Source of the DNA: Chryseobacterium sp. 52
GTDB lineage: Bacteria > Bacteroidota > Bacteroidia > Flavobacteriales > Weeksellaceae
NCBI RefSeq assembly: GCF_002754245.1
Contig: NZ_PEEX01000001.1
Span: 1,468,001-1,532,000 of the forward strand
DNA: 64,000 bases
Direction: 5' to 3'
Positions 1-64,000 of the stretch are shown here, one piece after another (the stretch's first letter is position 1; the number at the start of each line of letters is the position of its first letter). A model generated the notes under the pieces. It did not search any database. It saw only the letters and a program-made list of their open reading frames with translations, and was not told the origin of the DNA. A program made the position numbers and the translations under genes.

Positions 1-182
1 TCAGCTTCTTTTATTAATAAGGAATTTACCATAAAGAGCGTCAAAAGTGCTCTCATCCCATAAAAGTTGAAACGCTCCCACATTTCTGTTCCGAAAAGAA
101 CCCACAATCCTTTTGGATGCCTTGAATTCTTATTCTCTACAAATTCATCCGGTTTCGGACTTAATGCTTCAATATTATCCAT
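1..182 (-). CDS. POT-family peptide transporter, N-terminal part (cut by window edge)
   Basis: This is the first 60 residues of an inner-membrane proton-coupled oligopeptide transporter (POT/PTR2, major facilitator superfamily). The translation opens with [14 protein letters not shown] and soon shows the family signature ExxERFxxYG ([11 protein letters not shown]) at the start of the first membrane helix, the motif used for proton coupling in POT proteins. The gene reads leftwards and its remaining part lies beyond base 1. The next gene (315-1970) is a second POT transporter on the same strand with a similar opening, so the two look like a tandem paralogous pair. A terminator lies between them, so they are probably transcribed separately. 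Confidence 0.85.
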
Positions 183-261
183 TCTATTGTTAATTTTTGT
201 TAAGACTGACAAATATAGTTTTTTTTGAGTTTTTGGCAAGGTTTTAATTTTATATTTAAAT

Positions 262-290
262 AAAAAAGCTGCAGAGTGATTCTGCAGCTT
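262..290 (-). terminator. Rho-independent terminator after the POT transporter gene
   Basis: A 10-bp perfect stem (266-275 with 281-290, loop of 5) is followed on the minus strand by a T tract (A run 262-267 on the plus strand). It sits 25 bases after the stop codon of the gene at 315-1970. Confidence 0.75.
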
Positions 291-314
291 GATATTCTTT
301 ATGATAAATGAGGA

Positions 315-1970
315 TTAGTGCCCTTTTTCTTTCATAATCTTGTTTAATCTTTTTAACATAGACAGTCCTAAAAGGGTGGCAAATATTAACAAAGCAAAGT
401 TGACAAGGAAATAATTCATCTTGTTGTCGTAATTGTACCATGTACTGGCCAGGATTCCTGAAAGTTTATTTCCTACCGAGTTGGCCAGGAAGAAACCTCC
501 CATCATCAAAGCGGTAATTCTCGCTGGAGAAAGCTTGGAAACAAAAGAAAGTCCCATTGGAGAAAGGCATAATTCCCCGATTGTAATGACCCCATAACCG
601 GCAACCAGCCATAATGGAGAAACCTTTACAGAACCATTGTCTCCGGCCATAACGGCAAGAACCATTACTAAACAGGACAATCCGGAGATGAATAATCCCA
701 ATACAATTTTTGTAGGTGTTAAAGGTTCTTTTCCTTTTCTTCTCAGTAAAGCCCAGAATCCTACAACGAGCGGAGTAAGGGCAATTACCCAGAACGGATT
801 GATGGACTGGAATAATTCCGTATTATATAGATAGACTTTAGTTTCAGGATTTCTCTCAAGTACTGCACGCTGCTCAGGCGTTATATTTCTGAAATAAATA
901 TCTTTTCCGGTTTCTTTAATGCTTTTTCCGTCTTTGTCTTTTTGAGACTGGTATTGGTTATCATATACAGAAACTTCTTTGTTTTCATAACTTTTCCCTT
1001 CCACCATATAAATGTCTTCAAGAGGCTTTTCTAAAGAAGCAGGAACACTTCTGTCCGTATAATAATTGGCCCATCTCGTAAGAGCTGTACCGTTCTGCTT
1101 GAAAACAGCCCAGAAAAACATACTGATCAGAAATACGGAAAGCAAAGCTCCGATTGAAGGTTTCTCTTCCGGTTTTGCTTTGAAGTAAAGGGAAGCATAA
1201 AAATAAATAACAGGAACACAGGCGAAAATAAAGGCATCTGTACTGTCGCTTCCGAAAATATTTCCGGGAATAAACCATCCTATAGCTCCCACTGCAATGG
1301 CAGGAACGAAAACTTTCATTAAAATCTCAGAAAGCTTGGTATCTCCTTCCTCTACAGGTTTCATCTGTGCAGCATGGATGTAATGTTTTCTTCCGATCGT
1401 AAAGATCACAAGCCCTACAAGCATTCCTACTCCCGCAGTGATGAAAGCCTCACCCCATCCGAATTTGTTACGCATGAAAGCAGCAATAATATTACAGATA
1501 AACGCCCCGATATTGATTCCCATATAGAAAATATTATATCCGGAGTCTTTATTGGCCTTATAAGGTTCCTCAGAATAGAGGTTTCCTAACAGTGTAGAAA
1601 TGGTAGGTTTAAAGAAACCATTTCCAATGATGATCAATGCTAGAGAACCATAAAAAAGAGGCAGTTCTTTGAAGACACCCATTCCTATATATCCTGCAGC
1701 CATCAGAATTCCCCCCAGATAAATAGATTTGATATATCCTAAAACTCTGTCAGCCAAAAATCCTCCAAGGAAAGGAGTAAGATAGGTCAACGCTATATAC
1801 GTACCGAAAATATCATCAGCAGTTTTGTCAGGAAGTCCAAGTCCGCCTTTTATTCCGGTAGGCTCAATGACATAAAGCACAAAGATTCCAAGAATCAGAT
1901 AGTACCCGAAACGCTCCCACATTTCTGTGAAAAAGAGGAAGGGCAGGCCTTTAGGATGTTTAGTCTTCAT
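315..1970 (-). CDS. POT-family proton-dependent peptide transporter
   Basis: A full-length (551-residue) peptide MFS transporter of the inner membrane, expected to import di- and tripeptides with protons. The ATG at 1970 (MKTKHPKGLPF) was chosen; the only longer start is a TTG at 1994. The ExxERFxYY motif (TEMWERFGYY) lies at about residues 15-25. The loop between helices 2 and 3 contains a GGFLADRVLG segment typical of the family. At least twelve hydrophobic segments are evident, with a longer hydrophilic stretch near residues 330-390 that fits the extra periplasmic loop seen in many Bacteroidota POT proteins. Its neighbour at the window edge is a paralogue and the gene behind it is a secreted dipeptidyl peptidase, so peptide cleavage and peptide uptake are encoded side by side. 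Confidence 0.92.
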   Translation of the reverse strand: MKTKHPKGLPFLFFTEMWERFGYYLILGIFVLYVIEPTGIKGGLGLPDKTADDIFGTYIALTYLTPFLGGFLADRVLGYIKSIYLGGILMAAGYIGMGVFKELPLFYGSLALIIIGNGFFKPTISTLLGNLYSEEPYKANKDSGYNIFYMGINIGAFICNIIAAFMRNKFGWGEAFITAGVGMLVGLVIFTIGRKHYIHAAQMKPVEEGDTKLSEILMKVFVPAIAVGAIGWFIPGNIFGSDSTDAFIFACVPVIYFYASLYFKAKPEEKPSIGALLSVFLISMFFWAVFKQNGTALTRWANYYTDRSVPASLEKPLEDIYMVEGKSYENKEVSVYDNQYQSQKDKDGKSIKETGKDIYFRNITPEQRAVLERNPETKVYLYNTELFQSINPFWVIALTPLVVGFWALLRRKGKEPLTPTKIVLGLFISGLSCLVMVLAVMAGDNGSVKVSPLWLVAGYGVITIGELCLSPMGLSFVSKLSPARITALMMGGFFLANSVGNKLSGILASTWYNYDNKMNYFLVNFALLIFATLLGLSMLKRLNKIMKEKGH

Positions 1971-2063
1971 ATATTCAAATTTCAAATTTCCCAAAAATAA
2001 GTTTTTAATTTCAATTGATAAAATAAATAATTCTGTCGGAAATGATTAATGAAATAAATATAA

Positions 2064-2093
2064 AAAACCTCTCAAATCAAATTGAGAGGTTTT
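2064..2093 (-). terminator. Terminator after the dipeptidyl peptidase gene
   Basis: Perfect 11-bp stem (2065-2075 with 2082-2092, loop of 6) flanked by A and T runs on both sides, 22 bases after the stop codon of the peptidase gene. It could work in both directions, but only the minus-strand gene needs it. Confidence 0.75.
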
Positions 2094-2114
2094 GAAATTT
2101 ATTAAAAAAAGGAA

Positions 2115-4244
2115 TTATAAATTGTTTAAAATAAAATCCGTCATTTTCTGATAGAGCTGCGGTCTTGTCTGTCCACCATAAATTCCGTGGTTCTTATCCG
2201 GGTAAGCCATAAAATCAAATTGTTTTTTATTCTGGATCAAAGCTTCAGAGAATTCCATAGAATTCTGGAAATGTACATTGTCATCAGCTGTTCCGTGAAT
2301 TAACAATAATTTGCCTTTCAGGAGGTTAGCGTATTCCGTTGGCGAGTTTTTATCATATCCATCAGGATTTTCCTGAGGCGTTCTCATAAATCTTTCCGTA
2401 TAGACAGAGTCGTAATATCTCCAGTTCGTTACCGGTGCCACTGCAATTCCTGCTTTGAAAACATCAGCTCCTTTGGTCATGGCCAAACTGGTCATATAAC
2501 CTCCGAAACTCCATCCGAACATTCCGATTCTTGTTTTGTCGATATAAGATTGATTTCCAAACCATTTGGCAGCAGTAATCTGATCTTCAATTTCGTATTT
2601 TCCTAAGTTCATGTAGGTCACCTTCTTGTACTTAGTCCCTTTGTAACCTGTTCCACGGCCGTCTACACAGGCAACAATATATCCTTTCTGCACCAAATGA
2701 TTAAACCATAAAGCGTTTCCTGCATCCCAAGAATTAGCAACCTGTTGTGAACCTGGTCCGGAGTATTGAAACATAAACAGCGGATATTTCTTAGCTGGAT
2801 CAAAATTCTTAGGTTTCATAATCCAGGCATTCATCTGGTCTCCTGCATCATTAGGAATAGTGATGAATTCCTTATCTACAAAATTGTCTGTCTTTAACTT
2901 CTGAAGCTGCTCATTATTATTTTGAAGTTCTTTTACTGTTTTACCGCTTCCGTCTTTCAAAACAAAAGTATAAGGCTTTGAAGCAGTAGAAGACGTTTCG
3001 ATGAAGTAATTATAGTTTTTACTGAAGTTGGCAGAATTGTTCCCTTCTGCGTTAGAGATCAGTTGTGATTTTCCGTTTTCAATATTTACTTTGGAAATAA
3101 CCTTGTTGATACTCCCTTTTTCAGTGGTCTGAACGTAGATTTCTTTAGATTTTGGATTAAATCCATAGTAGTCAGTTACTTCCCAGTTGCCTTTTGTAAT
3201 CTGCTTTTTAAGTTTTCCGTCTTTGTCATACCAATACAGATGACGGTTTCCATCTCTTTCAGAAGCCCAAAGGAAAGAATCATCCTCAAGGAATTCCAAA
3301 GTAGGGCTGTCTGTGTCAATCCATTTCTCATCCGTTTCTGTGAATAATTTTTGAACAGCTCCGGTTTTGGTATTGACTTTCAAAATATCAGAAGCATTCT
3401 GAATTCTTTCGGAAGTAACCAAAACAATCTCGTCAGGTTTTGCAGTCTGAACAACATTAGGAATATAATAATTTTTGAAAGAACCTAAATTCAAAGGTGT
3501 TGTTTTTCCTGTGTCAACACGGTATAATTGAGCAGAAACAATCGCATTTTTTTCTCCCGCTTTAGGATATTTGTAACGCATTTCGGCCGGATAAAGGTTT
3601 TTCCCGTATATTGGGATGTAGATTTCAGGAACCTGGCTTTCATCAGATTTTACAAAGACAACGGCATCAGAATTTTTCGTCCACTCATACTGTCTTGCAT
3701 GCCCGAATTCCTCTTCATATACCCAGTCTGCAAGCCCGTTGATAATTGAGTTTTTCTTACCATCATTTGTAATCTGGGTGATCTTTCCTGAGCTCAGATC
3801 CTGGTAAAATAGATTGTTTTCTGCAATAAATGCTACTTTTGAGGCGTCAGGAGAGAATCTAGGCTCCTGAACTGTTTTTCCTTCATTTAAAGTGATTGTT
3901 TTTCCGGATTTCAGATCTTTCACATCAAACTTTCCAAGGAAGGAATGTCTGTAAATCGGCTGACTTTCTTTTAAAAGAAGAATTTTAGATTCATCATCAG
4001 AAAATTCATAGCTCTCAAATTTACCATCAACAATATTTCCCTCTTTTTGTGAAGTTTTATATGAATACTTGGCAATTCCAGTCGGTTCAATGACCAGATA
4101 ATTTTCTCCATTCTTCATGGAAGCGATGCCAGCAATCCCTTTTCCACGATAATATCCGGAATATATTTTATCTAAAGTGATTTCCTGTGCCGATACATTA
4201 TGGAATGCCACAGCCACAGTAAGAGTTAAGAGTATTTTTTTCAT
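2115..4244 (-). CDS. Secreted S9B dipeptidyl-peptidase IV-type serine peptidase
   Basis: A 709-residue exopeptidase that should release N-terminal dipeptides (typically Xaa-Pro) in the periplasm or outside the cell. The ATG at 4244 gives a clean signal peptide (MKKILLTLTVAVAFHNVSAQ); the alternative is an upstream TTG at 4265. An eight-bladed propeller-like region fills roughly residues 30-480. The alpha/beta-hydrolase domain follows, with the nucleophile in GWSFGGY (Ser about 579), the Asp in GTADDN (about 654) and the His in KNHGI (about 686). The motif DWVYEEEFG in the propeller matches the Glu pair that binds the free amino terminus in DPP4. It lies next to two peptide transporter genes, which suggests joint use of extracellular peptides. 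Confidence 0.93.
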   Translation of the reverse strand: MKKILLTLTVAVAFHNVSAQEITLDKIYSGYYRGKGIAGIASMKNGENYLVIEPTGIAKYSYKTSQKEGNIVDGKFESYEFSDDESKILLLKESQPIYRHSFLGKFDVKDLKSGKTITLNEGKTVQEPRFSPDASKVAFIAENNLFYQDLSSGKITQITNDGKKNSIINGLADWVYEEEFGHARQYEWTKNSDAVVFVKSDESQVPEIYIPIYGKNLYPAEMRYKYPKAGEKNAIVSAQLYRVDTGKTTPLNLGSFKNYYIPNVVQTAKPDEIVLVTSERIQNASDILKVNTKTGAVQKLFTETDEKWIDTDSPTLEFLEDDSFLWASERDGNRHLYWYDKDGKLKKQITKGNWEVTDYYGFNPKSKEIYVQTTEKGSINKVISKVNIENGKSQLISNAEGNNSANFSKNYNYFIETSSTASKPYTFVLKDGSGKTVKELQNNNEQLQKLKTDNFVDKEFITIPNDAGDQMNAWIMKPKNFDPAKKYPLFMFQYSGPGSQQVANSWDAGNALWFNHLVQKGYIVACVDGRGTGYKGTKYKKVTYMNLGKYEIEDQITAAKWFGNQSYIDKTRIGMFGWSFGGYMTSLAMTKGADVFKAGIAVAPVTNWRYYDSVYTERFMRTPQENPDGYDKNSPTEYANLLKGKLLLIHGTADDNVHFQNSMEFSEALIQNKKQFDFMAYPDKNHGIYGGQTRPQLYQKMTDFILNNL

Positions 4245-4352
4245 TTCTAATTTTAATGATTCCAAATTTAATAATTCTTATTCAGATAACCATATAAAAC
4301 AAAAAACAGAACCTTACGATCCTGTTTTTGTTATTATTTTTATAAATTATTC

Positions 4353-4544
4353 TTATTCTGTAGGGGGCATTAAGTCTGTCATGCAAATCGGAAGTGTAGG
4401 GCTACATGGACTATCCAACGCAGTTGCGGCATACCAAATTCTGTTTTCGCATGTTACGGCATCTAAACATCTTTTCATTCCGGGTAGGACTCCTCCCTGT
4501 ACTTCCATTAATTGCTTTCTTGCGATTTTTTTAAGATTTTTCAT
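4353..4544 (-). CDS. Small double-glycine-leader, bacteriocin-like peptide
   Basis: A 63-residue peptide. The ATG at 4544 gives MKNLKKIARKQLMEVQGG, a leader ending in GG as in the short bacteriocin-like peptides common in Chryseobacterium. The longer in-frame reading to 4601 would destroy this leader. The remainder (from VLPGMKRCLDAVTCENR onwards) has four cysteines (RCL, TCE, PCS, ICM) and ends in DLMPPTE. In families with this leader the GG is a cleavage site for a C39-type peptidase/exporter, but no exporter or modifying enzyme is nearby. The function of such peptides in Flavobacteriia is unproven; the naming rests on the leader only. Confidence 0.7.
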   Translation of the reverse strand: MKNLKKIARKQLMEVQGGVLPGMKRCLDAVTCENRIWYAATALDSPCSPTLPICMTDLMPPTE

Positions 4545-4676
4545 AGTAACGATAATTTTTTTTGGATTATGGATTCTAAAGTAATAAAAAAAATCATTCA
4601 TTAGTGAATTTTTTAAAATTAATAATTTGGCAAAAGAATTGAATGTATTAATGTATAATCAAATTCAATAATAATT

Positions 4677-5150
4677 ATGGAAACGAATGCATACAACCAG
4701 AAACTGAACCGCTATGTTTTAGCCGATCAGATTGTTTATACAGGATTTTCAAGCTTCAATGATGCTGAGGAATGTGCAAACAAAAAGGGAGGTTCTTTAG
4801 TAGAAGTAGTATTTAAAGGAGGAAATGACAATCCACAAATCACTAATGAAGCCGGATTGATTGAAAAAAAATTACATTATTATGTCTATGCGGGTGATGA
4901 ATATAAGTTTATCCATTCATCAGATCCAGGTTTTCGAAAGTATGCGGATGAGCTTCAGAAAATAAAGGCCAACAATGATAAGACCAGCCCGGATGAACGG
5001 TATTTTGCCAGTTTTGAAATTGAAAATATAGAAGACCCGATCATTGTGATTAAAAATGATCATTTTGAATCGGTAACTTCCAGAGAACGCTCAAAATATT
5101 TGAAGCACGCTGAAGTTTATGAACTAGGGGTATCCCTGCCAAAACCTTAA
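4677..5150 (+). CDS. Hypothetical protein, cytoplasmic
   Basis: A 157-residue protein that I do not recognise. It has no signal peptide or membrane segment and is rich in charged residues, especially Lys, Glu and Asp. The opening (METNAYNQKLNRYVLADQ) and a middle IEKKLHYYVYAGDEYKF segment look like a small mixed alpha/beta domain. The stop is 11 bases before the start of the DUF6496 gene, so the two are probably co-transcribed; a shared role is plausible but not shown by the sequence. Confidence 0.75.
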   Translation: METNAYNQKLNRYVLADQIVYTGFSSFNDAEECANKKGGSLVEVVFKGGNDNPQITNEAGLIEKKLHYYVYAGDEYKFIHSSDPGFRKYADELQKIKANNDKTSPDERYFASFEIENIEDPIIVIKNDHFESVTSRERSKYLKHAEVYELGVSLPKP

Positions 5151-5161
5151 AATTTTTTATC

Positions 5162-5347
5162 ATGAGCAAGACCAAATATTCAGAAAAAGCTCAGGACAAA
5201 ATAGGAAAAGTCATGCATGAATTCAAAGAAGGGAAACTGAAATCCTCTTCAGGAGAAAAAGTGACCGAAAGAAAACAGGCAATTGCCATAGGTATTTCCG
5301 AAGCCCGGGAAAAAGGCTTAAAAGTACCAAAGAAGAAAAAAGAATAA
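5162..5347 (+). CDS. DUF6496-like small basic protein
   Basis: A 61-residue lysine-rich protein (MSKTKYSEKAQDKIGKVMHE...; it ends KVPKKKKE). The layout, an amphipathic helix, then SGEKVTERKQAIAIGISEAREKG, then a basic tail, matches DUF6496 proteins and resembles plasma-membrane-proteolipid/KGG-type stress peptides. The function is unknown. The tail and high charge suggest nucleic acid or membrane contact, which is inference. It is likely in an operon with the gene just upstream and is closed by a strong hairpin. Confidence 0.8.
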   Translation: MSKTKYSEKAQDKIGKVMHEFKEGKLKSSSGEKVTERKQAIAIGISEAREKGLKVPKKKKE

Positions 5348-5356
5348 CTTTTCAAT

Positions 5357-5390
5357 AAAAAAATCCGTGAAACAGTTTCACGGATTTTTT
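5357..5390 (+). terminator. Bidirectional terminator between convergent genes
   Basis: A 13-bp inverted repeat (5361-5373 and 5375-5387; about 12 bp paired around a short loop) with A run before and T run after. It serves the DUF6496 gene on the plus strand and can also end transcription of the phosphorylase-like gene from the other side. Confidence 0.8.
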
Positions 5391-5415
5391 ATGGGTAGAT
5401 AAATTCTTGATTGAC

Positions 5416-7071
5416 TTATTTATACAATATTTTATAATACTCGTCCGCCATCCGGTCGCTGTTAAAATGTTCCTTAACATCGTTCATAGCATTGTATTGG
5501 ATTTTTCTCCACCGGTCAGGATTATCGTAATAGGTTGGAAGAATTTCGTTTTCAAGAATTTCATATAGCTTATTCAGGTCATAGGTATCCTGTTCATAGA
5601 TACTCATATTTAAGTAATCTGCTTTAGGGACGACAAATGAATTCTCTCCCGGTTTGGCAAACTCAGGGATCCATCCGTCATCAGTAGAAAGATTGACTGA
5701 TCCGTTCATCGCAGCCGTCATTCCTGAAGTTCCGGAAGCTTCTCTCGGCACTCTAGGGTTATTAAGCCATAGATCAGAACCCTGTTTCATAGACTTACTT
5801 AAAGCAAGTTCGTAGCCGGTAAGGACAGCCATATTTTTGTGATTCTTACTTTCTTCTACCAGGGTATTAAAAGTAGAAATTGCAGAATAATCCATAGGAT
5901 AAGGCTTCCCGGACCAGATGATTTGTACCGGATATTTAGGATTGTTCAATAATCTGTAGAATCTTTCTTTATCATGTAGAAGTAAGTCTGCCCGTTTATA
6001 GCCTGCAAATCTTCTTGCCCAGACAATAGTGAAAATATTTGGATTGAAGAGATTTCCTGTTTGGTCAGCTACGATTGTGAAAAGCCTCTTTTTTAAGTGT
6101 TTTTTGCGGTAATCGAAAACAGTTTGATCATTTTCGTCTTTAGCATTGTAGAGCGGTTTATCTGCCCAATATTTAAATTCCTGTGCATTGGTAATAGACG
6201 TAATTTCGCAGATTTCGGGATATTTCGCCCACATTGCTCTGGAAACTACACCATGCAGCTGGGAAACACCATTGGCTATTCTTGCCATTTTCAAAGCACA
6301 TAATGAATGATTGAAACGGTCATCATCCCCTCCCTCAATACTTTTTACATCCTGCATACTGAACCCGGAAAAATAAGACATATCATAACACAGTTTCAGA
6401 TTATGTTTTTCATTTCCTGCCTCTTCCGGAGTATGGGTCGTAAAGACTAATTTTTCTTTTACTCTGTTAAGATCACCGTTGTATTTTTTCAACAGATAGA
6501 ATGCAGCTGGAAGTCCGTGGGCTTCATTCAGATGGTAGACCTCTCTTTCCGCGTTTATTTCATCCAGTAATTTTGCGCCACCTTTACCTAATAGAATATA
6601 TTGGGCAAGCTTTGTAGATTCGTTGGCATCATATAATTTATGGCAGATTGTTTTAGAAACATGATCATTTTCAGGAACATCTGTAGAAAGGAAAAACATT
6701 GGTGCTGTATTGAACGTTTCAGGATCCAGGTACCATACTTTTACCCACACCGGCGCGCTGTGGATTTCTATCTGGAATTTGATTCCCGTATCTTCAAGGA
6801 AGCTGTACATCTTTTTTGTCCATACCGGCTGCAGGGTCTGATCATGGTTTCTGGCCTGATCATAATAGCCGAACTTCCATAGAATTCCGATCCCGATAAG
6901 ATCCTGTTTAAGGTTGTATGCACTTCTCATATGAGATCCTGCCAGGAATCCCAAGCCTCCCGAATATATTTTTAAAACCTGTTCAATGGCAAATTCCATT
7001 GAGAAATAGGCGGTTTTTTTAGAATATTGTGGATTGATGCTGTAAGGTATTTTAAAGTTTTTAAAATCCAT
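5416..7071 (-). CDS. glgP: Alpha-glucan phosphorylase family protein (GT35) lacking the PLP lysine
   Basis: A 551-residue member of the short alpha-glucan phosphorylase branch (TIGR02094-type), which releases glucose-1-phosphate from glycogen or maltodextrin using pyridoxal phosphate. Recognisable family blocks are SMEFAIEQVLKIYSGGLGFLAG near the start, YHLNEAHG, TTHTPEEAGNE, ARRFAGYKRA and QGSDLWLNNPRVPREASGTSGMTAAMNG. In the last block the family has a lysine after GTSGM that carries PLP; here the codon (5730-area, ACG on the coding strand) gives threonine. The usual THTPVPAGH is also changed to THTPEEAGN. These changes suggest an altered or non-phosphorolytic activity. It stands alone, convergent with the DUF6496 gene. 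The fold assignment is firm, the activity is not. Confidence 0.85.
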   Translation of the reverse strand: MDFKNFKIPYSINPQYSKKTAYFSMEFAIEQVLKIYSGGLGFLAGSHMRSAYNLKQDLIGIGILWKFGYYDQARNHDQTLQPVWTKKMYSFLEDTGIKFQIEIHSAPVWVKVWYLDPETFNTAPMFFLSTDVPENDHVSKTICHKLYDANESTKLAQYILLGKGGAKLLDEINAEREVYHLNEAHGLPAAFYLLKKYNGDLNRVKEKLVFTTHTPEEAGNEKHNLKLCYDMSYFSGFSMQDVKSIEGGDDDRFNHSLCALKMARIANGVSQLHGVVSRAMWAKYPEICEITSITNAQEFKYWADKPLYNAKDENDQTVFDYRKKHLKKRLFTIVADQTGNLFNPNIFTIVWARRFAGYKRADLLLHDKERFYRLLNNPKYPVQIIWSGKPYPMDYSAISTFNTLVEESKNHKNMAVLTGYELALSKSMKQGSDLWLNNPRVPREASGTSGMTAAMNGSVNLSTDDGWIPEFAKPGENSFVVPKADYLNMSIYEQDTYDLNKLYEILENEILPTYYDNPDRWRKIQYNAMNDVKEHFNSDRMADEYYKILYK

Positions 7072-7274
7072 AAATCGCAGTTTTATATTTAGTATTGCTA
7101 AAGGTATTGATTATGAAAATAAACTTTACATTAATTATTTGATAAATTAATTTAAAAGTATCCCGTGAATAGTTTTTTTACCTACCTTTAATAGGTAAAT
7201 TTTTGATAATCAAAAACTTCTAACGGTGAAAACCAATATGGCATGTGTTCTTTGGTCACATAAAAAAATCACCC

Positions 7275-8072
7275 ATGAAAAAGACATTTTCTGATGAAGA
7301 TCTAATAAAGAATCTCAGCCTATACTACATGAACCGGCATTTGAAAAAAAAGCCGATGGAGAAATATCACCGTAAAATAGACGAATCTCTGCTTCATGAC
7401 CGCGAAAAATATAGAAAGAAATCTGAGATTCTACTGCTGAATTCTTTTATGCATCATTTTCCCGAGGTGAAATTTGAAGACCTTACCTGTGAAAGTCCTG
7501 ACTTTATCGCAAAGCTCAACGACAAAAAAATCGGAATAGAATTGACCGAAGTGATCAATCATCTGGAAATGAAAAAAGTAGAAAGCACTTTGAATAAGAT
7601 GTTCCGCCAGGCAGAAATATTATTAGAACAGGAAGACACCGCGAAATACCGTGGTGTTTATTTTTTAGAATTTCACCCTAATATCAAGTTCGAGAATATA
7701 GAAGAGCAGGAAGAAAATATCATGAGTATTTACAGAAGCATCAAAAAGAATAAACCTATGGGCTGTGTAAAAGGGATCAGGAAATCTTTTCACCGAAGAA
7801 ATGTTTTTATTACCCATGAATACAGCATGAATCTTTTTGACGAGCTTTGTTCTGAAAAAATTCTTGAACTGATCGACAAGAAAAACGAAAAGTTCCCTTA
7901 TTACGATACCTCTGTAGACGAATGCTGGCTGGTGATTGTTTCTGATATGAATTCCATAGCCTCAAGATATACGTTCATTCAGGATAAAGAACATCTGCAG
8001 GAAGTAAAGAGCCCGTTCCATAAAATTTTTCATCTTGAAAATCTTTGTGGAAATATTACAAGCATAAAATAG
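7275..8072 (+). CDS. Hypothetical protein with a possible PD-(D/E)XK nuclease-like core
   Basis: A 265-residue soluble protein, no signal peptide. The ATG at 7275 (MKKTFSDEDLIKNLS) is preferred to the GTG at 7245. The segment ESPDFIAKLNDKKIGIELTEV (about residues 72-92) has the spacing of a PD-(D/E)XK active site: Pro-Asp on one strand, then Glu-x-Thr on the next, with the usual lysine replaced by threonine. The N-terminal third is a charged helix region and the C-terminal half is mixed alpha/beta with SVDECWLVIVSD. No methylase or partner gene is adjacent, so a restriction role is not indicated. The family is not one I can name; the nuclease-fold idea is inference. Confidence 0.7.
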   Translation: MKKTFSDEDLIKNLSLYYMNRHLKKKPMEKYHRKIDESLLHDREKYRKKSEILLLNSFMHHFPEVKFEDLTCESPDFIAKLNDKKIGIELTEVINHLEMKKVESTLNKMFRQAEILLEQEDTAKYRGVYFLEFHPNIKFENIEEQEENIMSIYRSIKKNKPMGCVKGIRKSFHRRNVFITHEYSMNLFDELCSEKILELIDKKNEKFPYYDTSVDECWLVIVSDMNSIASRYTFIQDKEHLQEVKSPFHKIFHLENLCGNITSIK

Positions 8073-8145
8073 TAGCTGTTTATCGGGTTATATCGTAAAC
8101 ATTTTATGTTTTTATTTAAAATAATTTAAGATTTTTAAAAATCCA

Positions 8146-8175
8146 TTGTTTGTGATTAAAATATAGGTATATTTG
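8146..8175 (+). promoter_or_regulatory. Bacteroidota-type promoter of the type B T9SS cargo gene
   Basis: TTG at 8146-8148, 19-nt spacer, then TATATTTG at 8168-8175, matching the flavobacterial TTG-N17-23-TAnnTTTG promoter. Transcription would start near 8181, giving a leader of about 60 nt. Confidence 0.6.
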
Positions 8176-8244
8176 GTGTATGTGTTGTAAATCAATACAT
8201 ATCATGTGGTTTTCAAATCATATTCACTAAAAAACTATATATCT

Positions 8245-10353
8245 ATGAAAAAACTTTTACTTCTTATTTTTTTCGGTATATCACAGACTTTCTTTGCTCA
8301 GGCAGATTGTGCAACAGCTCTTGCAGTCTGTGGAAACTCAAATATTACGTACAGTCCGACAGGATATGGTGACATCAGAGAATTGGTCAATTCAGGGAGC
8401 TGTATTGATGCAACGGGTGAACACAATTCCATTTGGTATAAAATTACAATTGCTACCGGAGGAACGCTGACCTTTGATCTGGTTCCAAATAATCCTGATG
8501 CTGATTATGACTGGGCAATTTTTGGCCCCAATGTGACCTGTGGAAGCTTAGGATCTCCAATACGCTGTAATGCAGCAACTGTTATTGGAGTTGGTCCCTC
8601 TACAGGGCTCAATATGACAAGCACCATTACCAATGCTCTTGGGGGTACACTTACTCCTTATTGTAAGTATATGGATGTTTTACCGGGGCAAACTTATTAT
8701 TTGTTTATTGACAACTGGGTGAGCAGTACCAGTACTACGACAGCTCCGTTTTCTTTAACTTGGGGCGGAACTGCAACATTGGCCTCGCCATTTACAGATC
8801 CTAATACACAGCCATTTCCATTTACACCTCCCGGAGTTCCTGCTGCTAACCCTGCAGATCCCAGAGAAGTGATTATATGTGTTAATCCTGCTGTATTTAA
8901 TTTTTCTACACTGTCTGCGGGAATCCTCAATGGAAATCCTAATTTTAGTATAAGTTACCATACAAGCCAGAATGATGCATTAACCGGAAATAATGCCATT
9001 ACTGTTCCTACTCTTGTAAATACTACTGCTGTTTATTATTACAGCATAAGTTATACAGATCCTACCAATCCAAACAGCCCGCTTAATAAATGTAAACAGA
9101 TCGGAAGTTTCAAGTTTAGAGATGGTAAGATTACTACAAAAAATGCTACGTTGACACAGTGCAACAATAATAATGCGGGAACAGCAGTATATGATATGAC
9201 AACAGCAGATCTCATTGCAGATCCTACTGTTACCAAGAAATATTACAACAGTCTTTCTGATCTCAACGCAGGGATTAATGAGATTACAAATCCATCAGCA
9301 TTTACTTCTGCTGAAGCAACGATTTATGTGAAAATAACTTCCTCATTTGGATGTACTTCCATATCACAGATCTCTCTTAAATTTCATCCAATTGTTATCG
9401 TGAATGATGCGACGATAAGATCCTGTGCTATCGAGAGCGCACCATCTACAGCGTCTTTCAATCTTACAGGAGCTTCAGTGAGTGTACCGCCTATAGCTGG
9501 TAAAAAATATTACCCTTCAGCAACGGATGCGGCGAATCAGACCAATGAAATTGCAACACCTACAACATATATTGCACCTAGTGGAGTGGTGTATGTAAGG
9601 GTTTCCAATGCTCAGGGCTGTTATAATATTGCTAAAATTACTTTAGTAGTTATTCCTCCGGTTTATTCTGCAGTCCTTAAAGATAAAATCATCTGTGTTG
9701 AAGATAAAACAACTTTAGACGCCGGACCAGGTTTCTCAGGGTACGAATGGAGCACAGGAGCAACAACTCAGACTATCACCAATGTAGGGGTAGGTACCTA
9801 TTGGGTGAAACTTAAAACAGGTGATTGTACTGTATTACAAAACGTAAAAGTATATCCGTCTGAACAGCCTGTTGTTTCAAGTATTGAAATTTCAAATACG
9901 ACTGTTACAGTGTTTGTAATAGGTGGGACACCGGCTTACAAATATTCAATGGATAATATAAACTGGCAGGATTCTAATGTATTCAATAACGTCAAAAGAG
10001 GTGATGCGACTCTGTTTGTAAAAGATTCTTACGATTGTGATCCAATAGATATCAGCATAGTGGTTCCTAATCTCGTGAATGTAATCACACCAAATGGTGA
10101 TGGTTATAATGATGTTATTGATTATTCAGCATTAGCAAATAAGAAAAACTTAATGATGAATATTTTCGACCGATACGGAAATATGATCTTCCAGCTTGAT
10201 AAATTTACCGGCTATAAATGGGACGGAACAAGCAGAGGCGGAGTAAAAGTACCTACCGGAAACTACTGGTATTCCGTAGGCTGGAATGAAAATGATAAAA
10301 TGAGCACACCGATCAAGTATTCAGGTTGGATTGTGGTCAAAAACAGAGACTAA
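8245..10353 (+). CDS. Secreted protein with T9SS type B (gliding motility-associated) C-terminal domain
   Basis: A 702-residue cell-surface or released protein. The ATG at 8245 gives the signal peptide MKKLLLLIFFGISQTFFAQ; a GTG at 8206 would add 13 residues in front and spoil it. The first 180 mature residues form a Cys-containing beta-rich domain with SIWYKIT and PGQTYYLFIDN segments, typical of the PKD/CUB-like adhesin modules of Bacteroidota. Repeats with (T)YYVKITSxxGC(T/Y) spacing follow (about residues 300-480), resembling Ig-like/SprB-type repeats. The last 90 residues (VITPNGDGYNDV...FDRYGNMIF...WDGTSRGG...PTGNYWY) are the type B sorting domain (TIGR04131 type), which directs export through the GldKLMN system encoded further on. 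Likely an adhesin. Confidence 0.9.
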   Translation: MKKLLLLIFFGISQTFFAQADCATALAVCGNSNITYSPTGYGDIRELVNSGSCIDATGEHNSIWYKITIATGGTLTFDLVPNNPDADYDWAIFGPNVTCGSLGSPIRCNAATVIGVGPSTGLNMTSTITNALGGTLTPYCKYMDVLPGQTYYLFIDNWVSSTSTTTAPFSLTWGGTATLASPFTDPNTQPFPFTPPGVPAANPADPREVIICVNPAVFNFSTLSAGILNGNPNFSISYHTSQNDALTGNNAITVPTLVNTTAVYYYSISYTDPTNPNSPLNKCKQIGSFKFRDGKITTKNATLTQCNNNNAGTAVYDMTTADLIADPTVTKKYYNSLSDLNAGINEITNPSAFTSAEATIYVKITSSFGCTSISQISLKFHPIVIVNDATIRSCAIESAPSTASFNLTGASVSVPPIAGKKYYPSATDAANQTNEIATPTTYIAPSGVVYVRVSNAQGCYNIAKITLVVIPPVYSAVLKDKIICVEDKTTLDAGPGFSGYEWSTGATTQTITNVGVGTYWVKLKTGDCTVLQNVKVYPSEQPVVSSIEISNTTVTVFVIGGTPAYKYSMDNINWQDSNVFNNVKRGDATLFVKDSYDCDPIDISIVVPNLVNVITPNGDGYNDVIDYSALANKKNLMMNIFDRYGNMIFQLDKFTGYKWDGTSRGGVKVPTGNYWYSVGWNENDKMSTPIKYSGWIVVKNRD

Positions 10354-10380
10354 GCTTTTTTAATAATAGATTATACAGAT

Positions 10381-10412
10381 AAAACCATTTCGAAAGAAGT
10401 GGTTTTATTTTG
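10381..10412 (+). terminator. Terminator after the type B cargo gene
   Basis: Ten-bp stem with one G-T pair (10381-10390 with 10397-10406 region) and a GAAA-like loop, followed by TTTATTTT. Confidence 0.65.
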
Positions 10413-10434
10413 GCTAGCACTCAAGATGAAATAT

Positions 10435-10794
10435 TTAATTGAAAACTTTTGTATCTTTAAAATAATCGGATAAATAAATGATTTTTCCTTCCTCCGAAAA
10501 ATGAACAACGGTGCAAATATTGTTTTCATACACTTTTTTATTGATCATCGTTCCGTAAGATGTAGTCTGATAGAAATACTTTTGATCTCCCAAAGGAAAA
10601 ATTTCAAAAACCTGCCATTCAAGCGTATCATAACGTTTGAATATAGCCCTGAATAGGGCCAGAATTCTGCTCTTCCCCGAAATTTCTTTTGAGGGAGGAA
10701 TCCAGATCGTACTTTCATCAGTGAACCATTTTTCAAGATGTTCAATGTTTAATGAGTTCAGATCCTCCATAAAGCTGCTTATCTTACAGATCAT
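10435..10794 (-). CDS. SnoaL/NTF2-like domain protein
   Basis: A 119-residue protein with the size and pattern of a single NTF2-like (SnoaL) domain: N-terminal helix pair (HLEKWFTDESTIWIPP), then beta strands ending with GKIIYLSDYFK. Proteins of this fold bind small hydrophobic ligands or act as isomerases, and the substrate cannot be predicted. It is divergent from the DinB-like gene with 66 bases between start codons, so the two may share a control region. Confidence 0.75.
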   Translation of the reverse strand: MICKISSFMEDLNSLNIEHLEKWFTDESTIWIPPSKEISGKSRILALFRAIFKRYDTLEWQVFEIFPLGDQKYFYQTTSYGTMINKKVYENNICTVVHFSEEGKIIYLSDYFKDTKVFN

Positions 10795-10860
10795 TATTGA
10801 TATTTATAGTATACAGGTAATATACGGAGAAAATAGTAACTTGGTTTTTATTTTAATCCT

Positions 10861-11448
10861 ATGAAAGATCTTTTTATCAAACGTTTTGAGTATTATAAAT
10901 CTCTTGGAGATAAGGCATTTGAACAGCTTTCTGATGAGCAGATTTTCTGGCATTACAATGATGAAAGCAATTCTATTGCTGTTATTGTAAAACATATTGC
11001 AGGAAATATGCTTTCGAGATGGACCCATTTTTTAACAGAAGACGGAGAAAAATCATGGCGGAACCGTGACGAAGAATTTATCAATACTTTTAAAACTAAA
11101 AAAGAAGTTTTAGATTTTTGGGAGAAAGGCTGGGAATGTCTTTTTGAAGCCTTAGGCCAGATTAATGAGGAGAATCTCTATTCTACCCTATTTATTAGAG
11201 GGGAAGCACATTCGGTAGTAGATGCGGTTTTACGTCAGATGGCCCATTATCCATATCATATCGGACAGATCGTTTATATTGCGAAAATGATGAAAAATGA
11301 GGAATGGAAAACACTTTCCATTGAAAGAAATAAGTCCAGGGAATTCAATAATGAAATGAAAGACAAGTTTTCTAATGAAGATGCAGGCTCTAATTCATCG
11401 CCGGTATGTTTTCAAAACAGCCCCGAAGTAAGGGATGAATATCAATAA
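10861..11448 (+). CDS. DinB-superfamily protein, DUF1572 type
   Basis: A 195-residue four-helix-bundle protein of the DinB/DUF1572 group. The opening KRFEYYKSLGDKAFEQLSDEQIFWHYNDESNSIAVIVKHIAGN (split here by helix boundaries) and the later MAHYPYHIGQIVYIAKM carry the histidines that form the metal site in this family (His about 45 in VKHIAG, His pair in HYPYHIGQ). Bacillus homologues act as thiol S-transferases or stress proteins; the substrate here is unknown. The last 35 residues are polar and probably disordered. Confidence 0.85.
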   Translation: MKDLFIKRFEYYKSLGDKAFEQLSDEQIFWHYNDESNSIAVIVKHIAGNMLSRWTHFLTEDGEKSWRNRDEEFINTFKTKKEVLDFWEKGWECLFEALGQINEENLYSTLFIRGEAHSVVDAVLRQMAHYPYHIGQIVYIAKMMKNEEWKTLSIERNKSREFNNEMKDKFSNEDAGSNSSPVCFQNSPEVRDEYQ

Positions 11449-11485
11449 TAGATTGAATCGATTTTAGAATTCTTATTAAAATTAC

Positions 11486-11493
11486 TATCTTTG
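11486..11493 (+). promoter_or_regulatory. -7 promoter element of mtaB
   Basis: TATCTTTG matches TAnnTTTG and sits 26 bases before the mtaB start. A clear -33 TTG is not visible at the expected distance. The start codon at 11520 also has a good AGGAG at 11508-11512, which is unusual for this genome. Confidence 0.5.
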
Positions 11494-11519
11494 CACCCAG
11501 AAAATTCAGGAGTAAATAA

Positions 11520-12866
11520 ATGTCTACTTTTCACGGAACAGCCGCATTTCATACACTTGGCTGCAAATTAAATTTTGCGGAAACATCTACTATTGCCCGT
11601 CAGTTAACAGATGCAGGTTATGATAAAGTCAGTTTTGATGATAAAGCAGATGTCTATGTGATCAACACCTGTTCGGTCACTGAAAACGCAGACCGTGAAT
11701 GTAAACTTCACGTGAAGAGAGCAATGAAAGCCAATCCGGAAGGGCTGGTCGTAATTGTCGGATGTTATGCACAGTTGAAACCTGAAGAAATTTCTCAAAT
11801 CAATGGGGTGGATCTTGTCCTGGGAGCCAAAGAAAAATTCAATATCTTAAGCTACCTTGATGATCTTGAAAAAATGGAAAATGAAGGGATTGTTCATTCA
11901 TGCGAAATTGAAGAAACCGATTTCTTTATCGGAAGTTATTCAATCGGGGACAGAACAAGAGCTTTTCTGAAAGTTCAGGACGGATGTGACTACAAATGTA
12001 CCTACTGTACAATTCCATTAGCAAGAGGGATTTCCCGTTCAGATACCATTGAAAACGTTGTTAAAAATGCCAGAGAAATTGCTGCAAGAGACATCAAAGA
12101 AATTGTTCTTACAGGTGTAAATATCGGTGATTACGGTAAAGGCGAATTCGGAAATAAAAAACACGAACATACTTTCTTAGATTTAATTTCAGAGCTTGAT
12201 CAGATAGACGGAATTGAAAGGATTCGTATTTCTTCCATTGAACCCAATCTTTTGAAAGACGAAAGTATTGATCTGGTTTCCAAAAGCAAAAGTTTTGTTC
12301 CGCATTTTCACATTCCGCTTCAGTCGGGATGCGATGATCTGTTGAAAAAAATGAAACGCCGTTATCTGACGAAGCTTTATAACGACAGAGTGAATAAAAT
12401 CCGTGAGGTAATGCCTGACGCGGCGATTGGCGTAGATGTCATTGTAGGATTCCCGGGCGAGACAGAAGAAAAATTCATGGAAACCTATAACTTCCTGAAT
12501 GAACTTCCTATCACTTACCTTCATGTATTTACTTATTCTGAAAGAGAAAATACAGAAGCTGCCGACATGGACGGTGCAGTTCCGATTCCGGAAAGAAAAA
12601 AACGCAATAAAATGCTCAGAATACTTTCTGAAAAGAAGAAAATGGCATTTTATCAGACCCAGCTTGGGAAAACACTTCCAGTTCTTTGGGAGCATGAAAA
12701 TAAAGACGGCAAAATGTATGGCTTCACTGAAAATTATGTGAGAGTCCAGAAAGATTTTGACCAGGCATTCGTTAATCAGATTGAATTTCTAAATTTAGAA
12801 AAAATCCTGTCAGATGGCACGGTTTCTGTGCAATCATCCTTCGAAAGTTTTTTAGCAAAAGCGTAG
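11520..12866 (+). CDS. mtaB: tRNA t6A37 methylthiotransferase MtaB
   Basis: A 448-residue radical-SAM enzyme that adds a methylthio group to N6-threonylcarbamoyladenosine-37 of tRNAs reading ANN codons. The N-terminal UPF0004 domain shows three cysteines (LGCKLN, NTCSVT, VGCYAQ) for the auxiliary 4Fe-4S cluster. The radical-SAM motif CxxxCxxC (CDYKCTYC) is at about residues 156-163, followed by the TIM barrel with HIPLQSGCD and the C-terminal TRAM-like region. Length is normal. Its substrate base is made by TsaD and partners, and tsaD is present at 61.8-62.8 kb of this window. Confidence 0.93.
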   Translation: MSTFHGTAAFHTLGCKLNFAETSTIARQLTDAGYDKVSFDDKADVYVINTCSVTENADRECKLHVKRAMKANPEGLVVIVGCYAQLKPEEISQINGVDLVLGAKEKFNILSYLDDLEKMENEGIVHSCEIEETDFFIGSYSIGDRTRAFLKVQDGCDYKCTYCTIPLARGISRSDTIENVVKNAREIAARDIKEIVLTGVNIGDYGKGEFGNKKHEHTFLDLISELDQIDGIERIRISSIEPNLLKDESIDLVSKSKSFVPHFHIPLQSGCDDLLKKMKRRYLTKLYNDRVNKIREVMPDAAIGVDVIVGFPGETEEKFMETYNFLNELPITYLHVFTYSERENTEAADMDGAVPIPERKKRNKMLRILSEKKKMAFYQTQLGKTLPVLWEHENKDGKMYGFTENYVRVQKDFDQAFVNQIEFLNLEKILSDGTVSVQSSFESFLAKA

Positions 12867-12917
12867 TCTCTTTGCTAAATTTCCACTAAATTTATTTTAA
12901 CTTTAAATACTACATTC

Positions 12918-14435
12918 ATGAGAGATAAGTTTTTATCTTGGGGAATTGTATTAGTAACTGCTACATGGATAGTGGCACTACTGATCAGAACGCATTATTG
13001 GATACCGATCCTGTTATCCGCCATCTATGCATTGGGTGTTTACAATGCTTACCAGTCGAAACATGCTATTTTGAGGAACTTCCCGGTTTTGGGATACTTC
13101 AGGTACTTTTTTGAAAGTATTTCACCCGAAATGCAGCAATATTTCATCGAAAGGGAGACAGATGGGAAACCATTTCCCAGAAATCAGCGTTCTGCAGTGT
13201 ACAGGCGGGCCAAAAATTTAAGCGATACCGTCGCTTTTGGAACCCAATTGGAGGTTAATCACAGAAAATATGAAGGCATCAAGCATTCTATTTATGCGAA
13301 ATCTCCCGCAGAAGAACTTCCAAGAGTATGGGTAGGAGGAGAGCAGTGTACGCAGCCTTACCATGCTTCCTTATTCAATATTTCAGCAATGAGTTTTGGA
13401 GCGTTAAGTGACCGAGCTCAGATTTCGTTAAACAGAGGAGCCAAAAAAGGAAATTTCTATCATAATACCGGTGAAGGTGGTATTTCTCCCTATCACATGG
13501 AAGGAGGAGATCTTTGCTGGCAGATCGGAACCGGATATTTCGGATGCCGTAACGAAGAAGGGAAATTTAATCCTGAACTATTTGAAAAGTATTCTACCCT
13601 TCCGAATGTAAAGATGATTGAAATTAAGCTCTCGCAAGGGGCAAAACCGGGACACGGAGGTGTACTTCCTGGGGTTAAAAATACACCGGAGATTGCAAAA
13701 ATCCGTCACGTCACTCCTGGAATGACTGTTATTTCGCCACCATCACACAGTTCATTTTCTGATGCTTCAGGCCTGTTGAGATTTGTACAGCATTTAAGAG
13801 AGCTTTCAGGAGGTAAGCCTGTAGGTTTTAAGCTTTGTATTGGAGATACCAAAGAATTCGAGGATATTTGCGTACAAATGAATGTGATGAAGATCTATCC
13901 GGATTTTATTACCATAGATGGCGCAGAAGGGGGAACAGGAGCTGCACCGCCCGAGTTTTCGGATGGAGTAGGGATGCCTTTGGAACCAGCTCTGATCTTT
14001 GTCAACAGAACACTTAATAATTATAATTTAAGAAGTAAATTAAGGGTTATTGCGAGTGGAAAGGTATTGACAAGCTTAGATATTCTTAGAGCTGTGGCTA
14101 TGGGAGCAGATATGTGTAATAATGCGAGAGGATTTATGTTCTCGTTAGGATGCATCCAGGCTTTACGATGTAATAATAACAACTGCCCTACGGGAGTGGC
14201 CACTCAGGATAAAATGCTGGTTAAAGGCCTTGATGTTACCGATAAAAGCGAAAGAGTATACCATTTCCATAAAAACACACTGCATACCTGTAATGAGCTG
14301 ATTGCCGCTGCAGGAAGAACTTCTTATGAAGAGGTAGACGCTACAATGTTTATGAGAGGTGACGAATTTGATCATCTGGCAGATCTTTATTTTCCGGATA
14401 TTTTAGGAAATGTAAAACAGAAAGCAAGATCTTAA
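12918..14435 (+). CDS. Membrane-anchored FMN-binding glutamate synthase-like protein
   Basis: A 505-residue protein with two N-terminal membrane helices (about residues 7-40) followed by a GltS-type TIM-barrel domain. Key blocks are ISAMSFGALSDRAQ, KKGNFYHNTGEGGISPYH, KLSQGAKPGHGG, and TIDGAEGGTGAAPPEF, which bind FMN and the glutamate-forming site in glutamate synthases. The cysteine group CIQALRCNNNNCPTGVAT corresponds to the 3Fe-4S ligands. There is no glutaminase domain, so it is not a full glutamate synthase; such stand-alone proteins are of unknown activity. It follows mtaB after 51 bases and ends before a strong terminator. Confidence 0.88.
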   Translation: MRDKFLSWGIVLVTATWIVALLIRTHYWIPILLSAIYALGVYNAYQSKHAILRNFPVLGYFRYFFESISPEMQQYFIERETDGKPFPRNQRSAVYRRAKNLSDTVAFGTQLEVNHRKYEGIKHSIYAKSPAEELPRVWVGGEQCTQPYHASLFNISAMSFGALSDRAQISLNRGAKKGNFYHNTGEGGISPYHMEGGDLCWQIGTGYFGCRNEEGKFNPELFEKYSTLPNVKMIEIKLSQGAKPGHGGVLPGVKNTPEIAKIRHVTPGMTVISPPSHSSFSDASGLLRFVQHLRELSGGKPVGFKLCIGDTKEFEDICVQMNVMKIYPDFITIDGAEGGTGAAPPEFSDGVGMPLEPALIFVNRTLNNYNLRSKLRVIASGKVLTSLDILRAVAMGADMCNNARGFMFSLGCIQALRCNNNNCPTGVATQDKMLVKGLDVTDKSERVYHFHKNTLHTCNELIAAAGRTSYEEVDATMFMRGDEFDHLADLYFPDILGNVKQKARS

Positions 14436-14446
14436 AAGAATAAATA

Positions 14447-14500
14447 AAATAAAATAAAATAAAATACGGCCTTCATTTGAAGGCCGTATTTTATTTTATA
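14447..14500 (+). terminator. Strong bidirectional terminator
   Basis: A long, nearly perfect inverted repeat around a GGCCTTCATTTGAAGGCC core (14461-14494), extended by AAAAT repeats on the left and ATTTT repeats on the right. It separates two convergent genes. Confidence 0.85.
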
Positions 14501-14512
14501 ATTGTAGTTGGA

Positions 14513-15262
14513 CTATTGCCCATCAGGTCTGTTTGCTCTTCCATACACTTGGAAATTAAACACCATAGAGTAATTTCTTAAAGAGTATTGGGCATTGTAA
14601 GGGTAATGTGGGTCTCTTGCAAAAGCAGCTCTTGAAGGGACTAAGATAACACCTTGTAGGTTATAAGGACTTCCACTCGGAAGATTATTGAAAGCTTTGA
14701 ATTTTCTAATGGCTTCCTGAAATCCTTCTATTTCATAATAGCTTCTTTGCTGGGCTACACCTGTTGTAGCGGTCTCTAAGGTATTCTTTTTGACATAGTA
14801 GAAAAGCGGATCAATTATTGGAAGTGCATTGCCATTTATTGTATTAATCAGTTGTAAACTGGAAATGAAAGAAACATTTCCGTCAGTACTACCTGCTAAA
14901 TAGGCATTTCCTCTTACCATCATGGTAAGAATATCAGTATCTCCGATAGTTTGTGGTTGATCTGCAGCTGTTGGCTGTGCCCCATTTCTCATAATGTACA
15001 TTGTTCCGGAAGGAAGTGTCTCATATGGTAAATCAGATAATTTTTTTTCATTATCATCACTGGCATCCGTTGTGCTGAAAGCTTTTATGTTTCCCTGGGC
15101 ATCCAGATAATTATCGTTCATAAACTTCTTAAGCGCCTGATCATCATAGCTGTTCTGAACGGAAATATCTTCCGGTTCTTTATAAGTTTCAACTTCATCA
15201 TCTTTCTTACACGCAGAAAAACTTAAAGATCCCGCAAGGATATATAAAAATATTTTTTTCAT
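14513..15262 (-). CDS. Lipoprotein with a degenerate FKBP-like domain
   Basis: A 249-residue lipoprotein (lipobox LSFSAC, Cys about 18) with a SKDD-like acidic stretch after the cysteine. Residues 70-249 follow the order of an FKBP-type prolyl isomerase: ETLPSGTMYIMRNG, then a TDILTMMVRGNAYLAG strand pair, then EGFQEAIRKFKAFNNLPSG and VILVPSRAAFARDPHYPYN, ending in YSMVFNFQVYG. Catalytic residues typical of FKBP (Asp and Tyr of YDGxxxDG, the GWD region) are not recognisable, so isomerase activity is doubtful. GldI of gliding bacteria is a related FKBP lipoprotein, but this one is not GldI. A TACTTTTG -7-like element lies at 15301-15308 on the minus strand. Confidence 0.7.
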   Translation of the reverse strand: MKKIFLYILAGSLSFSACKKDDEVETYKEPEDISVQNSYDDQALKKFMNDNYLDAQGNIKAFSTTDASDDNEKKLSDLPYETLPSGTMYIMRNGAQPTAADQPQTIGDTDILTMMVRGNAYLAGSTDGNVSFISSLQLINTINGNALPIIDPLFYYVKKNTLETATTGVAQQRSYYEIEGFQEAIRKFKAFNNLPSGSPYNLQGVILVPSRAAFARDPHYPYNAQYSLRNYSMVFNFQVYGRANRPDGQ

Positions 15263-15317
15263 TTCAAAAAACTTTAATTACTTTACAAATAATATAACGG
15301 CAAAAGTATAAAAAATT

Positions 15318-15755
15318 ATGAGAATAGATAAATTTTTATGGTGCATTCGTTTTTATAAGACGAGAAGTATTGCAACAGAGGAAATTAAGAAGAACAGAGT
15401 TTCAATAGGAACGTCTGCCGTAAAGTCATCTAAAGAGGTTAAAGAAGGAGATGTGATCAAGATCCGCAAGAATCAGATCGATTATAAAATAAAGGTCATT
15501 CAGATTCCTAAAAGCAGGCTGGGAGCGAAGCTGGTTCCCCTTCACATACAGGATGTGACGGATAAGGAACAGTATGAATTATTAAAACTCCGTAAAATGT
15601 CACAGGACTATTATAGAATTAAAGGGGAAGGGAGACCTACCAAAAGAGACCGAAGAGATATGGATGAGTATGTAGGAAATGATATTGCCTCAGACTTTAC
15701 AGACTGGGATGATTTCTTTGGAGAAACAGCAGATGCTGCCGAAAAAGAAGAATAA
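15318..15755 (+). CDS. S4-domain RNA-binding protein (HslR/Hsp15-like)
   Basis: A 145-residue protein starting with a typical S4 domain (MRIDKFLWCIRFYKTRS... to about residue 65; GDVIKIRKNQIDYKIKV). The family includes Hsp15 (HslR), which binds stalled 50S subunits carrying nascent chains. The C-terminal 45 residues are basic (GRPTKRDRRD), then acidic. Downstream it converges on aroK with a shared hairpin. Confidence 0.88.
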   Translation: MRIDKFLWCIRFYKTRSIATEEIKKNRVSIGTSAVKSSKEVKEGDVIKIRKNQIDYKIKVIQIPKSRLGAKLVPLHIQDVTDKEQYELLKLRKMSQDYYRIKGEGRPTKRDRRDMDEYVGNDIASDFTDWDDFFGETADAAEKEE

Positions 15756-15756
15756 A

Positions 15757-15787
15757 AATAAAAAAGCTCTAGAGATAGAGCTTTTCT
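15757..15787. terminator. Terminator shared by the S4 gene and aroK
   Basis: Ten-bp stem (15762-15771 with 15776-15785, loop GAGA) with A and T runs. The stem includes the last codons and stop of aroK, so the hairpin is part of the coding end. Confidence 0.75.
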
Positions 15788-16284
15788 ACTATTTCTTGGA
15801 CAATATCTTCAGGATCCCTGGAATCTGTGTTGACACTGAACTGTGCTTTACCGTAAAATACATTTCTTTCAAATAAATGTTTCGCAATAAACTCAGGCAG
15901 ATCTTCATCCGTAATGTTGGCAATTAACGGCCTTTTTTCTTTCTGCTTGGACAATCTTTCATATAGAGTAGCCACAGAAGCTCTTAAAAATATACTTTTT
16001 GAGCTGTGATTGATAATCTCCATATTGTTATAATAAACCGGAGTTCCCCCTCCCAGGCTTAAAACCGTATTTTCTTCAGAAGCAAGTATTTCTTCCAGGG
16101 CCTCTCTTTCCAGCTTTCTGAAGTGAATTTCTCCCTTTTTTTCAAAAATCTCAGGAATGGTTAATTTATTTCTCCTTGAAATCTCTTTATCGAGGTCAAT
16201 TAGCCTGAAATTTATTTTGTCGCTTAATATTTTGGAAATGTGAGATTTGCCACACCCCATGTATCCGATCAGTGAAATAACCAT
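15769..16284 (-). CDS. aroK: Shikimate kinase
   Basis: A 171-residue enzyme that phosphorylates shikimate at the 3-OH with ATP, in the chorismate pathway. The P-loop GYMGCGKS is at residues 7-14, the shikimate-binding LIDLDKEISRR follows at about 32-42, and LSLGGGTPVY gives the GGG strand of substrate contact. The lid arginine is in EKRPLI. Length and order are standard for AroK. It stands alone; no other aro gene is in the window. Confidence 0.93.
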   Translation of the reverse strand: MVISLIGYMGCGKSHISKILSDKINFRLIDLDKEISRRNKLTIPEIFEKKGEIHFRKLEREALEEILASEENTVLSLGGGTPVYYNNMEIINHSSKSIFLRASVATLYERLSKQKEKRPLIANITDEDLPEFIAKHLFERNVFYGKAQFSVNTDSRDPEDIVQEIVEKLYL

Positions 16285-16316
16285 GAATTTTTTTTAAACA
16301 AATTTGCAAAAAAGTT

Positions 16317-16345
16317 TTGAGATAACGAAAAAACTCATATCTTTG
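16317..16345 (+). promoter_or_regulatory. Promoter of the tRNA Lys-Leu-Lys unit
   Basis: TTG at 16317-16319, spacer of 18, TATCTTTG at 16338-16345, 53 bases before the first tRNA-Lys. It matches the Bacteroidota -33/-7 consensus and is closely copied at 16817-16847. Confidence 0.7.
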
Positions 16346-16398
16346 CACCACTGAAAACGAGGGACATTATTCAAATGTAAATCGTTCGTAAAGTGACC

Positions 16399-16471
16399 GA
16401 CTCGGTAGCTCAGCTGGTAGAGCAATACACTTTTAATGTATGGGTCCTGGGTTCGAATCCCAGCCGGGTCA
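16399..16471 (+). tRNA. tRNA-Lys (anticodon TTT), copy 1
   Basis: 73 nt with a 7-bp acceptor stem (GACTCGG with CCGGGTC), D arm TAGCTCAGCTGGTAGAGCA, anticodon loop CTTTTAA in a 5-bp stem, and T arm with GGTTCGAATCC. The discriminator is A and CCA is not fully encoded. Identical in sequence to the copies at 16647 and 16900. Confidence 0.97.
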
Positions 16472-16508
16472 CAAGCGAAAAAAATTACTAGATTTTTGTA
16501 ATTTTATA

Positions 16509-16591
16509 GCCTGCGTGGTGGAATTGGTAGACACGCCATCTTGAGGGGGTGGTTTCCTACGGATGTGCTGGTTCGAGTCCAGTCGCAGGCA
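16509..16591 (+). tRNA. tRNA-Leu (anticodon GAG)
   Basis: 83 nt with acceptor stem GCCTGCG/CGCAGGC, anticodon stem CCATC/GGTGG around loop TTGAGGG, a long variable arm typical of leucine tRNAs, and T loop GGTTCGAGTCC. Confidence 0.95.
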
Positions 16592-16646
16592 CTGCAACGA
16601 AAATTTTATGATTACGAATGAATTAATTTCATTTTTAATTGTGGCC

Positions 16647-16719
16647 GACTCGGTAGCTCAGCTGGTAGAGCAATACACTTTTAATGTATGGGTCCTGGGT
16701 TCGAATCCCAGCCGGGTCA
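16647..16719 (+). tRNA. tRNA-Lys (anticodon TTT), copy 2
   Basis: Same 73-nt sequence as copy 1. The bases after it (from 16719 through the terminator at 16774-16807) are almost the same as those after copy 3. Confidence 0.97.
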
Positions 16720-16773
16720 CAAGTTTACTGAAAAGTAAATTTTTTTCATATTAATATTTTGTGATTTGGTGTT

Positions 16774-16807
16774 TCAAAGGTCTCCACAAGAGACCTTTGA
16801 TTTTTTT
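16774..16807 (+). terminator. Terminator of the first tRNA unit
   Basis: Perfect 11-bp stem (16774-16784 with 16790-16800, loop CACAA) followed by seven T. Confidence 0.85.
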
Positions 16808-16816
16808 AAAATACTA

Positions 16817-16847
16817 TTGCAAGGATAAAAATAATTTTATATCTTTG
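16817..16847 (+). promoter_or_regulatory. Promoter of the third tRNA-Lys
   Basis: TTG at 16817-16819, spacer of 20, TATCTTTG at 16840-16847. The leader after it resembles the leader of the first unit. Confidence 0.7.
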
Positions 16848-16899
16848 CACCTCTAAAAAACGAGAAACATTGTTGAAATGTAATCGTTGACAAGTGACC

Positions 16900-16972
16900 G
16901 ACTCGGTAGCTCAGCTGGTAGAGCAATACACTTTTAATGTATGGGTCCTGGGTTCGAATCCCAGCCGGGTCA
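16900..16972 (+). tRNA. tRNA-Lys (anticodon TTT), copy 3
   Basis: Same 73-nt sequence as copies 1 and 2. Its upstream leader matches that of copy 1 and its downstream sequence matches that of copy 2. Confidence 0.97.
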
Positions 16973-17024
16973 CAAGTTTACTGAAAAGTAAATTTTTCAT
17001 ATTAATATTTTGTGATTTGGTGTT

Positions 17025-17059
17025 TCAAAGGTCTCCACAAGAGACCTTTGATTTTTTTT
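17025..17059 (+). terminator. Terminator of the third tRNA-Lys
   Basis: A second copy of the 11-bp stem and CACAA loop seen at 16774, followed by a T run. Confidence 0.85.
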
Positions 17060-17079
17060 GTAATATGCTGTAGCTATAG

Positions 17080-17122
17080 AAAAGAAAAACTCTGATCAAT
17101 ATAATCAGAGTCTTGTTTTTTA
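17080..17122 (-). terminator. Terminator after panC
   Basis: Eight-bp stem (17089-17096 with 17104-17111) with an A run on its left, which is a T run on the minus strand, 45 bases after the panC stop. Confidence 0.6.
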
Positions 17123-17166
17123 TAAAAAGTATACAGGGATATTTTTGTTGAACCAGTGTTTAATTA

Positions 17167-18015
17167 TTAGTCCAGATGCATATTGTCAATTAGTCTTACA
17201 CCATCTACTACAACGACGATGAATGCTCTGTAATTCCTGTCTTTATAAAAGAAATCAGTTTCTTTCAATGTATCTTCGTCAGCAATCAGGAAATACTCTA
17301 ATTTCATTCCTTGCTCGTGATCGAAAATATCGGTTACCCTTTCTTTTATCTCGGGAATAGTGACAGTTCGGAACCAGTCGTTTACCTTATTTAAAGTCTG
17401 ATAAATGATTTTTGAGACCTCTTTTCGGTCTTCGTGAAGTCTTTGGTTTCTTGAGCTCAATGCCAAACCGTTTTCTGCTCTGTAAATAGAAACACCCGTG
17501 ATCTTTACCGGAAGCTGTTTCTTTTCAACCATTTTTTTAATAATGGCAAGCTGTTGGAAGTCTTTTTCTCCGAAATAGGCATGGTCAGGCTTGATCTGTC
17601 TGAAAAGCTCCTCCACTACAGTTCCAACGCCGTCAAAATGTTCGGGTCTTGATTTTCCTTCCATTTCATTTTCCAGTCCATCAAAATCGTAATGCTGACT
17701 TTCTGTTTTTTCAGGATAAATATCAGCTACTTCAGGAATATACACAGCATCCACTAAACCTGAATTTTTCAGGATAAGTATATCTCTGTTGATGTCTCTG
17801 GGATACTTTTCCAGGTCTTCCGGATTGTTAAATTGAGTAGGATTTACAAAAATTGAAGAAATTACCAGGTCATTATCTTTTCTGGCCTCCTCATATAGGG
17901 AAAGATGCCCCTTGTGAAGCGCTCCCATGGTAGGAGCAAAGCCTATCTTTTTTCCCATTTCTTTCTGTCTTTCAATGAAATCCTGAAGGGTTTTCTTGTT
18001 CTTTATAACTTCCAT
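17167..18015 (-). CDS. panC: Pantothenate synthetase
   Basis: A 282-residue enzyme that joins pantoate and beta-alanine with ATP, the last step of pantothenate synthesis. The signature PTMGALHKGH (residues 28-37) holds both HxGH histidines of the nucleotidyl-transfer superfamily. SIFVNPTQFN, GVGTVVEELF, FGEKDFQQ and ALSSRNQRL complete the active site. Length is normal. It is divergent from the glycogen-synthase-like gene with 171 bases between; a TATTTTTG at 18036-18043 (minus) may be its -7 element and an interrupted palindrome CACATA-ATTA-TATGTG lies at 18054-18069. Confidence 0.95.
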   Translation of the reverse strand: MEVIKNKKTLQDFIERQKEMGKKIGFAPTMGALHKGHLSLYEEARKDNDLVISSIFVNPTQFNNPEDLEKYPRDINRDILILKNSGLVDAVYIPEVADIYPEKTESQHYDFDGLENEMEGKSRPEHFDGVGTVVEELFRQIKPDHAYFGEKDFQQLAIIKKMVEKKQLPVKITGVSIYRAENGLALSSRNQRLHEDRKEVSKIIYQTLNKVNDWFRTVTIPEIKERVTDIFDHEQGMKLEYFLIADEDTLKETDFFYKDRNYRAFIVVVVDGVRLIDNMHLD

Positions 18016-18139
18016 AGTTTATTTTAATACTAATTCAAAAATACTAAAAATATCACATAATTATATGTGTTTTTAATAATTTGAAAATAGGATTTATCGT
18101 AAAATAATGTTAATTAAAATAATGTTGGATGTTTTTTTG

Positions 18140-18147
18140 TAATTTTG
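18140..18147 (+). promoter_or_regulatory. -7 promoter element of the glycogen-synthase-like gene
   Basis: TAATTTTG (TAnnTTTG) 40 bases before the start codon. The upstream TTG at 18125 is too close to be a standard -33 box. Confidence 0.4.
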
Positions 18148-18186
18148 CACATTAAAGCATTTTTACAAAAATATAGATAGAAATTT

Positions 18187-18957
18187 ATGCCGAATCAAAA
18201 AATACTGTACATTACTACAGAGATGTATCCATATCAGGAAGATACAAATATGGCTGCAGTGGTAAACAAAATGGCACTTAAGATGCACAATGAAGGCAAT
18301 GATGTAAGAGTTTTTATGCCAAGATTTGGACAAATAAGTGAAAGAAAATTCCAACTTCATGAGGTGATCCGTCTTTCGGGAATGAATATTATCATTAATG
18401 ACCTGGACCAGCCTTTAATCATCAAAGTAGCGTCTCTTCCGGGGGAAAGACTTCAGGTTTACTTTATTGACAACGAAGAATACTTCAAGAGAAAACAATA
18501 CTATGTCGATGACGAAGGGAATCCTTTCGATGATAACGACGAAAGAGCTATTTTCTTTGCAAGAGGTGTTATTGAAACAATCAAAAAGTTAAACTGGGTT
18601 CCGGATGTGATCCACTTGAACGGATGGATGTCTTCTTTTGTTCCAATTTACCTAAAAACATATTACGAATCTGATACTTATTTCAAAGATGCCAAAATAG
18701 TCCTTTCTCTATACAATGAGAAAGATGCTGACCTGGATAAAAACATTGCTGAAAAACTGACATTCGATAATATTTCCGGATTAAAAGCGTTAGATAATCC
18801 TACAATCAAAAATTTTGTTATTGAAAGTATGAATTACGTTGACATGGTTGTAAAAGGAGATGAGTTTCTGGATGAGGACCTGGATAAAGGGTTCAATGAA
18901 ACAACAACTCCAAAATCAGAATACGTTGACGTAGATTCTATAAATCAACTTTATTAA
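18187..18957 (+). CDS. Glycogen/starch synthase-like protein, N-terminal GT5 domain only
   Basis: A 256-residue protein matching only the N-terminal Rossmann half of GT5 glycogen synthases. KILYITTEMYPY and the GNDVRVFMPRFG segment are standard, as are NDERAIFFARGVIE and PDVIHLNGWMSSFVP (HxxxW region). The KxGGL motif that binds ADP-glucose near the N-terminus is replaced (EDTNMAAVV), and the C-terminal nucleotide-binding half is missing. The coding region ends cleanly 12 bases before the next gene, with no leftover C-terminal reading frame, so this is a stable short form. Such short proteins beside panC and DUF4270 recur in Flavobacteriia. A catalytic role is unlikely. Confidence 0.82.
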   Translation: MPNQKILYITTEMYPYQEDTNMAAVVNKMALKMHNEGNDVRVFMPRFGQISERKFQLHEVIRLSGMNIIINDLDQPLIIKVASLPGERLQVYFIDNEEYFKRKQYYVDDEGNPFDDNDERAIFFARGVIETIKKLNWVPDVIHLNGWMSSFVPIYLKTYYESDTYFKDAKIVLSLYNEKDADLDKNIAEKLTFDNISGLKALDNPTIKNFVIESMNYVDMVVKGDEFLDEDLDKGFNETTTPKSEYVDVDSINQLY

Positions 18958-18969
18958 ACACATTTTTTA

Positions 18970-20580
18970 ATGATTCATACTGTTAAAAGAACTTTTGCCA
19001 TGCTTTTTGTGGCGGTTTTCGGGAGTGCTCTTCTTTATAATTGCGAACCGGAAGCGGATTCGCTAGGTCAGCAGCTGTTTATAGACGGTGCCGCAGAAGG
19101 CAACGTAACTTCATATGACCTTATTGCTTACAATATTAATAATCATGATACAATCAGAAGTGATGCCGGAAGACTTATAAGTTTATCCAGCTCTACTGCA
19201 TCTTATTCTGCTGCTGTTTTGGGAGCTTTCTCAGAAGGACAGTTTGGTATGCAGAAAGCATCATTTCTTACTCAGTTGAGAATGAGTACGGATAATTTTG
19301 ATTTCGGGACTACTCCAAAGATAGATTCTGTAGTTCTGGTAATGAAACCGACTCCTGTAGCCGACTCAATAGTTACACGTCCTACCAAGGATGAAAATTT
19401 ATTAGTAGGAACCGAAACAGTTCCTGTTTCGACAGAAATAAAGTCATACCCTACAAATTATAATTTTAAATATGGTAAAATGAAGTTGGGTCCTGGAGGA
19501 ACACATACTTTAATGCATATTAATGTGGATGAAGTGACGACATTCTTAGACGGTAATGATCCGGCCTTTAAACGTTCTAATGTAGTAGTTAGTACCGGAA
19601 CAGCACTTGGATCTACTGTATTTGACGGAACTGTGATGGCTAAGACCATTACAAAGAAGTCGGATAATTCTGTTTTATTTACATCTGATGCAGGAATTAG
19701 AATTCCATTGAAAAAGGAATTTTTCCAGACGATGATTCTTGATAAAAGTGGTAAGCCGGAGCTGATGGATGCGTCTAACTTTACAAGATACTTCAAAGGG
19801 ATAAAACTTTCTGTTACTGATACGGACGGATATCTTTTACAGTTCAATCCAAACGACATGGAAATGGTCATGTATTATACCAATGAAAAAAATACGAATG
19901 GTACTATCACAAGACCTCAGTCTACCTTTAAATTAATTCTTGCAGGAAACGTTGGTAATGCACGTTTTGGACAGTATGAATACAATAGAACAGGTTCTGC
20001 TTGGAAAACGGCCTCATCAGCGATCAACGAAGTAGATGGTGATACCAGGCTTTATATGCAAGGAATGGGAGGGCCTTCTGTGGCTGTGAAAATTCCTGAT
20101 ACAACAATTGGAACCCTTAAAACTTTATACGAGAAAGATAAAGCAGCGATCGTAAGTGCTAAGATCAGACTCTATACGGATGATGTAGCGTGGAATAACA
20201 ATTATAGGAGAACAAATAACAATTTTACCATTCTTCCTATTGACAGCAGAGATTCAGGAACAGAAGTTATTACATATTCAGGATATATTGCAGATTTAAC
20301 TGCTGGCTTTACCTGGCTTAAATCTTATGATTTAGATAAAAATCCTTCTTATTATGATTTTACAGTAACAAAAGCGGTGAAAGATATTGTTGAAGGAGGT
20401 ACAGCAGTAAATAAAACTTTACTTATCAATGTTGGGCAGTTTATCAGTACAGGAACTTCATTTGTTGGGTATAAATATTCATCCAGAGCGTTTGCAACAG
20501 AAAGAAACGTTTTTATTGGATCTGATAAAAATAATGTCAACAGAGTTCAGTTAAAGGTTACTTACGGTACAAAAAAATAA
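18970..20580 (+). CDS. DUF4270 family lipoprotein
   Basis: A 536-residue surface or periplasmic lipoprotein. The N-terminus MIHTVKRTFAMLFVAVFGSALLYNCEPEADSLG carries a hydrophobic segment and a cysteine (about residue 26) followed by acidic residues, as in Bacteroidota lipoproteins. The remainder is beta-rich (many short VVLVMKPT / TFKLILAGNVG strands) and closes with VNRVQLKVTYGTKK. It matches DUF4270 in length and in position between a glycogen-synthase-like gene and glmS. The function is unknown. It is 18 bases from glmS and probably in one operon with it. Confidence 0.85.
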   Translation: MIHTVKRTFAMLFVAVFGSALLYNCEPEADSLGQQLFIDGAAEGNVTSYDLIAYNINNHDTIRSDAGRLISLSSSTASYSAAVLGAFSEGQFGMQKASFLTQLRMSTDNFDFGTTPKIDSVVLVMKPTPVADSIVTRPTKDENLLVGTETVPVSTEIKSYPTNYNFKYGKMKLGPGGTHTLMHINVDEVTTFLDGNDPAFKRSNVVVSTGTALGSTVFDGTVMAKTITKKSDNSVLFTSDAGIRIPLKKEFFQTMILDKSGKPELMDASNFTRYFKGIKLSVTDTDGYLLQFNPNDMEMVMYYTNEKNTNGTITRPQSTFKLILAGNVGNARFGQYEYNRTGSAWKTASSAINEVDGDTRLYMQGMGGPSVAVKIPDTTIGTLKTLYEKDKAAIVSAKIRLYTDDVAWNNNYRRTNNNFTILPIDSRDSGTEVITYSGYIADLTAGFTWLKSYDLDKNPSYYDFTVTKAVKDIVEGGTAVNKTLLINVGQFISTGTSFVGYKYSSRAFATERNVFIGSDKNNVNRVQLKVTYGTKK

Positions 20581-20598
20581 AAAAACACTAGAAAAAAT

Positions 20599-22452
20599 AT
20601 GTGCGGAATTGTAGGATATACAGGATTTCAAGATGCGTATGATATTGTGATCAACGGTCTTAGAAGATTAGAATATAGAGGGTATGACAGTGCTGGAATT
20701 GTTTTGGAAGGTTCAAATAAAAAATTTGAAGTAGAAAAAACAAAGGGAAAGGTAGATGACTTGGTTAAGATTTCGGCACAGCTGAAAGGCACAGCCAAAA
20801 TAGGAATGGGACATACCCGATGGGCTACTCACGGAGTTCCAAGTGATAGAAATTCACACCCGCATTTATCAAATAATGGTAAAATTGCTCTTGTACACAA
20901 TGGTATTATAGAAAATTATGATACGATCAAGACAATGCTTACCGAAAAAGGATATACTTTTAAATCTGAAACAGATACAGAAGTACTGGTAAACCTTATT
21001 CAGTATTTTACAGATTTAAACTCTGAAACAGATTTCCCAACAGCGGTGAGATATGCTTTAAACGAAGTGTATGGAGCTTATGCTATTACAGTACTCCACG
21101 AAGATTGTCCTGGAATATTAGTTGTAGCAAGATTAGGTTCTCCATTGGCTATAGGAATTGGTGATAAAGAATACTTTATTGCTTCTGACGCATCTCCTTT
21201 CGTAGAATTTACCAAAGAAGCCATCTATCTTGAAGAGGGGCATATGGCTACTATTTCATTAGAGACTGGCGTAGATATCAGAACTATTAATGATAACTCC
21301 AAGATCGAGCCTGAGATTCAAGAGCTTAAATTAAGCTTAGAACAGATTGAAAAAGGAGGTTACGAGCATTTTATGCTTAAAGAGATCTTCGAGCAGCCTA
21401 AGTCTATACATGACACTATGAGAGGGAGACTTCTTGTGGATGAAGGTGTTATAAAAATGGCCGGAATCTGGGATCATTTGGAGAGATTCAAAAATGCAAA
21501 CAGAATCATTATCATTGCTTGTGGAACGTCCTGGCATGCAGGTCTTATCGGAGAATATCTGATTGAAGAGTATGCAAGAATTCCTGTAGAAGTAGAATAC
21601 GCTTCAGAATTCAGATACAGAAACCCTATTATAACTGATAAAGACGTTGTAATTGCGATCTCTCAATCCGGAGAAACAGCAGATACAATGGCTGCATTGA
21701 AATTGGCAAAGGAAAGAGGGGCATTCATATATGGTATTTGTAATGTGGTAGACTCTTCTATTGCAAGAATTACAGATGCAGGTTCGTATACCCATGCCGG
21801 TCCTGAGATTGGTGTAGCTTCTACAAAAGCATTTACTGCACAGCTTACCATTCTGACGCTAATTGCATTTAAATTAGGAAAACATAACGGTAACTTAGGA
21901 AACGCTGAATTCATGAGCTTAATTGCTGAATTGGATGCTCTCCCTAAAAAGATCGAAGAAGTTTTAAGTACAACTCACGAACTGACTCAAAATATTGCAA
22001 AAGACTTTATTAATGCAACTAACTTCCTTTATTTAGGAAGAGGATACAATTATCCTGCAGCATTGGAAGGTGCTTTAAAATTGAAAGAGATCTCTTATAT
22101 TCACGCAGAAGGATATCCTGCAGCAGAAATGAAACACGGTCCTATTGCTCTTATCGACGAGAATATGCCAATTGTTATCATTGCGCCTAAAAGAGGGCAT
22201 TATGATAAGATTGTAAGTAACGTTCAGGAGATTAAGGCTAGAAAAGGAAAGGTCATTGCTGTGGTTAATAAAGGAGATAAGCAGGTAAGCTCAATGGCAG
22301 ATTATGTGATTGAAATTCCTGAGACTTCAGAATGCTTCTCACCAATCGTTGCATCAGTGCCTTTACAGCTATTAGCTTATTACATCGCAGTATACCGAGG
22401 AGCGAATGTAGATCAGCCGAGAAACCTGGCAAAATCAGTAACCGTGGAATAA
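20599..22452 (+). CDS. glmS: Glutamine-fructose-6-phosphate aminotransferase
   Basis: A 617-residue cytoplasmic enzyme that makes glucosamine-6-phosphate for peptidoglycan and lipid A. The protein starts MCGIVGYTG, with Cys2 as the glutaminase nucleophile. RRLEYRGYDSAG and HTRWATHG follow in the class II amidotransferase domain (to about residue 240). Two SIS domains come next, with IACGTSWHAG, ISQSGETADT, GVASTKAFTAQ and LGRGYNYPAALEGALKLKEISYIHAEG. The end DQPRNLAKSVTVE is the conserved C-terminus. No glmS ribozyme is expected in this group and none was seen. Confidence 0.96.
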   Translation: MCGIVGYTGFQDAYDIVINGLRRLEYRGYDSAGIVLEGSNKKFEVEKTKGKVDDLVKISAQLKGTAKIGMGHTRWATHGVPSDRNSHPHLSNNGKIALVHNGIIENYDTIKTMLTEKGYTFKSETDTEVLVNLIQYFTDLNSETDFPTAVRYALNEVYGAYAITVLHEDCPGILVVARLGSPLAIGIGDKEYFIASDASPFVEFTKEAIYLEEGHMATISLETGVDIRTINDNSKIEPEIQELKLSLEQIEKGGYEHFMLKEIFEQPKSIHDTMRGRLLVDEGVIKMAGIWDHLERFKNANRIIIIACGTSWHAGLIGEYLIEEYARIPVEVEYASEFRYRNPIITDKDVVIAISQSGETADTMAALKLAKERGAFIYGICNVVDSSIARITDAGSYTHAGPEIGVASTKAFTAQLTILTLIAFKLGKHNGNLGNAEFMSLIAELDALPKKIEEVLSTTHELTQNIAKDFINATNFLYLGRGYNYPAALEGALKLKEISYIHAEGYPAAEMKHGPIALIDENMPIVIIAPKRGHYDKIVSNVQEIKARKGKVIAVVNKGDKQVSSMADYVIEIPETSECFSPIVASVPLQLLAYYIAVYRGANVDQPRNLAKSVTVE

Positions 22453-22560
22453 AAAGTAGTTGTAAATAAAATAAATTTAGATTTCTTCCGTTATTTCAAA
22501 AAAAATCTTAAAAGTTTCTTAAAAAAATTATATATTTACGGCTTAATTATAAAAATTAAC

Positions 22561-23982
22561 ATGAAAAGGATATTTCTTTTATTATTGTCTGCGTCGGTAG
22601 CATCAGTATCTTGTTCAGGTGGTGGCAGTTCTTCTGTAGGGAAGCCTGGAACAAAGGGAGAATTGATACCAAGAGAAAAAACGAAATCATTTGTTGCGGA
22701 AAGACCATACGGCATGGTCGGTATTCCAGCAGGTTCATTTGTTGCTGGTCTAGCAGACCAGGATCCAACAAATACTCCTGAAAAAGCTTCATTGAAAACT
22801 GTTACTGTTTCCTCTTTCTTCATGGATGAAGCGGAAACTACCAATGCAGAATACAGGGTATTTATCAATTATGTAAGAGATTCCATTGCGAGATCTCTAT
22901 TAGCCGAAGCTGCTGGGGAAGGCGGTGATGAAGGCGGACGTAAAGGAGCAAGCATAGGTGACTATGCATACCTTGCTAAAAAAGAAGAAAACTTAACACC
23001 TTATCAGGAATATTTAGAAGGTCAGGGAGGAAGAGAAGACGGAGGATATGATCCAAATAAGAAATTAGACTGGAAAATTCCTTTACATTGGAGCACTGGA
23101 AAGTATCCTGATGTAGAATATGCAGAAGTTCTTGAATCTATGTATCTGCCTGCTTCTTCTAGAATAGGAAACGAAAGAATTTTAGACGTTAGTAAACTAA
23201 AATACAACTATCAGTGGGGAGATATGGATGCAGCAATTGCAGACAACGAAAGAGGTGCTAATTACCTTAAAAGTTCAAGCATTGCTATCTATCCTGATAC
23301 AACGGTTTGGGTAAATGATTTCCATTTCACTTACAACGAACCATTGTTCGAACAGTATTTCTGGCACAAAGCTTACAAAGACTATCCTGTAGTTGGGGTT
23401 ACCTGGGATCAGGCAAGAGCTTACTGTAATTTCAGATCTAAACTGAAAACTGATTATAACGAAAGTTTAAAAAGAAAAAAACAAAGACCATTACAATTCC
23501 GTCTACCTACAGAAATCGAGTGGGAATATGCTGCAAGAGGCGGAATGCAAAATGCTACTTACCCTTGGGGTGGTCCATATTTAATGGATGACAGAGGTTG
23601 CTACCTGGCAAACTTTAAACCTAAGAGAGGTAACTATATGGAAGACGATAAAAAAGGTACTTATACATATACAGCTCCAGTAAAGAAATTTAAGAAAAAT
23701 GGATTTGGGTTATTTGATATGGCTGGAAACGTTTCTGAATGGACAGCATCTGCGTATAACAACTCTTCTTATGGATTCTCATCAACATTAAATCCTTCTA
23801 CAAAAGATACTAAGGATACTAAGAGATCGGTAAGAGGTGGTTCTTGGAAAGATATAGGATATGCCCTTATGACAGGTGCTAGAGATTGGGAAAGAAAAGA
23901 TTCTGCAAGAAGCTATATCGGATTCAGAACTGTACAGGATATTCCTGAAGCAGCTGTGAAGCCAAGAAGAGTTAACAGATAA
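22561..23982 (+). CDS. gldK: Gliding motility / type IX secretion lipoprotein GldK
   Basis: A 473-residue outer-membrane-associated lipoprotein (lipobox VASVSC, Cys about 19). With GldN it forms the periplasmic ring of the type IX secretion system. The fold is a formylglycine-generating-enzyme-like (SUMF1) domain: GMVGIPAGSFVAG, then DEAETTNAEYRVF, then YPVVGVTWDQARAYCNFRS, RLPTEIEWEYAARGG, NGFGLFDMAGNVSEWTAS and RSVRGGSW...YIGFR. The catalytic cysteine pair of true FGE enzymes is not evident, as usual for GldK/PorK. It opens the gldKLMN cluster; TATATTTA at 22531-22538 is a near match to a -7 element. Confidence 0.95.
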   Translation: MKRIFLLLLSASVASVSCSGGGSSSVGKPGTKGELIPREKTKSFVAERPYGMVGIPAGSFVAGLADQDPTNTPEKASLKTVTVSSFFMDEAETTNAEYRVFINYVRDSIARSLLAEAAGEGGDEGGRKGASIGDYAYLAKKEENLTPYQEYLEGQGGREDGGYDPNKKLDWKIPLHWSTGKYPDVEYAEVLESMYLPASSRIGNERILDVSKLKYNYQWGDMDAAIADNERGANYLKSSSIAIYPDTTVWVNDFHFTYNEPLFEQYFWHKAYKDYPVVGVTWDQARAYCNFRSKLKTDYNESLKRKKQRPLQFRLPTEIEWEYAARGGMQNATYPWGGPYLMDDRGCYLANFKPKRGNYMEDDKKGTYTYTAPVKKFKKNGFGLFDMAGNVSEWTASAYNNSSYGFSSTLNPSTKDTKDTKRSVRGGSWKDIGYALMTGARDWERKDSARSYIGFRTVQDIPEAAVKPRRVNR

Positions 23983-24042
23983 TTAACCGGACAACTATTT
24001 TTCAATAACAATTTTATTTAACATTAAAAAAACTAACTTAAT

Positions 24043-24735
24043 ATGTTTAAGACTAAAGATGCTTGGATGAATTTCTTCTATTCATTCGGTGCTGCAATTG
24101 TGATTCTTGGAGCTTGGCTTAAAATTACTCACATTACCTTGGGACCAATTAATGGTAATATCGCTCTTACAGTGGGACTTATTACAGAGGCTATTATCTT
24201 TATTATTTTCGCATTTGACCCGCCGAAATCGGAAGAATCTTATGCATGGGAAAATGTTTATCCTGAACTATTAGATAAGCATGCAAACCCAAACCCTTTA
24301 CATTCTAATGTGTCATCTAAAAATAGTGCACAACACTTTGCAGAATTAGAAAACTCTCTTTCAAATAAATTAGACAAAATGCTTCAGGATGCAAAACTGG
24401 ACGTTCAGTTATTTGACAGACTAAGAACAGGTATCGACAAATTCTCTAGCTCTGTTGATCAGATCAACCAGACTGTTGACGTATCTGCTTCAACTCATAA
24501 ATATAACGATCAGCTTAACAAAGCTGCACAGCACATGGAAAGCATGAATGCTTTATATACAATGCAGTTGGAAAGTGGTAAAAGACAATCTGAATTTGCT
24601 AATAAATATGTAGCAGATATGCAGAAGTCTGCAGAGCAGTCTGAAAAATTCAATCAAGAGTTACAAGGTTTAACAACTAATCTTAACAGCTTAAATAGAG
24701 TTTATGGTGGTATGCTTACTGCTATGAAGTCTTAA
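24043..24735 (+). CDS. gldL: Type IX secretion / gliding motor subunit GldL
   Basis: A 230-residue inner-membrane protein with two N-terminal helices (about 11-30 and 38-57) and a long cytoplasmic coiled-coil tail. GldL5-GldM2 complexes are the proton-driven motor of gliding and T9SS export. The second helix carries the protonatable glutamate at residue 49 (GLITEAIIF), the position shown to be essential in Flavobacterium johnsoniae GldL. The tail has heptad-like leucine spacing (KMLQDAKLDVQLFDRL). It is followed 53 bases later by gldM. Confidence 0.95.
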   Translation: MFKTKDAWMNFFYSFGAAIVILGAWLKITHITLGPINGNIALTVGLITEAIIFIIFAFDPPKSEESYAWENVYPELLDKHANPNPLHSNVSSKNSAQHFAELENSLSNKLDKMLQDAKLDVQLFDRLRTGIDKFSSSVDQINQTVDVSASTHKYNDQLNKAAQHMESMNALYTMQLESGKRQSEFANKYVADMQKSAEQSEKFNQELQGLTTNLNSLNRVYGGMLTAMKS

Positions 24736-24788
24736 TTCCTAACCATTTCTGAATTTAACTACTTAATCAAAAACTAAAAGAAAAGAGA

Positions 24789-26381
24789 ATGGCACAAGGA
24801 AAACAGACCCCTCGTCAGAAGATGATCAACCTAATGTATTTGGTGTTCATCGCGATGATGGCCCTAAATATTGATGCAGAAATCATCAGATCATACTATG
24901 ACTCTACCAGAGCTTTGAATGAAACAAGAACCTTAACAGAGGTTAAAAACGAAAAGATTTTCGAAAAAACTCTTGAGGCTAAAGCACAGCAGGTACCAGA
25001 TACCTATGCACAGCCTTGGGGACAGTATAAAGTTTTAAAAGGTAAAATTGATGCTTTAGTAGCTTCTGCTCAAGGTATAAAAGATGCCTTGAAAAAGACA
25101 TCGGATTTTCATGATAAAGATCCGAAAACCGGAAAAGATATTGATGTAAGCGAAAATTTTGCTGCATTGAATAACAATGAAGCGACTACTGAATACTTCT
25201 TTAAAGAAGGAGAAGAAAATACTCCATCAAAAGGAGCTTTAGACTTAAAAGCTAAAATTGACGATGTAAGAAATTATATCAATGCCACTTTTGGAAGCAA
25301 TGCACAATTAAAAGATTTAGTAGACAGAGCTAATAAATCTCTAATCGCTGAATATCCAAAAGGAAAATCTCCGAATGATAAGACTTGGTTTCAAAATAAA
25401 TTCTATCACCAGCCGTTAATCGCGGCGATCTCTAACTTAGAGATCATCCAGAATGATGCTAGAAACGTACAGTCTGATGCATTGGCATTATTACTTCAGG
25501 AGAAAGTTGATGCAAATATCAAATTCTCAAGCTATGAGCCTATCGTTTCTGGTCCGCTAGATATTCAGGCAGGAAAACAGGCTGAAGTAAAAGTAATGTT
25601 AGGAACATATTCAAACAGTAACAAGATTAGTATTTCAGGGGTTGGAAGAGTAGAAAATGGAAAAGGGATTACCTCTATTTCAGGTTCTGGTATCGGAGAA
25701 CATAAACTTGGAGGAACAATTACTTTAACAGATGCTTCAGGAAAACCTCAAAGTTTCCCATGGACGCATACGTATAACGTAATCGCAGGACCAAGAGAAG
25801 TAAAACTTGAAAAAGGATTATTACTTTCTGCGGATAAAATGAATGTAATGTATAGAGGACTTGAGAACCCTGTTTCAGGATCAATCTTAGGTGCTGATAA
25901 TTCTAAACTTTCATTATCTGCTCCGGGTGCCACTGTAAGAAATACAGGCCCAGGAAAATGGATTGTAAAACCTGCTTCAGGTAATACAGTTAAACTGACA
26001 TTATCAGGAATAGATCCTTACGGAAAATCTGTTTCTCAGGTATTTGAATATAGAATTAAGAATGTACCGCCACCACAAGGACAGATAAGAGGACAAAGTA
26101 TTGTAGCGATGCCTCCAACATCTATTCAGAATCAAACGGTACAGGCAGCGATTCCTGATTTCGACTTCCCGGTTTCATTCACTGTAACACAGTTTATGGT
26201 AAGAGTACCAGGAAGAGCAGCATTATTAATTCACGGAAATTCATTAAATGATGCCGGTGGATTAGTGAAAAATCTTAGATCTGGAGATGTAGTTTCTATC
26301 TTTGATATTAAAGTTACTGCTCAAGGTCTGGATGGTCAGGTAATTAAAAACATTACTCCTATAATCATTAATATTCCATAG
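24789..26381 (+). CDS. gldM: Type IX secretion / gliding motor subunit GldM
   Basis: A 530-residue protein with one N-terminal membrane helix (MINLMYLVFIAMMALNIDAE, about residues 11-30) and a large periplasmic part that links the GldL motor to the GldK/GldN ring. It begins MAQGKQTPRQKMINLMYLV, the hallmark of GldM/PorM. The helical domain D1 (to about 230) is followed by three beta-domains (from EPIVSGPLDIQAGKQAEV on). GldM ends 21 bases before gldN; all four gld genes lie in a row with short spacers. Confidence 0.96.
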   Translation: MAQGKQTPRQKMINLMYLVFIAMMALNIDAEIIRSYYDSTRALNETRTLTEVKNEKIFEKTLEAKAQQVPDTYAQPWGQYKVLKGKIDALVASAQGIKDALKKTSDFHDKDPKTGKDIDVSENFAALNNNEATTEYFFKEGEENTPSKGALDLKAKIDDVRNYINATFGSNAQLKDLVDRANKSLIAEYPKGKSPNDKTWFQNKFYHQPLIAAISNLEIIQNDARNVQSDALALLLQEKVDANIKFSSYEPIVSGPLDIQAGKQAEVKVMLGTYSNSNKISISGVGRVENGKGITSISGSGIGEHKLGGTITLTDASGKPQSFPWTHTYNVIAGPREVKLEKGLLLSADKMNVMYRGLENPVSGSILGADNSKLSLSAPGATVRNTGPGKWIVKPASGNTVKLTLSGIDPYGKSVSQVFEYRIKNVPPPQGQIRGQSIVAMPPTSIQNQTVQAAIPDFDFPVSFTVTQFMVRVPGRAALLIHGNSLNDAGGLVKNLRSGDVVSIFDIKVTAQGLDGQVIKNITPIIINIP

Positions 26382-26401
26382 GACTAAAATTGTAATTTAT
26401 T

Positions 26402-27340
26402 ATGAAAAAATATATTAGCACCCTTTTAGTATTAGTTTCGGGATTTGCATTTTCCCAAACTATTCTGAACGCAGCTTCTCCGGAAGAGTTCAGACAGATG
26501 AGAGAGGAAAACAAACAAAAAGTTGGTGATACTATTATTGATAAAACAGTAAAGCCTCTTGAATATGGTTTTGTAGAAGATAAAGATATCCTTAAGAGTA
26601 TGTTTGTTTGGGAAATCATTGATATGAATGATAAGATCAATCAGCCATTCTACTATGACAATCCGGATGGACTTCTTGCAACACCTACAAGATCTCTATA
26701 TCAGTTATTATTGGATGCTGCGTTAAGCGGTAAGATCGAGCAGGTTTATGATGATGAAAACTTTACGGTGAAACTTTCACCGGAAGGAATCCAAAAAAGA
26801 TTGGAAAAAGTAATTATCAATGATGCTGCTATTGATATCCTTAACTCTGGAAGACAATTAACAGATCAGGAGAAAAAAGAATATACCGATGTTTTCAAGA
26901 CTACTACTGAAAAAGTAAAAGTTCTTAAAATTATGGGTATGTGGTTTATCGATAAGAGAGACGGACAGATGAAATACAGACCTCTTGGTATTGCAGCAAT
27001 GGGACCAGATCCTGCTGTACAGGGAGTTATTGGACCAGATGGTAAGCCTATCGCCAGTAATGACGAGCTTATCGACTTATTCTGGATCTTCTATCCGAAT
27101 GCAAGAGATGTGTTGGCAAACAATTTTGTTTTCAACAGAAAAAATTCTTCTGCGGACCTTTCTTTCGATGATATCATCAATGCGAGAAGATTCTCTTCAA
27201 TCATTTACAAATCATCAGGCGGTTTAGGCGATGGTACTATCAAGGACTATATCCCTAAAGATGCTGACGATCAGTTAGATGAAAGCGACAGAATCAAGAC
27301 GCAGATCCTTAACATGGAGAATGATATGTGGAATTACTAA
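26402..27340 (+). CDS. gldN: Type IX secretion ring protein GldN
   Basis: A 312-residue periplasmic protein with signal peptide MKKYISTLLVLVSGFAFSQ. It binds GldK to form the T9SS ring. Family features are the DKTVKPLEYGFVEDKDILKSM segment (split after KPLEYGF), VWEIIDMNDKINQPFYY, LKIMGMWFIDKRDGQMKYRPLGIAAMG, and the aromatic WIFYPNARDVLANNFVFN. It is the last gld gene and is followed by a terminator. Confidence 0.95.
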   Translation: MKKYISTLLVLVSGFAFSQTILNAASPEEFRQMREENKQKVGDTIIDKTVKPLEYGFVEDKDILKSMFVWEIIDMNDKINQPFYYDNPDGLLATPTRSLYQLLLDAALSGKIEQVYDDENFTVKLSPEGIQKRLEKVIINDAAIDILNSGRQLTDQEKKEYTDVFKTTTEKVKVLKIMGMWFIDKRDGQMKYRPLGIAAMGPDPAVQGVIGPDGKPIASNDELIDLFWIFYPNARDVLANNFVFNRKNSSADLSFDDIINARRFSSIIYKSSGGLGDGTIKDYIPKDADDQLDESDRIKTQILNMENDMWNY

Positions 27341-27361
27341 GATTTCACTTGATATTTATAC

Positions 27362-27393
27362 AAAACCTGAGTACTTTTACTCAGGTTTTTTTA
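27362..27393 (+). terminator. Terminator after gldN, directly against the next start codon
   Basis: Perfect stem AAACCTGAGTA / TACTCAGGTTT with loop CTTT, then a run of seven T. The T run ends only about 3 bases before the ATG at 27396. Confidence 0.8.
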
Positions 27394-27395
27394 TT

Positions 27396-28430
27396 ATGAA
27401 ACATATAGACTATATCATCGTTGGAGACGGATATGCAGCGTTGTTTTTCGCTCATCAGCTCATTAAGAATAATAAATCTTTCGTCCTATTCTCAGAAGGC
27501 AGAAAGAGTGCTTCTCAGGTTTCTGCAGGAATTATCAACCCTGTTGTCCTTAAGAAATTCACTACATTCTGGAAAGCACAGGAGCAAATCGACTTTCTTA
27601 AAGAGACGTTGACCGAAATAGAATCCTACACCGGACAAAACTATCTGATCGATGCGCCTATCCACAGAATTTTTCATGATGAGAACGAACAGAATCTTTG
27701 GCTGAAAAAATCCCAAAATGAAGAGCTTTCGGGTTTTCTTGATGAAAAATTCGATCATTTAGAGGTAGTAAAAAACGATTTTAATACAGGAAAGGTCAAT
27801 CAGTCTGCCAGGCTGCAAGTAAGCGGGTTTTTTAATGATCTATTTGATTTTTTAGAAAAAAATGAATGCCTGATTAAAGAAAAGTTTGATTATGAAAAAT
27901 TGGATACTTCTGCAGCTTCCTATAAAGACTTCCAATATAAAAATATAGTATTCTGCGAAGGAATGGGAGTAAAAGAAAATCCTTTCTTTTCAGATATTGC
28001 CGTTGTTCCGAATAAGGGACATCATATTAAAGTAAAACTCTCCGAAGCAATTCCAAAAGATATAACCATCAAAAAGAAGCATTTTTTATTCCCAACGGAT
28101 AATGGGCTTCATTTCTATGGTGGAACCTATGACAGGGAGCAGCTTCATCATCACGTAGATGAATCCGCAGTAACACAGCTCGTAAACGGATTGTCTGAAA
28201 TTTATCCCCATGATTTTGAAATAGAAGAAGTGAACTTCGGCTTCAGGCCCACCGTAAAGGATCGCAGACCAATCATAGGAAGACACGGATCACTTAAAAA
28301 TCTCTACGTTTTTAATGGTCTTGGAGCAAGAGGAATTTTGAATGGCTGTTATTTCTCAAAAAGCCTGTATCAGTTTATTGAAGAAAATATTCCTTTGCAT
28401 GAAGAAGTTTCCGGTGACAGGTTTAAATAA
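27396..28430 (+). CDS. FAD-dependent oxidoreductase (DAO-type)
   Basis: A 344-residue flavoprotein. The ATG at 27396 places the dinucleotide-binding motif right at the start (MKHIDYIIVGDGYAALFFA, GxGxxA/G type); the longer reading to 27279 runs through the gldN end and terminator and is rejected. Later blocks are VSAGIINPVVL, KNIVFCEGMG, PNKGHHIKVKL and FRPTVKDRRPIIG, ending with FNGLGARGILNG as in glycine-oxidase-like proteins. The substrate is unknown. The gene follows gldN in many flavobacteria, although the terminator means it is probably not simply part of the gld mRNA. Confidence 0.88.
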   Translation: MKHIDYIIVGDGYAALFFAHQLIKNNKSFVLFSEGRKSASQVSAGIINPVVLKKFTTFWKAQEQIDFLKETLTEIESYTGQNYLIDAPIHRIFHDENEQNLWLKKSQNEELSGFLDEKFDHLEVVKNDFNTGKVNQSARLQVSGFFNDLFDFLEKNECLIKEKFDYEKLDTSAASYKDFQYKNIVFCEGMGVKENPFFSDIAVVPNKGHHIKVKLSEAIPKDITIKKKHFLFPTDNGLHFYGGTYDREQLHHHVDESAVTQLVNGLSEIYPHDFEIEEVNFGFRPTVKDRRPIIGRHGSLKNLYVFNGLGARGILNGCYFSKSLYQFIEENIPLHEEVSGDRFK

Positions 28431-28493
28431 TTCAGTACCCTGTTAATCAATATATACGGTAAAAATTCATATCTTAAAAAAAGAATTTAAAAG

Positions 28494-28751
28494 ATGAATG
28501 AAAATATCCTGGGTATAATAGCCGGAATCCTTACTTCTGTCTCCATGATTCCGCAGCTTATCAAGGTGATCAGAGAGAAGAATGTAGACGATATTTCACT
28601 GGTAATGCTTCTGGTACTTATTTCAGGGCTTTCGCTTTGGGTGGGATATGGTTTTATGAAAGAAGAACTGCCCATTATTGTATCAAATGCATTTGCCGTT
28701 TTAGTGAATATATGCCTTCTCGTTTGTTATATTATTTATAAGAAATCCTAA
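28494..28751 (+). CDS. SemiSWEET-type sugar transporter
   Basis: An 85-residue membrane protein with three helices (about residues 4-24, 35-54, 60-82), the size of a SemiSWEET half-transporter that works as a dimer to pass sugars. The PQ motif sits at the end of helix 1 (SMIPQLIKV, Pro20-Gln21), followed by the charged REKNVDDIS loop typical of the family. It is closed by a strong terminator 15 bases after the stop. Confidence 0.88.
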   Translation: MNENILGIIAGILTSVSMIPQLIKVIREKNVDDISLVMLLVLISGLSLWVGYGFMKEELPIIVSNAFAVLVNICLLVCYIIYKKS

Positions 28752-28766
28752 TGAAGTCAATAATAT

Positions 28767-28803
28767 AAAAAAGACGCTTTACCAATCGTAAAGCGTCTTT
28801 TTT
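28767..28803 (+). terminator. Strong terminator after the SemiSWEET gene
   Basis: A 16-bp perfect stem including AAGACGCTTTAC / GTAAAGCGTCTT with loop CAATC and A/T runs. Works in either direction between two convergent genes. Confidence 0.9.
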
Positions 28804-28826
28804 ATATCGTAAAAATTCAGATTTAG

Positions 28827-29258
28827 TTAGGGCTGAAGAACAAATTTAGCTAAAGGAGCCATTCTTGCTTTGTTTAAGGTAAGCGTATTACCGTTCACAG
28901 AATAATTATCCGCAGCCAGCAGAGCCTTTGTGAATAACTGTTCAGTTTCAAGATCGTCACAGGCCATCATGGTAGACATTCCCTGGTTGAATTTAATTCT
29001 CATGACATCAGGCTTGATCTCAAAAGTACCTCCAACTCCGTTGCATCCCCCATGACCTTCATATCTCATGCCTTCCGTATTAAGTTTAAAATAAGGATTG
29101 TTTTTAGGATTTTTAAGGGCAATAGGTTGACCATTCAGTTCAGTCAGTTTCCATGTTTTCCCCATAATATCAGTTGTTTTCTGTACGGGTGGAGTTTTAC
29201 AGGCTGTAAGAAATACAAGCATAAAAAGAGCTGATAAATAGTAATATAAGTTTTTCAT
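28827..29258 (-). CDS. META-domain (HslJ-like) lipoprotein
   Basis: A 143-residue lipoprotein (lipobox VFLTAC, Cys about 20). The domain after it reads GKTWKLTELNGQPIA, YFKLNTEGMRYEGHGGCNGVGGTFEI, MSTMMACDDLETEQLFTKALLAADNY and LTLNK, the exact order of META/HslJ domains with the conserved GxxGCN and MAC. HslJ-type proteins are linked to envelope stress and novobiocin resistance in E. coli. It lies before another small lipoprotein gene on the same strand. Confidence 0.88.
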   Translation of the reverse strand: MKNLYYYLSALFMLVFLTACKTPPVQKTTDIMGKTWKLTELNGQPIALKNPKNNPYFKLNTEGMRYEGHGGCNGVGGTFEIKPDVMRIKFNQGMSTMMACDDLETEQLFTKALLAADNYSVNGNTLTLNKARMAPLAKFVLQP

Positions 29259-29303
29259 AGTGATTATTTTGTGTAAAGTTGGTGTAGTTTGGCAGCTCTT
29301 ACA

Positions 29304-29696
29304 TTAATAAGAAGCCATCTTTGTAGAACCCGAAGCTTTTGTGTCACGTTTGCTATGAAACAGGACCATATCTACATTTTTTTTCAGTAAAGTAATGTTC
29401 CCTTTAATATCAGAATATTGATACTCTTCATTGCTGGCCGTATATTCAGGAAGCGCATCGCTTTTTTTCAGGTCGTAGGTTTTTCCTTCAAGATGAATGG
29501 TTGCCGTACTTTTGGTATGGTTGATTGTAACCTCAATTTTTTCTCCATAACTGTCGGTGAAGATATCTTTAGAGATCTCATCTTTGTTTTCGGGAGCCGC
29601 TTCAGTAAGTGCTTCTGCCTCTTTTCCCGGATGCTTACACGCTGTTGAGGAAAGGACTGCCAGCCCTATAAGAACTGATGTGAATAATTTTTTCAT
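29304..29696 (-). CDS. Small lipoprotein, MliC-like (tentative)
   Basis: A 130-residue lipoprotein (lipobox SSTAC, Cys about 20) with an acidic linker (HPGKEAEALTEAAPENKDE). The folded part reads YGEKIEVTINHTKSTATIHLEGKTY in outline, then a charged KKSDALPEYTASNEEYQYSD stretch and KGNITLLKKN, which resembles the eight-stranded MliC/lysozyme-inhibitor pattern (strand, strand, acidic-S-G-like turn, Y, strand, KG). The similarity is suggestive only. It probably forms a unit with the META lipoprotein gene 45 bases further on. Confidence 0.65.
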   Translation of the reverse strand: MKKLFTSVLIGLAVLSSTACKHPGKEAEALTEAAPENKDEISKDIFTDSYGEKIEVTINHTKSTATIHLEGKTYDLKKSDALPEYTASNEEYQYSDIKGNITLLKKNVDMVLFHSKRDTKASGSTKMASY

Positions 29697-29807
29697 AGTA
29701 ATAGGTGATTTGGATGGGTGTCATGAAATTGTGATATTAATACTGTATAAATTTACGAATATTTTTAATAAATATATGTTAATTTTACATAAATTAATCT
29801 GATGTTT

Positions 29808-29955
29808 CTATCTGTAAGGCTTTTCGGTTTCTTTGCAAAACTTTTCATAGTCTATAAAAACAGATGATGTAAATAAAGGTTTGCTGAGCTTCTGGCCGTC
29901 GGAAAACTGCTGTGTATAGCCGCTTTTAAGAATAAAAAAGTACAGTTTTTTTCAT
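29808..29955 (-). pseudogene. Decayed small gene with a frameshift in an A run
   Basis: The minus strand begins ATG followed by seven A; reading on gives MKKTVLFYS and a stop. If one A is removed the frame stays open for 49 codons, MKKLYFFILKSGYTQQFSDG and on to ETEKPYR and TAG. The 148-base length is one more than a multiple of three. The opened frame looks like a short secreted protein, but its signal peptide would be short. Either the gene is a recent pseudogene or the base count of the run is wrong. The rest of 29697-30270 is AT-rich and shows nothing I can name. Confidence 0.4.
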
Positions 29956-30270
29956 GGTTACATTTGTTGTTTTAATTTGCTGCAAAAGTATTAAAAATTA
30001 TATAATACTGATACACAGTTATAAATGATTTTAATCATACCCGGGAGACTTTTTTTTTGTTCCGGTTTTAGGGTATTTGTTAAAAAAAATACAACTGGAT
30101 TTTTATTTCTCATTCAGTATAAAATCAGATTGAGTTTTATGTGTTGGCAAAAACTAAAGAATAAAAAAATAAATATAGAGATTCGTCATTCAGCTAATTT
30201 AAAGGAGAGTTAAATTTTGTTAATCTATTATGAGCGTATGCTTTTCTAGGTGTACATTTGCGACTTCAAA

Positions 30271-30660
30271 ATGAGAAACTTTATAATATATTTTTTGACC
30301 GGCCTTTTTCTGCTCTTCGTAGTAGAAAGCAGACTTGATGTCAAAACGCTCCGAAATGACTATTCAGGTCATGTTTCTCACCATTTGCCTAAAAAAGCCA
30401 ACCGTCTGAATCAAACCTTTGAAAAACTTTCGGTACAGCAGATAGCAGACAATATTGATAATTCAACTTTAGAACTTACTGAAGATGATTTTCAGCTGTC
30501 TGACACGATACAGTTTATTGCCGTATTTGCAGGTGTATTCAGTCTGGTCTATATTTTTGGGCTTCGTTCTTTTAAAAGCAGAAAACCAGATATCCATTGG
30601 TTTCTTTCGCTGTATTCCAATGTTAAAACATTCATTCTGATTCGTTCTATCAGAATCTAA
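30271..30660 (+). CDS. Hypothetical membrane protein upstream of the RND operon
   Basis: A 129-residue protein not recognised. The ATG at 30271 (MRNFIIYFLTGLFLLFVVES) is preferred to the GTG at 30250. It has one N-terminal hydrophobic helix and a second near residues 78-98 (IQFIAVFAGVFSLVYIFGL), with a polar loop between. The C-terminal tail is basic. A TACATTTG -7-like element at 30253-30260 would give a nearly leaderless transcript. It precedes the RND efflux adaptor by 149 bases on the same strand; a link to efflux is not shown. Confidence 0.6.
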   Translation: MRNFIIYFLTGLFLLFVVESRLDVKTLRNDYSGHVSHHLPKKANRLNQTFEKLSVQQIADNIDNSTLELTEDDFQLSDTIQFIAVFAGVFSLVYIFGLRSFKSRKPDIHWFLSLYSNVKTFILIRSIRI

Positions 30661-30809
30661 AATTTCACTTTTCATGATCAGTTTTCTGTCCCCAGTCCGG
30701 ACAGGAAATACACTGCGTTGCATATGTCGGTAATCATTACGGCGCAGGATCTCTATTACCGTTTTATTTCCATTCAAAACATTAACGATTTATATTAAAC
30801 TCTAGAATT

Positions 30810-31895
30810 ATGATCAAAAGAGTTGCCTCAGGCATTGCGCTTAGCACCCTATTGTTGGCTGTTGGCTGCAGTCAGAAAAAGCAAGAAAAAGAAGAAGCTG
30901 CGGTATATCCCGTCACCAGTCCTGTAAAAATGGATACGGTGATCAACAAAGAATACGTAGCCCAGATCCAGTCTGTAAAAAACATTGAAGTCCGTGCACA
31001 GGAAAAAGGATTTCTGGAAAAAATTTACGTAGATGAAGGCCAGTATGTACAGGCAGGCCAGACCCTGTTCAGAATTATGCCTCAGCTTTATCAGGCGGAA
31101 GTACTAAAAGCGAAAGCAGAAGTAGAACAGGCCACAATTGAATTAAAAAATGCCAGTACTCTGGCCAGTAATAACATTGTTTCTAAAAATGAAAGAGCAA
31201 TGGCCAAGGCCAAGCTCGATGCAGCCAATGCAGAAATGAAACTGGCTCAGATCCATTTATCTTTTACAGATATCAAAGCACCTTTCTCAGGTGTAATCAA
31301 TAGAATTCCGTTAAAACTGGGAAGCCTGGTAGATGAAGGAGATTTATTGACATCACTATCAGACAACACCAATGTCTACAGTTATTTTAACGTTTCAGAA
31401 CCCGAATATTTAAGCTACCAGACCCATGCTGCCGACAGAGGAAGCAATCAGGTATCTTTAATTATGGCGAACGGAGAAATGCTGCCGCAGAAAGGGGAGA
31501 TTCAAACCATAGAAGGTGAATTTGACAATGAAACAGGAAATATTGCCTTCAGAGCAAAATTCCCGAATCCTGATAAGCTGCTAAGAAACGGGGAAACAGG
31601 AAAAGTACAGATGACTATGCCTGTTCACAACGCACTCATTATTCCGCAGAAAGCAACTTATGAAATTCAGGATCAGAAATACGTATTTATCATCGATAAA
31701 AATGGAACGGCTAAATCCAGAAATATAAAGGTGGCTTACGAACTTCCGGATCTTTATGTTGTGGGCTCAGGGCTTGCAGAAGGAGATAAAATCCTTTTAG
31801 AAGGCGTACAGAAGGTAAAGGATGACCAAAAAATACAGACCAAATTCCAAGATCCTAAAAAAGTTCTTCAGTCATTGAAACTAAAAGCAGAGTAG
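30810..31895 (+). CDS. RND efflux periplasmic adaptor subunit
   Basis: A 361-residue membrane-fusion protein, a lipoprotein with lipobox LAVGCS (Cys about 20). It shows the lipoyl-like half motifs (VRAQEKGFLEKIYVDEGQYVQAG at about 62-84 in outline and FSGVINRIPLKLGSLVDEGDLL), a helical hairpin between them and the beta-barrel and membrane-proximal domains after. It links the inner-membrane pump to the outer-membrane channel. First gene of a three-gene efflux operon; stop to next start is 22 bases. Confidence 0.92.
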   Translation: MIKRVASGIALSTLLLAVGCSQKKQEKEEAAVYPVTSPVKMDTVINKEYVAQIQSVKNIEVRAQEKGFLEKIYVDEGQYVQAGQTLFRIMPQLYQAEVLKAKAEVEQATIELKNASTLASNNIVSKNERAMAKAKLDAANAEMKLAQIHLSFTDIKAPFSGVINRIPLKLGSLVDEGDLLTSLSDNTNVYSYFNVSEPEYLSYQTHAADRGSNQVSLIMANGEMLPQKGEIQTIEGEFDNETGNIAFRAKFPNPDKLLRNGETGKVQMTMPVHNALIIPQKATYEIQDQKYVFIIDKNGTAKSRNIKVAYELPDLYVVGSGLAEGDKILLEGVQKVKDDQKIQTKFQDPKKVLQSLKLKAE

Positions 31896-31917
31896 TCTAC
31901 TCGTAAAACGAAGCAGT

Positions 31918-34900
31918 ATGTTTAAGAAATTCATCCGCAGACCTGTTCTGTCTATCGTGATCTCGCTGATCATCGTATTTATGGGAGTTCTGTCGCTGGT
32001 AAAACTTCCAGTGACCCAGTTTCCCTCCATTTCACCCCCTAAAGTAAATATCACCGCAGAATATCCGGGAGCCAACAACGAACTATTGATCAAATCAGTG
32101 GTTATTCCCCTCGAAAGAGGTCTGAATGGAGTTCCGGGTATGAAATATATGACCTCCGATGCAGGTAACGACGGGGAAGCTTCCATTCAGATCGTATTTG
32201 ATCTTGGAACAGATCCCAATGTTGCCGCAGTAAACGTTCAGAACCGTGTATCTTCAGTAGTTAACAAACTTCCGCCTCTCGTAGTGCGTGAAGGGGTAAA
32301 GATCACCCGTGAAGAACCCAATATGTTGATGTACATTAACCTGTACAGTGACGACCCTAAAGCTGACCAAAAGTTCCTTTTCAACTACGCTGATATCAAC
32401 GTAATGTCTGAATTGAGAAGGGTAAGCGGAGTAGGTTTTGCAGATATCCTGGGAACCCGTGAATATGCCATGCGTATCTGGCTGAAGCCGGACAGGCTTA
32501 CCGCGTATAATATCTCGGCAGACGAAGTGATGGAATCCCTGAACCAGCAGAGTTTGGAAGCTTCTCCGGGAAAAACAGGAGAAAGTTCAGGAAAACGTTC
32601 CCAATCATTTGAATATATTCTGAAATATTCCGGACGTTTTAATAATGAAAAAGATTATGGGAATATTATCTTAAAAGCAAAACCGGGCGGAGAGTTTGTA
32701 AGATTAAAAGATGTTGCAGATATAGAATTCGGTTCTTCCATGTATGATATCTATTCTACACTGAACGGAAAGCCTTCCGCTGCAATTACAGTAAAACAGT
32801 CTTACGGCTCCAATGCAAGTGACGTTATCAAAAATGTTAAAACTTTGATGAAAGATCTTGAGAAAAATAACTTCCCGAAAGGAATGCATTATGACATCAG
32901 TTATGACGTTTCCAGATTCTTGGATGCCTCTATGGAAAAGGTGATTCATACCCTTTTTGAAGCCTTTATTTTAGTGGCAATTGTCGTCTTCTTATTTCTG
33001 GGGGACTGGCGTTCGACCTTAATTCCGGCCTTAGCTGTTCCGGTTTCACTGGTAGGTACATTTGCTGTCATGTCCGCGTTTGGAATTACCTTAAATATGA
33101 TTTCGCTCTTTGCATTGGTAATGGCTATCGGGGTTGTCGTCGATGATGCCATTGTGGTTATTGAAGCCGTCCATGCCAAGATGGAAGAAAAAGGACTGTC
33201 TCCGTTAAAGGCAACAGAAGAAGCTATGCATGAGATCAGTGGAGCGATTATCGCGATCACTTTGGTAATGGCATCCGTATTCATTCCGATTGCATTTATG
33301 TCCGGTCCGGTTGGGGTATTTTATCGTCAGTTCTCTATTACCATGGCTTCTGCGATTATCCTTTCAGGAGTGGTAGCCTTGACGCTGACTCCGGCTTTAT
33401 GTGCTTTAATCTTAAGAAACAATCACGGAAAAGCTAAAAAGAAAACGCCGATTACTGTTTTTCTGGATAAATTCAACAATTTATTCACAAAAGGAGCTGG
33501 GAAGTATGAGAAAATGCTGAACAAAACAGTGAAGAAAAAATCCATTACACTTCCTTTATTGCTGGCATTTTGCGCCTGTACATTCTTCTTAAGCAATTCA
33601 CTTCCTTCAGGATTTATTCCGGCAGAAGATCAGGGGATGATTTATGCTATTATCCAGACCCCTCCGGGTTCTACACTGGAAAGAACCAATCAGATTGCTA
33701 AAGAATTATTAAGAGAATCTGAAGATATTGATGGAGTACAGTCTGTTTCTTCGCTGGCAGGATATGAAATCCTTACAGAAGGTACAGGATCCAACTCAGG
33801 AACCTGTCTGATTAACCTTAAAAGCTGGGAAGAACGAAAAGAATCTGCTGCAGAAATCATCGAAAAGCTCGAAGAAAAAGCCAAAAATATTCCGGGAGCC
33901 AATATAGAATTCTTCCAGCCTCCATCCATTCCCGGTTACGGTGCTGCAGGAGGTTTTGAACTTCGTTTGCTGGATAAAGCAGGAAGTGGGGACTATCATA
34001 AAATGGAAGAGGTAAGTAATGACTTTGTGAAAGAATTGAAGAAGCGTCCCGAACTGGGATCTGCATTTACCTTCTATTCCGCAAGTTTCCCTCAATATAT
34101 GCTCAAAGTAGATAATGATCTTGCCGAGCAAAAAGGAGTAACCATAGAAAGTGCGATGAACAACCTGTCAACGTTGATAGGGTCCAATTATGAGACCAGT
34201 TTTATCCGTTTCGACAGACCGTATAAAGTTATTGTACAGGCAGGTCCGCAATACCGGGCATTGCCGACAGACCTTCTGAAGCTGTATGTAAAAAATGATA
34301 AAGAACAGATGGTTCCGTATTCAGATTTTATGAGGTTGGAAAAAGTATATGGATTGTCAGAGATCACAAGACATAATATGTATAATTCTGCAGAGGTGAG
34401 CGGAACTCCGGCACCGGGATACAGTAGCGGCCAGGCGATCAAAGCTATTCAGGAAGTCGCAGATAAAACACTTCCAAGAGGGTTTGGTATTGACTGGGCA
34501 GGTATTTCCAAGGACGAAGTGAGCAGAGGAAATGAGGCGGTATTTATCTTCCTGGTCTGTCTGGGATTTGTCTACCTGATCCTTGCAGCACAGTATGAAA
34601 GTTTTATTCTGCCATTGCCTGTGATTTTATCTCTTCCAACGGGTATTTTCGGAGCTTTCCTGTGTTTAAAATTATTAGGACTTGAAAATAACATCTATGC
34701 TCAGGTGGCCATGGTCATGTTGATTGGTCTGCTGGGTAAAAACGCGGTATTGATTGTAGAATTTGCTGTTCAGAAAAAGGCAGAAGAAGGAATTCCTGTA
34801 GCACAGGCGGCCATTGAAGGAGCGGCAATCCGTTTCCGTCCGATTCTGATGACTTCATTTGCATTCGTTGCAGGTCTTATTCCGCTGGTTATGGCAACAG

Positions 34901-35109
34901 GACCGGGCGCAGTGGGGAACAGAACCATTGGTACCGCCGCGGCAGGAGGGATGCTGATAGGAACTATTTTCGGCCTGATGATCATTCCGGGGCTGTATTA
35001 CATTTTCGGAACCATCGCAGAGAAATCGAGACTGGCAAAATATGAAGAGGAAAATCCTTTAACAGAACAAACAGAACCTTATGAACATGATGGAAAATTT
35101 GAAGACTAA
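31918..35109 (+). CDS. RND multidrug efflux pump (HAE1 family)
   Basis: A 1,063-residue inner-membrane proton antiporter with twelve membrane helices and two large periplasmic loops. The start MFKKFIRRPVLSIVISLIIV is typical of AcrB-like pumps. The proton-relay aspartates are in helix 4 (GVVVDDAIVVIEAVH, about residue 405). Other family marks are FPSISPPKVNITAEYPGA, SGPVGVFYRQFSITMA and GLLGKNAVLIVEFA. Substrates cannot be predicted. The end overlaps the next gene by 29 bases. Confidence 0.95.
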   Translation: MFKKFIRRPVLSIVISLIIVFMGVLSLVKLPVTQFPSISPPKVNITAEYPGANNELLIKSVVIPLERGLNGVPGMKYMTSDAGNDGEASIQIVFDLGTDPNVAAVNVQNRVSSVVNKLPPLVVREGVKITREEPNMLMYINLYSDDPKADQKFLFNYADINVMSELRRVSGVGFADILGTREYAMRIWLKPDRLTAYNISADEVMESLNQQSLEASPGKTGESSGKRSQSFEYILKYSGRFNNEKDYGNIILKAKPGGEFVRLKDVADIEFGSSMYDIYSTLNGKPSAAITVKQSYGSNASDVIKNVKTLMKDLEKNNFPKGMHYDISYDVSRFLDASMEKVIHTLFEAFILVAIVVFLFLGDWRSTLIPALAVPVSLVGTFAVMSAFGITLNMISLFALVMAIGVVVDDAIVVIEAVHAKMEEKGLSPLKATEEAMHEISGAIIAITLVMASVFIPIAFMSGPVGVFYRQFSITMASAIILSGVVALTLTPALCALILRNNHGKAKKKTPITVFLDKFNNLFTKGAGKYEKMLNKTVKKKSITLPLLLAFCACTFFLSNSLPSGFIPAEDQGMIYAIIQTPPGSTLERTNQIAKELLRESEDIDGVQSVSSLAGYEILTEGTGSNSGTCLINLKSWEERKESAAEIIEKLEEKAKNIPGANIEFFQPPSIPGYGAAGGFELRLLDKAGSGDYHKMEEVSNDFVKELKKRPELGSAFTFYSASFPQYMLKVDNDLAEQKGVTIESAMNNLSTLIGSNYETSFIRFDRPYKVIVQAGPQYRALPTDLLKLYVKNDKEQMVPYSDFMRLEKVYGLSEITRHNMYNSAEVSGTPAPGYSSGQAIKAIQEVADKTLPRGFGIDWAGISKDEVSRGNEAVFIFLVCLGFVYLILAAQYESFILPLPVILSLPTGIFGAFLCLKLLGLENNIYAQVAMVMLIGLLGKNAVLIVEFAVQKKAEEGIPVAQAAIEGAAIRFRPILMTSFAFVAGLIPLVMATGPGAVGNRTIGTAAAGGMLIGTIFGLMIIPGLYYIFGTIAEKSRLAKYEEENPLTEQTEPYEHDGKFED

Positions 35110-36538
35110 AAAAATAGTAGCTGTGATGGCTTTATTGCTTGTATTGACAGGCTGTAGAGCTCCGATGGCTACCGTTATAAAAGATGAAGTAAAAGAAAAC
35201 CTGCCTCAGAATTTTAATCAGGAAGAGCAGCAGGATGCTAATGCAAACAGTGGAACAACTCCCTGGAGACAGTTTTTTACAGATCCGAACCTTGTAAGCT
35301 TAATTGAAACGGCTTTAAAAAACAATCAGGAATTGCTGATTACCCTTCAGGAAATTGAAATTGCAAAAAGCGGTGTTTTAGCTAAAAAAGGAAAACTGAC
35401 GCCAACTGTTTCTGCCGGAATAGGAGCAGGATTGAAAAAAGCAGGCCGATATACCAGTGAAGGAGCTGGTGATGCTACGACTGAAATAGAGCCAGGAAGA
35501 GAGATGCCGGATCCGTTGGGTAATTTTGAAGGCGGATTAATGGCGAATTGGGAGATTGATATCTGGAAAAAGCTCAGAACTGAAAAAGAAGCTGCTGTTG
35601 CCCATTATCTTTCTACTGTGGAGGGAAAAAATTTCGTCCTGTCCAATCTTATTGAAGAAGTAGCAGATAATTATTATGAATTGTTGGCGCTGGACAATCA
35701 GTTAGATATTATTCAGCAATACATTAAGCTTCAGGAAAGAGCATTGGAAATTTCTAAAATCCAGAAGGAAGCAGCTGCTGCCACAGAATTGGCTGTGAAG
35801 AAATTTGAAGCTGAACTGGCGAAATCCAAAGCTGCAGAATATACGATCCGTCAGGACATCACTGAAAAAGAAAATCAGATTAATGCATTGTTGGGAAGGT
35901 ATCCACAACCTATCGTAAGAACGAAAGAAAGCTTTATGTCTACGATGCCACAAACGGTGTATACGGGAATACCGTCTCAGTTATTGGCCAACCGTCCGGA
36001 TATCAAGCAAGCGGAATTAGAATTAAAAGCGGCAAAACTGGATGTACAGGCTGCAAGAAAAGAATTTTATCCGTCACTGGAAATTTCTGCAACGTTAGGA
36101 TTGGAAGCATTCAAACCTTCTTATCTGGTTAAAATGCCGGAATCCATTGCCTACAATCTGGCAGGGGAACTGGCAGGTCCGCTTATTAATAAAAGTGCGA
36201 TCAAAGCGAATTTTCAAACTGCGGATGCGAAACAGATCCAGTCGCTGTATGAGTATGACAAAACGATCCTGCATGCTTATCTGGATGTAGCGAACCTGAT
36301 GTCAAAGGTCAAAAATATAGACCAGTATTATCAGATGAAATCCCAGGAAACCAAAGCTTTGGATCAATCGATTGATATAGCGAATCAGTTGTTCCGAAAT
36401 TCAAGAGCTGATTATCTTGAAGTTCTTCTGAATCAAAGAGATGCTCTTGATGCCAAGATGGAGCTGATTGAAGCTAAACAGAAACAGCTAAGCACCGTTG
36501 TAGATATCTACAAAAGTTTAGGCGGGGGCTGGAAATAA
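35081..36538 (+). CDS. TolC/NodT-type efflux outer-membrane lipoprotein
   Basis: A 485-residue outer-membrane channel of the RND tripartite pump. Three ATG codons lie at 35081, 35087 and 35090; all overlap the pump gene, so coupling is likely and the exact start is uncertain. The lipobox LTGC is at about residue 24. Two OEP repeats follow, with WRQFFTDPNLVSLIETAL, NWEIDIWKKLRTEKEAA, QLLANRPDIKQAELELKAA, and ARKEFYPSLEISATLG. It completes the adaptor-pump-channel operon. Confidence 0.93.
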   Translation: MNMMENLKTKKIVAVMALLLVLTGCRAPMATVIKDEVKENLPQNFNQEEQQDANANSGTTPWRQFFTDPNLVSLIETALKNNQELLITLQEIEIAKSGVLAKKGKLTPTVSAGIGAGLKKAGRYTSEGAGDATTEIEPGREMPDPLGNFEGGLMANWEIDIWKKLRTEKEAAVAHYLSTVEGKNFVLSNLIEEVADNYYELLALDNQLDIIQQYIKLQERALEISKIQKEAAAATELAVKKFEAELAKSKAAEYTIRQDITEKENQINALLGRYPQPIVRTKESFMSTMPQTVYTGIPSQLLANRPDIKQAELELKAAKLDVQAARKEFYPSLEISATLGLEAFKPSYLVKMPESIAYNLAGELAGPLINKSAIKANFQTADAKQIQSLYEYDKTILHAYLDVANLMSKVKNIDQYYQMKSQETKALDQSIDIANQLFRNSRADYLEVLLNQRDALDAKMELIEAKQKQLSTVVDIYKSLGGGWK

Positions 36539-36574
36539 GACATCATAATTCTATCAATATAAACAGTTAATGTT

Positions 36575-36613
36575 TTGGGCTGATCCTTTCGGGGGTTGGC
36601 TCTTTTTATTTTT
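36575..36613 (+). terminator. Terminator of the efflux operon
   Basis: Ten-bp stem with several G-T pairs (GGGCTGATCC with GGGTTGGCTC, loop around TTTCGG) followed by a T-rich run, about 40 bases after the channel gene. Confidence 0.6.
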
Positions 36614-36731
36614 ATGCGACAACTTCTGTCGTTATAGAGAGATAGCTTTGCTTTATGAACATTAAAATACAATATGAATTGAGTATGACACAATTGTGTG
36701 ATATTATTCATATTAAATCTTATTAAAGAGA

Positions 36732-36763
36732 TTTGATGGAGAGTTAAAGAAATGTTAAATTTG
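36732..36763 (+). promoter_or_regulatory. Promoter of the type A T9SS cargo gene
   Basis: TTTG at 36732-36735, spacer of 20, TAAATTTG at 36756-36763. Both boxes match the flavobacterial consensus, 41 bases before the start codon. Confidence 0.6.
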
Positions 36764-36804
36764 TCCAGCTTTTATAAAAAACTCATATTTAAATACACAA
36801 ACAG

Positions 36805-38418
36805 ATGAAGAGAATCTATTCTGGTGCATGTATTCTATGTACCATTCTTGGGCTTTCTGCCCAGGAAGTATTATGGCAGAAAGATATCAAATCCAGTACT
36901 CAGGATTTTCTAAGTCAGGTGACCACCACCATCGATCAGCAATACCTTATCACAGGGAGCTCGATCCAAACCCAGAAACTTTCAACGGAAAATAAACAAA
37001 ACAACGGCTACGATTTTCATTTGGTAAAACTGAACCAACAGGGCGATCAGGTCTGGGAAAAATACTTCTCAGGAAATAACCATGATTACCTTTCTGCTTC
37101 AGTATCTACTCAGGAAGGCGGATTTCTGTTAGCCGGAACCTCTTATTCAGGAAAAGGACTCGATAAAAAAGAAGACTCCAAAGGCGGATCTGATATCTGG
37201 CTGATCAGACTCAATGAATTCGGGGACGAACTTTGGCAGAAAACATTAGGGACATCTTCTGACGAAGAAGCAAGATCTGTCATTCAAAGTACTGACTTTG
37301 GATTCTTTGTGGCAGGCAATGTTCAGAACTCTTCTAAAGGCTATGGTTCCAAAGATGTTTTGATCACCAGACTGGATAAAAACGGTAAGATACTTTCCGA
37401 AACTATCCTAGGCGGAAAAGGGTTGGATGAAGTAGAGAAAATGATTCCTACACGCGATGGCGGAGCTTTATTGGGTATCTATTCCAGAAGTTCTGAAGTT
37501 CGGGTTCCTGCATCCACAGATAAGGGAACTGCAGCAACTCTTTATCCTGTATCACGTACCCAGAAATCCACCGAAAACTTCGGAGAAGGTGATTACTGGG
37601 TTGTGAAGCTTAACAAAGACGGAAAAGTGGAATGGGAAAAGAACTTTGGAGGAAAAGGAGACGATCATATCAGAACACTGGCTTTAACATCATCGGGATA
37701 TATCATTGGTGGAGAATCCAGATCCGAACGATCAGGAAATAAAACCGTGGGTATTGAAGAAGGCACAGATTTATGGCTGATTTCATTAAACGAAAGAGGC
37801 GAAGAGATCTGGCAGAAATCCTACAATTTCAAAAACAGGGATATTTTAATGGGGATGAGTGTTATTCAGACTCAAGATTCAAGAGCCAAGAACCAGGACC
37901 TGACCAAAGGGATTTTATTAGGCGGCTATACTCAGGCAGAAGGACGCATGGAGAATGAAGATGAAACCTTTTGGATGTTGTATCTGAACCAGGATGGAAA
38001 TGAACAGTGGAGAAAACACGTCAAAGGAGAATCCAGAAAAAGAGAAGAAAGACTTTCAGATATTAAGCTCAACAGAGACGGTTCCATTATTCTGGCAGGA
38101 ACAAGCGCAGAGGAACTTGGAAAAGAGAACTGGAAAATTGTAAAGCTGGGAGACAGTCAGATTAACAAGCTGATCGAAAAACAGGACATCAAAATCTATC
38201 CGAATCCGGTATCAGACTATGCTTACGTAGAAATAGGGTTTGACTTCAAGGAAGCTGATATTATACTGTATGATATGGGTGGGAGACAGCTTCAGAGCTT
38301 GAAAACTAAGAATAAAGTAACGAAGATTAACACCCAGAATCTGATTCAAGGGGCTTATCTGGTGACGATAAAAACGGATATGAATAAAACAGTATCTGCT
38401 AAGATTATTAAAAAGTAA
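36805..38418 (+). CDS. Secreted beta-propeller-like protein with T9SS type A sorting domain
   Basis: A 537-residue exported protein with signal peptide MKRIYSGACILCTILGLSAQ. The middle has at least six repeats of the type W-x-x-x-x-G-(x5)-(D/E)-x-(A/I)-x-x-(x)-GGF/Y-(x)-(V/I)-G plus DxWL(I/V)xLNxxG(D/E/N)xxW(Q/E)K, as in DIWLIRLNEFGDELWQK and DYWVVKLNKDGKVEWEK, which suggests a propeller. The last 70 residues (IKIYPNPVSDYAYVE...LYDMGGRQL...GAYLVTIKT...KIIKK) are the type A Por sorting domain that is cleaved on export by T9SS. It is followed 10 bases later by the DUF5977/RHS-like gene, so the two are probably in one mRNA. Confidence 0.88.
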   Translation: MKRIYSGACILCTILGLSAQEVLWQKDIKSSTQDFLSQVTTTIDQQYLITGSSIQTQKLSTENKQNNGYDFHLVKLNQQGDQVWEKYFSGNNHDYLSASVSTQEGGFLLAGTSYSGKGLDKKEDSKGGSDIWLIRLNEFGDELWQKTLGTSSDEEARSVIQSTDFGFFVAGNVQNSSKGYGSKDVLITRLDKNGKILSETILGGKGLDEVEKMIPTRDGGALLGIYSRSSEVRVPASTDKGTAATLYPVSRTQKSTENFGEGDYWVVKLNKDGKVEWEKNFGGKGDDHIRTLALTSSGYIIGGESRSERSGNKTVGIEEGTDLWLISLNERGEEIWQKSYNFKNRDILMGMSVIQTQDSRAKNQDLTKGILLGGYTQAEGRMENEDETFWMLYLNQDGNEQWRKHVKGESRKREERLSDIKLNRDGSIILAGTSAEELGKENWKIVKLGDSQINKLIEKQDIKIYPNPVSDYAYVEIGFDFKEADIILYDMGGRQLQSLKTKNKVTKINTQNLIQGAYLVTIKTDMNKTVSAKIIKK

Positions 38419-38428
38419 ACAATAAATA

Positions 38429-41400
38429 ATGATAAGAAAATTAGCTATATTATTTTTCATGCACTTATTTTTACTGTGCTTAACACAAACAAAGCCAGCT
38501 GAAAGTTATTCATTAATCAGAGGTGTAAATGAAAATATTAATTTGAATTCTGGTACAGTAAATTTGACCGTGCCATTATTTGATATAACTGAAGGGAAAT
38601 TTACATTAAATAACACATTAAATTATGAATCAAGAGGGTTTGTACCGCATATAACCCCAGCGTATGTAGGATTAAACTGGAATATGATACAGTTTGGGAA
38701 AATAACAAGAGAATCAAGAAGAATAGATTTAACAACTACAAGTCAGATCAACAATCAGATTTCTAATAATGCTTCAAGGGGGTATCCAATTCTTCCTAAT
38801 TATTTAACTGCCTTACAGTATGAGAAGTATGACTGTTTAACAACAAGTTTTAATATAGATAAACTGGAAATATTTAATAATACTTCTGCCTATAGTAATT
38901 CAATACCAAAATCGAGTGTCCCTAACTCTTTCGTATCATACACTGCTTATCAAAAGAGTTTTGACCCAGATAAGTTCTATTTCGACTTTATGGGTTATAA
39001 AGGTTATTTTATTGTAGATAACGATGGAATACCTATTGTATATTGTGAGAATGCATTTTTAAAAGTGGACATCACAAATTATGGCTTTCATAATATTTTT
39101 GAAAATATTAATTTTTCTGAAATTAAATTAACAGATGATAAGGGAAATCAATATTTCTTTGGAGGAGATAATAATGCATTAGATATTAGTTTTAGCTTTA
39201 ATACTGTAGAATATGAATCATGGAATCCCGAATTTGGACAATATACTGGTGCAGCTAAAACCAAGACAAACTATATAGATTCTTGGTCGTTAAAAAAAAT
39301 AATTCTAAATGACGGTTTGGAAATTAATGCATATTATCAATCATCAGATCTTACTGTACTTAATAATTATCGGAATAATGAAAATTTAAAGGAATATATT
39401 TCAAACTCAGCATATGATTACAAACCGAATTTCCCTTCTAAACAAGAAATTATAAATAGTAATTTGACTGCTGAAATAGTTGAAAGTTTTAATAGATCTT
39501 CACATAATACTCCTATTCCGAATACTTATTTATCACTAGAAACATGGACAAGGGTTTCTGCATTAACAAAGAGGGCAGTTCTTGATAGTATTAAAATAGG
39601 AAACACGGTGATTGATTATAAATATCAACAAACAACAAATCCATTAGAGATATCTGGAAAATATTTAACAGAAATAAATATAAAGAGAAATTCTAACTTA
39701 ATAAAAAAAATTAACCTAAGTTATAAAAATTATGGTAACACTTACAAAAGGACTTTTCTTACTAATGTTCAGAATAGTGTTGGAGAGAATTTATCTATAG
39801 ATTATTATAATACGGACGATTTTCCACCATATATAAAGGCACATACTAATGATTTAGGTTTTTGGAATGGAGACATGAAAAATTATGGTCCATATCCAGC
39901 AGGTATTAATGGTTATTATAATTCTGGAATAGAAGATTTTACTGCATATGATACAGGTTTATTAAGAAAAATAACATATCCTACAACAGGAAGTACAAGT
40001 TATCTATATCAAAAAGGTGCATATTCAAAGAAATATGCTGATGCTTTTGACTATTCTGACATGCCTAAACTAAAAGATGAAAACGGTATCGTCAATGCTC
40101 CTGTGCTTTACAAAAAAATTGAAGTTGGCAACAGTAATCAAAATATAGAGACAGTTTATAAATATGAAAATGATAATGGTACAAATTCTGGAATTATAGA
40201 AGGAACTGTTAAATATCTTAGTATGAATGGATCCTATCTGAGTAGCAATCAAAATTTAAACCCTAACTTAAATAGCCAAAACTCTCTCCATTATAGTACA
40301 GTAACTGTTACTAAACCTGGGTATGGATATACCAAATACAGATTTACAGATAGAGTATCAAATCCTGATTCTTTAACAAATAAAATTTTTAAAATCAATT
40401 CTCTTGGTAAGGAGTTTCAAAATAGAGACATTTTATTCTTATCAAAAGCTCATGAAAGAGGAAAGATTATTAAAGAAGAGTTGTATAATCTGTTGGGAAT
40501 TAAGGTAAAAGAAACTGAATACAAGTATAAAAATTTTTTAAAAAAGCTTCCCAATATTGATTTATTGAATACTAACTGCAATACTTGTAAAGTTTCTGAT
40601 GCGAATTATTATATTAAAGTAAATGATTACGTTTCTAACTCGCATGTCCAGACTCAATATATACCTGTAATACCATATCTGTTAGTATCTCAAACCATTA
40701 AAGAATATTTTGGTAATAAAGTTATACAATCACTAAGAAATGTAACTTATTTGGATAAAATTGTTAAAAAATATACACCAGGGTTTACTGGAAATGACGG
40801 ATATATATGGTATCCTTATCCAGTAGAGGATAAAATTACAACAGATTCAAAAACAAACATAAAAAAATATTTATATGCTATTGATCTATATAAAGAAAAC
40901 CCATGCGCAGGCTTTATGGGATGTAATTTCGCCAATGACAATACAATTGTAGGAGGGCAATATGTAGACTATCAATATTTGCACTACAAAAATATTTTCA
41001 ATCCTATTATAGAAATTACTAAAAATAATGAAAATAAATATTCAATTAAAGAGAATTTATTTTCTCAACAAAATGAACCATCTAATCAATTTACTGTTCT
41101 AAAAAAAGTTAGACACTCAAAACTTAATGTGAATGTAGATTTTACTAATTATAATATTTCAACCACGAATACATTAGATGATATTAATTATGATTTTTAC
41201 GACAACAAAGGTAATAACCTCCAATATACCCCAAAAGATGGAAGTCCCGTTACTACCATTTATGGGTACAATCAAACTTTACCTATTGCCACCATCACAG
41301 GAATAGCCTACGGAGAATTGATGCAGATATTTGGACTGCCTGTAACTTCTACAGGATATTTAAGTTTAGATATTGTTTCAAAATCGGATGCAGATAAAGA

Positions 41401-42157
41401 TGATGCCAGTGAACAGTTGCTATTTAATGCGTTAGAATCATTTCGTAACAATCCTGCATTAGTAAATTACCAGATTATTACTTATACTCATAACCCTCTT
41501 ATTGGTGTTACAAGTATCACTCCACCCTCAGGAGCCAGAGAGGTTTATAAGTATGATACAGCCAACAGGCTTGAGACAGTAGGTGATGTTAACAATAATA
41601 TTATAAAGGAATATAAATACAATCTGACTCCCATAAAGTTTTATAATAGTGAACAAAGTAGATCTTTTAACAGAAATAATTGTGCAGCCAACTTTGTAGG
41701 AAGCACGTATAAGTATATAGTTCCAGTCGCTACATTTTCTTCTGATATCAGTGAGATCGATGCTGATCAGAAAGCAGTGAATGATATTAATACAAATGGC
41801 CAGAATATGGCAAATCAAAACGGTACTTGTACGCCTATAATTGCTTGTGGTTTTACGTTTTTTATAAGTCCTCAGTTTAGCTATGGCTCAAGTAATGCAG
41901 TCGGTAATGATGTCAATTTTTATATATCATTTTCAAGTTATGGAATCTGGCAAAGTTGGACAAATGGTATAAACGTTGGAAAAGTAGGGACAAGCTGCGC
42001 ACCATCAGTTAATCGTGAGATAATATATAACGAAGGTAATCGACAGTGGAAAGTTTTTATAGATACCTCAGGAAGTTGTACTTTAAGATTGCTTTCAGGA
42101 AGTGTTGATGCATCAAGCTCCAGTCCATTAAATTTTATGTTTCAATATCAAAAATAA
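38429..42157 (+). CDS. Large RHS-like surface protein with DUF5977 domain
   Basis: A 1,242-residue protein with a signal peptide-like start (MIRKLAILFFMHLFLLCLTQ). The body is a long beta-rich, Tyr- and Asn-rich chain typical of RHS/SpvB-like Bacteroidota proteins (TVNLTVPLFDITEGKFTLNN, GLNWNMIQFGKITRESRR). Near residue 1,030 comes VYKYDTANRLETVGDVNN, the end of an RHS-type YD repeat region. Residues about 1,070-1,130 carry a DUF5977 domain (FYNSEQSRSFNRNNC...SEIDADQKAVNDINTNGQ...NQNGTC). The last 100 residues are a beta-sandwich-like end. Base composition is markedly more AT-rich than the gene at 36805, which points to separate origin. It has no T9SS sorting domain that I can see. Confidence 0.75.
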   Translation: MIRKLAILFFMHLFLLCLTQTKPAESYSLIRGVNENINLNSGTVNLTVPLFDITEGKFTLNNTLNYESRGFVPHITPAYVGLNWNMIQFGKITRESRRIDLTTTSQINNQISNNASRGYPILPNYLTALQYEKYDCLTTSFNIDKLEIFNNTSAYSNSIPKSSVPNSFVSYTAYQKSFDPDKFYFDFMGYKGYFIVDNDGIPIVYCENAFLKVDITNYGFHNIFENINFSEIKLTDDKGNQYFFGGDNNALDISFSFNTVEYESWNPEFGQYTGAAKTKTNYIDSWSLKKIILNDGLEINAYYQSSDLTVLNNYRNNENLKEYISNSAYDYKPNFPSKQEIINSNLTAEIVESFNRSSHNTPIPNTYLSLETWTRVSALTKRAVLDSIKIGNTVIDYKYQQTTNPLEISGKYLTEINIKRNSNLIKKINLSYKNYGNTYKRTFLTNVQNSVGENLSIDYYNTDDFPPYIKAHTNDLGFWNGDMKNYGPYPAGINGYYNSGIEDFTAYDTGLLRKITYPTTGSTSYLYQKGAYSKKYADAFDYSDMPKLKDENGIVNAPVLYKKIEVGNSNQNIETVYKYENDNGTNSGIIEGTVKYLSMNGSYLSSNQNLNPNLNSQNSLHYSTVTVTKPGYGYTKYRFTDRVSNPDSLTNKIFKINSLGKEFQNRDILFLSKAHERGKIIKEELYNLLGIKVKETEYKYKNFLKKLPNIDLLNTNCNTCKVSDANYYIKVNDYVSNSHVQTQYIPVIPYLLVSQTIKEYFGNKVIQSLRNVTYLDKIVKKYTPGFTGNDGYIWYPYPVEDKITTDSKTNIKKYLYAIDLYKENPCAGFMGCNFANDNTIVGGQYVDYQYLHYKNIFNPIIEITKNNENKYSIKENLFSQQNEPSNQFTVLKKVRHSKLNVNVDFTNYNISTTNTLDDINYDFYDNKGNNLQYTPKDGSPVTTIYGYNQTLPIATITGIAYGELMQIFGLPVTSTGYLSLDIVSKSDADKDDASEQLLFNALESFRNNPALVNYQIITYTHNPLIGVTSITPPSGAREVYKYDTANRLETVGDVNNNIIKEYKYNLTPIKFYNSEQSRSFNRNNCAANFVGSTYKYIVPVATFSSDISEIDADQKAVNDINTNGQNMANQNGTCTPIIACGFTFFISPQFSYGSSNAVGNDVNFYISFSSYGIWQSWTNGINVGKVGTSCAPSVNREIIYNEGNRQWKVFIDTSGSCTLRLLSGSVDASSSSPLNFMFQYQK

Positions 42158-42160
42158 TTT

Positions 42161-42280
42161 ATGAAGCCAAAAATAATAGTTTCCAACGAACTGTTGCTTA
42201 TTGATCAATACAATCTGGAAAAAGTAGATAATACTTTTGGAAAAATCTTAAAAGAATTCAAATACAATTACAAACAATAA
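42161..42280 (+). pseudogene. Remnant of an alternative RHS-like C-terminus
   Basis: A 39-codon frame starting 3 bases after the DUF5977 protein stop. Its second half (YNLEKVDNTFGKILKEFKYN) matches the YD-repeat end of the upstream protein itself (NRLETVGDVNNNIIKEYKYN). It therefore looks like the older C-terminal end of that gene, left behind when a new end was joined upstream. It ends 11 bases before the next gene. Whether it is translated is unknown. Confidence 0.45.
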
Positions 42281-42291
42281 AAACTCAAATT

Positions 42292-43419
42292 ATGAAAAAA
42301 TCGATATTCATTGCGGGTCTTTTCGCCGCTCAATTGACTTATGCCCAATTATATACTTCAGCTGGAGTTGTGACTCCAACATCCACACCAGCCTCCAATA
42401 ATGTGGGGGTCGGGACCCATGAGCCTCATTCCAATTTGGAAGTAGCTGCTGAGAGTGGCGGTAAAATAACCATTTCCACTAATGGATGGAGCGCCTCTTC
42501 CGCCAATCCCAAATACCCTACTTTAGAATTCACAGGTTACTTAAATTATCCTAAAGCGAGAATCACAGCTACAGAAGAATCAGGAAATACGAACGGATCA
42601 AGATTTTCTATTTTATTGAATGACAACACAGGAGTTGCCAATCTGGTTGAAAGATTTTCCATCCTTCAGAATGGCAATACAGGAATAGGAACTTCAGTTG
42701 CAAGGGAAAAGCTGGATGTTATAGGTAATATTTTAGCAGGATCTACCCACGCTACAGCAGGAATTAATGCCTTTGCGATACGATATGAGAACGGCTCCCT
42801 CAATAACTGGGGTGCTTTAAGAAGTACGGCAGCAACCTATATGAGCTTTGGCGCTAAGGCAGATCCTAATACCGCAAACGGTTGGTTATCCTCCAATGAA
42901 ACTTTGAATTTTTCTAAAATTGCTATGGCCATGGATAATGATGGGATTCGGTTTCTAAGTTCCCCTTCACAGATCAATCCTTTAGATACGCCCGTAACCA
43001 TGAAAGAAATCCTGAAAGTTTCTCCCAACGGAAACGCATTACTACAAGGTAAATTAGAAGCCAAAGAACTGAAAGTTACCCTGACCCCAACAGCCGATTT
43101 CGTATTTGCTGAAAACTATGACCTTCCCAAGCTTGAAGCAGTAGCCCAACATATCAAAGAGAAAAAACATCTACCCGAGATCGCCTCTGCCAGCGTCATG
43201 GAAAAAGAAGGAGTCAATGTGGGTGAATTTCAGATTCAGTTACTGCAGAAAATTGAGGAACTTACCCTGTATGTTATTGAACAAAACAGACAGTTAAAAA
43301 GCCAGCAGGATAAAATTGATCAACTGGAAAAACAGAATACAGATTTAGGAAATTCCGTTTTAGAAATTAAGCAGCTGAAAGACCAGTTTTTGAAGATGAA
43401 ATCCAGTGCCACCCATTAA
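42292..43419 (+). CDS. Fibre-like secreted protein with C-terminal coiled coil
   Basis: A 375-residue protein with signal peptide MKKSIFIAGLFAAQLTYAQ. It is of the type found in Bacteroidota as cell-wall anchor or tail-fibre-like proteins: GVGTHEPHSNLEV and GIGTSVAREKLDVIG repeats, then ADFVFAENYDLPKLEAVAQHI, KKHLPEIASASVMEKEGVNVGE, and a coiled coil QLLQKIEELTLYVIEQNRQLK to the end. Such proteins often stand beside RHS genes, as here. The role may be adhesion or scaffolding; this is inference. The stop is 8 bases before the RHS start. Confidence 0.8.
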   Translation: MKKSIFIAGLFAAQLTYAQLYTSAGVVTPTSTPASNNVGVGTHEPHSNLEVAAESGGKITISTNGWSASSANPKYPTLEFTGYLNYPKARITATEESGNTNGSRFSILLNDNTGVANLVERFSILQNGNTGIGTSVAREKLDVIGNILAGSTHATAGINAFAIRYENGSLNNWGALRSTAATYMSFGAKADPNTANGWLSSNETLNFSKIAMAMDNDGIRFLSSPSQINPLDTPVTMKEILKVSPNGNALLQGKLEAKELKVTLTPTADFVFAENYDLPKLEAVAQHIKEKKHLPEIASASVMEKEGVNVGEFQIQLLQKIEELTLYVIEQNRQLKSQQDKIDQLEKQNTDLGNSVLEIKQLKDQFLKMKSSATH

Positions 43420-43429
43420 TTTTAAGAAG

Positions 43430-46400
43430 ATGTATAAAAAAATATATATAAGCTTAGGATTGCTCTGGGGCCTTCATCACTACGGACAGGTTGTGTTGAC
43501 TTCCCCTCCGGTTCCCAATACCGAAGTGGGCGATCCCCAAAGCATACGCCTGCTTCCCGGGTTCAACTTTAATTCTGTCAATGGAACATTTCGGGCCTAT
43601 ATCGGAGGATCTTCTTCCCATAATCCCGGAACCTATACCCCCATTACCGTTGATTATTCCGCCACTATACCCAATACTGAAAATTATATCTATACCCGAC
43701 AGTATTTAGTCCCAACCGAAGTGTCAAACGGTTCCCTTCAGCAAATCCAGAGCGTGCAGTTTTTTGACGGCCTGGGAAGACCCAAGCAGGCAGTCAGTAT
43801 CAAATCTACCCCTACCGGGAAAGACCTGGTGACGCCTATTCCTTATGATGGATTCGGCAGACAGGTAGACAGCTGGCTTCCCGTTCCCATGTCTTCCCAG
43901 AGCGGCAATATCCAGAGCGGAGTAGAAAGCAGTGCTACTGCCTATTATCAGTCAAACGGCATCAATGATTCCTCTCCTTTCAGCCATAAGAATTTAGAAA
44001 ATTCACCGCTTGACAGGATTTTGAGTCAGAACAATCCTGGATCAGACTGGCAGAACAAACCCGTTGTTTTCGGGTATGATACCAATACAGCCGGCGAGGT
44101 GAAAAAGTATACCACCGTTACCAGCTGGGTAGATGGAGCTACCTCCTCCGAATTAAGTCTGTCCGGAACTTACGACGCAGCACAGCTGTACAAAAATACC
44201 GTTACCGATGAAGACAACAGTAAAACCATAGAATTTAAAAACGGTAGGGGACAAACTCTATTGGTCAGAAAAGCCATCAGTGCATCGGAAAATGCAGACA
44301 CCTATTATGTGTATAATGAATTTGACCAGCTGGCCTTTGTGATTCCCCCGTTGGCTTCCGCTTCCGTATCAATATCCTCTTCCGCTTTGGAACATCTTTG
44401 CTATCAGTATAAATATGATGACAGAAGCAGGCTGGTAGAAAAGAAACTTCCCGGAAAAGGCTGGGAACAGATGATTTATAACAAAAAAGATCAGGTGATT
44501 CTGTACCGGGATACCGTTCTTAAAAATGGAATCCCCAATTTTACAGCTGACCAGTCATGGGCTTTTACCAAATATGATCAGTTGGGAAGAGTTACCTATA
44601 CAGGGATTTCCAGAGACGTAACCCCGAGACAAAGCATCCAGAGCTATATCGATAACCAGGCAGTGAATGTCTCTTATGAAGCCCGTGGAGGAAGTTTTAC
44701 CTTGAATAGCATGACCCTGGAATATGGAAACGTTTCCTATCCTACCAGTATCGATAAGATTCTTGCTGTCAGTTATTATGATACCTATCCTCAGGGTGCT
44801 CCTGCAGTTCCCGGGACCATTTTAGGTCAGGACGTCTTGCCCCAGACCACCCAGAGTTCAAATGTCAGTACCAAAAGCTTACCTACAGCTTCTTATGTAA
44901 GAAATATTGAAGATGAAAGCTGGACAAAAGCATATACCTACTATGATAAGAAAGGACGGGCAATATCCGCTCATTCTGTGAATCATCTCGGAGGCTATAC
45001 CAAAACAGAAAGCTTTCTGAAATTTTCAGGCGTACCGGAATATACCCTTACCCAGCATCAGAGAGTTGCGGGGGGTACGATAATCAACACCAAAGAAACC
45101 TTTGAATACGATCATCAGGAAAGACTTGTAAGACATTGGCATGAAGTTAACGGAGGGACTAAAGAACTCCTTGCCGAAAACCTGTACAACGATCTGGGTC
45201 AGGTACAGACCAAAAATGTAGGAAATACAACCGGCAGTCCGCTGCAGAGTGTCAAATATGCATACAACATCAGAGGGTGGCTTACAAAAGTCAATGATCC
45301 TTCCAACCTGCAGAATAAACTCTTTGCCTACGAACTAAGGTACAGCAGACCTGACAGTCAGTTTTCCGGTTCCGCAAGATACAATGGGAATATCTCCCAG
45401 ATGTCGTGGATTACCCAAAGTGATGCCGTACTGAGAAACTATTCCTATGAGTATGATGCCCTTAACCGACTTAAAGAAGGCCGTTTCTGGGATGCCATGA
45501 ACCTAAGCAGAGGAGAATACCATGAACAGCTTACCTACGACCTTAACGGGAACATTAAAACCCTGCTCAGAAGAGGAAAACAGCTTCCCGGCTATACCGC
45601 TCCCGAAGTGATGGATGACCTGGAATACCATTATGAAAATGGCGAACAGAGTAATAAATTAGCCTATCTTAAAGAGGTGGGAACGGGTAATGCCTTAAGC
45701 GGCTATCCGCTTTCATCAGGAAGTACAGGAAGTACCATTGGCTATGATCTCAACGGAAATATGACCACCCAGCAGGATAAAAGTATTTCCTCCATTCAAT
45801 ATAATTATCTAAATTTACCTGGGAAGGTTACCCAAAACTCCAAAGTCACCGATTATACCTATAGAGCAGATGGGGTGAAGGTGAAAAAGATCTTCGGTAC
45901 AGAAACGACGGATTATTTAGATGGTTTCCAGTATGAAAACGGAACGTTGAAATTCTTACCCACAGCAGAAGGTTATTTTAATTTTGAGACCGGGAAGTAT
46001 GTATATAACTACACCGACCATTTAGGAAATACCAGATTGAGCTACTATAAAAACGGCTCAGGAGCAGAGATTATTGAAGAAAGTAATTATTATCCTTTTG
46101 GATTAAAACATGAGGGGTATAATGTTATGTTAGGAAATCCTGCGTATAAATATAAGTACAACGGAAAGGAACTTCAGGAGAGTGGGATGTATGATTATGG
46201 AGCAAGGTTTTATATGCCGGATCTTGGTAGATGGGGAGTAATAGACCCTTTAAGTGAATTGCAGTTTGCTGATAATCCATATTCTTATGTTTTTGGAAAT
46301 CCTATAAGATTTAATGATCCAACAGGAATGTTCGGAGAAGATCCACCAACAAGAGGCTACTCTCCAGGCAGCCCAATTGAAATAGGTGAAATAGTACTGA

Positions 46401-47041
46401 CAGGAAATCGTACCAATTCCTCGCTTTCATTTATGGGAATCCAAAGTTTGAGTGCTTACCATTCTTCCCAAGATAGATTAGCAGCAGGAATTAGAGGAAG
46501 TAAGGCAGCTCTTGCAACAGAAAAGTTTGAAAAAAACCTTGCATTTACAATGGGAACTTTCCTGATGGGAGGAAGTAATTTATTAGCTTCTGCTGGTTGG
46601 GCTACTCTTGATGTGGTGGTTGATTATCAAGATACTGAGGATCAGGAAGCTATTCAAGCTGTGCAGCTGGTGGCGGTGGGCTTGCAAGTAAAACATGGAA
46701 ATGTTAAAGGTCTACAAAATCTGACTCTTGAAGCTAAAGGAGATGATGCATTGAAACTTTTGGGAGCGGTAAAGGGGAGCATTGCAGGTACAAAAGCGGC
46801 GTTAGCTGAAGCGAAGTCTATGATTGGTTTAGAAGCATCAGAAGCATTACCTAAAATGGGGACTGGGAAATTTGGAAGTCCTCAAAGAGGAACTGGATTG
46901 AAAGGATATAGATTAGATCCTGCACATCCAAATGCTAAGCCTGGTACTGGTGAAGAATACCCACACGTAAATTACTGGGATTATTCAGGAGGGAAAAGAG
47001 GAAAAGGAGGAATTAGTGGAGCAATACCAATAAAACATTAA
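43430..47041 (+). CDS. RHS-repeat polymorphic toxin-like protein (DUF6443 N-terminus)
   Basis: A 1,203-residue protein. The ATG at 43430 gives a signal peptide (MYKKIYISLGLLWGLHHYGQ); the GTG at 43406 overlaps the upstream gene and is rejected. Residues about 45-170 are a DUF6443 domain (IQSVQFFDGLGRPKQAVSIK, TPIPYDGFGRQ). YD repeats follow, then the RHS core from about 860 (YTDHLGNTRLSY, YYPFGLKHEGYN, YKYNGKELQESGMYDYGARFY, DPLSELQFADNPYSYVFGNP, FNDPTGMF). The tip after the PTGMF is about 235 residues and ends GYRLDPAHPNAKPGTGEEYPH...NYWDYSGGKRG, with His, Asp and Trp residues that suggest a small RNase- or nuclease-like toxin of a family I cannot name. Codon style changes to AT-rich near the tip. 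Confidence 0.85.
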   Translation: MYKKIYISLGLLWGLHHYGQVVLTSPPVPNTEVGDPQSIRLLPGFNFNSVNGTFRAYIGGSSSHNPGTYTPITVDYSATIPNTENYIYTRQYLVPTEVSNGSLQQIQSVQFFDGLGRPKQAVSIKSTPTGKDLVTPIPYDGFGRQVDSWLPVPMSSQSGNIQSGVESSATAYYQSNGINDSSPFSHKNLENSPLDRILSQNNPGSDWQNKPVVFGYDTNTAGEVKKYTTVTSWVDGATSSELSLSGTYDAAQLYKNTVTDEDNSKTIEFKNGRGQTLLVRKAISASENADTYYVYNEFDQLAFVIPPLASASVSISSSALEHLCYQYKYDDRSRLVEKKLPGKGWEQMIYNKKDQVILYRDTVLKNGIPNFTADQSWAFTKYDQLGRVTYTGISRDVTPRQSIQSYIDNQAVNVSYEARGGSFTLNSMTLEYGNVSYPTSIDKILAVSYYDTYPQGAPAVPGTILGQDVLPQTTQSSNVSTKSLPTASYVRNIEDESWTKAYTYYDKKGRAISAHSVNHLGGYTKTESFLKFSGVPEYTLTQHQRVAGGTIINTKETFEYDHQERLVRHWHEVNGGTKELLAENLYNDLGQVQTKNVGNTTGSPLQSVKYAYNIRGWLTKVNDPSNLQNKLFAYELRYSRPDSQFSGSARYNGNISQMSWITQSDAVLRNYSYEYDALNRLKEGRFWDAMNLSRGEYHEQLTYDLNGNIKTLLRRGKQLPGYTAPEVMDDLEYHYENGEQSNKLAYLKEVGTGNALSGYPLSSGSTGSTIGYDLNGNMTTQQDKSISSIQYNYLNLPGKVTQNSKVTDYTYRADGVKVKKIFGTETTDYLDGFQYENGTLKFLPTAEGYFNFETGKYVYNYTDHLGNTRLSYYKNGSGAEIIEESNYYPFGLKHEGYNVMLGNPAYKYKYNGKELQESGMYDYGARFYMPDLGRWGVIDPLSELQFADNPYSYVFGNPIRFNDPTGMFGEDPPTRGYSPGSPIEIGEIVLTGNRTNSSLSFMGIQSLSAYHSSQDRLAAGIRGSKAALATEKFEKNLAFTMGTFLMGGSNLLASAGWATLDVVVDYQDTEDQEAIQAVQLVAVGLQVKHGNVKGLQNLTLEAKGDDALKLLGAVKGSIAGTKAALAEAKSMIGLEASEALPKMGTGKFGSPQRGTGLKGYRLDPAHPNAKPGTGEEYPHVNYWDYSGGKRGKGGISGAIPIKH

Positions 47042-47045
47042 ATAT

Positions 47046-47471
47046 ATGGAAAGTTTCAAAAAAGAATTATTTAGAAAAGAATATAATACTGATTTTCCTT
47101 TTTATGATGAGTTAAAAAATGAAGAGTGTATTAAAATAAAAAATAATATTATAGATAAATATCAAATTCAAGAAATTTATTTTGATAATAATTTAAATAA
47201 AATACAGATTTTTTTTGATAGATTAAATGCTGAAGATGAAAATTTTAATTTTTTAAATTTAATCAAAGAATTAAATTTAAAAGAAGACAATGATATATAT
47301 GTAACTTGGAATTCTTTTGTAAATGTCGATAAGTTTACACTAAAAGATTTTTGTAAATATTTCAATGATATTTGGTATCCTATGGCAGATGACATTGAAA
47401 TATCAAATCAAAATTTGAGTTGGATAATATCAATCAGACACGATGGTGCAATATATTACATTAAATCATAA
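47046..47471 (+). CDS. Probable immunity protein for the RHS tip
   Basis: A 141-residue acidic cytoplasmic protein starting 4 bases after the RHS stop. It has no signal peptide. It is very AT-rich, with Asn, Asp, Ile and Lys dominating, quite unlike the RHS body. The position directly behind a polymorphic toxin tip and the size are those of immunity proteins; I do not recognise the family. A GC-rich palindrome and terminator follow. Confidence 0.65.
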   Translation: MESFKKELFRKEYNTDFPFYDELKNEECIKIKNNIIDKYQIQEIYFDNNLNKIQIFFDRLNAEDENFNFLNLIKELNLKEDNDIYVTWNSFVNVDKFTLKDFCKYFNDIWYPMADDIEISNQNLSWIISIRHDGAIYYIKS

Positions 47472-47482
47472 CAGTCCCTTAC

Positions 47483-47507
47483 TGGCGCGAGCTTGTAGCT
47501 CGTGCCC
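47483..47507 (+). repeat. Palindromic element R1 behind the immunity gene
   Basis: GGCGCGAGCT-TGT-AGCTCGTGCC, a 10-bp stem with one G-T pair, GC-rich in an AT-rich surrounding. Similar palindromes end the next two modules (47857-47880 and 48471-48491). Confidence 0.6.
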
Positions 47508-47519
47508 ATTAATAAAAAT

Positions 47520-47555
47520 AAACCACTGTTTTTACAGTGGTCTTATCATTTTTGC
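47520..47555 (+). terminator. Hairpin terminator after palindrome R1
   Basis: ACCACTGT-TTTT-ACAGTGGT (47522-47529 with 47534-47541), followed by a TCATTTTT stretch. Confidence 0.6.
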
Positions 47556-47601
47556 TCTGAAAGCATTATTTAATCTATATTGTGACTTTTTACACCTTTA
47601 A

Positions 47602-47802
47602 AAATTAAAAACTAAACTACAAGAGGTGGAAAAGAATGTTATTAACTATGGCTCAGCATATACTGGCGTCAAAACAGTTAACGATGTTTTTAAGAAAACT
47701 GGAGTAAATGGATTAACTGATCAACTATTTAAAAAAGAAGATAAAGATAAATCTAGGCAAGGTAAATTATCAATTGGCGAAGTGATAAACGAAAAATTTT
47801 GA
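47602..47802 (+). pseudogene. Displaced toxin-tip remnant
   Basis: An open frame of about 66 codons without a start ATG, following an in-frame stop. The peptide (VINYGSAYTGVKTVNDVFKK... ending KLSIGEVINEKF, TGA at 47800-47802) looks like the end of a secreted toxin. Only this C-terminal end is left. The next, truncated frame begins 4 bases after the stop, the same spacing as between the live RHS gene and its immunity gene. Confidence 0.5.
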
Positions 47803-47806
47803 AAAA

Positions 47807-47854
47807 ATGAAACAAAAATTTTATAAAAGTCAAATTCTAATTATCTTCCCCTAG
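47807..47854 (+). pseudogene. Truncated second immunity gene
   Basis: ATG at 47807 opens MKQKFYKSQILIIF and is cut by a stop (TAG at 47852) on entering palindrome R2. It looks like the first 15 codons of a gene whose remainder has been lost. Inference rests on spacing and position. Confidence 0.35.
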
Positions 47855-47856
47855 CT

Positions 47857-47880
47857 ACCGCACGAATCCTTTCGTGTGGT
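47857..47880 (+). repeat. Palindromic element R2
   Basis: ACCGCACGAA-TCCT-TTCGTGTGGT, a 10-bp stem with one G-T pair. It shares the CTACCGCACGA core with R3, and its right flank (AATAATAACAACCACTG) resembles that of R1 (AATAAAAATAAACCACTG). Confidence 0.6.
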
Positions 47881-47931
47881 GAAGTAATAATAACAACCAC
47901 TGCTATTTTAGCCTTGAAAGTATGATATAAC

Positions 47932-48423
47932 ATGAAACAATTTATATACACCCTTGAACATATATATACCGACGAAGATCATACTGCTATTAAACTTTTA
48001 GGTTTTTTTGATGATTTAACGAAACTGGGAAAAATAAGAGATAAGGCATTGGAATTTCCGGGATTCCGGGACTATCCTGATGGCTTTTTGATCATAAAAA
48101 AGGAATTGAATAAAGTACAGTGGAAGAATGGTTTTAACTCTGTGATCGGAGAGGTAGGAAGAGATTATGTCCCTGAAAAAGATGAAATAAATACAGATGT
48201 TTATGTTGTTCAAAATTTAACAACTATATTCAATGTGAGCCATATATACACGATTGATCGATATTTAGATGATGAAAGAATTATTGGTGTATTTTCAAGT
48301 TTAGAGAAAGTAGAACATAATGTAGCAAAATTAAAACAGCAACCTGGATTTAAAGAGCATCCGGAAGATTTTATGATTTGTGAAATAGAACTGAATAGAC
48401 TTTTATGGACTTCCGGTTTTTGA
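47932..48423 (+). CDS. DUF7336 protein with two tandem copies of the domain
   Basis: A 163-residue cytoplasmic protein made of two similar halves (about residues 1-70 and 88-163). Both show I/V-Y-T-L/I near the start, a G-F/V-F strand, PGF(R/K)(D/E)(Y/H)P(D/E)(G/D)F and a (V/L)(Q/L)W(K/T)xGF end. This is the pattern of DUF7336 domains, which stand behind toxin genes as probable immunity proteins. The duplication is a direct observation. No toxin gene is directly upstream, so it may be an orphan immunity gene. Confidence 0.7.
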   Translation: MKQFIYTLEHIYTDEDHTAIKLLGFFDDLTKLGKIRDKALEFPGFRDYPDGFLIIKKELNKVQWKNGFNSVIGEVGRDYVPEKDEINTDVYVVQNLTTIFNVSHIYTIDRYLDDERIIGVFSSLEKVEHNVAKLKQQPGFKEHPEDFMICEIELNRLLWTSGF

Positions 48424-48470
48424 TTTTAAGAAATTATTCTTGTTATTCCTGTCAAAGTCTGTCCCCGCTA

Positions 48471-48491
48471 CCGCACGATTGCATCGTGTGG
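48471..48491 (+). repeat. Palindromic element R3
   Basis: CCGCACGAT-TGC-ATCGTGTGG, 9-bp stem, 47 bases behind the DUF7336 gene. The left flank GTCCCCGCTA resembles TTCCCCTAGCTA of R2. Confidence 0.6.
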
Positions 48492-48502
48492 CAGACAAAA
48501 AC

Positions 48503-48534
48503 AACCCCTCGCAAGTTGCGAGGGGTTTGTGTTT
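48503..48534 (+). terminator. Terminator after palindrome R3
   Basis: ACCCCTCGCAA / TTGCGAGGGGT, a perfect stem (48503-48526) followed by TTTGTGTTTT. It lies between convergent genes. Confidence 0.75.
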
Positions 48535-48590
48535 TATAATGCAGCTATATTTTTATTAAAGAAAGCTTTAAATATTTTTAGAAATTATAA

Positions 48591-48983
48591 TTACTTGTTC
48601 TGAAGTAAGTTTTCCAGCCGTGCTATCATATCATCTTTTTCTTTGAGCATTCTTTCATATAACTCAATCATTTTATCTATCGGATTGAATGTGCATTGTA
48701 TGTTTTCGGCAGTAGCGTGTGCTATTGAGCCATCGTGGAAAGTATTAGAAATAATGTTGATTGCCTGCTCCTCATCAAAATTTTGAAAAGCTTCTACGGG
48801 AATTTTCAGTACTTCAGATATTTTCTGAAGCAATTGGTTTTCGATAGTTTCTTTTTGTTCAAGTAAAGAGATTTTCTTCTGGTTCCAATCATCGCCCAAG
48901 TCAGAAGCCAAAGCTTCCTGCTTGATGCCCAGCATTTCTCTAAAACGTTTTATATTTCTTCCCTGGTGTATTTTGTGGTCCAT
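48591..48983 (-). CDS. XRE-family helix-turn-helix regulator
   Basis: A 130-residue protein with an N-terminal HTH (about residues 8-65: GRNIKRFREMLGIKQEALASDLG, then QKKISLLEQKETIENQLLQKISEVL). The C-terminal 40 residues form a coiled coil (IDKMIELYERMLKEKDDMIARLENLLQ), probably for dimer formation. It may act on its own promoter, where AAATATCC is repeated at 49040 and 49052. Regulators of this make are common in Chryseobacterium accessory DNA. Its target is unknown. Confidence 0.85.
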   Translation of the reverse strand: MDHKIHQGRNIKRFREMLGIKQEALASDLGDDWNQKKISLLEQKETIENQLLQKISEVLKIPVEAFQNFDEEQAINIISNTFHDGSIAHATAENIQCTFNPIDKMIELYERMLKEKDDMIARLENLLQNK

Positions 48984-49005
48984 TCTTAATCAATTTGTGA
49001 AGGTT

Positions 49006-49013
49006 CAAAGATA
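49006..49013 (-). promoter_or_regulatory. -7 element of the XRE regulator gene
   Basis: TATCTTTG on the minus strand, 23 bases before the start codon. Two direct AAATATCC copies (49040-49047, 49052-49059) stand at about 26-46 bases upstream of it. Confidence 0.45.
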
Positions 49014-49086
49014 ATACATTCTATAAATTAAAGTTAAAAAAATATCCGGTAAAATATCCATTATTATAAGTACAATATGATAGATA

Positions 49087-49281
49087 ATGTCTTTGATCAA
49101 AGAAACCACTTTGCCCGAATATAAAGAGTTAAGGCTCATCAGCGTTAGGAAAGTATATCTTTTTATCAGAGAAAAGTCATTGAATAACTTCCCGGGGTGG
49201 CTGCAGGTATTTCAGAAGAGGGTAGAGGGACTTCCTAAAGTAGATATAGGGACTTCCGAAGGGGGGGAAGGGGGTCAATAG
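49087..49281 (+). CDS. Doubtful short open frame before a G-rich stretch
   Basis: A 64-codon frame (MSLIKETTLPEYKELRLISV...) divergent from the XRE gene. The first 50 residues look protein-like; the end (GTSEGGEGGQ) is translated from G runs and looks like read-through into non-coding DNA. No ribosome site or homologue is known to me. It may be a decayed gene. From 49282 to 49456 no gene is seen. Confidence 0.3.
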   Translation: MSLIKETTLPEYKELRLISVRKVYLFIREKSLNNFPGWLQVFQKRVEGLPKVDIGTSEGGEGGQ

Positions 49282-49400
49282 GGTTCGCTAACGGGGTACT
49301 GACCGTTTAAAAAGGGAGTAAAGGGAGTTGTCTAAAGGGCTGGAGACTGTTCATATGGTGTCTTTAGACGGGTAGAAAACGGGGTAAGGCCTTAGAGGGT
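49220..49400 (+). other. Island of G runs (possible quadruplex-forming DNA)
   Basis: Thirteen separate runs of three or more G lie on the plus strand within about 190 bases, including seven in a row at 49261-49267, in a chromosome that is otherwise AT-rich. GGGACTTCC occurs twice (49227 and 49249 areas). Confidence 0.5.
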
Positions 49401-49456
49401 ATAATCTGACCTCCACAGAAAAAATAAAAAAACTAAATTTACATGAAAGAATCTTC

Positions 49457-50026
49457 ATGAAAACACCCATCACCTGCATCTTTTCCTTTACCTTCCTTCT
49501 CATCACATTTTCCTGTACAACCTACATAAAACCCATCCACACAGAATCAGTGCCCGATTCCGCCAACATAACAAGAAAATTAATCCTTCAGAACGAAACT
49601 CAGGATGTTAATTTCTACGGAGACTATATATTTGATAAAGTAGATAGAAAGTTCCTCTTTTTTACCAATAAAGAAATCAGAGGAGTTCTCAGTAACCTTA
49701 AATTAAAACCGTCCTCACAGGTTCTTTTTACGTATACCAGATTCAGTATTTACAATAATATGCTGGGGTTCTATTATACCGGAAAAACTTTGGCAGATAT
49801 AAAGACTAATTTCTCCATCAGGACCCCGGAAAAAGAAATGCAGAACGGACTTTTATATGCTTATGAATACAAAGGGTTTTATATTATGGAAGTTTTCAGG
49901 CAGGAGGAAAAAGGAGTGTTGCGGTTTATTTCTATCAATAACTCTGCAAAACAGTCTGTGGATAAATTCAGACAGGAAAATACAGGTCTGTTCTTTGAGG
50001 TTAATTCCGGACTGTTGAACCCATAG
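49457..50026 (+). CDS. Hypothetical lipoprotein
   Basis: A 189-residue lipoprotein. The signal segment MKTPITCIFSFTFLLITFSC places the lipid cysteine at about residue 20, followed by TTYIKPIHTESVPDSANITRK in outline. The body is beta-rich with many Phe and Tyr (FYGDYIFDKVDRKFLFF, LLYAYEYKGFYIMEVFR). I know no family. It has its own spacer on both sides and is not clearly in an operon. Confidence 0.7.
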   Translation: MKTPITCIFSFTFLLITFSCTTYIKPIHTESVPDSANITRKLILQNETQDVNFYGDYIFDKVDRKFLFFTNKEIRGVLSNLKLKPSSQVLFTYTRFSIYNNMLGFYYTGKTLADIKTNFSIRTPEKEMQNGLLYAYEYKGFYIMEVFRQEEKGVLRFISINNSAKQSVDKFRQENTGLFFEVNSGLLNP

Positions 50027-50129
50027 TATTTACGGATATTTTAGAGGAAATATATTGATTTTAGGATGCTTATAGCAGATTTGTTTGTTATATTTGTTAC
50101 ACCGTCACACCACACAAAATCTTATCGCC

Positions 50130-51662
50130 ATGAAAAAAATCCTTTTAGCCATTCTAGGCATTCTTGTTATTGTAGTTGCCGTACTTTTAATCAAAACTTT
50201 TACTTATCCTTTTAAAAAAAATACAGCAGGAAATTCCGAAGGATGGAAACCTGTGAAAAATGACTCCGCAGTAATGCGACTGTCAGGCGGTCTCAAAATT
50301 CCTACGGTGTCAACAGGAAGTTTAGGAGAATTCAATTATGCTCCGTTCGATCAGTTTAAAGAATACCTGAAAGCCTCTTATCCTCTGGTGTATCAGAACA
50401 CTGAAAATGATGAGGTTAATCAGCATGCATTGGTTTTTAGATTAAAAGGAAGTGATTCTACATTAGAGCCCATACTTTTCTTATCTCATATAGATGTGGT
50501 GCCTCCCGGAGATGCCGATGTGAAAAATAAAGAACAGAATATTTTCAGACCCGATGACAAACCATTGCCTCCCGTTTCCAAAGTAGCGGAAGACTGGGAT
50601 TTTGAACCCTTTTCAGGAACCGTTGCCAACGGAAGAATCTACGGAAGAGGCGCTATTGATATGAAAGGAATGCTCTTCTCCCTGATGGAATCCATGAATC
50701 AGATGATCAAAAACAAGCAGGCTCCCAAACGCGATATTTATCTGGCCTTCGGTTTTGATGAAGAAGTGGGCGGACAGAAAGGAGCCATGCAGATTGCAGA
50801 ACATTTTAAGAAAAAAGGACTTAGTTTCGATGCTGTGTATGATGAAGGAGGTTTGATTATGCAGAAAGGAAATGTGGCAGGCATAGATTCTGATGTAGCG
50901 GTGGTAGGTTGTGCCGAAAAAGGCTTTTTATCAGCAAAGATCAAGGTGAAAGGACTTGGAGGACATTCCTCAATGCCTCCCATGGAAAGTGCTATCGGAA
51001 AAGCAGCAATCATCATGCAGCGGCTTGAAGATCACCAGATGAAACCTACCATTACGCCCCTGATCAAAAATTTCTTTGATAATATTGGCGGGGCCATGCC
51101 ATTCTCCAGCAGACTTGCCATTTCCAATCAATGGCTCTTGAAACCACTTCTGTTGTCCAAACTTACAAAAAGTAATACTACCAATGCTCTGGTTCGTACT
51201 ACAACTGCCCTCACCATGATGAAAGGAAGCGATGGAACCAATGTTCTTTCTCCTGAAGTGGAATTTGTGGTCAATTTCAGACTTCTTCCCGGAGACAGTG
51301 TGAAAGATGTAGAAAAACATATTGCAAAGGCCACAGAAGGCTTTGAGGTAGAAGTAGAAGAGATTGATAATACAAGAGAGGCTTCTGCAGTTTCCCCAAC
51401 CAACACCAAAGCGTATCAACTCATAGAAGCCGGCGTAAAAGAGATCCATCCCGGAGCGATTGTAACCCCGTATCTTACTATGGCTGGTACAGATGCTGCA
51501 AAATACCAGATTGTCAGCAAAAATATCTACAGATTTATGCCCATCAAAATCAACAGCTCAGAACAGCAGAGCATCCACAGCACCAATGAGTATGTCAGTA
51601 TAGAAAATTACCTTAAGATGATCCATTACTTTGAGTATATGATGAAGAATTACGATAAATAG
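50130..51662 (+). CDS. M20-family metallopeptidase (PM20D1/CPS1-like)
   Basis: A 510-residue peptidase anchored by one N-terminal helix (MKKILLAILGILVIVVAVLL). The ATG at 50130 is chosen; a longer TTG-led form would add 15 polar residues in front of the anchor. The metal ligands of the M20 family are visible: LSHIDVVPPG (His), GRGAIDMKG (Asp), FDEEVGGQ (Glu pair), DEGG, and the final HSTNEYV His. The bacterial-exopeptidase dimerisation domain is inserted at about 275-400. It may act as a carboxypeptidase or N-acyl amino acid hydrolase outside the cell. A TATATTTG -7 element lies at 50089-50096. Confidence 0.9.
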   Translation: MKKILLAILGILVIVVAVLLIKTFTYPFKKNTAGNSEGWKPVKNDSAVMRLSGGLKIPTVSTGSLGEFNYAPFDQFKEYLKASYPLVYQNTENDEVNQHALVFRLKGSDSTLEPILFLSHIDVVPPGDADVKNKEQNIFRPDDKPLPPVSKVAEDWDFEPFSGTVANGRIYGRGAIDMKGMLFSLMESMNQMIKNKQAPKRDIYLAFGFDEEVGGQKGAMQIAEHFKKKGLSFDAVYDEGGLIMQKGNVAGIDSDVAVVGCAEKGFLSAKIKVKGLGGHSSMPPMESAIGKAAIIMQRLEDHQMKPTITPLIKNFFDNIGGAMPFSSRLAISNQWLLKPLLLSKLTKSNTTNALVRTTTALTMMKGSDGTNVLSPEVEFVVNFRLLPGDSVKDVEKHIAKATEGFEVEVEEIDNTREASAVSPTNTKAYQLIEAGVKEIHPGAIVTPYLTMAGTDAAKYQIVSKNIYRFMPIKINSSEQQSIHSTNEYVSIENYLKMIHYFEYMMKNYDK

Positions 51663-51960
51663 TTACGGGGTACTGGTTTCGGGTTCCGTGATGCGGGTTT
51701 AGAGTAAGAGAGTTGCTAGTTGCTGGTTGACAGTTGCTTGTTCGAATCTCGAAAATCGTATCCCGAAACATGTTTGACATCTGACACCCTGGCTCTCGAA
51801 TCCACTATTCACATTCGAAACAAAATTCATCATTCACATTTTCCAACCTAAGTCTCAGCTTTAACCTTAACCTTACACTTAACCTCAGTCTAAAATCTCA
51901 TGTCTAAAATCTAGCATCTTGATTCCTGGCTCTTGCATCTTGACTCTTTTCACAAAAAAA
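51663..51960. repeat. Low-complexity intergenic stretch of degenerate short words
   Basis: About 300 bases without a coding frame, made of short recurring words: TCTAAAATCT twice, ATTCACATT twice, AACCTTA-like steps, GCTxGTTGCTxGTTG steps, and (A)TCTTGA(T/C)TC(C)T steps at the end. I saw no gene, tRNA or hairpin terminator in it. Similar spacers occur in Chryseobacterium chromosomes, which is from general knowledge. Confidence 0.5.
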
Positions 51961-51992
51961 ATAACACGTCAAGTTTTGTCGCATTACCGCTA

Positions 51993-52000
51993 TAGCTTTG
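51993..52000 (+). promoter_or_regulatory. -7 element before the gene at 52022
   Basis: TAGCTTTG matches TAnnTTTG and overlaps the TTG at 51998 that would be the longer start, which argues for the ATG at 52022. Confidence 0.45.
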
Positions 52001-52021
52001 TCCTATCAAAATTACAGAGCT

Positions 52022-52723
52022 ATGGAATTGCCGTTTTACTTAACATTTAAAGAATTTGAAAGCCATTATTACGATACCCTTGAAAAATGGTTTGAAGAAT
52101 ATCATAATACCAGCGAGATCGATTACCTGAAGGCCCTTGCAGATCTTTACAGCCCCTATCTGTCCTACAGTTTTGCAGATGACAGACTTCTGGCTGATGC
52201 TTCTATGGAGATCAAAGACTGCTTTTTTCCTTATCATGAAAAGATCGGGATCTCTTTCTGTACGAGTTGTGAAAATGGGAAATACCCTAAAACATCCAAA
52301 GGTATGAACCATATATTTGAGTGGAAAACCATTACGATGATGGAATACGCGCAGCATATACTGGATAAGATTAATAGGCATCTGTTAAAAAATGGCAGTT
52401 CTCTGGACGGAAATACAACCATCCTGGATTATATCAATGATCGTGAAATCATCACATCAAGGGAAGGGGCTGGATATTGTGTCAATTACAGCAGACATCA
52501 GGTTGCAGTTCCGTTTTTGAAAGCTTACCTTCCTTATTACGGACAGACGGTTAATATTGCGGTGTACAGAGACTTTATTTTTTCCATAGCACAGATTGCA
52601 GAATATATCGATAGAAAACTGAGGTCTGTACAGGCTTTTGAACATACCGTTTATGCTCAACTGAAATCAGAAGCGAGATTCAAAGTACAGATGAGTCATC
52701 AGTTTCTCACCATCTGTAATTAA
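52022..52723 (+). CDS. Hypothetical cytoplasmic protein
   Basis: A 233-residue soluble protein (MELPFYLTFKEFESHYYDT...). It is rich in Tyr and His and mostly helical. CTSCENGKYPKT shows a CxxC pair (about residue 82) without partners nearby. No signal peptide or membrane segment is seen, and the family is unknown to me. The start is set by the -7 element just upstream. Confidence 0.65.
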   Translation: MELPFYLTFKEFESHYYDTLEKWFEEYHNTSEIDYLKALADLYSPYLSYSFADDRLLADASMEIKDCFFPYHEKIGISFCTSCENGKYPKTSKGMNHIFEWKTITMMEYAQHILDKINRHLLKNGSSLDGNTTILDYINDREIITSREGAGYCVNYSRHQVAVPFLKAYLPYYGQTVNIAVYRDFIFSIAQIAEYIDRKLRSVQAFEHTVYAQLKSEARFKVQMSHQFLTICN

Positions 52724-52866
52724 AAATTTTACACCATACATTCATATTTAAATTATATTGTCGGAAAACTTTCAATGGTTTTCCAAACAAATCCTGGTAG
52801 CAATACCGGGATTTTGTTTACCCATCACCGTATCATTATTTTAGTCCATCACCTTTCCAGAAAGTT

Positions 52867-53193
52867 GTGCTTGATTATCTGACTTGGTTCGGAGTTGATA
52901 AAAAAGGCAATATAAACTGTAATAGAGTCTATCCAACCCGTATTGAAATTCTGAAAGCTCAAAGCAAAATCAGAGAATATGGATTTAAGACAGTAGGGTT
53001 TATTGAGAAACTTGCAGTTTCTGAGTTCTTGAAAATGAAGTCAAAAATGCCAGAGTTAGACCTAGCAAGCTTTGTTTGTTATTTTGAGGGATGTTATCAT
53101 AATTTTAAAGCCGTCAAATTAATCCCAATAGGGGCTAGAAAATCAAATGAATTAATACATATTATACGACTCCATAAAGAGGGTTTTAATTGA
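52867..53193 (+). CDS. Hypothetical protein or 5' part of a frameshifted gene
   Basis: A 108-residue frame with a GTG start (LDYLTWFGVDKKGNINCNRV...). The frame is open for another 34 codons upstream to a stop without an ATG. The end overlaps the next open frame (from 53156) by about 38 bases in another phase. The peptide looks natural, with a mixed alpha/beta pattern, but has no name I know. A single shifted gene is as likely as two genes. Confidence 0.4.
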   Translation: MLDYLTWFGVDKKGNINCNRVYPTRIEILKAQSKIREYGFKTVGFIEKLAVSEFLKMKSKMPELDLASFVCYFEGCYHNFKAVKLIPIGARKSNELIHIIRLHKEGFN

Positions 53194-53569
53194 AATTCAG
53201 AGCTATTTACAGGCTGAAGATTTAAGAACCAGAATCGAGTTTACTTTCACTGAAACCAACAACTGGAATAACTTTTTTAGGGTTCAGGAATTCATAACCT
53301 CATTTTGTAAGATAGCCTTAGATTGTGATGAGCTAGGAAAGTTGTCTATGACTTACTTTATAAATCCCCATCTTAAAGAACTTGTAAGTGAATCTTTGGG
53401 AGATGCTGTTGAAAAACATTTTGATGAGTTAGATAATTATAAAATGAAAGACTTTATAAAAATGATTCCTTTGGAGAGGAGATACGATAGATACTTTGAA
53501 GAGTTGTTGAGATTTACAAAGATATACCCACATTACAAAGCTATTATTACAGAGAAAAATTCTTTATAA
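53156..53569 (+). pseudogene. Open frame without a start codon, possibly the 3' part of the frame before it
   Basis: About 137 codons open from an in-frame stop at 53153 to TAA at 53569. The peptide (IKRVLIEIQSYLQAEDLR, then FTETNNWNNFFRVQEFI) reads like real coding, but there is no ATG until 53348 and the first possible start is a TTG at 53342. Residues after that are MTYFINPHLKELVSES and on to HYKAIITEKNSL. It is joined in phase +1 to the frame before it. Most likely one broken gene. Confidence 0.4.
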
Positions 53570-53613
53570 AGCAAAAGACAAGCATAGACCTTTTACGAGG
53601 TTTTAGAAAAAGT

Positions 53614-53646
53614 AATTTCCTCCAAATTTCAGAGGGAATTTTTGTT
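53614..53646 (+). terminator. Possible terminator after the broken gene
   Basis: AATTTCCTC with GAGGGAATT (one G-T pair, loop of 9) followed by a T run. Confidence 0.45.
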
Positions 53647-53802
53647 CTTGTACATAGTGTAAGCACTTATATGTCATGTTTTGTATATTAAAACATTGAT
53701 AGTTAATTGTTTATTGAAAAAACAAATAACAGATGGAGTTTTAGTCACATTTTTAGTTGTTTTTCGATACTCAAAAATACACAAATGAGATATTGTGTTC
53801 AG

Positions 53803-54891
53803 CTATATTTTTTTGATAAAATCCTGCATTCCGTAAGACTCAATTGCTTTTTGTTTCAGAGGGTTTGTACTCCATTCTTCCCATTCACCAGTATAAGGAT
53901 TGTAGCCACACTTTAAAGGCTTGGAGGTATCAAGTCCATTGTTAAAACTTGTTTGTTCGGTGTAGGCTCTACAATCAGTGCAGATGTAACGGAATTCACA
54001 ATCTTTGCAAACTTCAATAAGATCTTTGGTTAAGTTCCAATATTTTTTAAATTCAGGATGATTTAAAGCATTTTCTAATGCTGTATTCTTGATGTTTCCA
54101 AAACTTTGAGGCATGGAGGGGCAATTTTTAATGTTGCCCTTTACATCTATTGATATTTTTTTGTTAAGACAGGAATTGTGCTGTTTGGCTTCGAGATAAA
54201 AGTTACGATTAAGATTGATATTTTTTAAATCAATCAATCCACAACTTAAAGGGATATTAATTTTATTTTTAATGATACTTAGTTGAACATGTTCTAAAGT
54301 TTGAGAATCCTGTTCATCCGATGAATGCAATATAAAATGGAGAAATTTATTTGAAATGCTGTAGTGATTCTCTTTGATAAATGTAACCAATTGTAAGTCA
54401 TAATTTGCAACAAGTGATACTTCATTAATACTAGAATCATTAAGCAAATTTAATTTACTAATTATGTTTATTATATCATTTAATTCCAGTTCTGAAAATC
54501 TTATTTGTAGATATTTAATTCTCAAATCACAAATTTGTTGTATCAGCACATCATTTAAGACATCTGAATTATTGACATCCAAAATTAAATAATCAACATA
54601 AGAAGGGGTTTCTTTAAATTCTGAGACGCTCTTAAAAGTTGATAGTTCTTTCTTAGAACTTAAAATAATTCCTAACTTATTATCTATGATAAAATTAAGA
54701 TACTCTTCTAAAGCTTCTAAGCTCTCTTTATCCAATTGTTTTTTTAATACAGAATAGTTTTGATGTTCATTTGATAGTAAATCAAAAAAAGCAATCGGAA
54801 TAAGTTGCAAAAACCCAGTACTTGTATCCAAAATAATAGAATTTGTAGCTCCTCGGGTAATTTTAACCGAGTCAAATAACTTTAAAAACAT
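53803..54891 (-). CDS. gwsS: Grasp-with-spasm system SPASM-domain peptide maturase
   Basis: A 362-residue protein of the SPASM-with-grasp type. The N-terminal half has no CxxxCxxC radical-SAM motif. Cysteines gather in the C-terminal half: SCGLIDL, NSCLNKK, KNCPSMP, then VCKDCEFRYICTDC and LKCGYN, the arrangement of a SPASM domain with room for auxiliary Fe-S clusters. In this family the protein works beside an ATP-grasp ligase on a GG-leader peptide. Its start lies 2 bases after a 54-codon gene. It is the last gene of the minus-strand operon. Its catalytic role is unproven. Confidence 0.88.
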   Translation of the reverse strand: MFLKLFDSVKITRGATNSIILDTSTGFLQLIPIAFFDLLSNEHQNYSVLKKQLDKESLEALEEYLNFIIDNKLGIILSSKKELSTFKSVSEFKETPSYVDYLILDVNNSDVLNDVLIQQICDLRIKYLQIRFSELELNDIINIISKLNLLNDSSINEVSLVANYDLQLVTFIKENHYSISNKFLHFILHSSDEQDSQTLEHVQLSIIKNKINIPLSCGLIDLKNINLNRNFYLEAKQHNSCLNKKISIDVKGNIKNCPSMPQSFGNIKNTALENALNHPEFKKYWNLTKDLIEVCKDCEFRYICTDCRAYTEQTSFNNGLDTSKPLKCGYNPYTGEWEEWSTNPLKQKAIESYGMQDFIKKI

Positions 54892-54893
54892 AC

Positions 54894-55058
54894 TTAATAC
54901 AAAAGGGAATAATGTTTTTGTGAACGGAAAATCTTTGTTTTTCCACTTTTTTTATCTTTATTTTCAGAATATTTAACTTGAGACACACTGTTGCTTCTCT
55001 TCCATTCCTGTAGAGAAAATTCGATTCCTTTTAGGTGTAATTCTTTTTTTTCCTTCAT
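54894..55058 (-). CDS. Small 54-residue protein embedded between gwsG and gwsS
   Basis: This short gene fills the gap between the ATP-grasp and SPASM genes exactly. Its ATG overlaps the gwsG stop as ATGA (55055-55058), the mark of translational coupling, and its TAA ends 2 bases before the gwsS start. The peptide begins MKEKKELHLKGIEFSLQEWK and is highly basic (about a dozen Lys and several Arg), without cysteine and without a GG leader, ending KHYSLLY. It may be a helper or docking protein for the two enzymes. I know no family for it; the reality of the gene is inferred from the packing. Confidence 0.65.
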   Translation of the reverse strand: MKEKKELHLKGIEFSLQEWKRSNSVSQVKYSENKDKKSGKTKIFRSQKHYSLLY

Positions 55059-55981
55059 AATAAATCTGCAATATGCTTTTCTATTTGATAGTTTCCATAG
55101 TAACTGACTTGGTGAAACTGTCCTAATGGATTAACTTCTAAAAAATAATCATCATCATCAGACTTTAGTAAGTCAACCGTTCCACACTTAAAGTCCAGTT
55201 TCTTTGCCAATTTTAAAATTTTCCTTTTCAGTTCTGATGGAAGTGCAACGGGAAGATATCTTTTGTCTCTCTCTCTTATGTTCCTAATATCAACATTGTA
55301 AGAAAAATCAAATGTAGCAATTGCCCAAATCTGCTTTTCAAAAAAGAATGCCCTTATTTCATAAAGACAATCAATCTTTCTTTGAATTAATGAAGGTATA
55401 ATATTTTCTTCTTTATCATGAATATCATTTAGGTCTACTTCATGTGTGTAATTCAGATACAGGTCATTTTCAACGATAATCGGTTTCATTTCAGAGACTG
55501 CTTTTGTAATATAAGCCTGAGATATGTCAATCTGCTCCAAGTCCTTTAATCCTGATAAAATGTAAGTACCGGGAATTTTTAAGCCTAGAGATTTTGCCAA
55601 AAATAAAACTTCTAACTTATTAACTTCTTTGGTGAAGAGGTTTCCAAATACACGAACCCCATTTACCTTGAAATAATAGTAAATAAACTCCGATATAGAT
55701 TTGAGTTCAGAATTATAAAAATCAACTAAATTACTATCTATTTCACCTGTTATTGTATCATAATAAACTCCTCCATTTCTATAGAATACTGATTTGAAGT
55801 CTTCTAATTTATACTCAATTTCTCCAATAGAAATTTTGAAAACATTACTTTCAAAATTGAAAAAAACTTTGTTGATATGTTGGTTCTCACTTAAACGAAC
55901 AAATTCTTTATTTTGATACGATAACCAAGTACAAATCTCATCCGTCATTGTATCATTATCTACACTAATGATTAGTATCAT
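55055..55981 (-). CDS. gwsG: Grasp-with-spasm system ATP-grasp peptide maturase
   Basis: A 308-residue ATP-grasp ligase of the graspetide (microviridin MvdC/MvdD-like) type, which joins side chains of a precursor peptide by ester or amide bonds. Visible blocks are the N-terminal RNGGVYYD, KLEVLFLAKSLGLKIPGTY, ITKAVSEMKPII (lysine for ATP), LIQRKIDCLYEIRAFFFEKQIWA, and DFKCGTVDLL...YFLEVNPLGQF with the Asp, Glu and Asn that bind magnesium. It overlaps the gene before it by 17 bases and the small gene after it by 4. Confidence 0.9.
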   Translation of the reverse strand: MILIISVDNDTMTDEICTWLSYQNKEFVRLSENQHINKVFFNFESNVFKISIGEIEYKLEDFKSVFYRNGGVYYDTITGEIDSNLVDFYNSELKSISEFIYYYFKVNGVRVFGNLFTKEVNKLEVLFLAKSLGLKIPGTYILSGLKDLEQIDISQAYITKAVSEMKPIIVENDLYLNYTHEVDLNDIHDKEENIIPSLIQRKIDCLYEIRAFFFEKQIWAIATFDFSYNVDIRNIRERDKRYLPVALPSELKRKILKLAKKLDFKCGTVDLLKSDDDDYFLEVNPLGQFHQVSYYGNYQIEKHIADLL

Positions 55982-57005
55982 CTAATTTAATTAAATACTT
56001 TTTAAATAATTCAGCATCATTATTATTCTTAAACTGAAACCCTTCTACAGTAATACTCGTAAAAACATAATCTTTATTACTTAAAAAGAATATATTTTTT
56101 TTAGCCTCTTCGTCAGTTGATGTCAAACCTATTAATTGCCTTTTTCTGTTAATCTCTTTTATTTTAGTAGTTACTTCTGCTGCTCTCTTTTCTGGTAAGA
56201 TTGCCTCGGATATATAGCAGCAATCTGCTTTCTCATTATTAACAGTAAATTGATAAATTTTAAAAAATGAATAATCCTTTGTTCCATTATTTAAATCAAG
56301 CAATTGTCCTGCAATGTCTGGCCTTATCTTTCCTTCATTTAAAGCCCCTAGTATCTCTTTTGAAAAATTAACTTTCTGACTGCTATAGTGATTATTAGCT
56401 AATTGATGCCAAATAATGTAATAAAATTTTTGATAGAACATATTATCTGCTGAAGCCAGTCCAATATTATATTCATTAGGAAATCCTTTCTTTTGAATCA
56501 ATCTAAGCAAATTGGTGGCTGCAATACTGTCACTTTTTGTGAGTTCTTTTTTATATGCTTCATAGTTACCCCCTGACAATTTTCTATAATACTGGTCTAG
56601 TTCATACAGTGAATCTAAAGTTTTTTTATATTGTAAGTCAATCTTGTTTTCACAAGGTTTTATTTTATACTTCTCACTATTTTTAAAATTTTCAGATAAA
56701 AAACTAATATCAAACACCTTTCCTAAACATTTTAACGAATGATAATCATAATAAGCATTTTCAAAATCCTTCACTCTTAAAGCCACATTCATACTGTTTT
56801 GTAAATCTTTTGCATGTGGTTTGAATTCTTTAAAAGCTTGTTTATATAGATTGTTTGCTCCTGCTAAATCATTAGAGATAATTTTATTTTCAGCTTCATT
56901 TACCAACTCATAGTACTTGAGAAGATACTGACTTTTCAGCTCAAAATCTTGAGCACTTATCGTTGAGCTGAATAGTGCAAACAGTAATATTAATGTACTT
57001 CTCAT
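55965..57005 (-). CDS. Secreted helical protein of the grasp-with-spasm operon
   Basis: A 346-residue exported protein with signal peptide MRSTLILLFALFSSTISAQ. The mature part is nearly all helix, rich in Lys, Asn and Tyr, with TPR-like spacing near residues 25-75 (YYELVNEAENKIISNDLAGAN, LYKQAFKEF). Cysteines occur in SLKCLG, KPCENK and DCCYIS. I do not know the family. Its stop lies inside the gwsG start region, so the two are translated together. It may act at the envelope on the finished peptide (export, cleavage, or immunity), which is inference. Confidence 0.75.
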   Translation of the reverse strand: MRSTLILLFALFSSTISAQDFELKSQYLLKYYELVNEAENKIISNDLAGANNLYKQAFKEFKPHAKDLQNSMNVALRVKDFENAYYDYHSLKCLGKVFDISFLSENFKNSEKYKIKPCENKIDLQYKKTLDSLYELDQYYRKLSGGNYEAYKKELTKSDSIAATNLLRLIQKKGFPNEYNIGLASADNMFYQKFYYIIWHQLANNHYSSQKVNFSKEILGALNEGKIRPDIAGQLLDLNNGTKDYSFFKIYQFTVNNEKADCCYISEAILPEKRAAEVTTKIKEINRKRQLIGLTSTDEEAKKNIFFLSNKDYVFTSITVEGFQFKNNNDAELFKKYLIKLDDTNH

Positions 57006-57058
57006 TGATATTTATTAATTGCAAAATGAGAAGCATATATGCTTCTCATCTTTTCTTT

Positions 57059-57325
57059 TTAAGGGTTGCAAGATTTATCTATTGGATATGTTCCATTGTA
57101 CCCCACACCTCCGTTATGGAAATCCAAATCACTTGTATAACCTGTACATACGCATGAACCCCCTGGGCCTGAGGGCAGTTCAACTTCTCCACCTCCCGTA
57201 ACTGTTGGTTCAACTCCAAGCCCAAAACTTGGTACAGCAGGACCTCCCTGTCCCCCTAAAACTGTTGATAACTTCTCGTTTTGAAGTTGAAAACTTCCTA
57301 ATTTTTGTAATAATTTTGTTTTCAT
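57059..57325 (-). CDS. gwsA: Grasp-with-spasm precursor peptide
   Basis: An 88-residue peptide. The ATG at 57325 gives MKTKLLQKLGSFQLQNEKLS followed by TVLGGQGG, a leader ending in a double glycine as in CFB-group natural product precursors. The middle is Gly, Pro and Val rich (GPAVPSFGLGVEPTVTGGG). The core at the end reads SCVCTGYTSDLDFHNGG and on to YPIDKSCNP: three Cys, several Thr/Ser next to Asp, the donors and acceptors for side-chain ring closure by an ATP-grasp ligase. The TTG one codon before is a less likely start. It lies first in the operon, 53 bases before the secreted helical protein. Confidence 0.85.
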   Translation of the reverse strand: MKTKLLQKLGSFQLQNEKLSTVLGGQGGPAVPSFGLGVEPTVTGGGEVELPSGPGGSCVCTGYTSDLDFHNGGVGYNGTYPIDKSCNP

Positions 57326-57402
57326 CAAATAAATTTTAAAATAGTTAATAAATTGTTTTTATTAAATTCACTAAATATTAATTGTTGAATCGGTGAATTG
57401 TT

Positions 57403-57434
57403 TATCAAATAAACATGATTTATATCAAATAAAC
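57403..57434 (-). repeat. Tandem 20-bp spaced repeat upstream of gwsA
   Basis: GTTTATTTGATA (minus strand) occurs at 57403-57414 and 57423-57434, exactly 20 bases apart, about 80-110 bases upstream of the gwsA start. A related TTATTTGATG sits at the start codon itself. It may be a regulator-binding pair or duplicated promoter parts. Confidence 0.45.
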
Positions 57435-57711
57435 AAATTTTTACAACTTTTTTTAATGACTCAATCGTTTTGTAATTATACAGATATTAATAAAAAACGA
57501 TTATAAATACTAACATTTTGCCATATAATGAATGCGACTAGTACTTTGTCAATATCCAAACTTGTTTTGGTTGAAATTTTTAACATTAAAAACCAATAGT
57601 TTTTTAAAATTTAACAATAGAAACTTACCTTAGCAGTTGAGCTAATTTTTATATATTACCCAACCTTCTATATGAACAAGAAGCCCCTCCTATTATTTGA
57701 GTTTGGGTATT

Positions 57712-57740
57712 ACCCCCTCTTTTTTTAATCGGGGTTTTTT
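57712..57740 (+). terminator. Possible terminator on the plus strand in the gwsA-tRNA spacer
   Basis: ACCCC with GGGGT (long loop of about 14) followed by six T. An ACCCAA/TTGGGT inverted pair lies just upstream (57658-57663 and 57703-57708). No gene is visible before it. The rest of 57329-57893 is AT-rich without coding frames. Confidence 0.35.
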
Positions 57741-57893
57741 CTATTCATTTGAAAAAAGACAAAATATTTTTAGTTTGGAGATTTTTAAAGAGATACAACA
57801 GCCAATTTTACCCCTAAAAATTTACTAAATGTGGTGCTGAGATAAGAAATCACTAATCTTTGTTATATGAAAAATGTGGGAAAGAAAACCTTA

Positions 57894-57930
57894 ATAAAAA
57901 CAAAAACCCACTGAATATCAGTGAGTTTTA
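57894..57930 (-). terminator. Terminator after tRNA-Ser
   Basis: AAAACCCACTGA with TCAGTGAGTTTT, one mismatch, and a T-rich run on the minus strand, 12 bases beyond the tRNA end. Confidence 0.6.
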
Positions 57931-57941
57931 TTTAATATCAG

Positions 57942-58028
57942 CAGAGAGGAAGGGATTCGAACCCTCGATACAGTTACCCGTATACTACCTTTCCAGGGTA
58001 GCTCCTTCAACCACTCGGACACCTCTCT
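57942..58028 (-). tRNA. tRNA-Ser (anticodon GGA)
   Basis: 87 nt on the minus strand with acceptor stem AGAGAGG/CCTCTCT, anticodon stem CTACC/GGTAG around CTGGAAA, a long variable arm, and GGGTTCGAATCCC. CCA is not encoded. It stands at the border between the accessory block and housekeeping genes. Confidence 0.95.
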
Positions 58029-58083
58029 ATTTGAGATTGCAAAAATAGAGTAATTTCTGGAATCTGCAAATTATTATTTAAAA

Positions 58084-59100
58084 TTAGTTAGTAATTTCTC
58101 CACAAAGACTTTTCGTGAAGTTATCAGCAAAGCTTCCTGAGTAACTAGGATTGTCTATCAGGTGCATAGCCTTGGTGATGGCCGTTTCCGCTGTCATATC
58201 CCTTCCGCTGATTGCTCCGATCCTTGAGAATATATTACTGTTTTCATACTTTCCGAATGAGATACCTCCTGAAATACACTGACTTACCACAACGATTTCA
58301 GTTCCGTTATTTCTGATTTCCTGAAGCGTGTCCTGGGTTTTTTCACTGCTGAAAATAGTTCCCGATCCAAAAACCTGAAGAATTAAAACCTTCATTTTAG
58401 GGATTTCTTTAAAGTGGCTCAGGTGCATGCCCGGAAAAATTCTCCAGAACAGAATATCTTCAGAAATATGTTCATCTACATGAAATTCTACTTCAGAATC
58501 ACAACGGTAGAGATTATCCTTGACGATATTTAAATGTACTCCCGACTGTCCCAGAATAGGGTAGTTCGGGCTTGAATAGGCATCAAAATACTCAGCAGAA
58601 TATTTCAGTGTTCTGTTTCCTCTTAGTAATTTATATTCAAAATAAACGGCAACTTCCTGAATAACAGCCTCGTCATTTTCATAAAGGCTGGCATAATAAA
58701 TACTGGTCAGAAGATTTTCTTTTGCATCCGTTCTCAGATCTCCGATAGGAAGCTGTGAACCGGTCATAATCACAGGTTTTCTGAGCCCTTTTAGCATGAA
58801 ACTTAAAGCAGAAGCCGTATAAGACATCGTATCCGTTCCGTGAAGAATCAGAAAGCCGTCATACAATTCATAATTTTTGAGAATGTAGTTCGCGATCGCC
58901 TTCCATTCCTCAGGCCCCATATCCGAAGAATCCAGCGGTTTTGCGAAAGGATGTACAAACACTTCGCATTCCATTAGTTTCATCTCGGGCATTTTTTCGA
59001 AAATATTTCCAAAATCAAATGCACGGAGGCTTCCGGTTTCATAATCTTTTTCCATACCGATGGTTCCTCCGGTATAGATGAGCAGGACTTTTCGTTTCAT
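58084..59100 (-). CDS. ansA: Type I (cytoplasmic) L-asparaginase
   Basis: A 338-residue enzyme that hydrolyses asparagine to aspartate and ammonia. TGG(T) in YTGGTIGM (residues 10-13) holds the first catalytic threonine and HGTDTMSYTAS (87-97) the second with the Asp. TGSQLPI, GNRTLKYSAEYFDAYSSPNYP and SQCISGG are further family marks. No signal peptide, as in AnsA. A TAATTTTG -7 element lies at 59147-59154 (minus). Confidence 0.93.
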   Translation of the reverse strand: MKRKVLLIYTGGTIGMEKDYETGSLRAFDFGNIFEKMPEMKLMECEVFVHPFAKPLDSSDMGPEEWKAIANYILKNYELYDGFLILHGTDTMSYTASALSFMLKGLRKPVIMTGSQLPIGDLRTDAKENLLTSIYYASLYENDEAVIQEVAVYFEYKLLRGNRTLKYSAEYFDAYSSPNYPILGQSGVHLNIVKDNLYRCDSEVEFHVDEHISEDILFWRIFPGMHLSHFKEIPKMKVLILQVFGSGTIFSSEKTQDTLQEIRNNGTEIVVVSQCISGGISFGKYENSNIFSRIGAISGRDMTAETAITKAMHLIDNPSYSGSFADNFTKSLCGEITN

Positions 59101-59266
59101 GAATTACTTTTTAGTAAGAAATTGAGCCTTGTTCAGGTTCATAGCCCAAAATTACGTTAATTTGCAAAGATTTGAAAATGAATGAAACGTTTAGGGTGAA
59201 ATTTTATGATAATAAGACTATCATTATGAACGTGGCATCTGACTACAGAAAAAATTATATTATCAG

Positions 59267-59938
59267 ATGAAAGATTTAGCGCAAGCTTTTGAATATTTAA
59301 AACAGTTTTTAACAGAGGAAAGACTTTCAAAAATAGAACATTTCTCTCAGGAAAGTTCGGATTTTGTCCTTCCTGTGATGGATGATGTCTATCAGTTCAG
59401 AAATGCAGCTGCCATTATAAGATCTGTAGAAGCCTGCGCTTTTCACAAAGTCGTAGCCATGGAGGAAGAAAATGTTTTCGATCCTAATCTTACCGTAACC
59501 AAAGGTGCCGAAACCTGGGTGGAAGTAGAGAAAATGCCTAAAAACATAGCTTCATTACAGAATATTAAAGACAGGGGCTATAAAATTCTGGCGGTATCAC
59601 TGGAAAAAAATGCGGTAATGCTTCCTGATTATCAGATTACGGAACCTATCGCTCTCGTATTCGGAACCGAGATGGAAGGGGTATCGGAAGAAGTGATTGA
59701 TTTCGCAGACGAAACGCTGGCTATCCCGATGTTTGGTTTGACGAGAAGCTACAATGTTTCCGTAGCAGCAGGAATTTGTATGTACGAGCTGAAACAGAAA
59801 CTGATTAAATCAGACATTGATTATAAATTAAGCGAAGAAAAGCTGTTGAAAATGAAAATCCGATGGGCAGTTAACTCCATGCGCAGTGGAAAGCAAATCT
59901 TCGAAAAATACCTCAGAGATCACAGCCTGACCATATGA
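59267..59938 (+). CDS. trmH: TrmH-type (SpoU) RNA 2'-O-methyltransferase
   Basis: A 223-residue SPOUT methyltransferase, most like TrmH (tRNA Gm18). The three motifs are clear: YQFRNAAAIIRSVEAC (Asn and Arg of motif 1), IALVFGTEMEGVSEEVIDFAD (motif 2), and IPMFGLTRSYNVSVAAGICMYE (motif 3, knot). An N-terminal helix extension of about 30 residues and a C-terminal helix complete the usual TrmH. The next gene starts on its stop codon (ATGA). Confidence 0.85.
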   Translation: MKDLAQAFEYLKQFLTEERLSKIEHFSQESSDFVLPVMDDVYQFRNAAAIIRSVEACAFHKVVAMEEENVFDPNLTVTKGAETWVEVEKMPKNIASLQNIKDRGYKILAVSLEKNAVMLPDYQITEPIALVFGTEMEGVSEEVIDFADETLAIPMFGLTRSYNVSVAAGICMYELKQKLIKSDIDYKLSEEKLLKMKIRWAVNSMRSGKQIFEKYLRDHSLTI

Positions 59939-60585
59939 ACAGAACAGGCTTTCTTATCTTAATCGTTTTAGGCAGCTGCACTAAAAAAGCAGGGGTTGAA
60001 AAAGATATGAATGCAGATAAAGACAGTCTGGTACAAAAAATAGAAACGGTACATACGCAGGAAGCAGAAGATACAGCATCAGTTCCTTTTTCCCAGTCAC
60101 TGAAGGGAAACGGGTATACATATATACTTAAAGGATTGGAAAGTCCCAATGGAGCAATCAGTTTCAAATCCGTCAGTATATTTTATAAAAAGAAACTTTA
60201 TCAGAAGATCACTGTAGATACAGTGTCTGTTCTTCGTGATTCGGAAGTCGTTTTTAATATAGATAAAGATGTCAATTTTGATGGTTCTAATGATATAGAA
60301 CTGATCAACTGGGCTGGGAATTATGCTTGGTCCTCAAGTTTTTGGCTTTATAATAAAAAGAGCAAAAAATATGCTCATTATAAACCTTTGGATACTATTC
60401 AGAATATTCAAATTGATTCCAGAAAAAAAGAAATCACTTCAGACTATCATATTGGTCCTATTAATACCTACAATAAAGTCTATAAATGGCAAGAGGGGAA
60501 GCTTTTGCTCATGAGTGCTCATATCGAAGAGGAAGGAGAAGAAACTAATATCTACCGGAAAAATGGAAAAATCATTGTAGAATAA
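59935..60585 (+). CDS. Hypothetical lipoprotein with a calcium-loop-like motif
   Basis: A 216-residue lipoprotein (MNRTGFLILIVLGSCTKK, Cys about 15) whose ATG overlaps the trmH stop. After an acidic linker the folded part has DKDVNFDGSNDIELI (about residues 115-130), the DxNxDGxxD pattern of FG-GAP or XAC2610-like calcium loops. NWAGNYAWSSSFWLYNKKSK follows, as in XAC2610-related proteins. The role is unknown. The overlap with trmH is probably only compact packing. Confidence 0.7.
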   Translation: MNRTGFLILIVLGSCTKKAGVEKDMNADKDSLVQKIETVHTQEAEDTASVPFSQSLKGNGYTYILKGLESPNGAISFKSVSIFYKKKLYQKITVDTVSVLRDSEVVFNIDKDVNFDGSNDIELINWAGNYAWSSSFWLYNKKSKKYAHYKPLDTIQNIQIDSRKKEITSDYHIGPINTYNKVYKWQEGKLLLMSAHIEEEGEETNIYRKNGKIIVE

Positions 60586-60628
60586 CAGGCCAATTTTCAG
60601 ACTTTGCCCATCTTTAATCTTCCATCAT

Positions 60629-61333
60629 CTAGCTTGTACCCATCATATTAAAATAATTCCAGGCTGCTACAAATACGCCTGCCGTTTCTGTTCTCAGCCT
60701 TTGATGTCCAAGTGAAACAGCCTTTATTTTATGATCAGATAAATATTCAATTTCCTTTTCAGAAAAATCTCCTTCAGGACCAATTAAAAAAGTGATATGT
60801 TCCAGCGACGGAATATTTTTAAGTTCAATCCTTTCCAGGTTTTCATGACAGTGCGCCACGAAAGTATGTTCCGGATCTATGTTTTTTAAGAAATCGGTAA
60901 GCTTCACCGCATCGTTGATAACGGGGAAATGAAACCTCAAACTTTGTTTGGAAGCAGCAACAGCCTGTTTCCTGATCTTATCAATATTAATATTTTTACG
61001 TTCAGTTTTCTCTGTGATAATGATGGTTATTTCTGAAATGCCCATTTCCACAGCTTTTTCAACAAAAAATTCAATCCGGTCTATATTCTTCGTTGGAGCA
61101 ATAGCAATGTGAAGTTTAGGATTGAAATCAGGAGTATTGGTTTTAATTTCGGCAACCTCAATATTGGCTTTTTTACCTTCAATAGCAAGTTTTCCCGAAG
61201 CCAGATTCCCTTTTCCGTCGGTTACATGAATGTCTTCACCGTTTTTCATTCGAAGAACTTTTACAATGTGTTGCTGTTCTTCATCATTGATGATTACCTT
61301 TCCGTTATTGATTTCTCCAAAAAAAAGTTTCAT
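60629..61333 (-). CDS. rsmE: 16S rRNA m3U1498 methyltransferase
   Basis: A 234-residue SPOUT enzyme that methylates U1498 of 16S rRNA. It has the N-terminal PUA-like part (QQHIVKVLRMKNGEDIHVTDG), KNIDRIEFFVEKAVEMGI, KQSLRFHFP, FLIGPEGDFSEKEI and the knot SLGHQRLRTETAGVFVAAW. Length is standard. It is the last gene of the tsaD operon, 18 bases behind the small unknown gene. Confidence 0.94.
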   Translation of the reverse strand: MKLFFGEINNGKVIINDEEQQHIVKVLRMKNGEDIHVTDGKGNLASGKLAIEGKKANIEVAEIKTNTPDFNPKLHIAIAPTKNIDRIEFFVEKAVEMGISEITIIITEKTERKNINIDKIRKQAVAASKQSLRFHFPVINDAVKLTDFLKNIDPEHTFVAHCHENLERIELKNIPSLEHITFLIGPEGDFSEKEIEYLSDHKIKAVSLGHQRLRTETAGVFVAAWNYFNMMGTS

Positions 61334-61351
61334 AGAAAAGTTTATTATTTT

Positions 61352-61762
61352 TTAAAACGTAATTTCATTTTCGCTTAAAAATGCCACACCGGTTTTTATC
61401 GTGGTATAGATATCGCCTTCACAATCTCGATATGAACATGCATAAATTTCTTCAATCCACTTATTATTCATAAAAATTAAATTCAAATATTCGTTTTTTC
61501 TTAAATTATTTTTGATGGATAAATAATCTCCTTCTTTGGGTGTGTAGGGAAAACTGAAAACATTTTCTGAATTGATTTTCTCGATAATCTCTTCTTTTAT
61601 ATTTTGAACATATCCAATTTCTGAACTTATCATTAAATAATCTTCGTCTTCAGATTTTTCTGTCACTTCATTTTTTCCTGTAATAGTTTCTAATACCCAA
61701 TAATATTTTGAGTTCTTCTTAGAATGTGTTCCCAGTACTTTTTCTTCTAAAAGTATTTTCAT
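61352..61762 (-). CDS. Hypothetical protein between tsaD and rsmE
   Basis: A 136-residue acidic, soluble protein (MKILLEEKVLGTHSKKNSKY...). Its ATG overlaps the tsaD stop by 4 bases (ATGA), so it is coupled. The sequence is rich in Glu, Ile, Asn and Lys with a CSYRDCEGD stretch. I do not recognise a family; position suggests a role near translation but nothing in the sequence proves it. Confidence 0.75.
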   Translation of the reverse strand: MKILLEEKVLGTHSKKNSKYYWVLETITGKNEVTEKSEDEDYLMISSEIGYVQNIKEEIIEKINSENVFSFPYTPKEGDYLSIKNNLRKNEYLNLIFMNNKWIEEIYACSYRDCEGDIYTTIKTGVAFLSENEITF

Positions 61763-62775
61763 AAATCGTATTTTGCTGTCGCTGTTGTTCTTATATCTGT
61801 AAATTCTCCGCGCTCATATTTCAGTTGAGCAACCATAGCGATCATTGCTGCGTTATCGGTAGTATATTCAAATTTAGGAATATAGATATTCCATCCTAAT
61901 TTTTCTCTGTTGTCTTCCATAGCCTTTCTCAATGCAGAGTTAGCAGAAACTCCTCCGGCAATGGCTGCTTCTTTGATCCCCAGTTCTTTTGCTGCTTTTT
62001 CAAATTTGTTCATTAAAATTTCAATGATCGTTCTTTGAACAGAAGCACAAAGGTCGTTTAGATTTTCTTTGATGAAATCAGGATTTTTTCTGACCTCTTT
62101 CTGAATAAAATAAAGGACTGACGTTTTGATACCACTGAAAGAATAATCATAATTTTCCATTCTGGGTTTGTTGAACGTAAAAGCGTCAGGATTTCCTTCC
62201 CTGGCCAGTCGGTCTATAATAGGCCCGGCAGGGTAGTCCAGATCAAAGATCTTTCCGATTTTGTCAAAAGCTTCTCCTGCTGCATCATCAATCGTTTTTC
62301 CGATAATTTCCATATCAAAATAATCTTTAACCAATACAATCATTGTGTGCCCTCCGCTTACCGTGAGACACAGAAAAGGGAATTTTGGCGGCATAGGATT
62401 TGCATCCTCAATGAAATGGGCTAAAATATGGGCCTGGAGGTGGTTAACTTCAATTAACGGAACATTTAAACTCATTGCCAAAGACTTAGCAAATGACGTT
62501 CCTACAAGAAGTGATCCTAAAAGTCCGGGGCCACGTGTAAATCCTATAGCTGAAATAGCATTTTGTTGTATATTTGCTTTAGTAATAGATTTTTCAACAA
62601 CGGGAATTATATTTTGCTGATGCGCTCGCGATGCCAGTTCAGGGACTACACCACCGTATTCTTTATGGATGGCCTGAGTCGCGGCAATGTTCGACAGAAT
62701 ACAGTTTCCCTTGATGATAGCTGCTGAGGTGTCGTCGCAAGACGATTCAATACCTAAAATTATAGAGTCGCTCAT
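61759..62775 (-). CDS. tsaD: tRNA threonylcarbamoyladenosine transferase subunit TsaD
   Basis: A 338-residue ASKHA-fold protein that transfers threonylcarbamoyl to A37 of ANN-reading tRNAs, working with TsaB and TsaE. It shows GIESSCDDTSAA, GGVVPELASRAH, GPGLLGSLLVG, the metal site NHLQAH (His112, His116), SGGHTMIV, DAAGEAFDKIG and AIAGGVSAN. The product is the substrate of MtaB encoded at 11.5 kb. The first gene of an operon with a small unknown gene and rsmE. Confidence 0.96.
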   Translation of the reverse strand: MSDSIILGIESSCDDTSAAIIKGNCILSNIAATQAIHKEYGGVVPELASRAHQQNIIPVVEKSITKANIQQNAISAIGFTRGPGLLGSLLVGTSFAKSLAMSLNVPLIEVNHLQAHILAHFIEDANPMPPKFPFLCLTVSGGHTMIVLVKDYFDMEIIGKTIDDAAGEAFDKIGKIFDLDYPAGPIIDRLAREGNPDAFTFNKPRMENYDYSFSGIKTSVLYFIQKEVRKNPDFIKENLNDLCASVQRTIIEILMNKFEKAAKELGIKEAAIAGGVSANSALRKAMEDNREKLGWNIYIPKFEYTTDNAAMIAMVAQLKYERGEFTDIRTTATAKYDL

Positions 62776-62779
62776 AATA

Positions 62780-64000
62780 ATGGCAAAGTTAGAGAATAAT
62801 AACGAGAATGAGAATAAAAAATCAGTAGCTGAGAACCTAAGTGATCAGGTACAAAAGACTGTTGGTAATGTAGAAGATGCTGTAAAGGAGACAGTTAAAG
62901 GTGCATCTGAACTGGCGTCAGATGCTATTCATCATCCCGTAGAGACGGCTGAAGAATTTGGTAAACAGGCTGTAAAAGATGTGACCAGTTATTCCTGGTG
63001 GGGAAAACTTCTTCTCATCCTTTTCTGGCTGGGAGTGATTCTTGTTGGTGGAGTACTTACAGCAATTAATCTCCCTGCAACTAAACAATGGGCCGCAGAT
63101 CAGGCACTTCAGATCGTAAACAAAGATTTTAAATCCGGAATGTCTACAGAAAGTGTAGAAGTGGATTATTTCGGAGACGTTATTATAAAAGGATTGAAGA
63201 TCAAGGATTATAAAGGTCTTGAATTCATCAAAGCAAGAGAATTCAGGGCAAATTCTGACTGGATGTCTCTGGCATACAACGCTATTTCCGGGAACAGTAA
63301 CTCATTAAGTTTTAATTCCCTTACGCTTGTCAATGCAGATGTAAAAGTCATTACTTACAAAGGCGACAGCATTTCCAATTTTATCAGATTTACACAGCTT
63401 TTCGACAGTGGAAAGAAAAGAGATCCGAAAAAACCTGCTTTCCAGCTGAATTCCCGTGTACAGATCATTGATTCAAAAGTTTCGATTATCAGTCAGAATT
63501 CGCCGGGAGAACCTGGGAAATGGCTTACGGCAACAAATTTTAATTTAAAAGCTCCCAATGTAAAGGTAAACGGACCTAATATTTCGGCGCTGATCAATAA
63601 TATGTCCTTCGTTACCGCCAGATGGGGGAAATCTCATTTTGTAGACACATTCTCTACAGAACTTTCTTTAACACATGAATTTCTGTCGTTAAAAGATCTT
63701 ACCTTAAATACAGATCACTCCCTGCTTCAGGGAAATATCAAGTTTAACCTTCATGACGGCTCATGGTCAGATTTTGCAGACCGTGTCCGTTGGGATATGG
63801 AAATTAAACAGGGAAGCCAGCTGAGTGGGTATGACATCAGCTACTTTGTAACGAATTGGGATAACTTTAAGCCTTTCAATCTGGCAGGGAAAATGACCGG
63901 CCCCTTGAATAAATTTCATCTGGAAAACTTCCTGATCAGAAACCCTGATGTGAATATTGCAACCAGAACCATGAAGGTGGACAGGCTGTTAAAAGGGAAT
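62780..64000 (+). CDS. tamB: Translocation/assembly module TamB-like protein, N-terminal part
   Basis: The first 407 residues of a large envelope protein that runs off the window. A charged, helical N-terminus of about 70 residues (MAKLENNNENENKKS, then alanine-valine repeats) precedes one membrane helix (about 78-98, LLLILFWLGVILVGGVLTAI). The periplasmic part then starts with NLPATKQWAADQALQIVNKDF and MSTESVEVDYFGDVIIKGLKI, the AsmA/TamB-type opening. TamB-like proteins help to insert or supply outer-membrane components. The gene diverges from tsaD with 4 bases between start codons. Confidence 0.82.
   Translation, partial: MAKLENNNENENKKSVAENLSDQVQKTVGNVEDAVKETVKGASELASDAIHHPVETAEEFGKQAVKDVTSYSWWGKLLLILFWLGVILVGGVLTAINLPATKQWAADQALQIVNKDFKSGMSTESVEVDYFGDVIIKGLKIKDYKGLEFIKAREFRANSDWMSLAYNAISGNSNSLSFNSLTLVNADVKVITYKGDSISNFIRFTQLFDSGKKRDPKKPAFQLNSRVQIIDSKVSIISQNSPGEPGKWLTATNFNLKAPNVKVNGPNISALINNMSFVTARWGKSHFVDTFSTELSLTHEFLSLKDLTLNTDHSLLQGNIKFNLHDGSWSDFADRVRWDMEIKQGSQLSGYDISYFVTNWDNFKPFNLAGKMTGPLNKFHLENFLIRNPDVNIATRTMKVDRLLKGN
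62784..62791 (-). promoter_or_regulatory. -7 element of tsaD inside the tamB start
   Basis: TAACTTTG on the minus strand (TAnnTTTG) lies at codons 2-4 of tamB, 8 bases before the tsaD ATG. Transcription would start within a few bases of the ATG, so the tsaD mRNA would be nearly leaderless. A -33 TTG is not evident. Confidence 0.4.

Follow-up and report, generated by a model that had tools for sequence, protein, structure and literature searches.

The window, i.e. the whole stretch of 64,000 nucleotides from Chryseobacterium sp. 52 that was analysed, includes five ORFs on the minus strand between positions 57325 and 53803, in the order precursor peptide, exported protein, ATP-grasp ligase, 54-aa basic protein and SPASM protein (Table 1). 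The genes for the exported protein and the ligase overlap by 17 bases (55965–55981) and those for the ligase and the 54-aa protein by 4 bases (55055–55058), and 2 bases (54892–54893) separate the latter from the SPASM gene. This layout, including the single strand, both overlaps and the gap, had been given exactly in an earlier reading of the letters alone (the sequence-only reading). All five frames are uninterrupted.

Table 1. Positions in the window of the five genes, of the GwsS regions and of adjoining features.
Feature	Coordinates	Strand	Remarks
Precursor peptide, 88 aa	57059..57325	-	leader, residues 1-25, ending in GG motif, then core
Hairpin between precursor and next gene	57026..57049	-	covariation
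Exported protein, 346 aa	55965..57005	-	signal peptide (by eye), helical N-part, DUF6624-like C-terminal domain
ATP-grasp ligase (GwsG), 308 aa	55055..55981	-	TIGR04192 match; ExNPxGQ motif kept
Small basic protein, 54 aa	54894..55058	-	slot filled by LPL-type proteins in other grasp-with-spasm loci
SPASM protein (GwsS), 362 aa	53803..54891	-	TIGR04193 288.8 bits; Pfam SPASM residues 242-299
GwsS residues 1-79	54655..54891	-	RiPP recognition element fold (modelled)
GwsS residues 97-216	54244..54603	-	half beta/alpha barrel (modelled), SAM-cluster motif absent
GwsS residues 217-328	53908..54243	-	SPASM region, eight invariant Cys
Short ORFs of 108 and 75 aa within low-G+C stretch	52867..53569	+	no Pfam match
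Low-G+C stretch, about 5.1 kb	52821..57940	.	carries the locus; directly at tRNA-Ser 3' end
tRNA-Ser(GGA), probable insertion site	57941..58028	-	

Searches with the family HMMs, which the sequence-only reading had proposed as a check, confirmed a grasp-with-spasm graspetide operon and bore out both enzyme assignments. GwsS scored 288.8 bits against TIGR04193, well above the cut-off of 175, and 29 bits against Pfam SPASM PF13186 (cut-off 21.5). The best family for the neighbouring graspetide-type ligase is TIGR04192, matched over the full length (next family, 74.7 bits), at 208.7 bits under a cut-off of 230; hence it is termed a divergent relative and not a TIGR04192 equivalog. Among the 17 clade loci that have a ligase, 11 ligases were scored against NCBIfam, the window's included, and all ten relatives also fell below the cut-off (194.8–222.1 bits). 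The ligase motif residues are invariant in 13 sequences. A GG-leader precursor is encoded upstream of the ligase gene, and no Pfam or NCBIfam model matches it. The locus had been called complete, but the word is too strong because no C39 peptidase-transporter is encoded nearby; a search for C39 placed the genome's two matches at C1:42146 and C1:3641301.

GwsS does not contain the CxxxCxxC motif, as had been remarked from its N-terminus, and the same holds for its relatives: of 3,941 homologs (E 1e-3), the best 120 listed include 112 full-length proteins, none of which has the motif, and it is also missing from all 33 genus loci checked, three from the window's own genome among them. GwsS was therefore rejected as a radical SAM enzyme, CxxxCxxC and Pfam being negative in everything checked. 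Eight cysteines (217, 241, 257, 295, 298, 304, 307 and 328) are invariant in 48 sequences, and their pattern, defined after the alignment had been viewed, recurs in all 112 full-length homologs of the best 120 listed. By analogy with anSME, we take these cysteines to be ligands of two auxiliary clusters. In the model, the N-terminus adopts a winged fold of strands and three helices, i.e. an RRE fold, which may bind the leader. The structures 5why and 5v1q stood near the top of the Foldseek list with weak whole-chain matches, and comparison of the SPASM profile with solved structures revealed no relative (one match, E 0.4). The sequence-only reading had offered either a non-radical partner or an unusual enzyme, and the evidence favours the former: as judged by its sequence, GwsS looks like a peptide-holding partner and not the radical enzyme of earlier naming.

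In the core peptide, Thr43 and Asp66 are invariant, the latter within an aromatic-[TS]-[SG]-D motif (L142 and L144 were left out of the alignment); the side-chain rings suggested by the sequence-only reading are inferred. Each of 13 precursors has at least one cysteine, the count being odd (1 or 3) in all; in 11 the cysteine precedes the TSD-type motif, and in L088 and L089 it occurs solely downstream. The precursor dN/dS was 0.19–0.32 in four comparisons. The hairpin 3' of the precursor gene covaries: in an alignment of 11 of the 13 loci (L080 and L086, with different stems, were omitted), 7 of 11 pairs were changed on both sides and 95.9% of cells were paired. The evidence includes a set of 10 loci, with rows for nine (none for L180) and L177 represented in part. 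A terminator scan listed this hairpin on the plus strand only and not on the operon strand, and it may be a partial terminator or an mRNA-stabilising stem.

In the exported protein, D137-Q138, KGFP at 173–176 and H200-Q201 are invariant among 24 sequences. The N-terminal part is helical and perhaps TPR-like. None of the 24 members matched DUF6624 (PF20329) at E 1, and pairwise profile comparison indicated distant kinship with this family (probability 96.6, E 5.2e-10). The DUF6624 profile was used instead of one lipoprotein of a resident locus because comparison with the latter was weak (probability 32). The 54-aa protein is present in 16 of 173 genus genomes, including that of the window, and its ORF showed dN/dS of 0.10–0.15 in all four comparisons. 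A kinship with LPL proteins was considered and not upheld: the protein lacks the LPL motif, and hhalign against the LPL-slot protein set gave E 0.16.

The stretch 52821–57940 is absent from the relative G004 and has a G+C content of 0.294 versus 0.371 elsewhere in the window; none of 191 equal-size windows lying wholly outside it was as low. The bordering tRNA-Ser gene in the sequence-only reading thus acquired a meaning, the locus being best read, from the sequence, as a block inserted at the 3' end of tRNA-Ser(GGA). The 108- and 75-aa ORFs are possibly broken gene remnants. The possibility that the stretch ends, on its far side, in an att-type direct repeat of the tRNA was rejected: 57900–58100 and 45000–57890 have no 13-base word in common. 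The ORF at 51998–52723, first guessed to be an RteC relative, has no Pfam match and lies outside the stretch.

The same five genes were found in the same order in 11 other loci, L079 with a split ligase gene among them, so the objection named beforehand, that no such locus would occur elsewhere, fails. Purifying selection was seen on the genes compared, the 54-aa ORF included, and together with the conserved order this indicates that the locus is more than chance. The dN/dS estimates omit the L079 ligase (two frames) and the L080 and L081 SPASM genes (coordinates beyond the stop), and the L081 ligase gave no ratio, dS being saturated. For identities, the first 270 residues of the L079 ligase were kept; it was dropped from one alignment.

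The grasp-with-spasm system is already known, as NCBIfam TIGR04192/TIGR04193 and as "branch 5" of Makarova 2022, and the window locus is, by its sequence, a little-described, divergent variant within it. Its agreement with the NCBIfam definition includes the adjacent genes; the subclade is called divergent because all 11 ligases scored lie under the cut-off and the precursor has no curated-model match. TIGR04193 proteins are currently named peptide maturases and have been called radical SAM enzymes in print. As far as the accessible parts of Makarova 2022 (PMC8939145) describe branch 5, it shares with the window an upstream precursor, an exported protein, a ligase and a small protein just before the SPASM gene; the branch 5 exported protein is cluster 23, and the window's is putatively of cluster 23 or a homolog. 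Unlike in that description, the small protein is not detectably LPL, and GwsS has no radical SAM motif and itself carries an RRE-like fold. A PqqD role for LPL was proposed in the same source, and with the RRE-like fold in GwsS itself this role may be unnecessary. Among the closest known systems is also graspetide group 14, as presented in the accessible parts of Carter et al. 2026 (PMC13097080), a candidate kinship. In rosaritide (MirB/MirC), the ligase similarly depends on a partner protein with a weakly RRE-like N-domain; however, MirC is described as a chaperone-domain protein, with no SPASM part mentioned in the passages on MirC. The radical SAM/SPASM maturases (SuiB, 5v1q; the sactipeptide enzyme of 5why) share the order of recognition element, barrel and SPASM in weak whole-chain matches, whereas GwsS has no SAM cluster motif and is modelled with only about half a barrel. 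No characterised grasp-with-spasm product was found in literature coverage that mostly excluded subscription papers.

On balance, we favour an acquired grasp-with-spasm graspetide operon with a non-radical GwsS partner, ester rings and export in trans. The operon would have been gained horizontally. The ribosome would produce the 88-residue precursor with its GG leader, and the hairpin may keep precursor mRNA in excess. The leader would be bound by the N-terminal recognition-element fold of GwsS, a protein with a shortened barrel and, putatively, two fully ligated iron-sulfur clusters and no SAM cluster. GwsS, probably together with the 54-aa protein, would serve as partner and scaffold for the ligase, which would activate a core Asp (or Glu) and link it to Thr/Ser, invariant Thr43 and Asp66 being the candidates, to give at least one omega-ester ring. 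A GG-peptidase transporter encoded elsewhere would cut off the leader and export the peptide, and the DUF6624-like protein may act on or against that peptide outside the cytoplasm, in processing, transport or self-protection.

Alternatively, GwsS could itself be a SAM-free redox enzyme in which electron transfer driven by the two clusters makes or breaks bonds of core cysteines, as in disulfide or thioether formation or in desulfurisation. No SPASM enzyme that lacks a SAM cluster is known to act chemically on peptides, clusters with a full set of ligands would offer no open iron site, and the position of the core cysteine varies, so that this reading appears improbable despite the invariant cluster ligands and the odd number of cysteines kept in every precursor. 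Thioether formation at conserved cysteines was put forward in the accessible part of Makarova 2022 (PMC8939145). It is more doubtful still that a radical SAM enzyme encoded elsewhere teams with GwsS: the domain order resembles that of radical SAM/SPASM enzymes, as reflected in the high Foldseek ranks of 5why and 5v1q, but there is no such enzyme among the five genes, to which the scan was confined. It is scarcely credible that the acquired locus is a remnant in decay that yields no product. Relatives do decay, L082 having nothing left but the SPASM gene and a broken small gene and the L079 ligase being in two pieces in different frames, but the window genes are all open and the comparisons show purifying selection.

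Within the preferred graspetide model, the exported protein could serve in self-protection, as an immunity protein, and not in processing or transport. Between the window and L080, the ligase (0.90), small protein (0.98) and SPASM protein (0.90) are nearly identical, and the precursor core and exported protein differ together, so that the locus is a mosaic in sequence. Across 12 loci, once the ligase and SPASM genes are accounted for, the identities of the precursor still follow those of the exported protein (partial r 0.64, Mantel p 0.0002), and the exported protein occurs in G001, G057, G059 and G061, all without a TIGR04193 match. However, precursor and small protein give a partial correlation of 0.45 in the same calculation, hence the signal is in part unspecific, and adjacent genes recombine jointly in any case. 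Moreover, L083 and L084 share precursors that are 0.98 identical with exported proteins at 0.78, and in L088 and L089, which possess the precursor and the maturation genes, nothing matches the exported protein. Immunity is rather unlikely.

Grasp-with-spasm loci are very common in the genus (106 of 148 genomes above the TIGR04193 cut-off). As a tentative generalisation, which we hold with some doubt, TIGR04193 proteins as a whole (one search gave 3,941 homologs at E 1e-3) may form a SAM-independent class that combines a leader-binding domain with two iron-sulfur clusters and acts as an obligatory ATP-grasp partner or in SAM-free redox, the core and exported partner being an exchangeable cassette on a constant leader/maturation module. 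The window and L080, with a near-identical maturation module and two very different cores, constitute a natural test of ligase tolerance. If GwsS is a non-radical, leader-binding Fe-S partner, searches for SAM-dependent crosslinks target the wrong chemistry, and the proposed role of the small LPL-type protein needs rethinking.

Five ORFs in head-to-tail arrangement occupy minus-strand positions 57325 to 53803 of the window. The sequence-only reading had the genes from the exported-protein gene to the SPASM gene packed with overlaps of 17 and 4 bases and one 2-base gap, and this was confirmed from the ORF coordinates. The SPASM protein matches TIGR04193 at 288.8 bits (cut-off 175). The best family for the ligase is TIGR04192, at 208.7 bits, which is below the cut-off of 230.

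Genes of the grasp-with-spasm locus in order of transcription
Product	Length (aa)	Strand	Feature
Precursor	88	minus	first gene of the locus
Exported protein	346	minus	signal peptide, judged by eye
ATP-grasp protein (ligase)	308	minus	
Small basic protein	54	minus	
SPASM protein	362	minus	

The clade set includes 18 loci, the window among them, and 12 of these (window included) share the complete five-gene set in one order, though the ligase gene of one, L079, is split. The exported protein is missing from L088, L089 and L144, the last of which also has a partial SPASM gene. L087 starts at a contig end, no precursor match was found in L143 at E 0.01, and all that is left in L082 is the SPASM gene and a broken copy of the small gene. 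Members of the 54-aa family are present in 16 of 173 genus genomes, counting that of the window. Ligases of the 10 relatives scored reach 194.8–222.1 bits, all under the TIGR04192 cut-off, and 2 of 10 precursors scored touch a curated model, both below its cut-off; hence the subclade is under-annotated. The compared locus genes are under purifying selection, dN/dS of the small gene being 0.10–0.15 against four relatives.

The far side of the tRNA-Ser gene bordering the locus was compared in four relatives. In G004, the sequence resumes matching ~75 bases after the tRNA, at window position 52820, and therefore 52821–57940 is missing from that genome. G002 has 1.8 kb of other DNA at that side of the tRNA. 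G012 and G010 showed no window match past the tRNA within the stretch fetched, and in G012 the tRNA adjoins a gene for a 411-aa phage-type integrase (PF00589, E 1.5e-15). The G+C content of 52821–57940 is 0.294 versus 0.371 for the remaining window sequence, and none of 191 equal-size windows outside it is as low (minimum 0.320). These features point to insertion of the stretch at the tRNA. A search for a direct repeat flanking the stretch found none, and a deletion in the relatives would be a formally conceivable alternative to insertion. Of 15 clade loci, some with little upstream sequence, four have a tRNA gene no more than 1 kb ahead of the precursor (Ser in the window, Arg in L035, Asn in L081 and Phe in L083); in other clades, none of 24 loci has one in its upstream flank. 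L081 lies between two tRNA-Asn genes, 2749–2823 and 7604–7678, with 53 identical bases in common, which suggests a tRNA-associated insertion there as well.

The host genome (one contig, 5.3 Mb) contains three TIGR04193 genes. A second, different grasp-with-spasm locus (L076; C1:1536687–1537721), which includes two lipoprotein-like genes and encodes a small LPL-motif protein, lies ~10 kb past the tRNA-Ser gene. Since TIGR04193 matches in six relatives (G002, G004, G005, G006, G007 and G010) are located 9–11 kb from the same tRNA region, L076 looks like a resident copy. In the third locus (L077; C1:3514956) there are several precursor-like genes, and ahead of the SPASM gene comes another small protein. 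Matches to the C-terminal SPASM half only, with 69–78% identity, occur at G026:C3:441112, G108:C1:4123784 and G076:C3:352988, which are open frames of 166–174 aa, and in L057, L059 and L069; these stretches may be either gene remnants or stand-alone SPASM proteins. Weaker TIGR04193 relatives in L179, L181 and L192, under cut-off and without the full eight-Cys pattern, would represent a series of further degenerate forms.

The leader is kept up to the GG region across 13 precursors, beyond which Thr43, Gly46, Gly56 and Asp66 are invariant, Asp66 being part of an aromatic-[TS]-[SG]-D motif. The cysteine count is one or three in each of the 13. Makarova et al. (2022; PMC8939145), in the passages on ATP-grasp branch 5, name a conserved Thr/Ser and Asp/Glu pair, and by analogy an ester ring would most plausibly involve Thr43 and Asp66. 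The ring pattern of the product, like a partner role of the SPASM protein, is proposed.

A stem-loop (57026–57049) lies in the gap between the precursor and exported-protein genes, and one was found at the same place in all 12 other loci folded; among other grasp-with-spasm loci, 5 of 8 folded had a clear stem-loop at that position. In an alignment of 11 of the 13 loci, the very sequences from which the structure was drawn, both sides change in 7 of 11 pairs and 95.9% of cells pair, versus 45–64% when the pairing was slid. By the terminator scan rule the window hairpin is terminator-like on the plus strand but not on the operon strand, and protection of the precursor mRNA is thus at least as likely a role as partial termination.

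The exported-protein family comprises 83 proteins at E 1e-3, and D137-Q138, KGFP 173–176 and H200-Q201 are among the residues invariant in 24 members. The predicted structure is mainly helical (mean pLDDT 85.7), with TPR proteins as the top fold matches, all weak. No family member gave a direct Pfam match to DUF6624. Pairwise comparison of the family profile with 27 DUF6624 rows (two identical) gave a probability of 96.6 and E 5.2e-10, and the protein that fills this slot in a Chitinophagales locus has a DUF6624 match at 2.2e-12. A passage in Carter et al. (2026; PMC13097080) raises the possibility that DUF6624 proteins form a class of biosynthetic enzymes. The signal peptide argues for action outside the cytoplasm. 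Genomes G001, G057, G059 and G061 have copies of the exported protein, yet no TIGR04193 match. The gene stands alone in L091, L092, L093 and L095, with no other member of the set found nearby; its upstream neighbour in L091 encodes the phenylalanyl-tRNA synthetase beta chain. In L094 (G130:C44) it occurs with a SPASM fragment, adjoined by a C39-peptidase ABC transporter and an HlyD-type gene, with two short GG-leader-like peptides nearby (by eye).

Comparison with the related locus L080 revealed a mosaic. Protein identity is 0.90, 0.98 and 0.90 for the ligase, small protein and SPASM protein, and 0.58 and 0.63 for the precursor and exported protein. Nucleotide identity rises from 0.63–0.75 in the exported-protein gene to 0.79 in the block that straddles its boundary with the ligase gene and to 0.87–0.99 across the maturation genes, dropping to 0.40–0.60 outside the locus at both ends. 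Identity within the precursor is 0.79 for the leader-bearing block and 0.52 for that of the core, and the leader thus belongs with the maturation genes. The exported protein closest to that of L080 is from L090 (0.76; next 0.66), and the L080 precursor is about equally near L090 (0.60) and the window (0.58). When the ligase and SPASM genes are accounted for, identities of the precursor and the exported protein remain correlated across 12 loci (partial r 0.64, Mantel p 0.0002); the corresponding value for precursor and small protein is 0.45. L083 and L084 are a counterexample to this pairing, with precursors 0.98 but exported proteins 0.78 identical.

TIGR04193 is above cut-off in 106 of 148 genomes of the genus, and most of the named organisms with related loci are Chryseobacterium. 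No characterised product of such loci was found in the open-access literature searched. The branch 5 passages of PMC8939145 give the same layout, in which precursors, an exported protein (cluster 23 or homologous to it) and the ligase are followed by a small protein and the SPASM gene; as in the window, the small protein is immediately upstream of the SPASM gene. The window locus is a member of a common, already known system.
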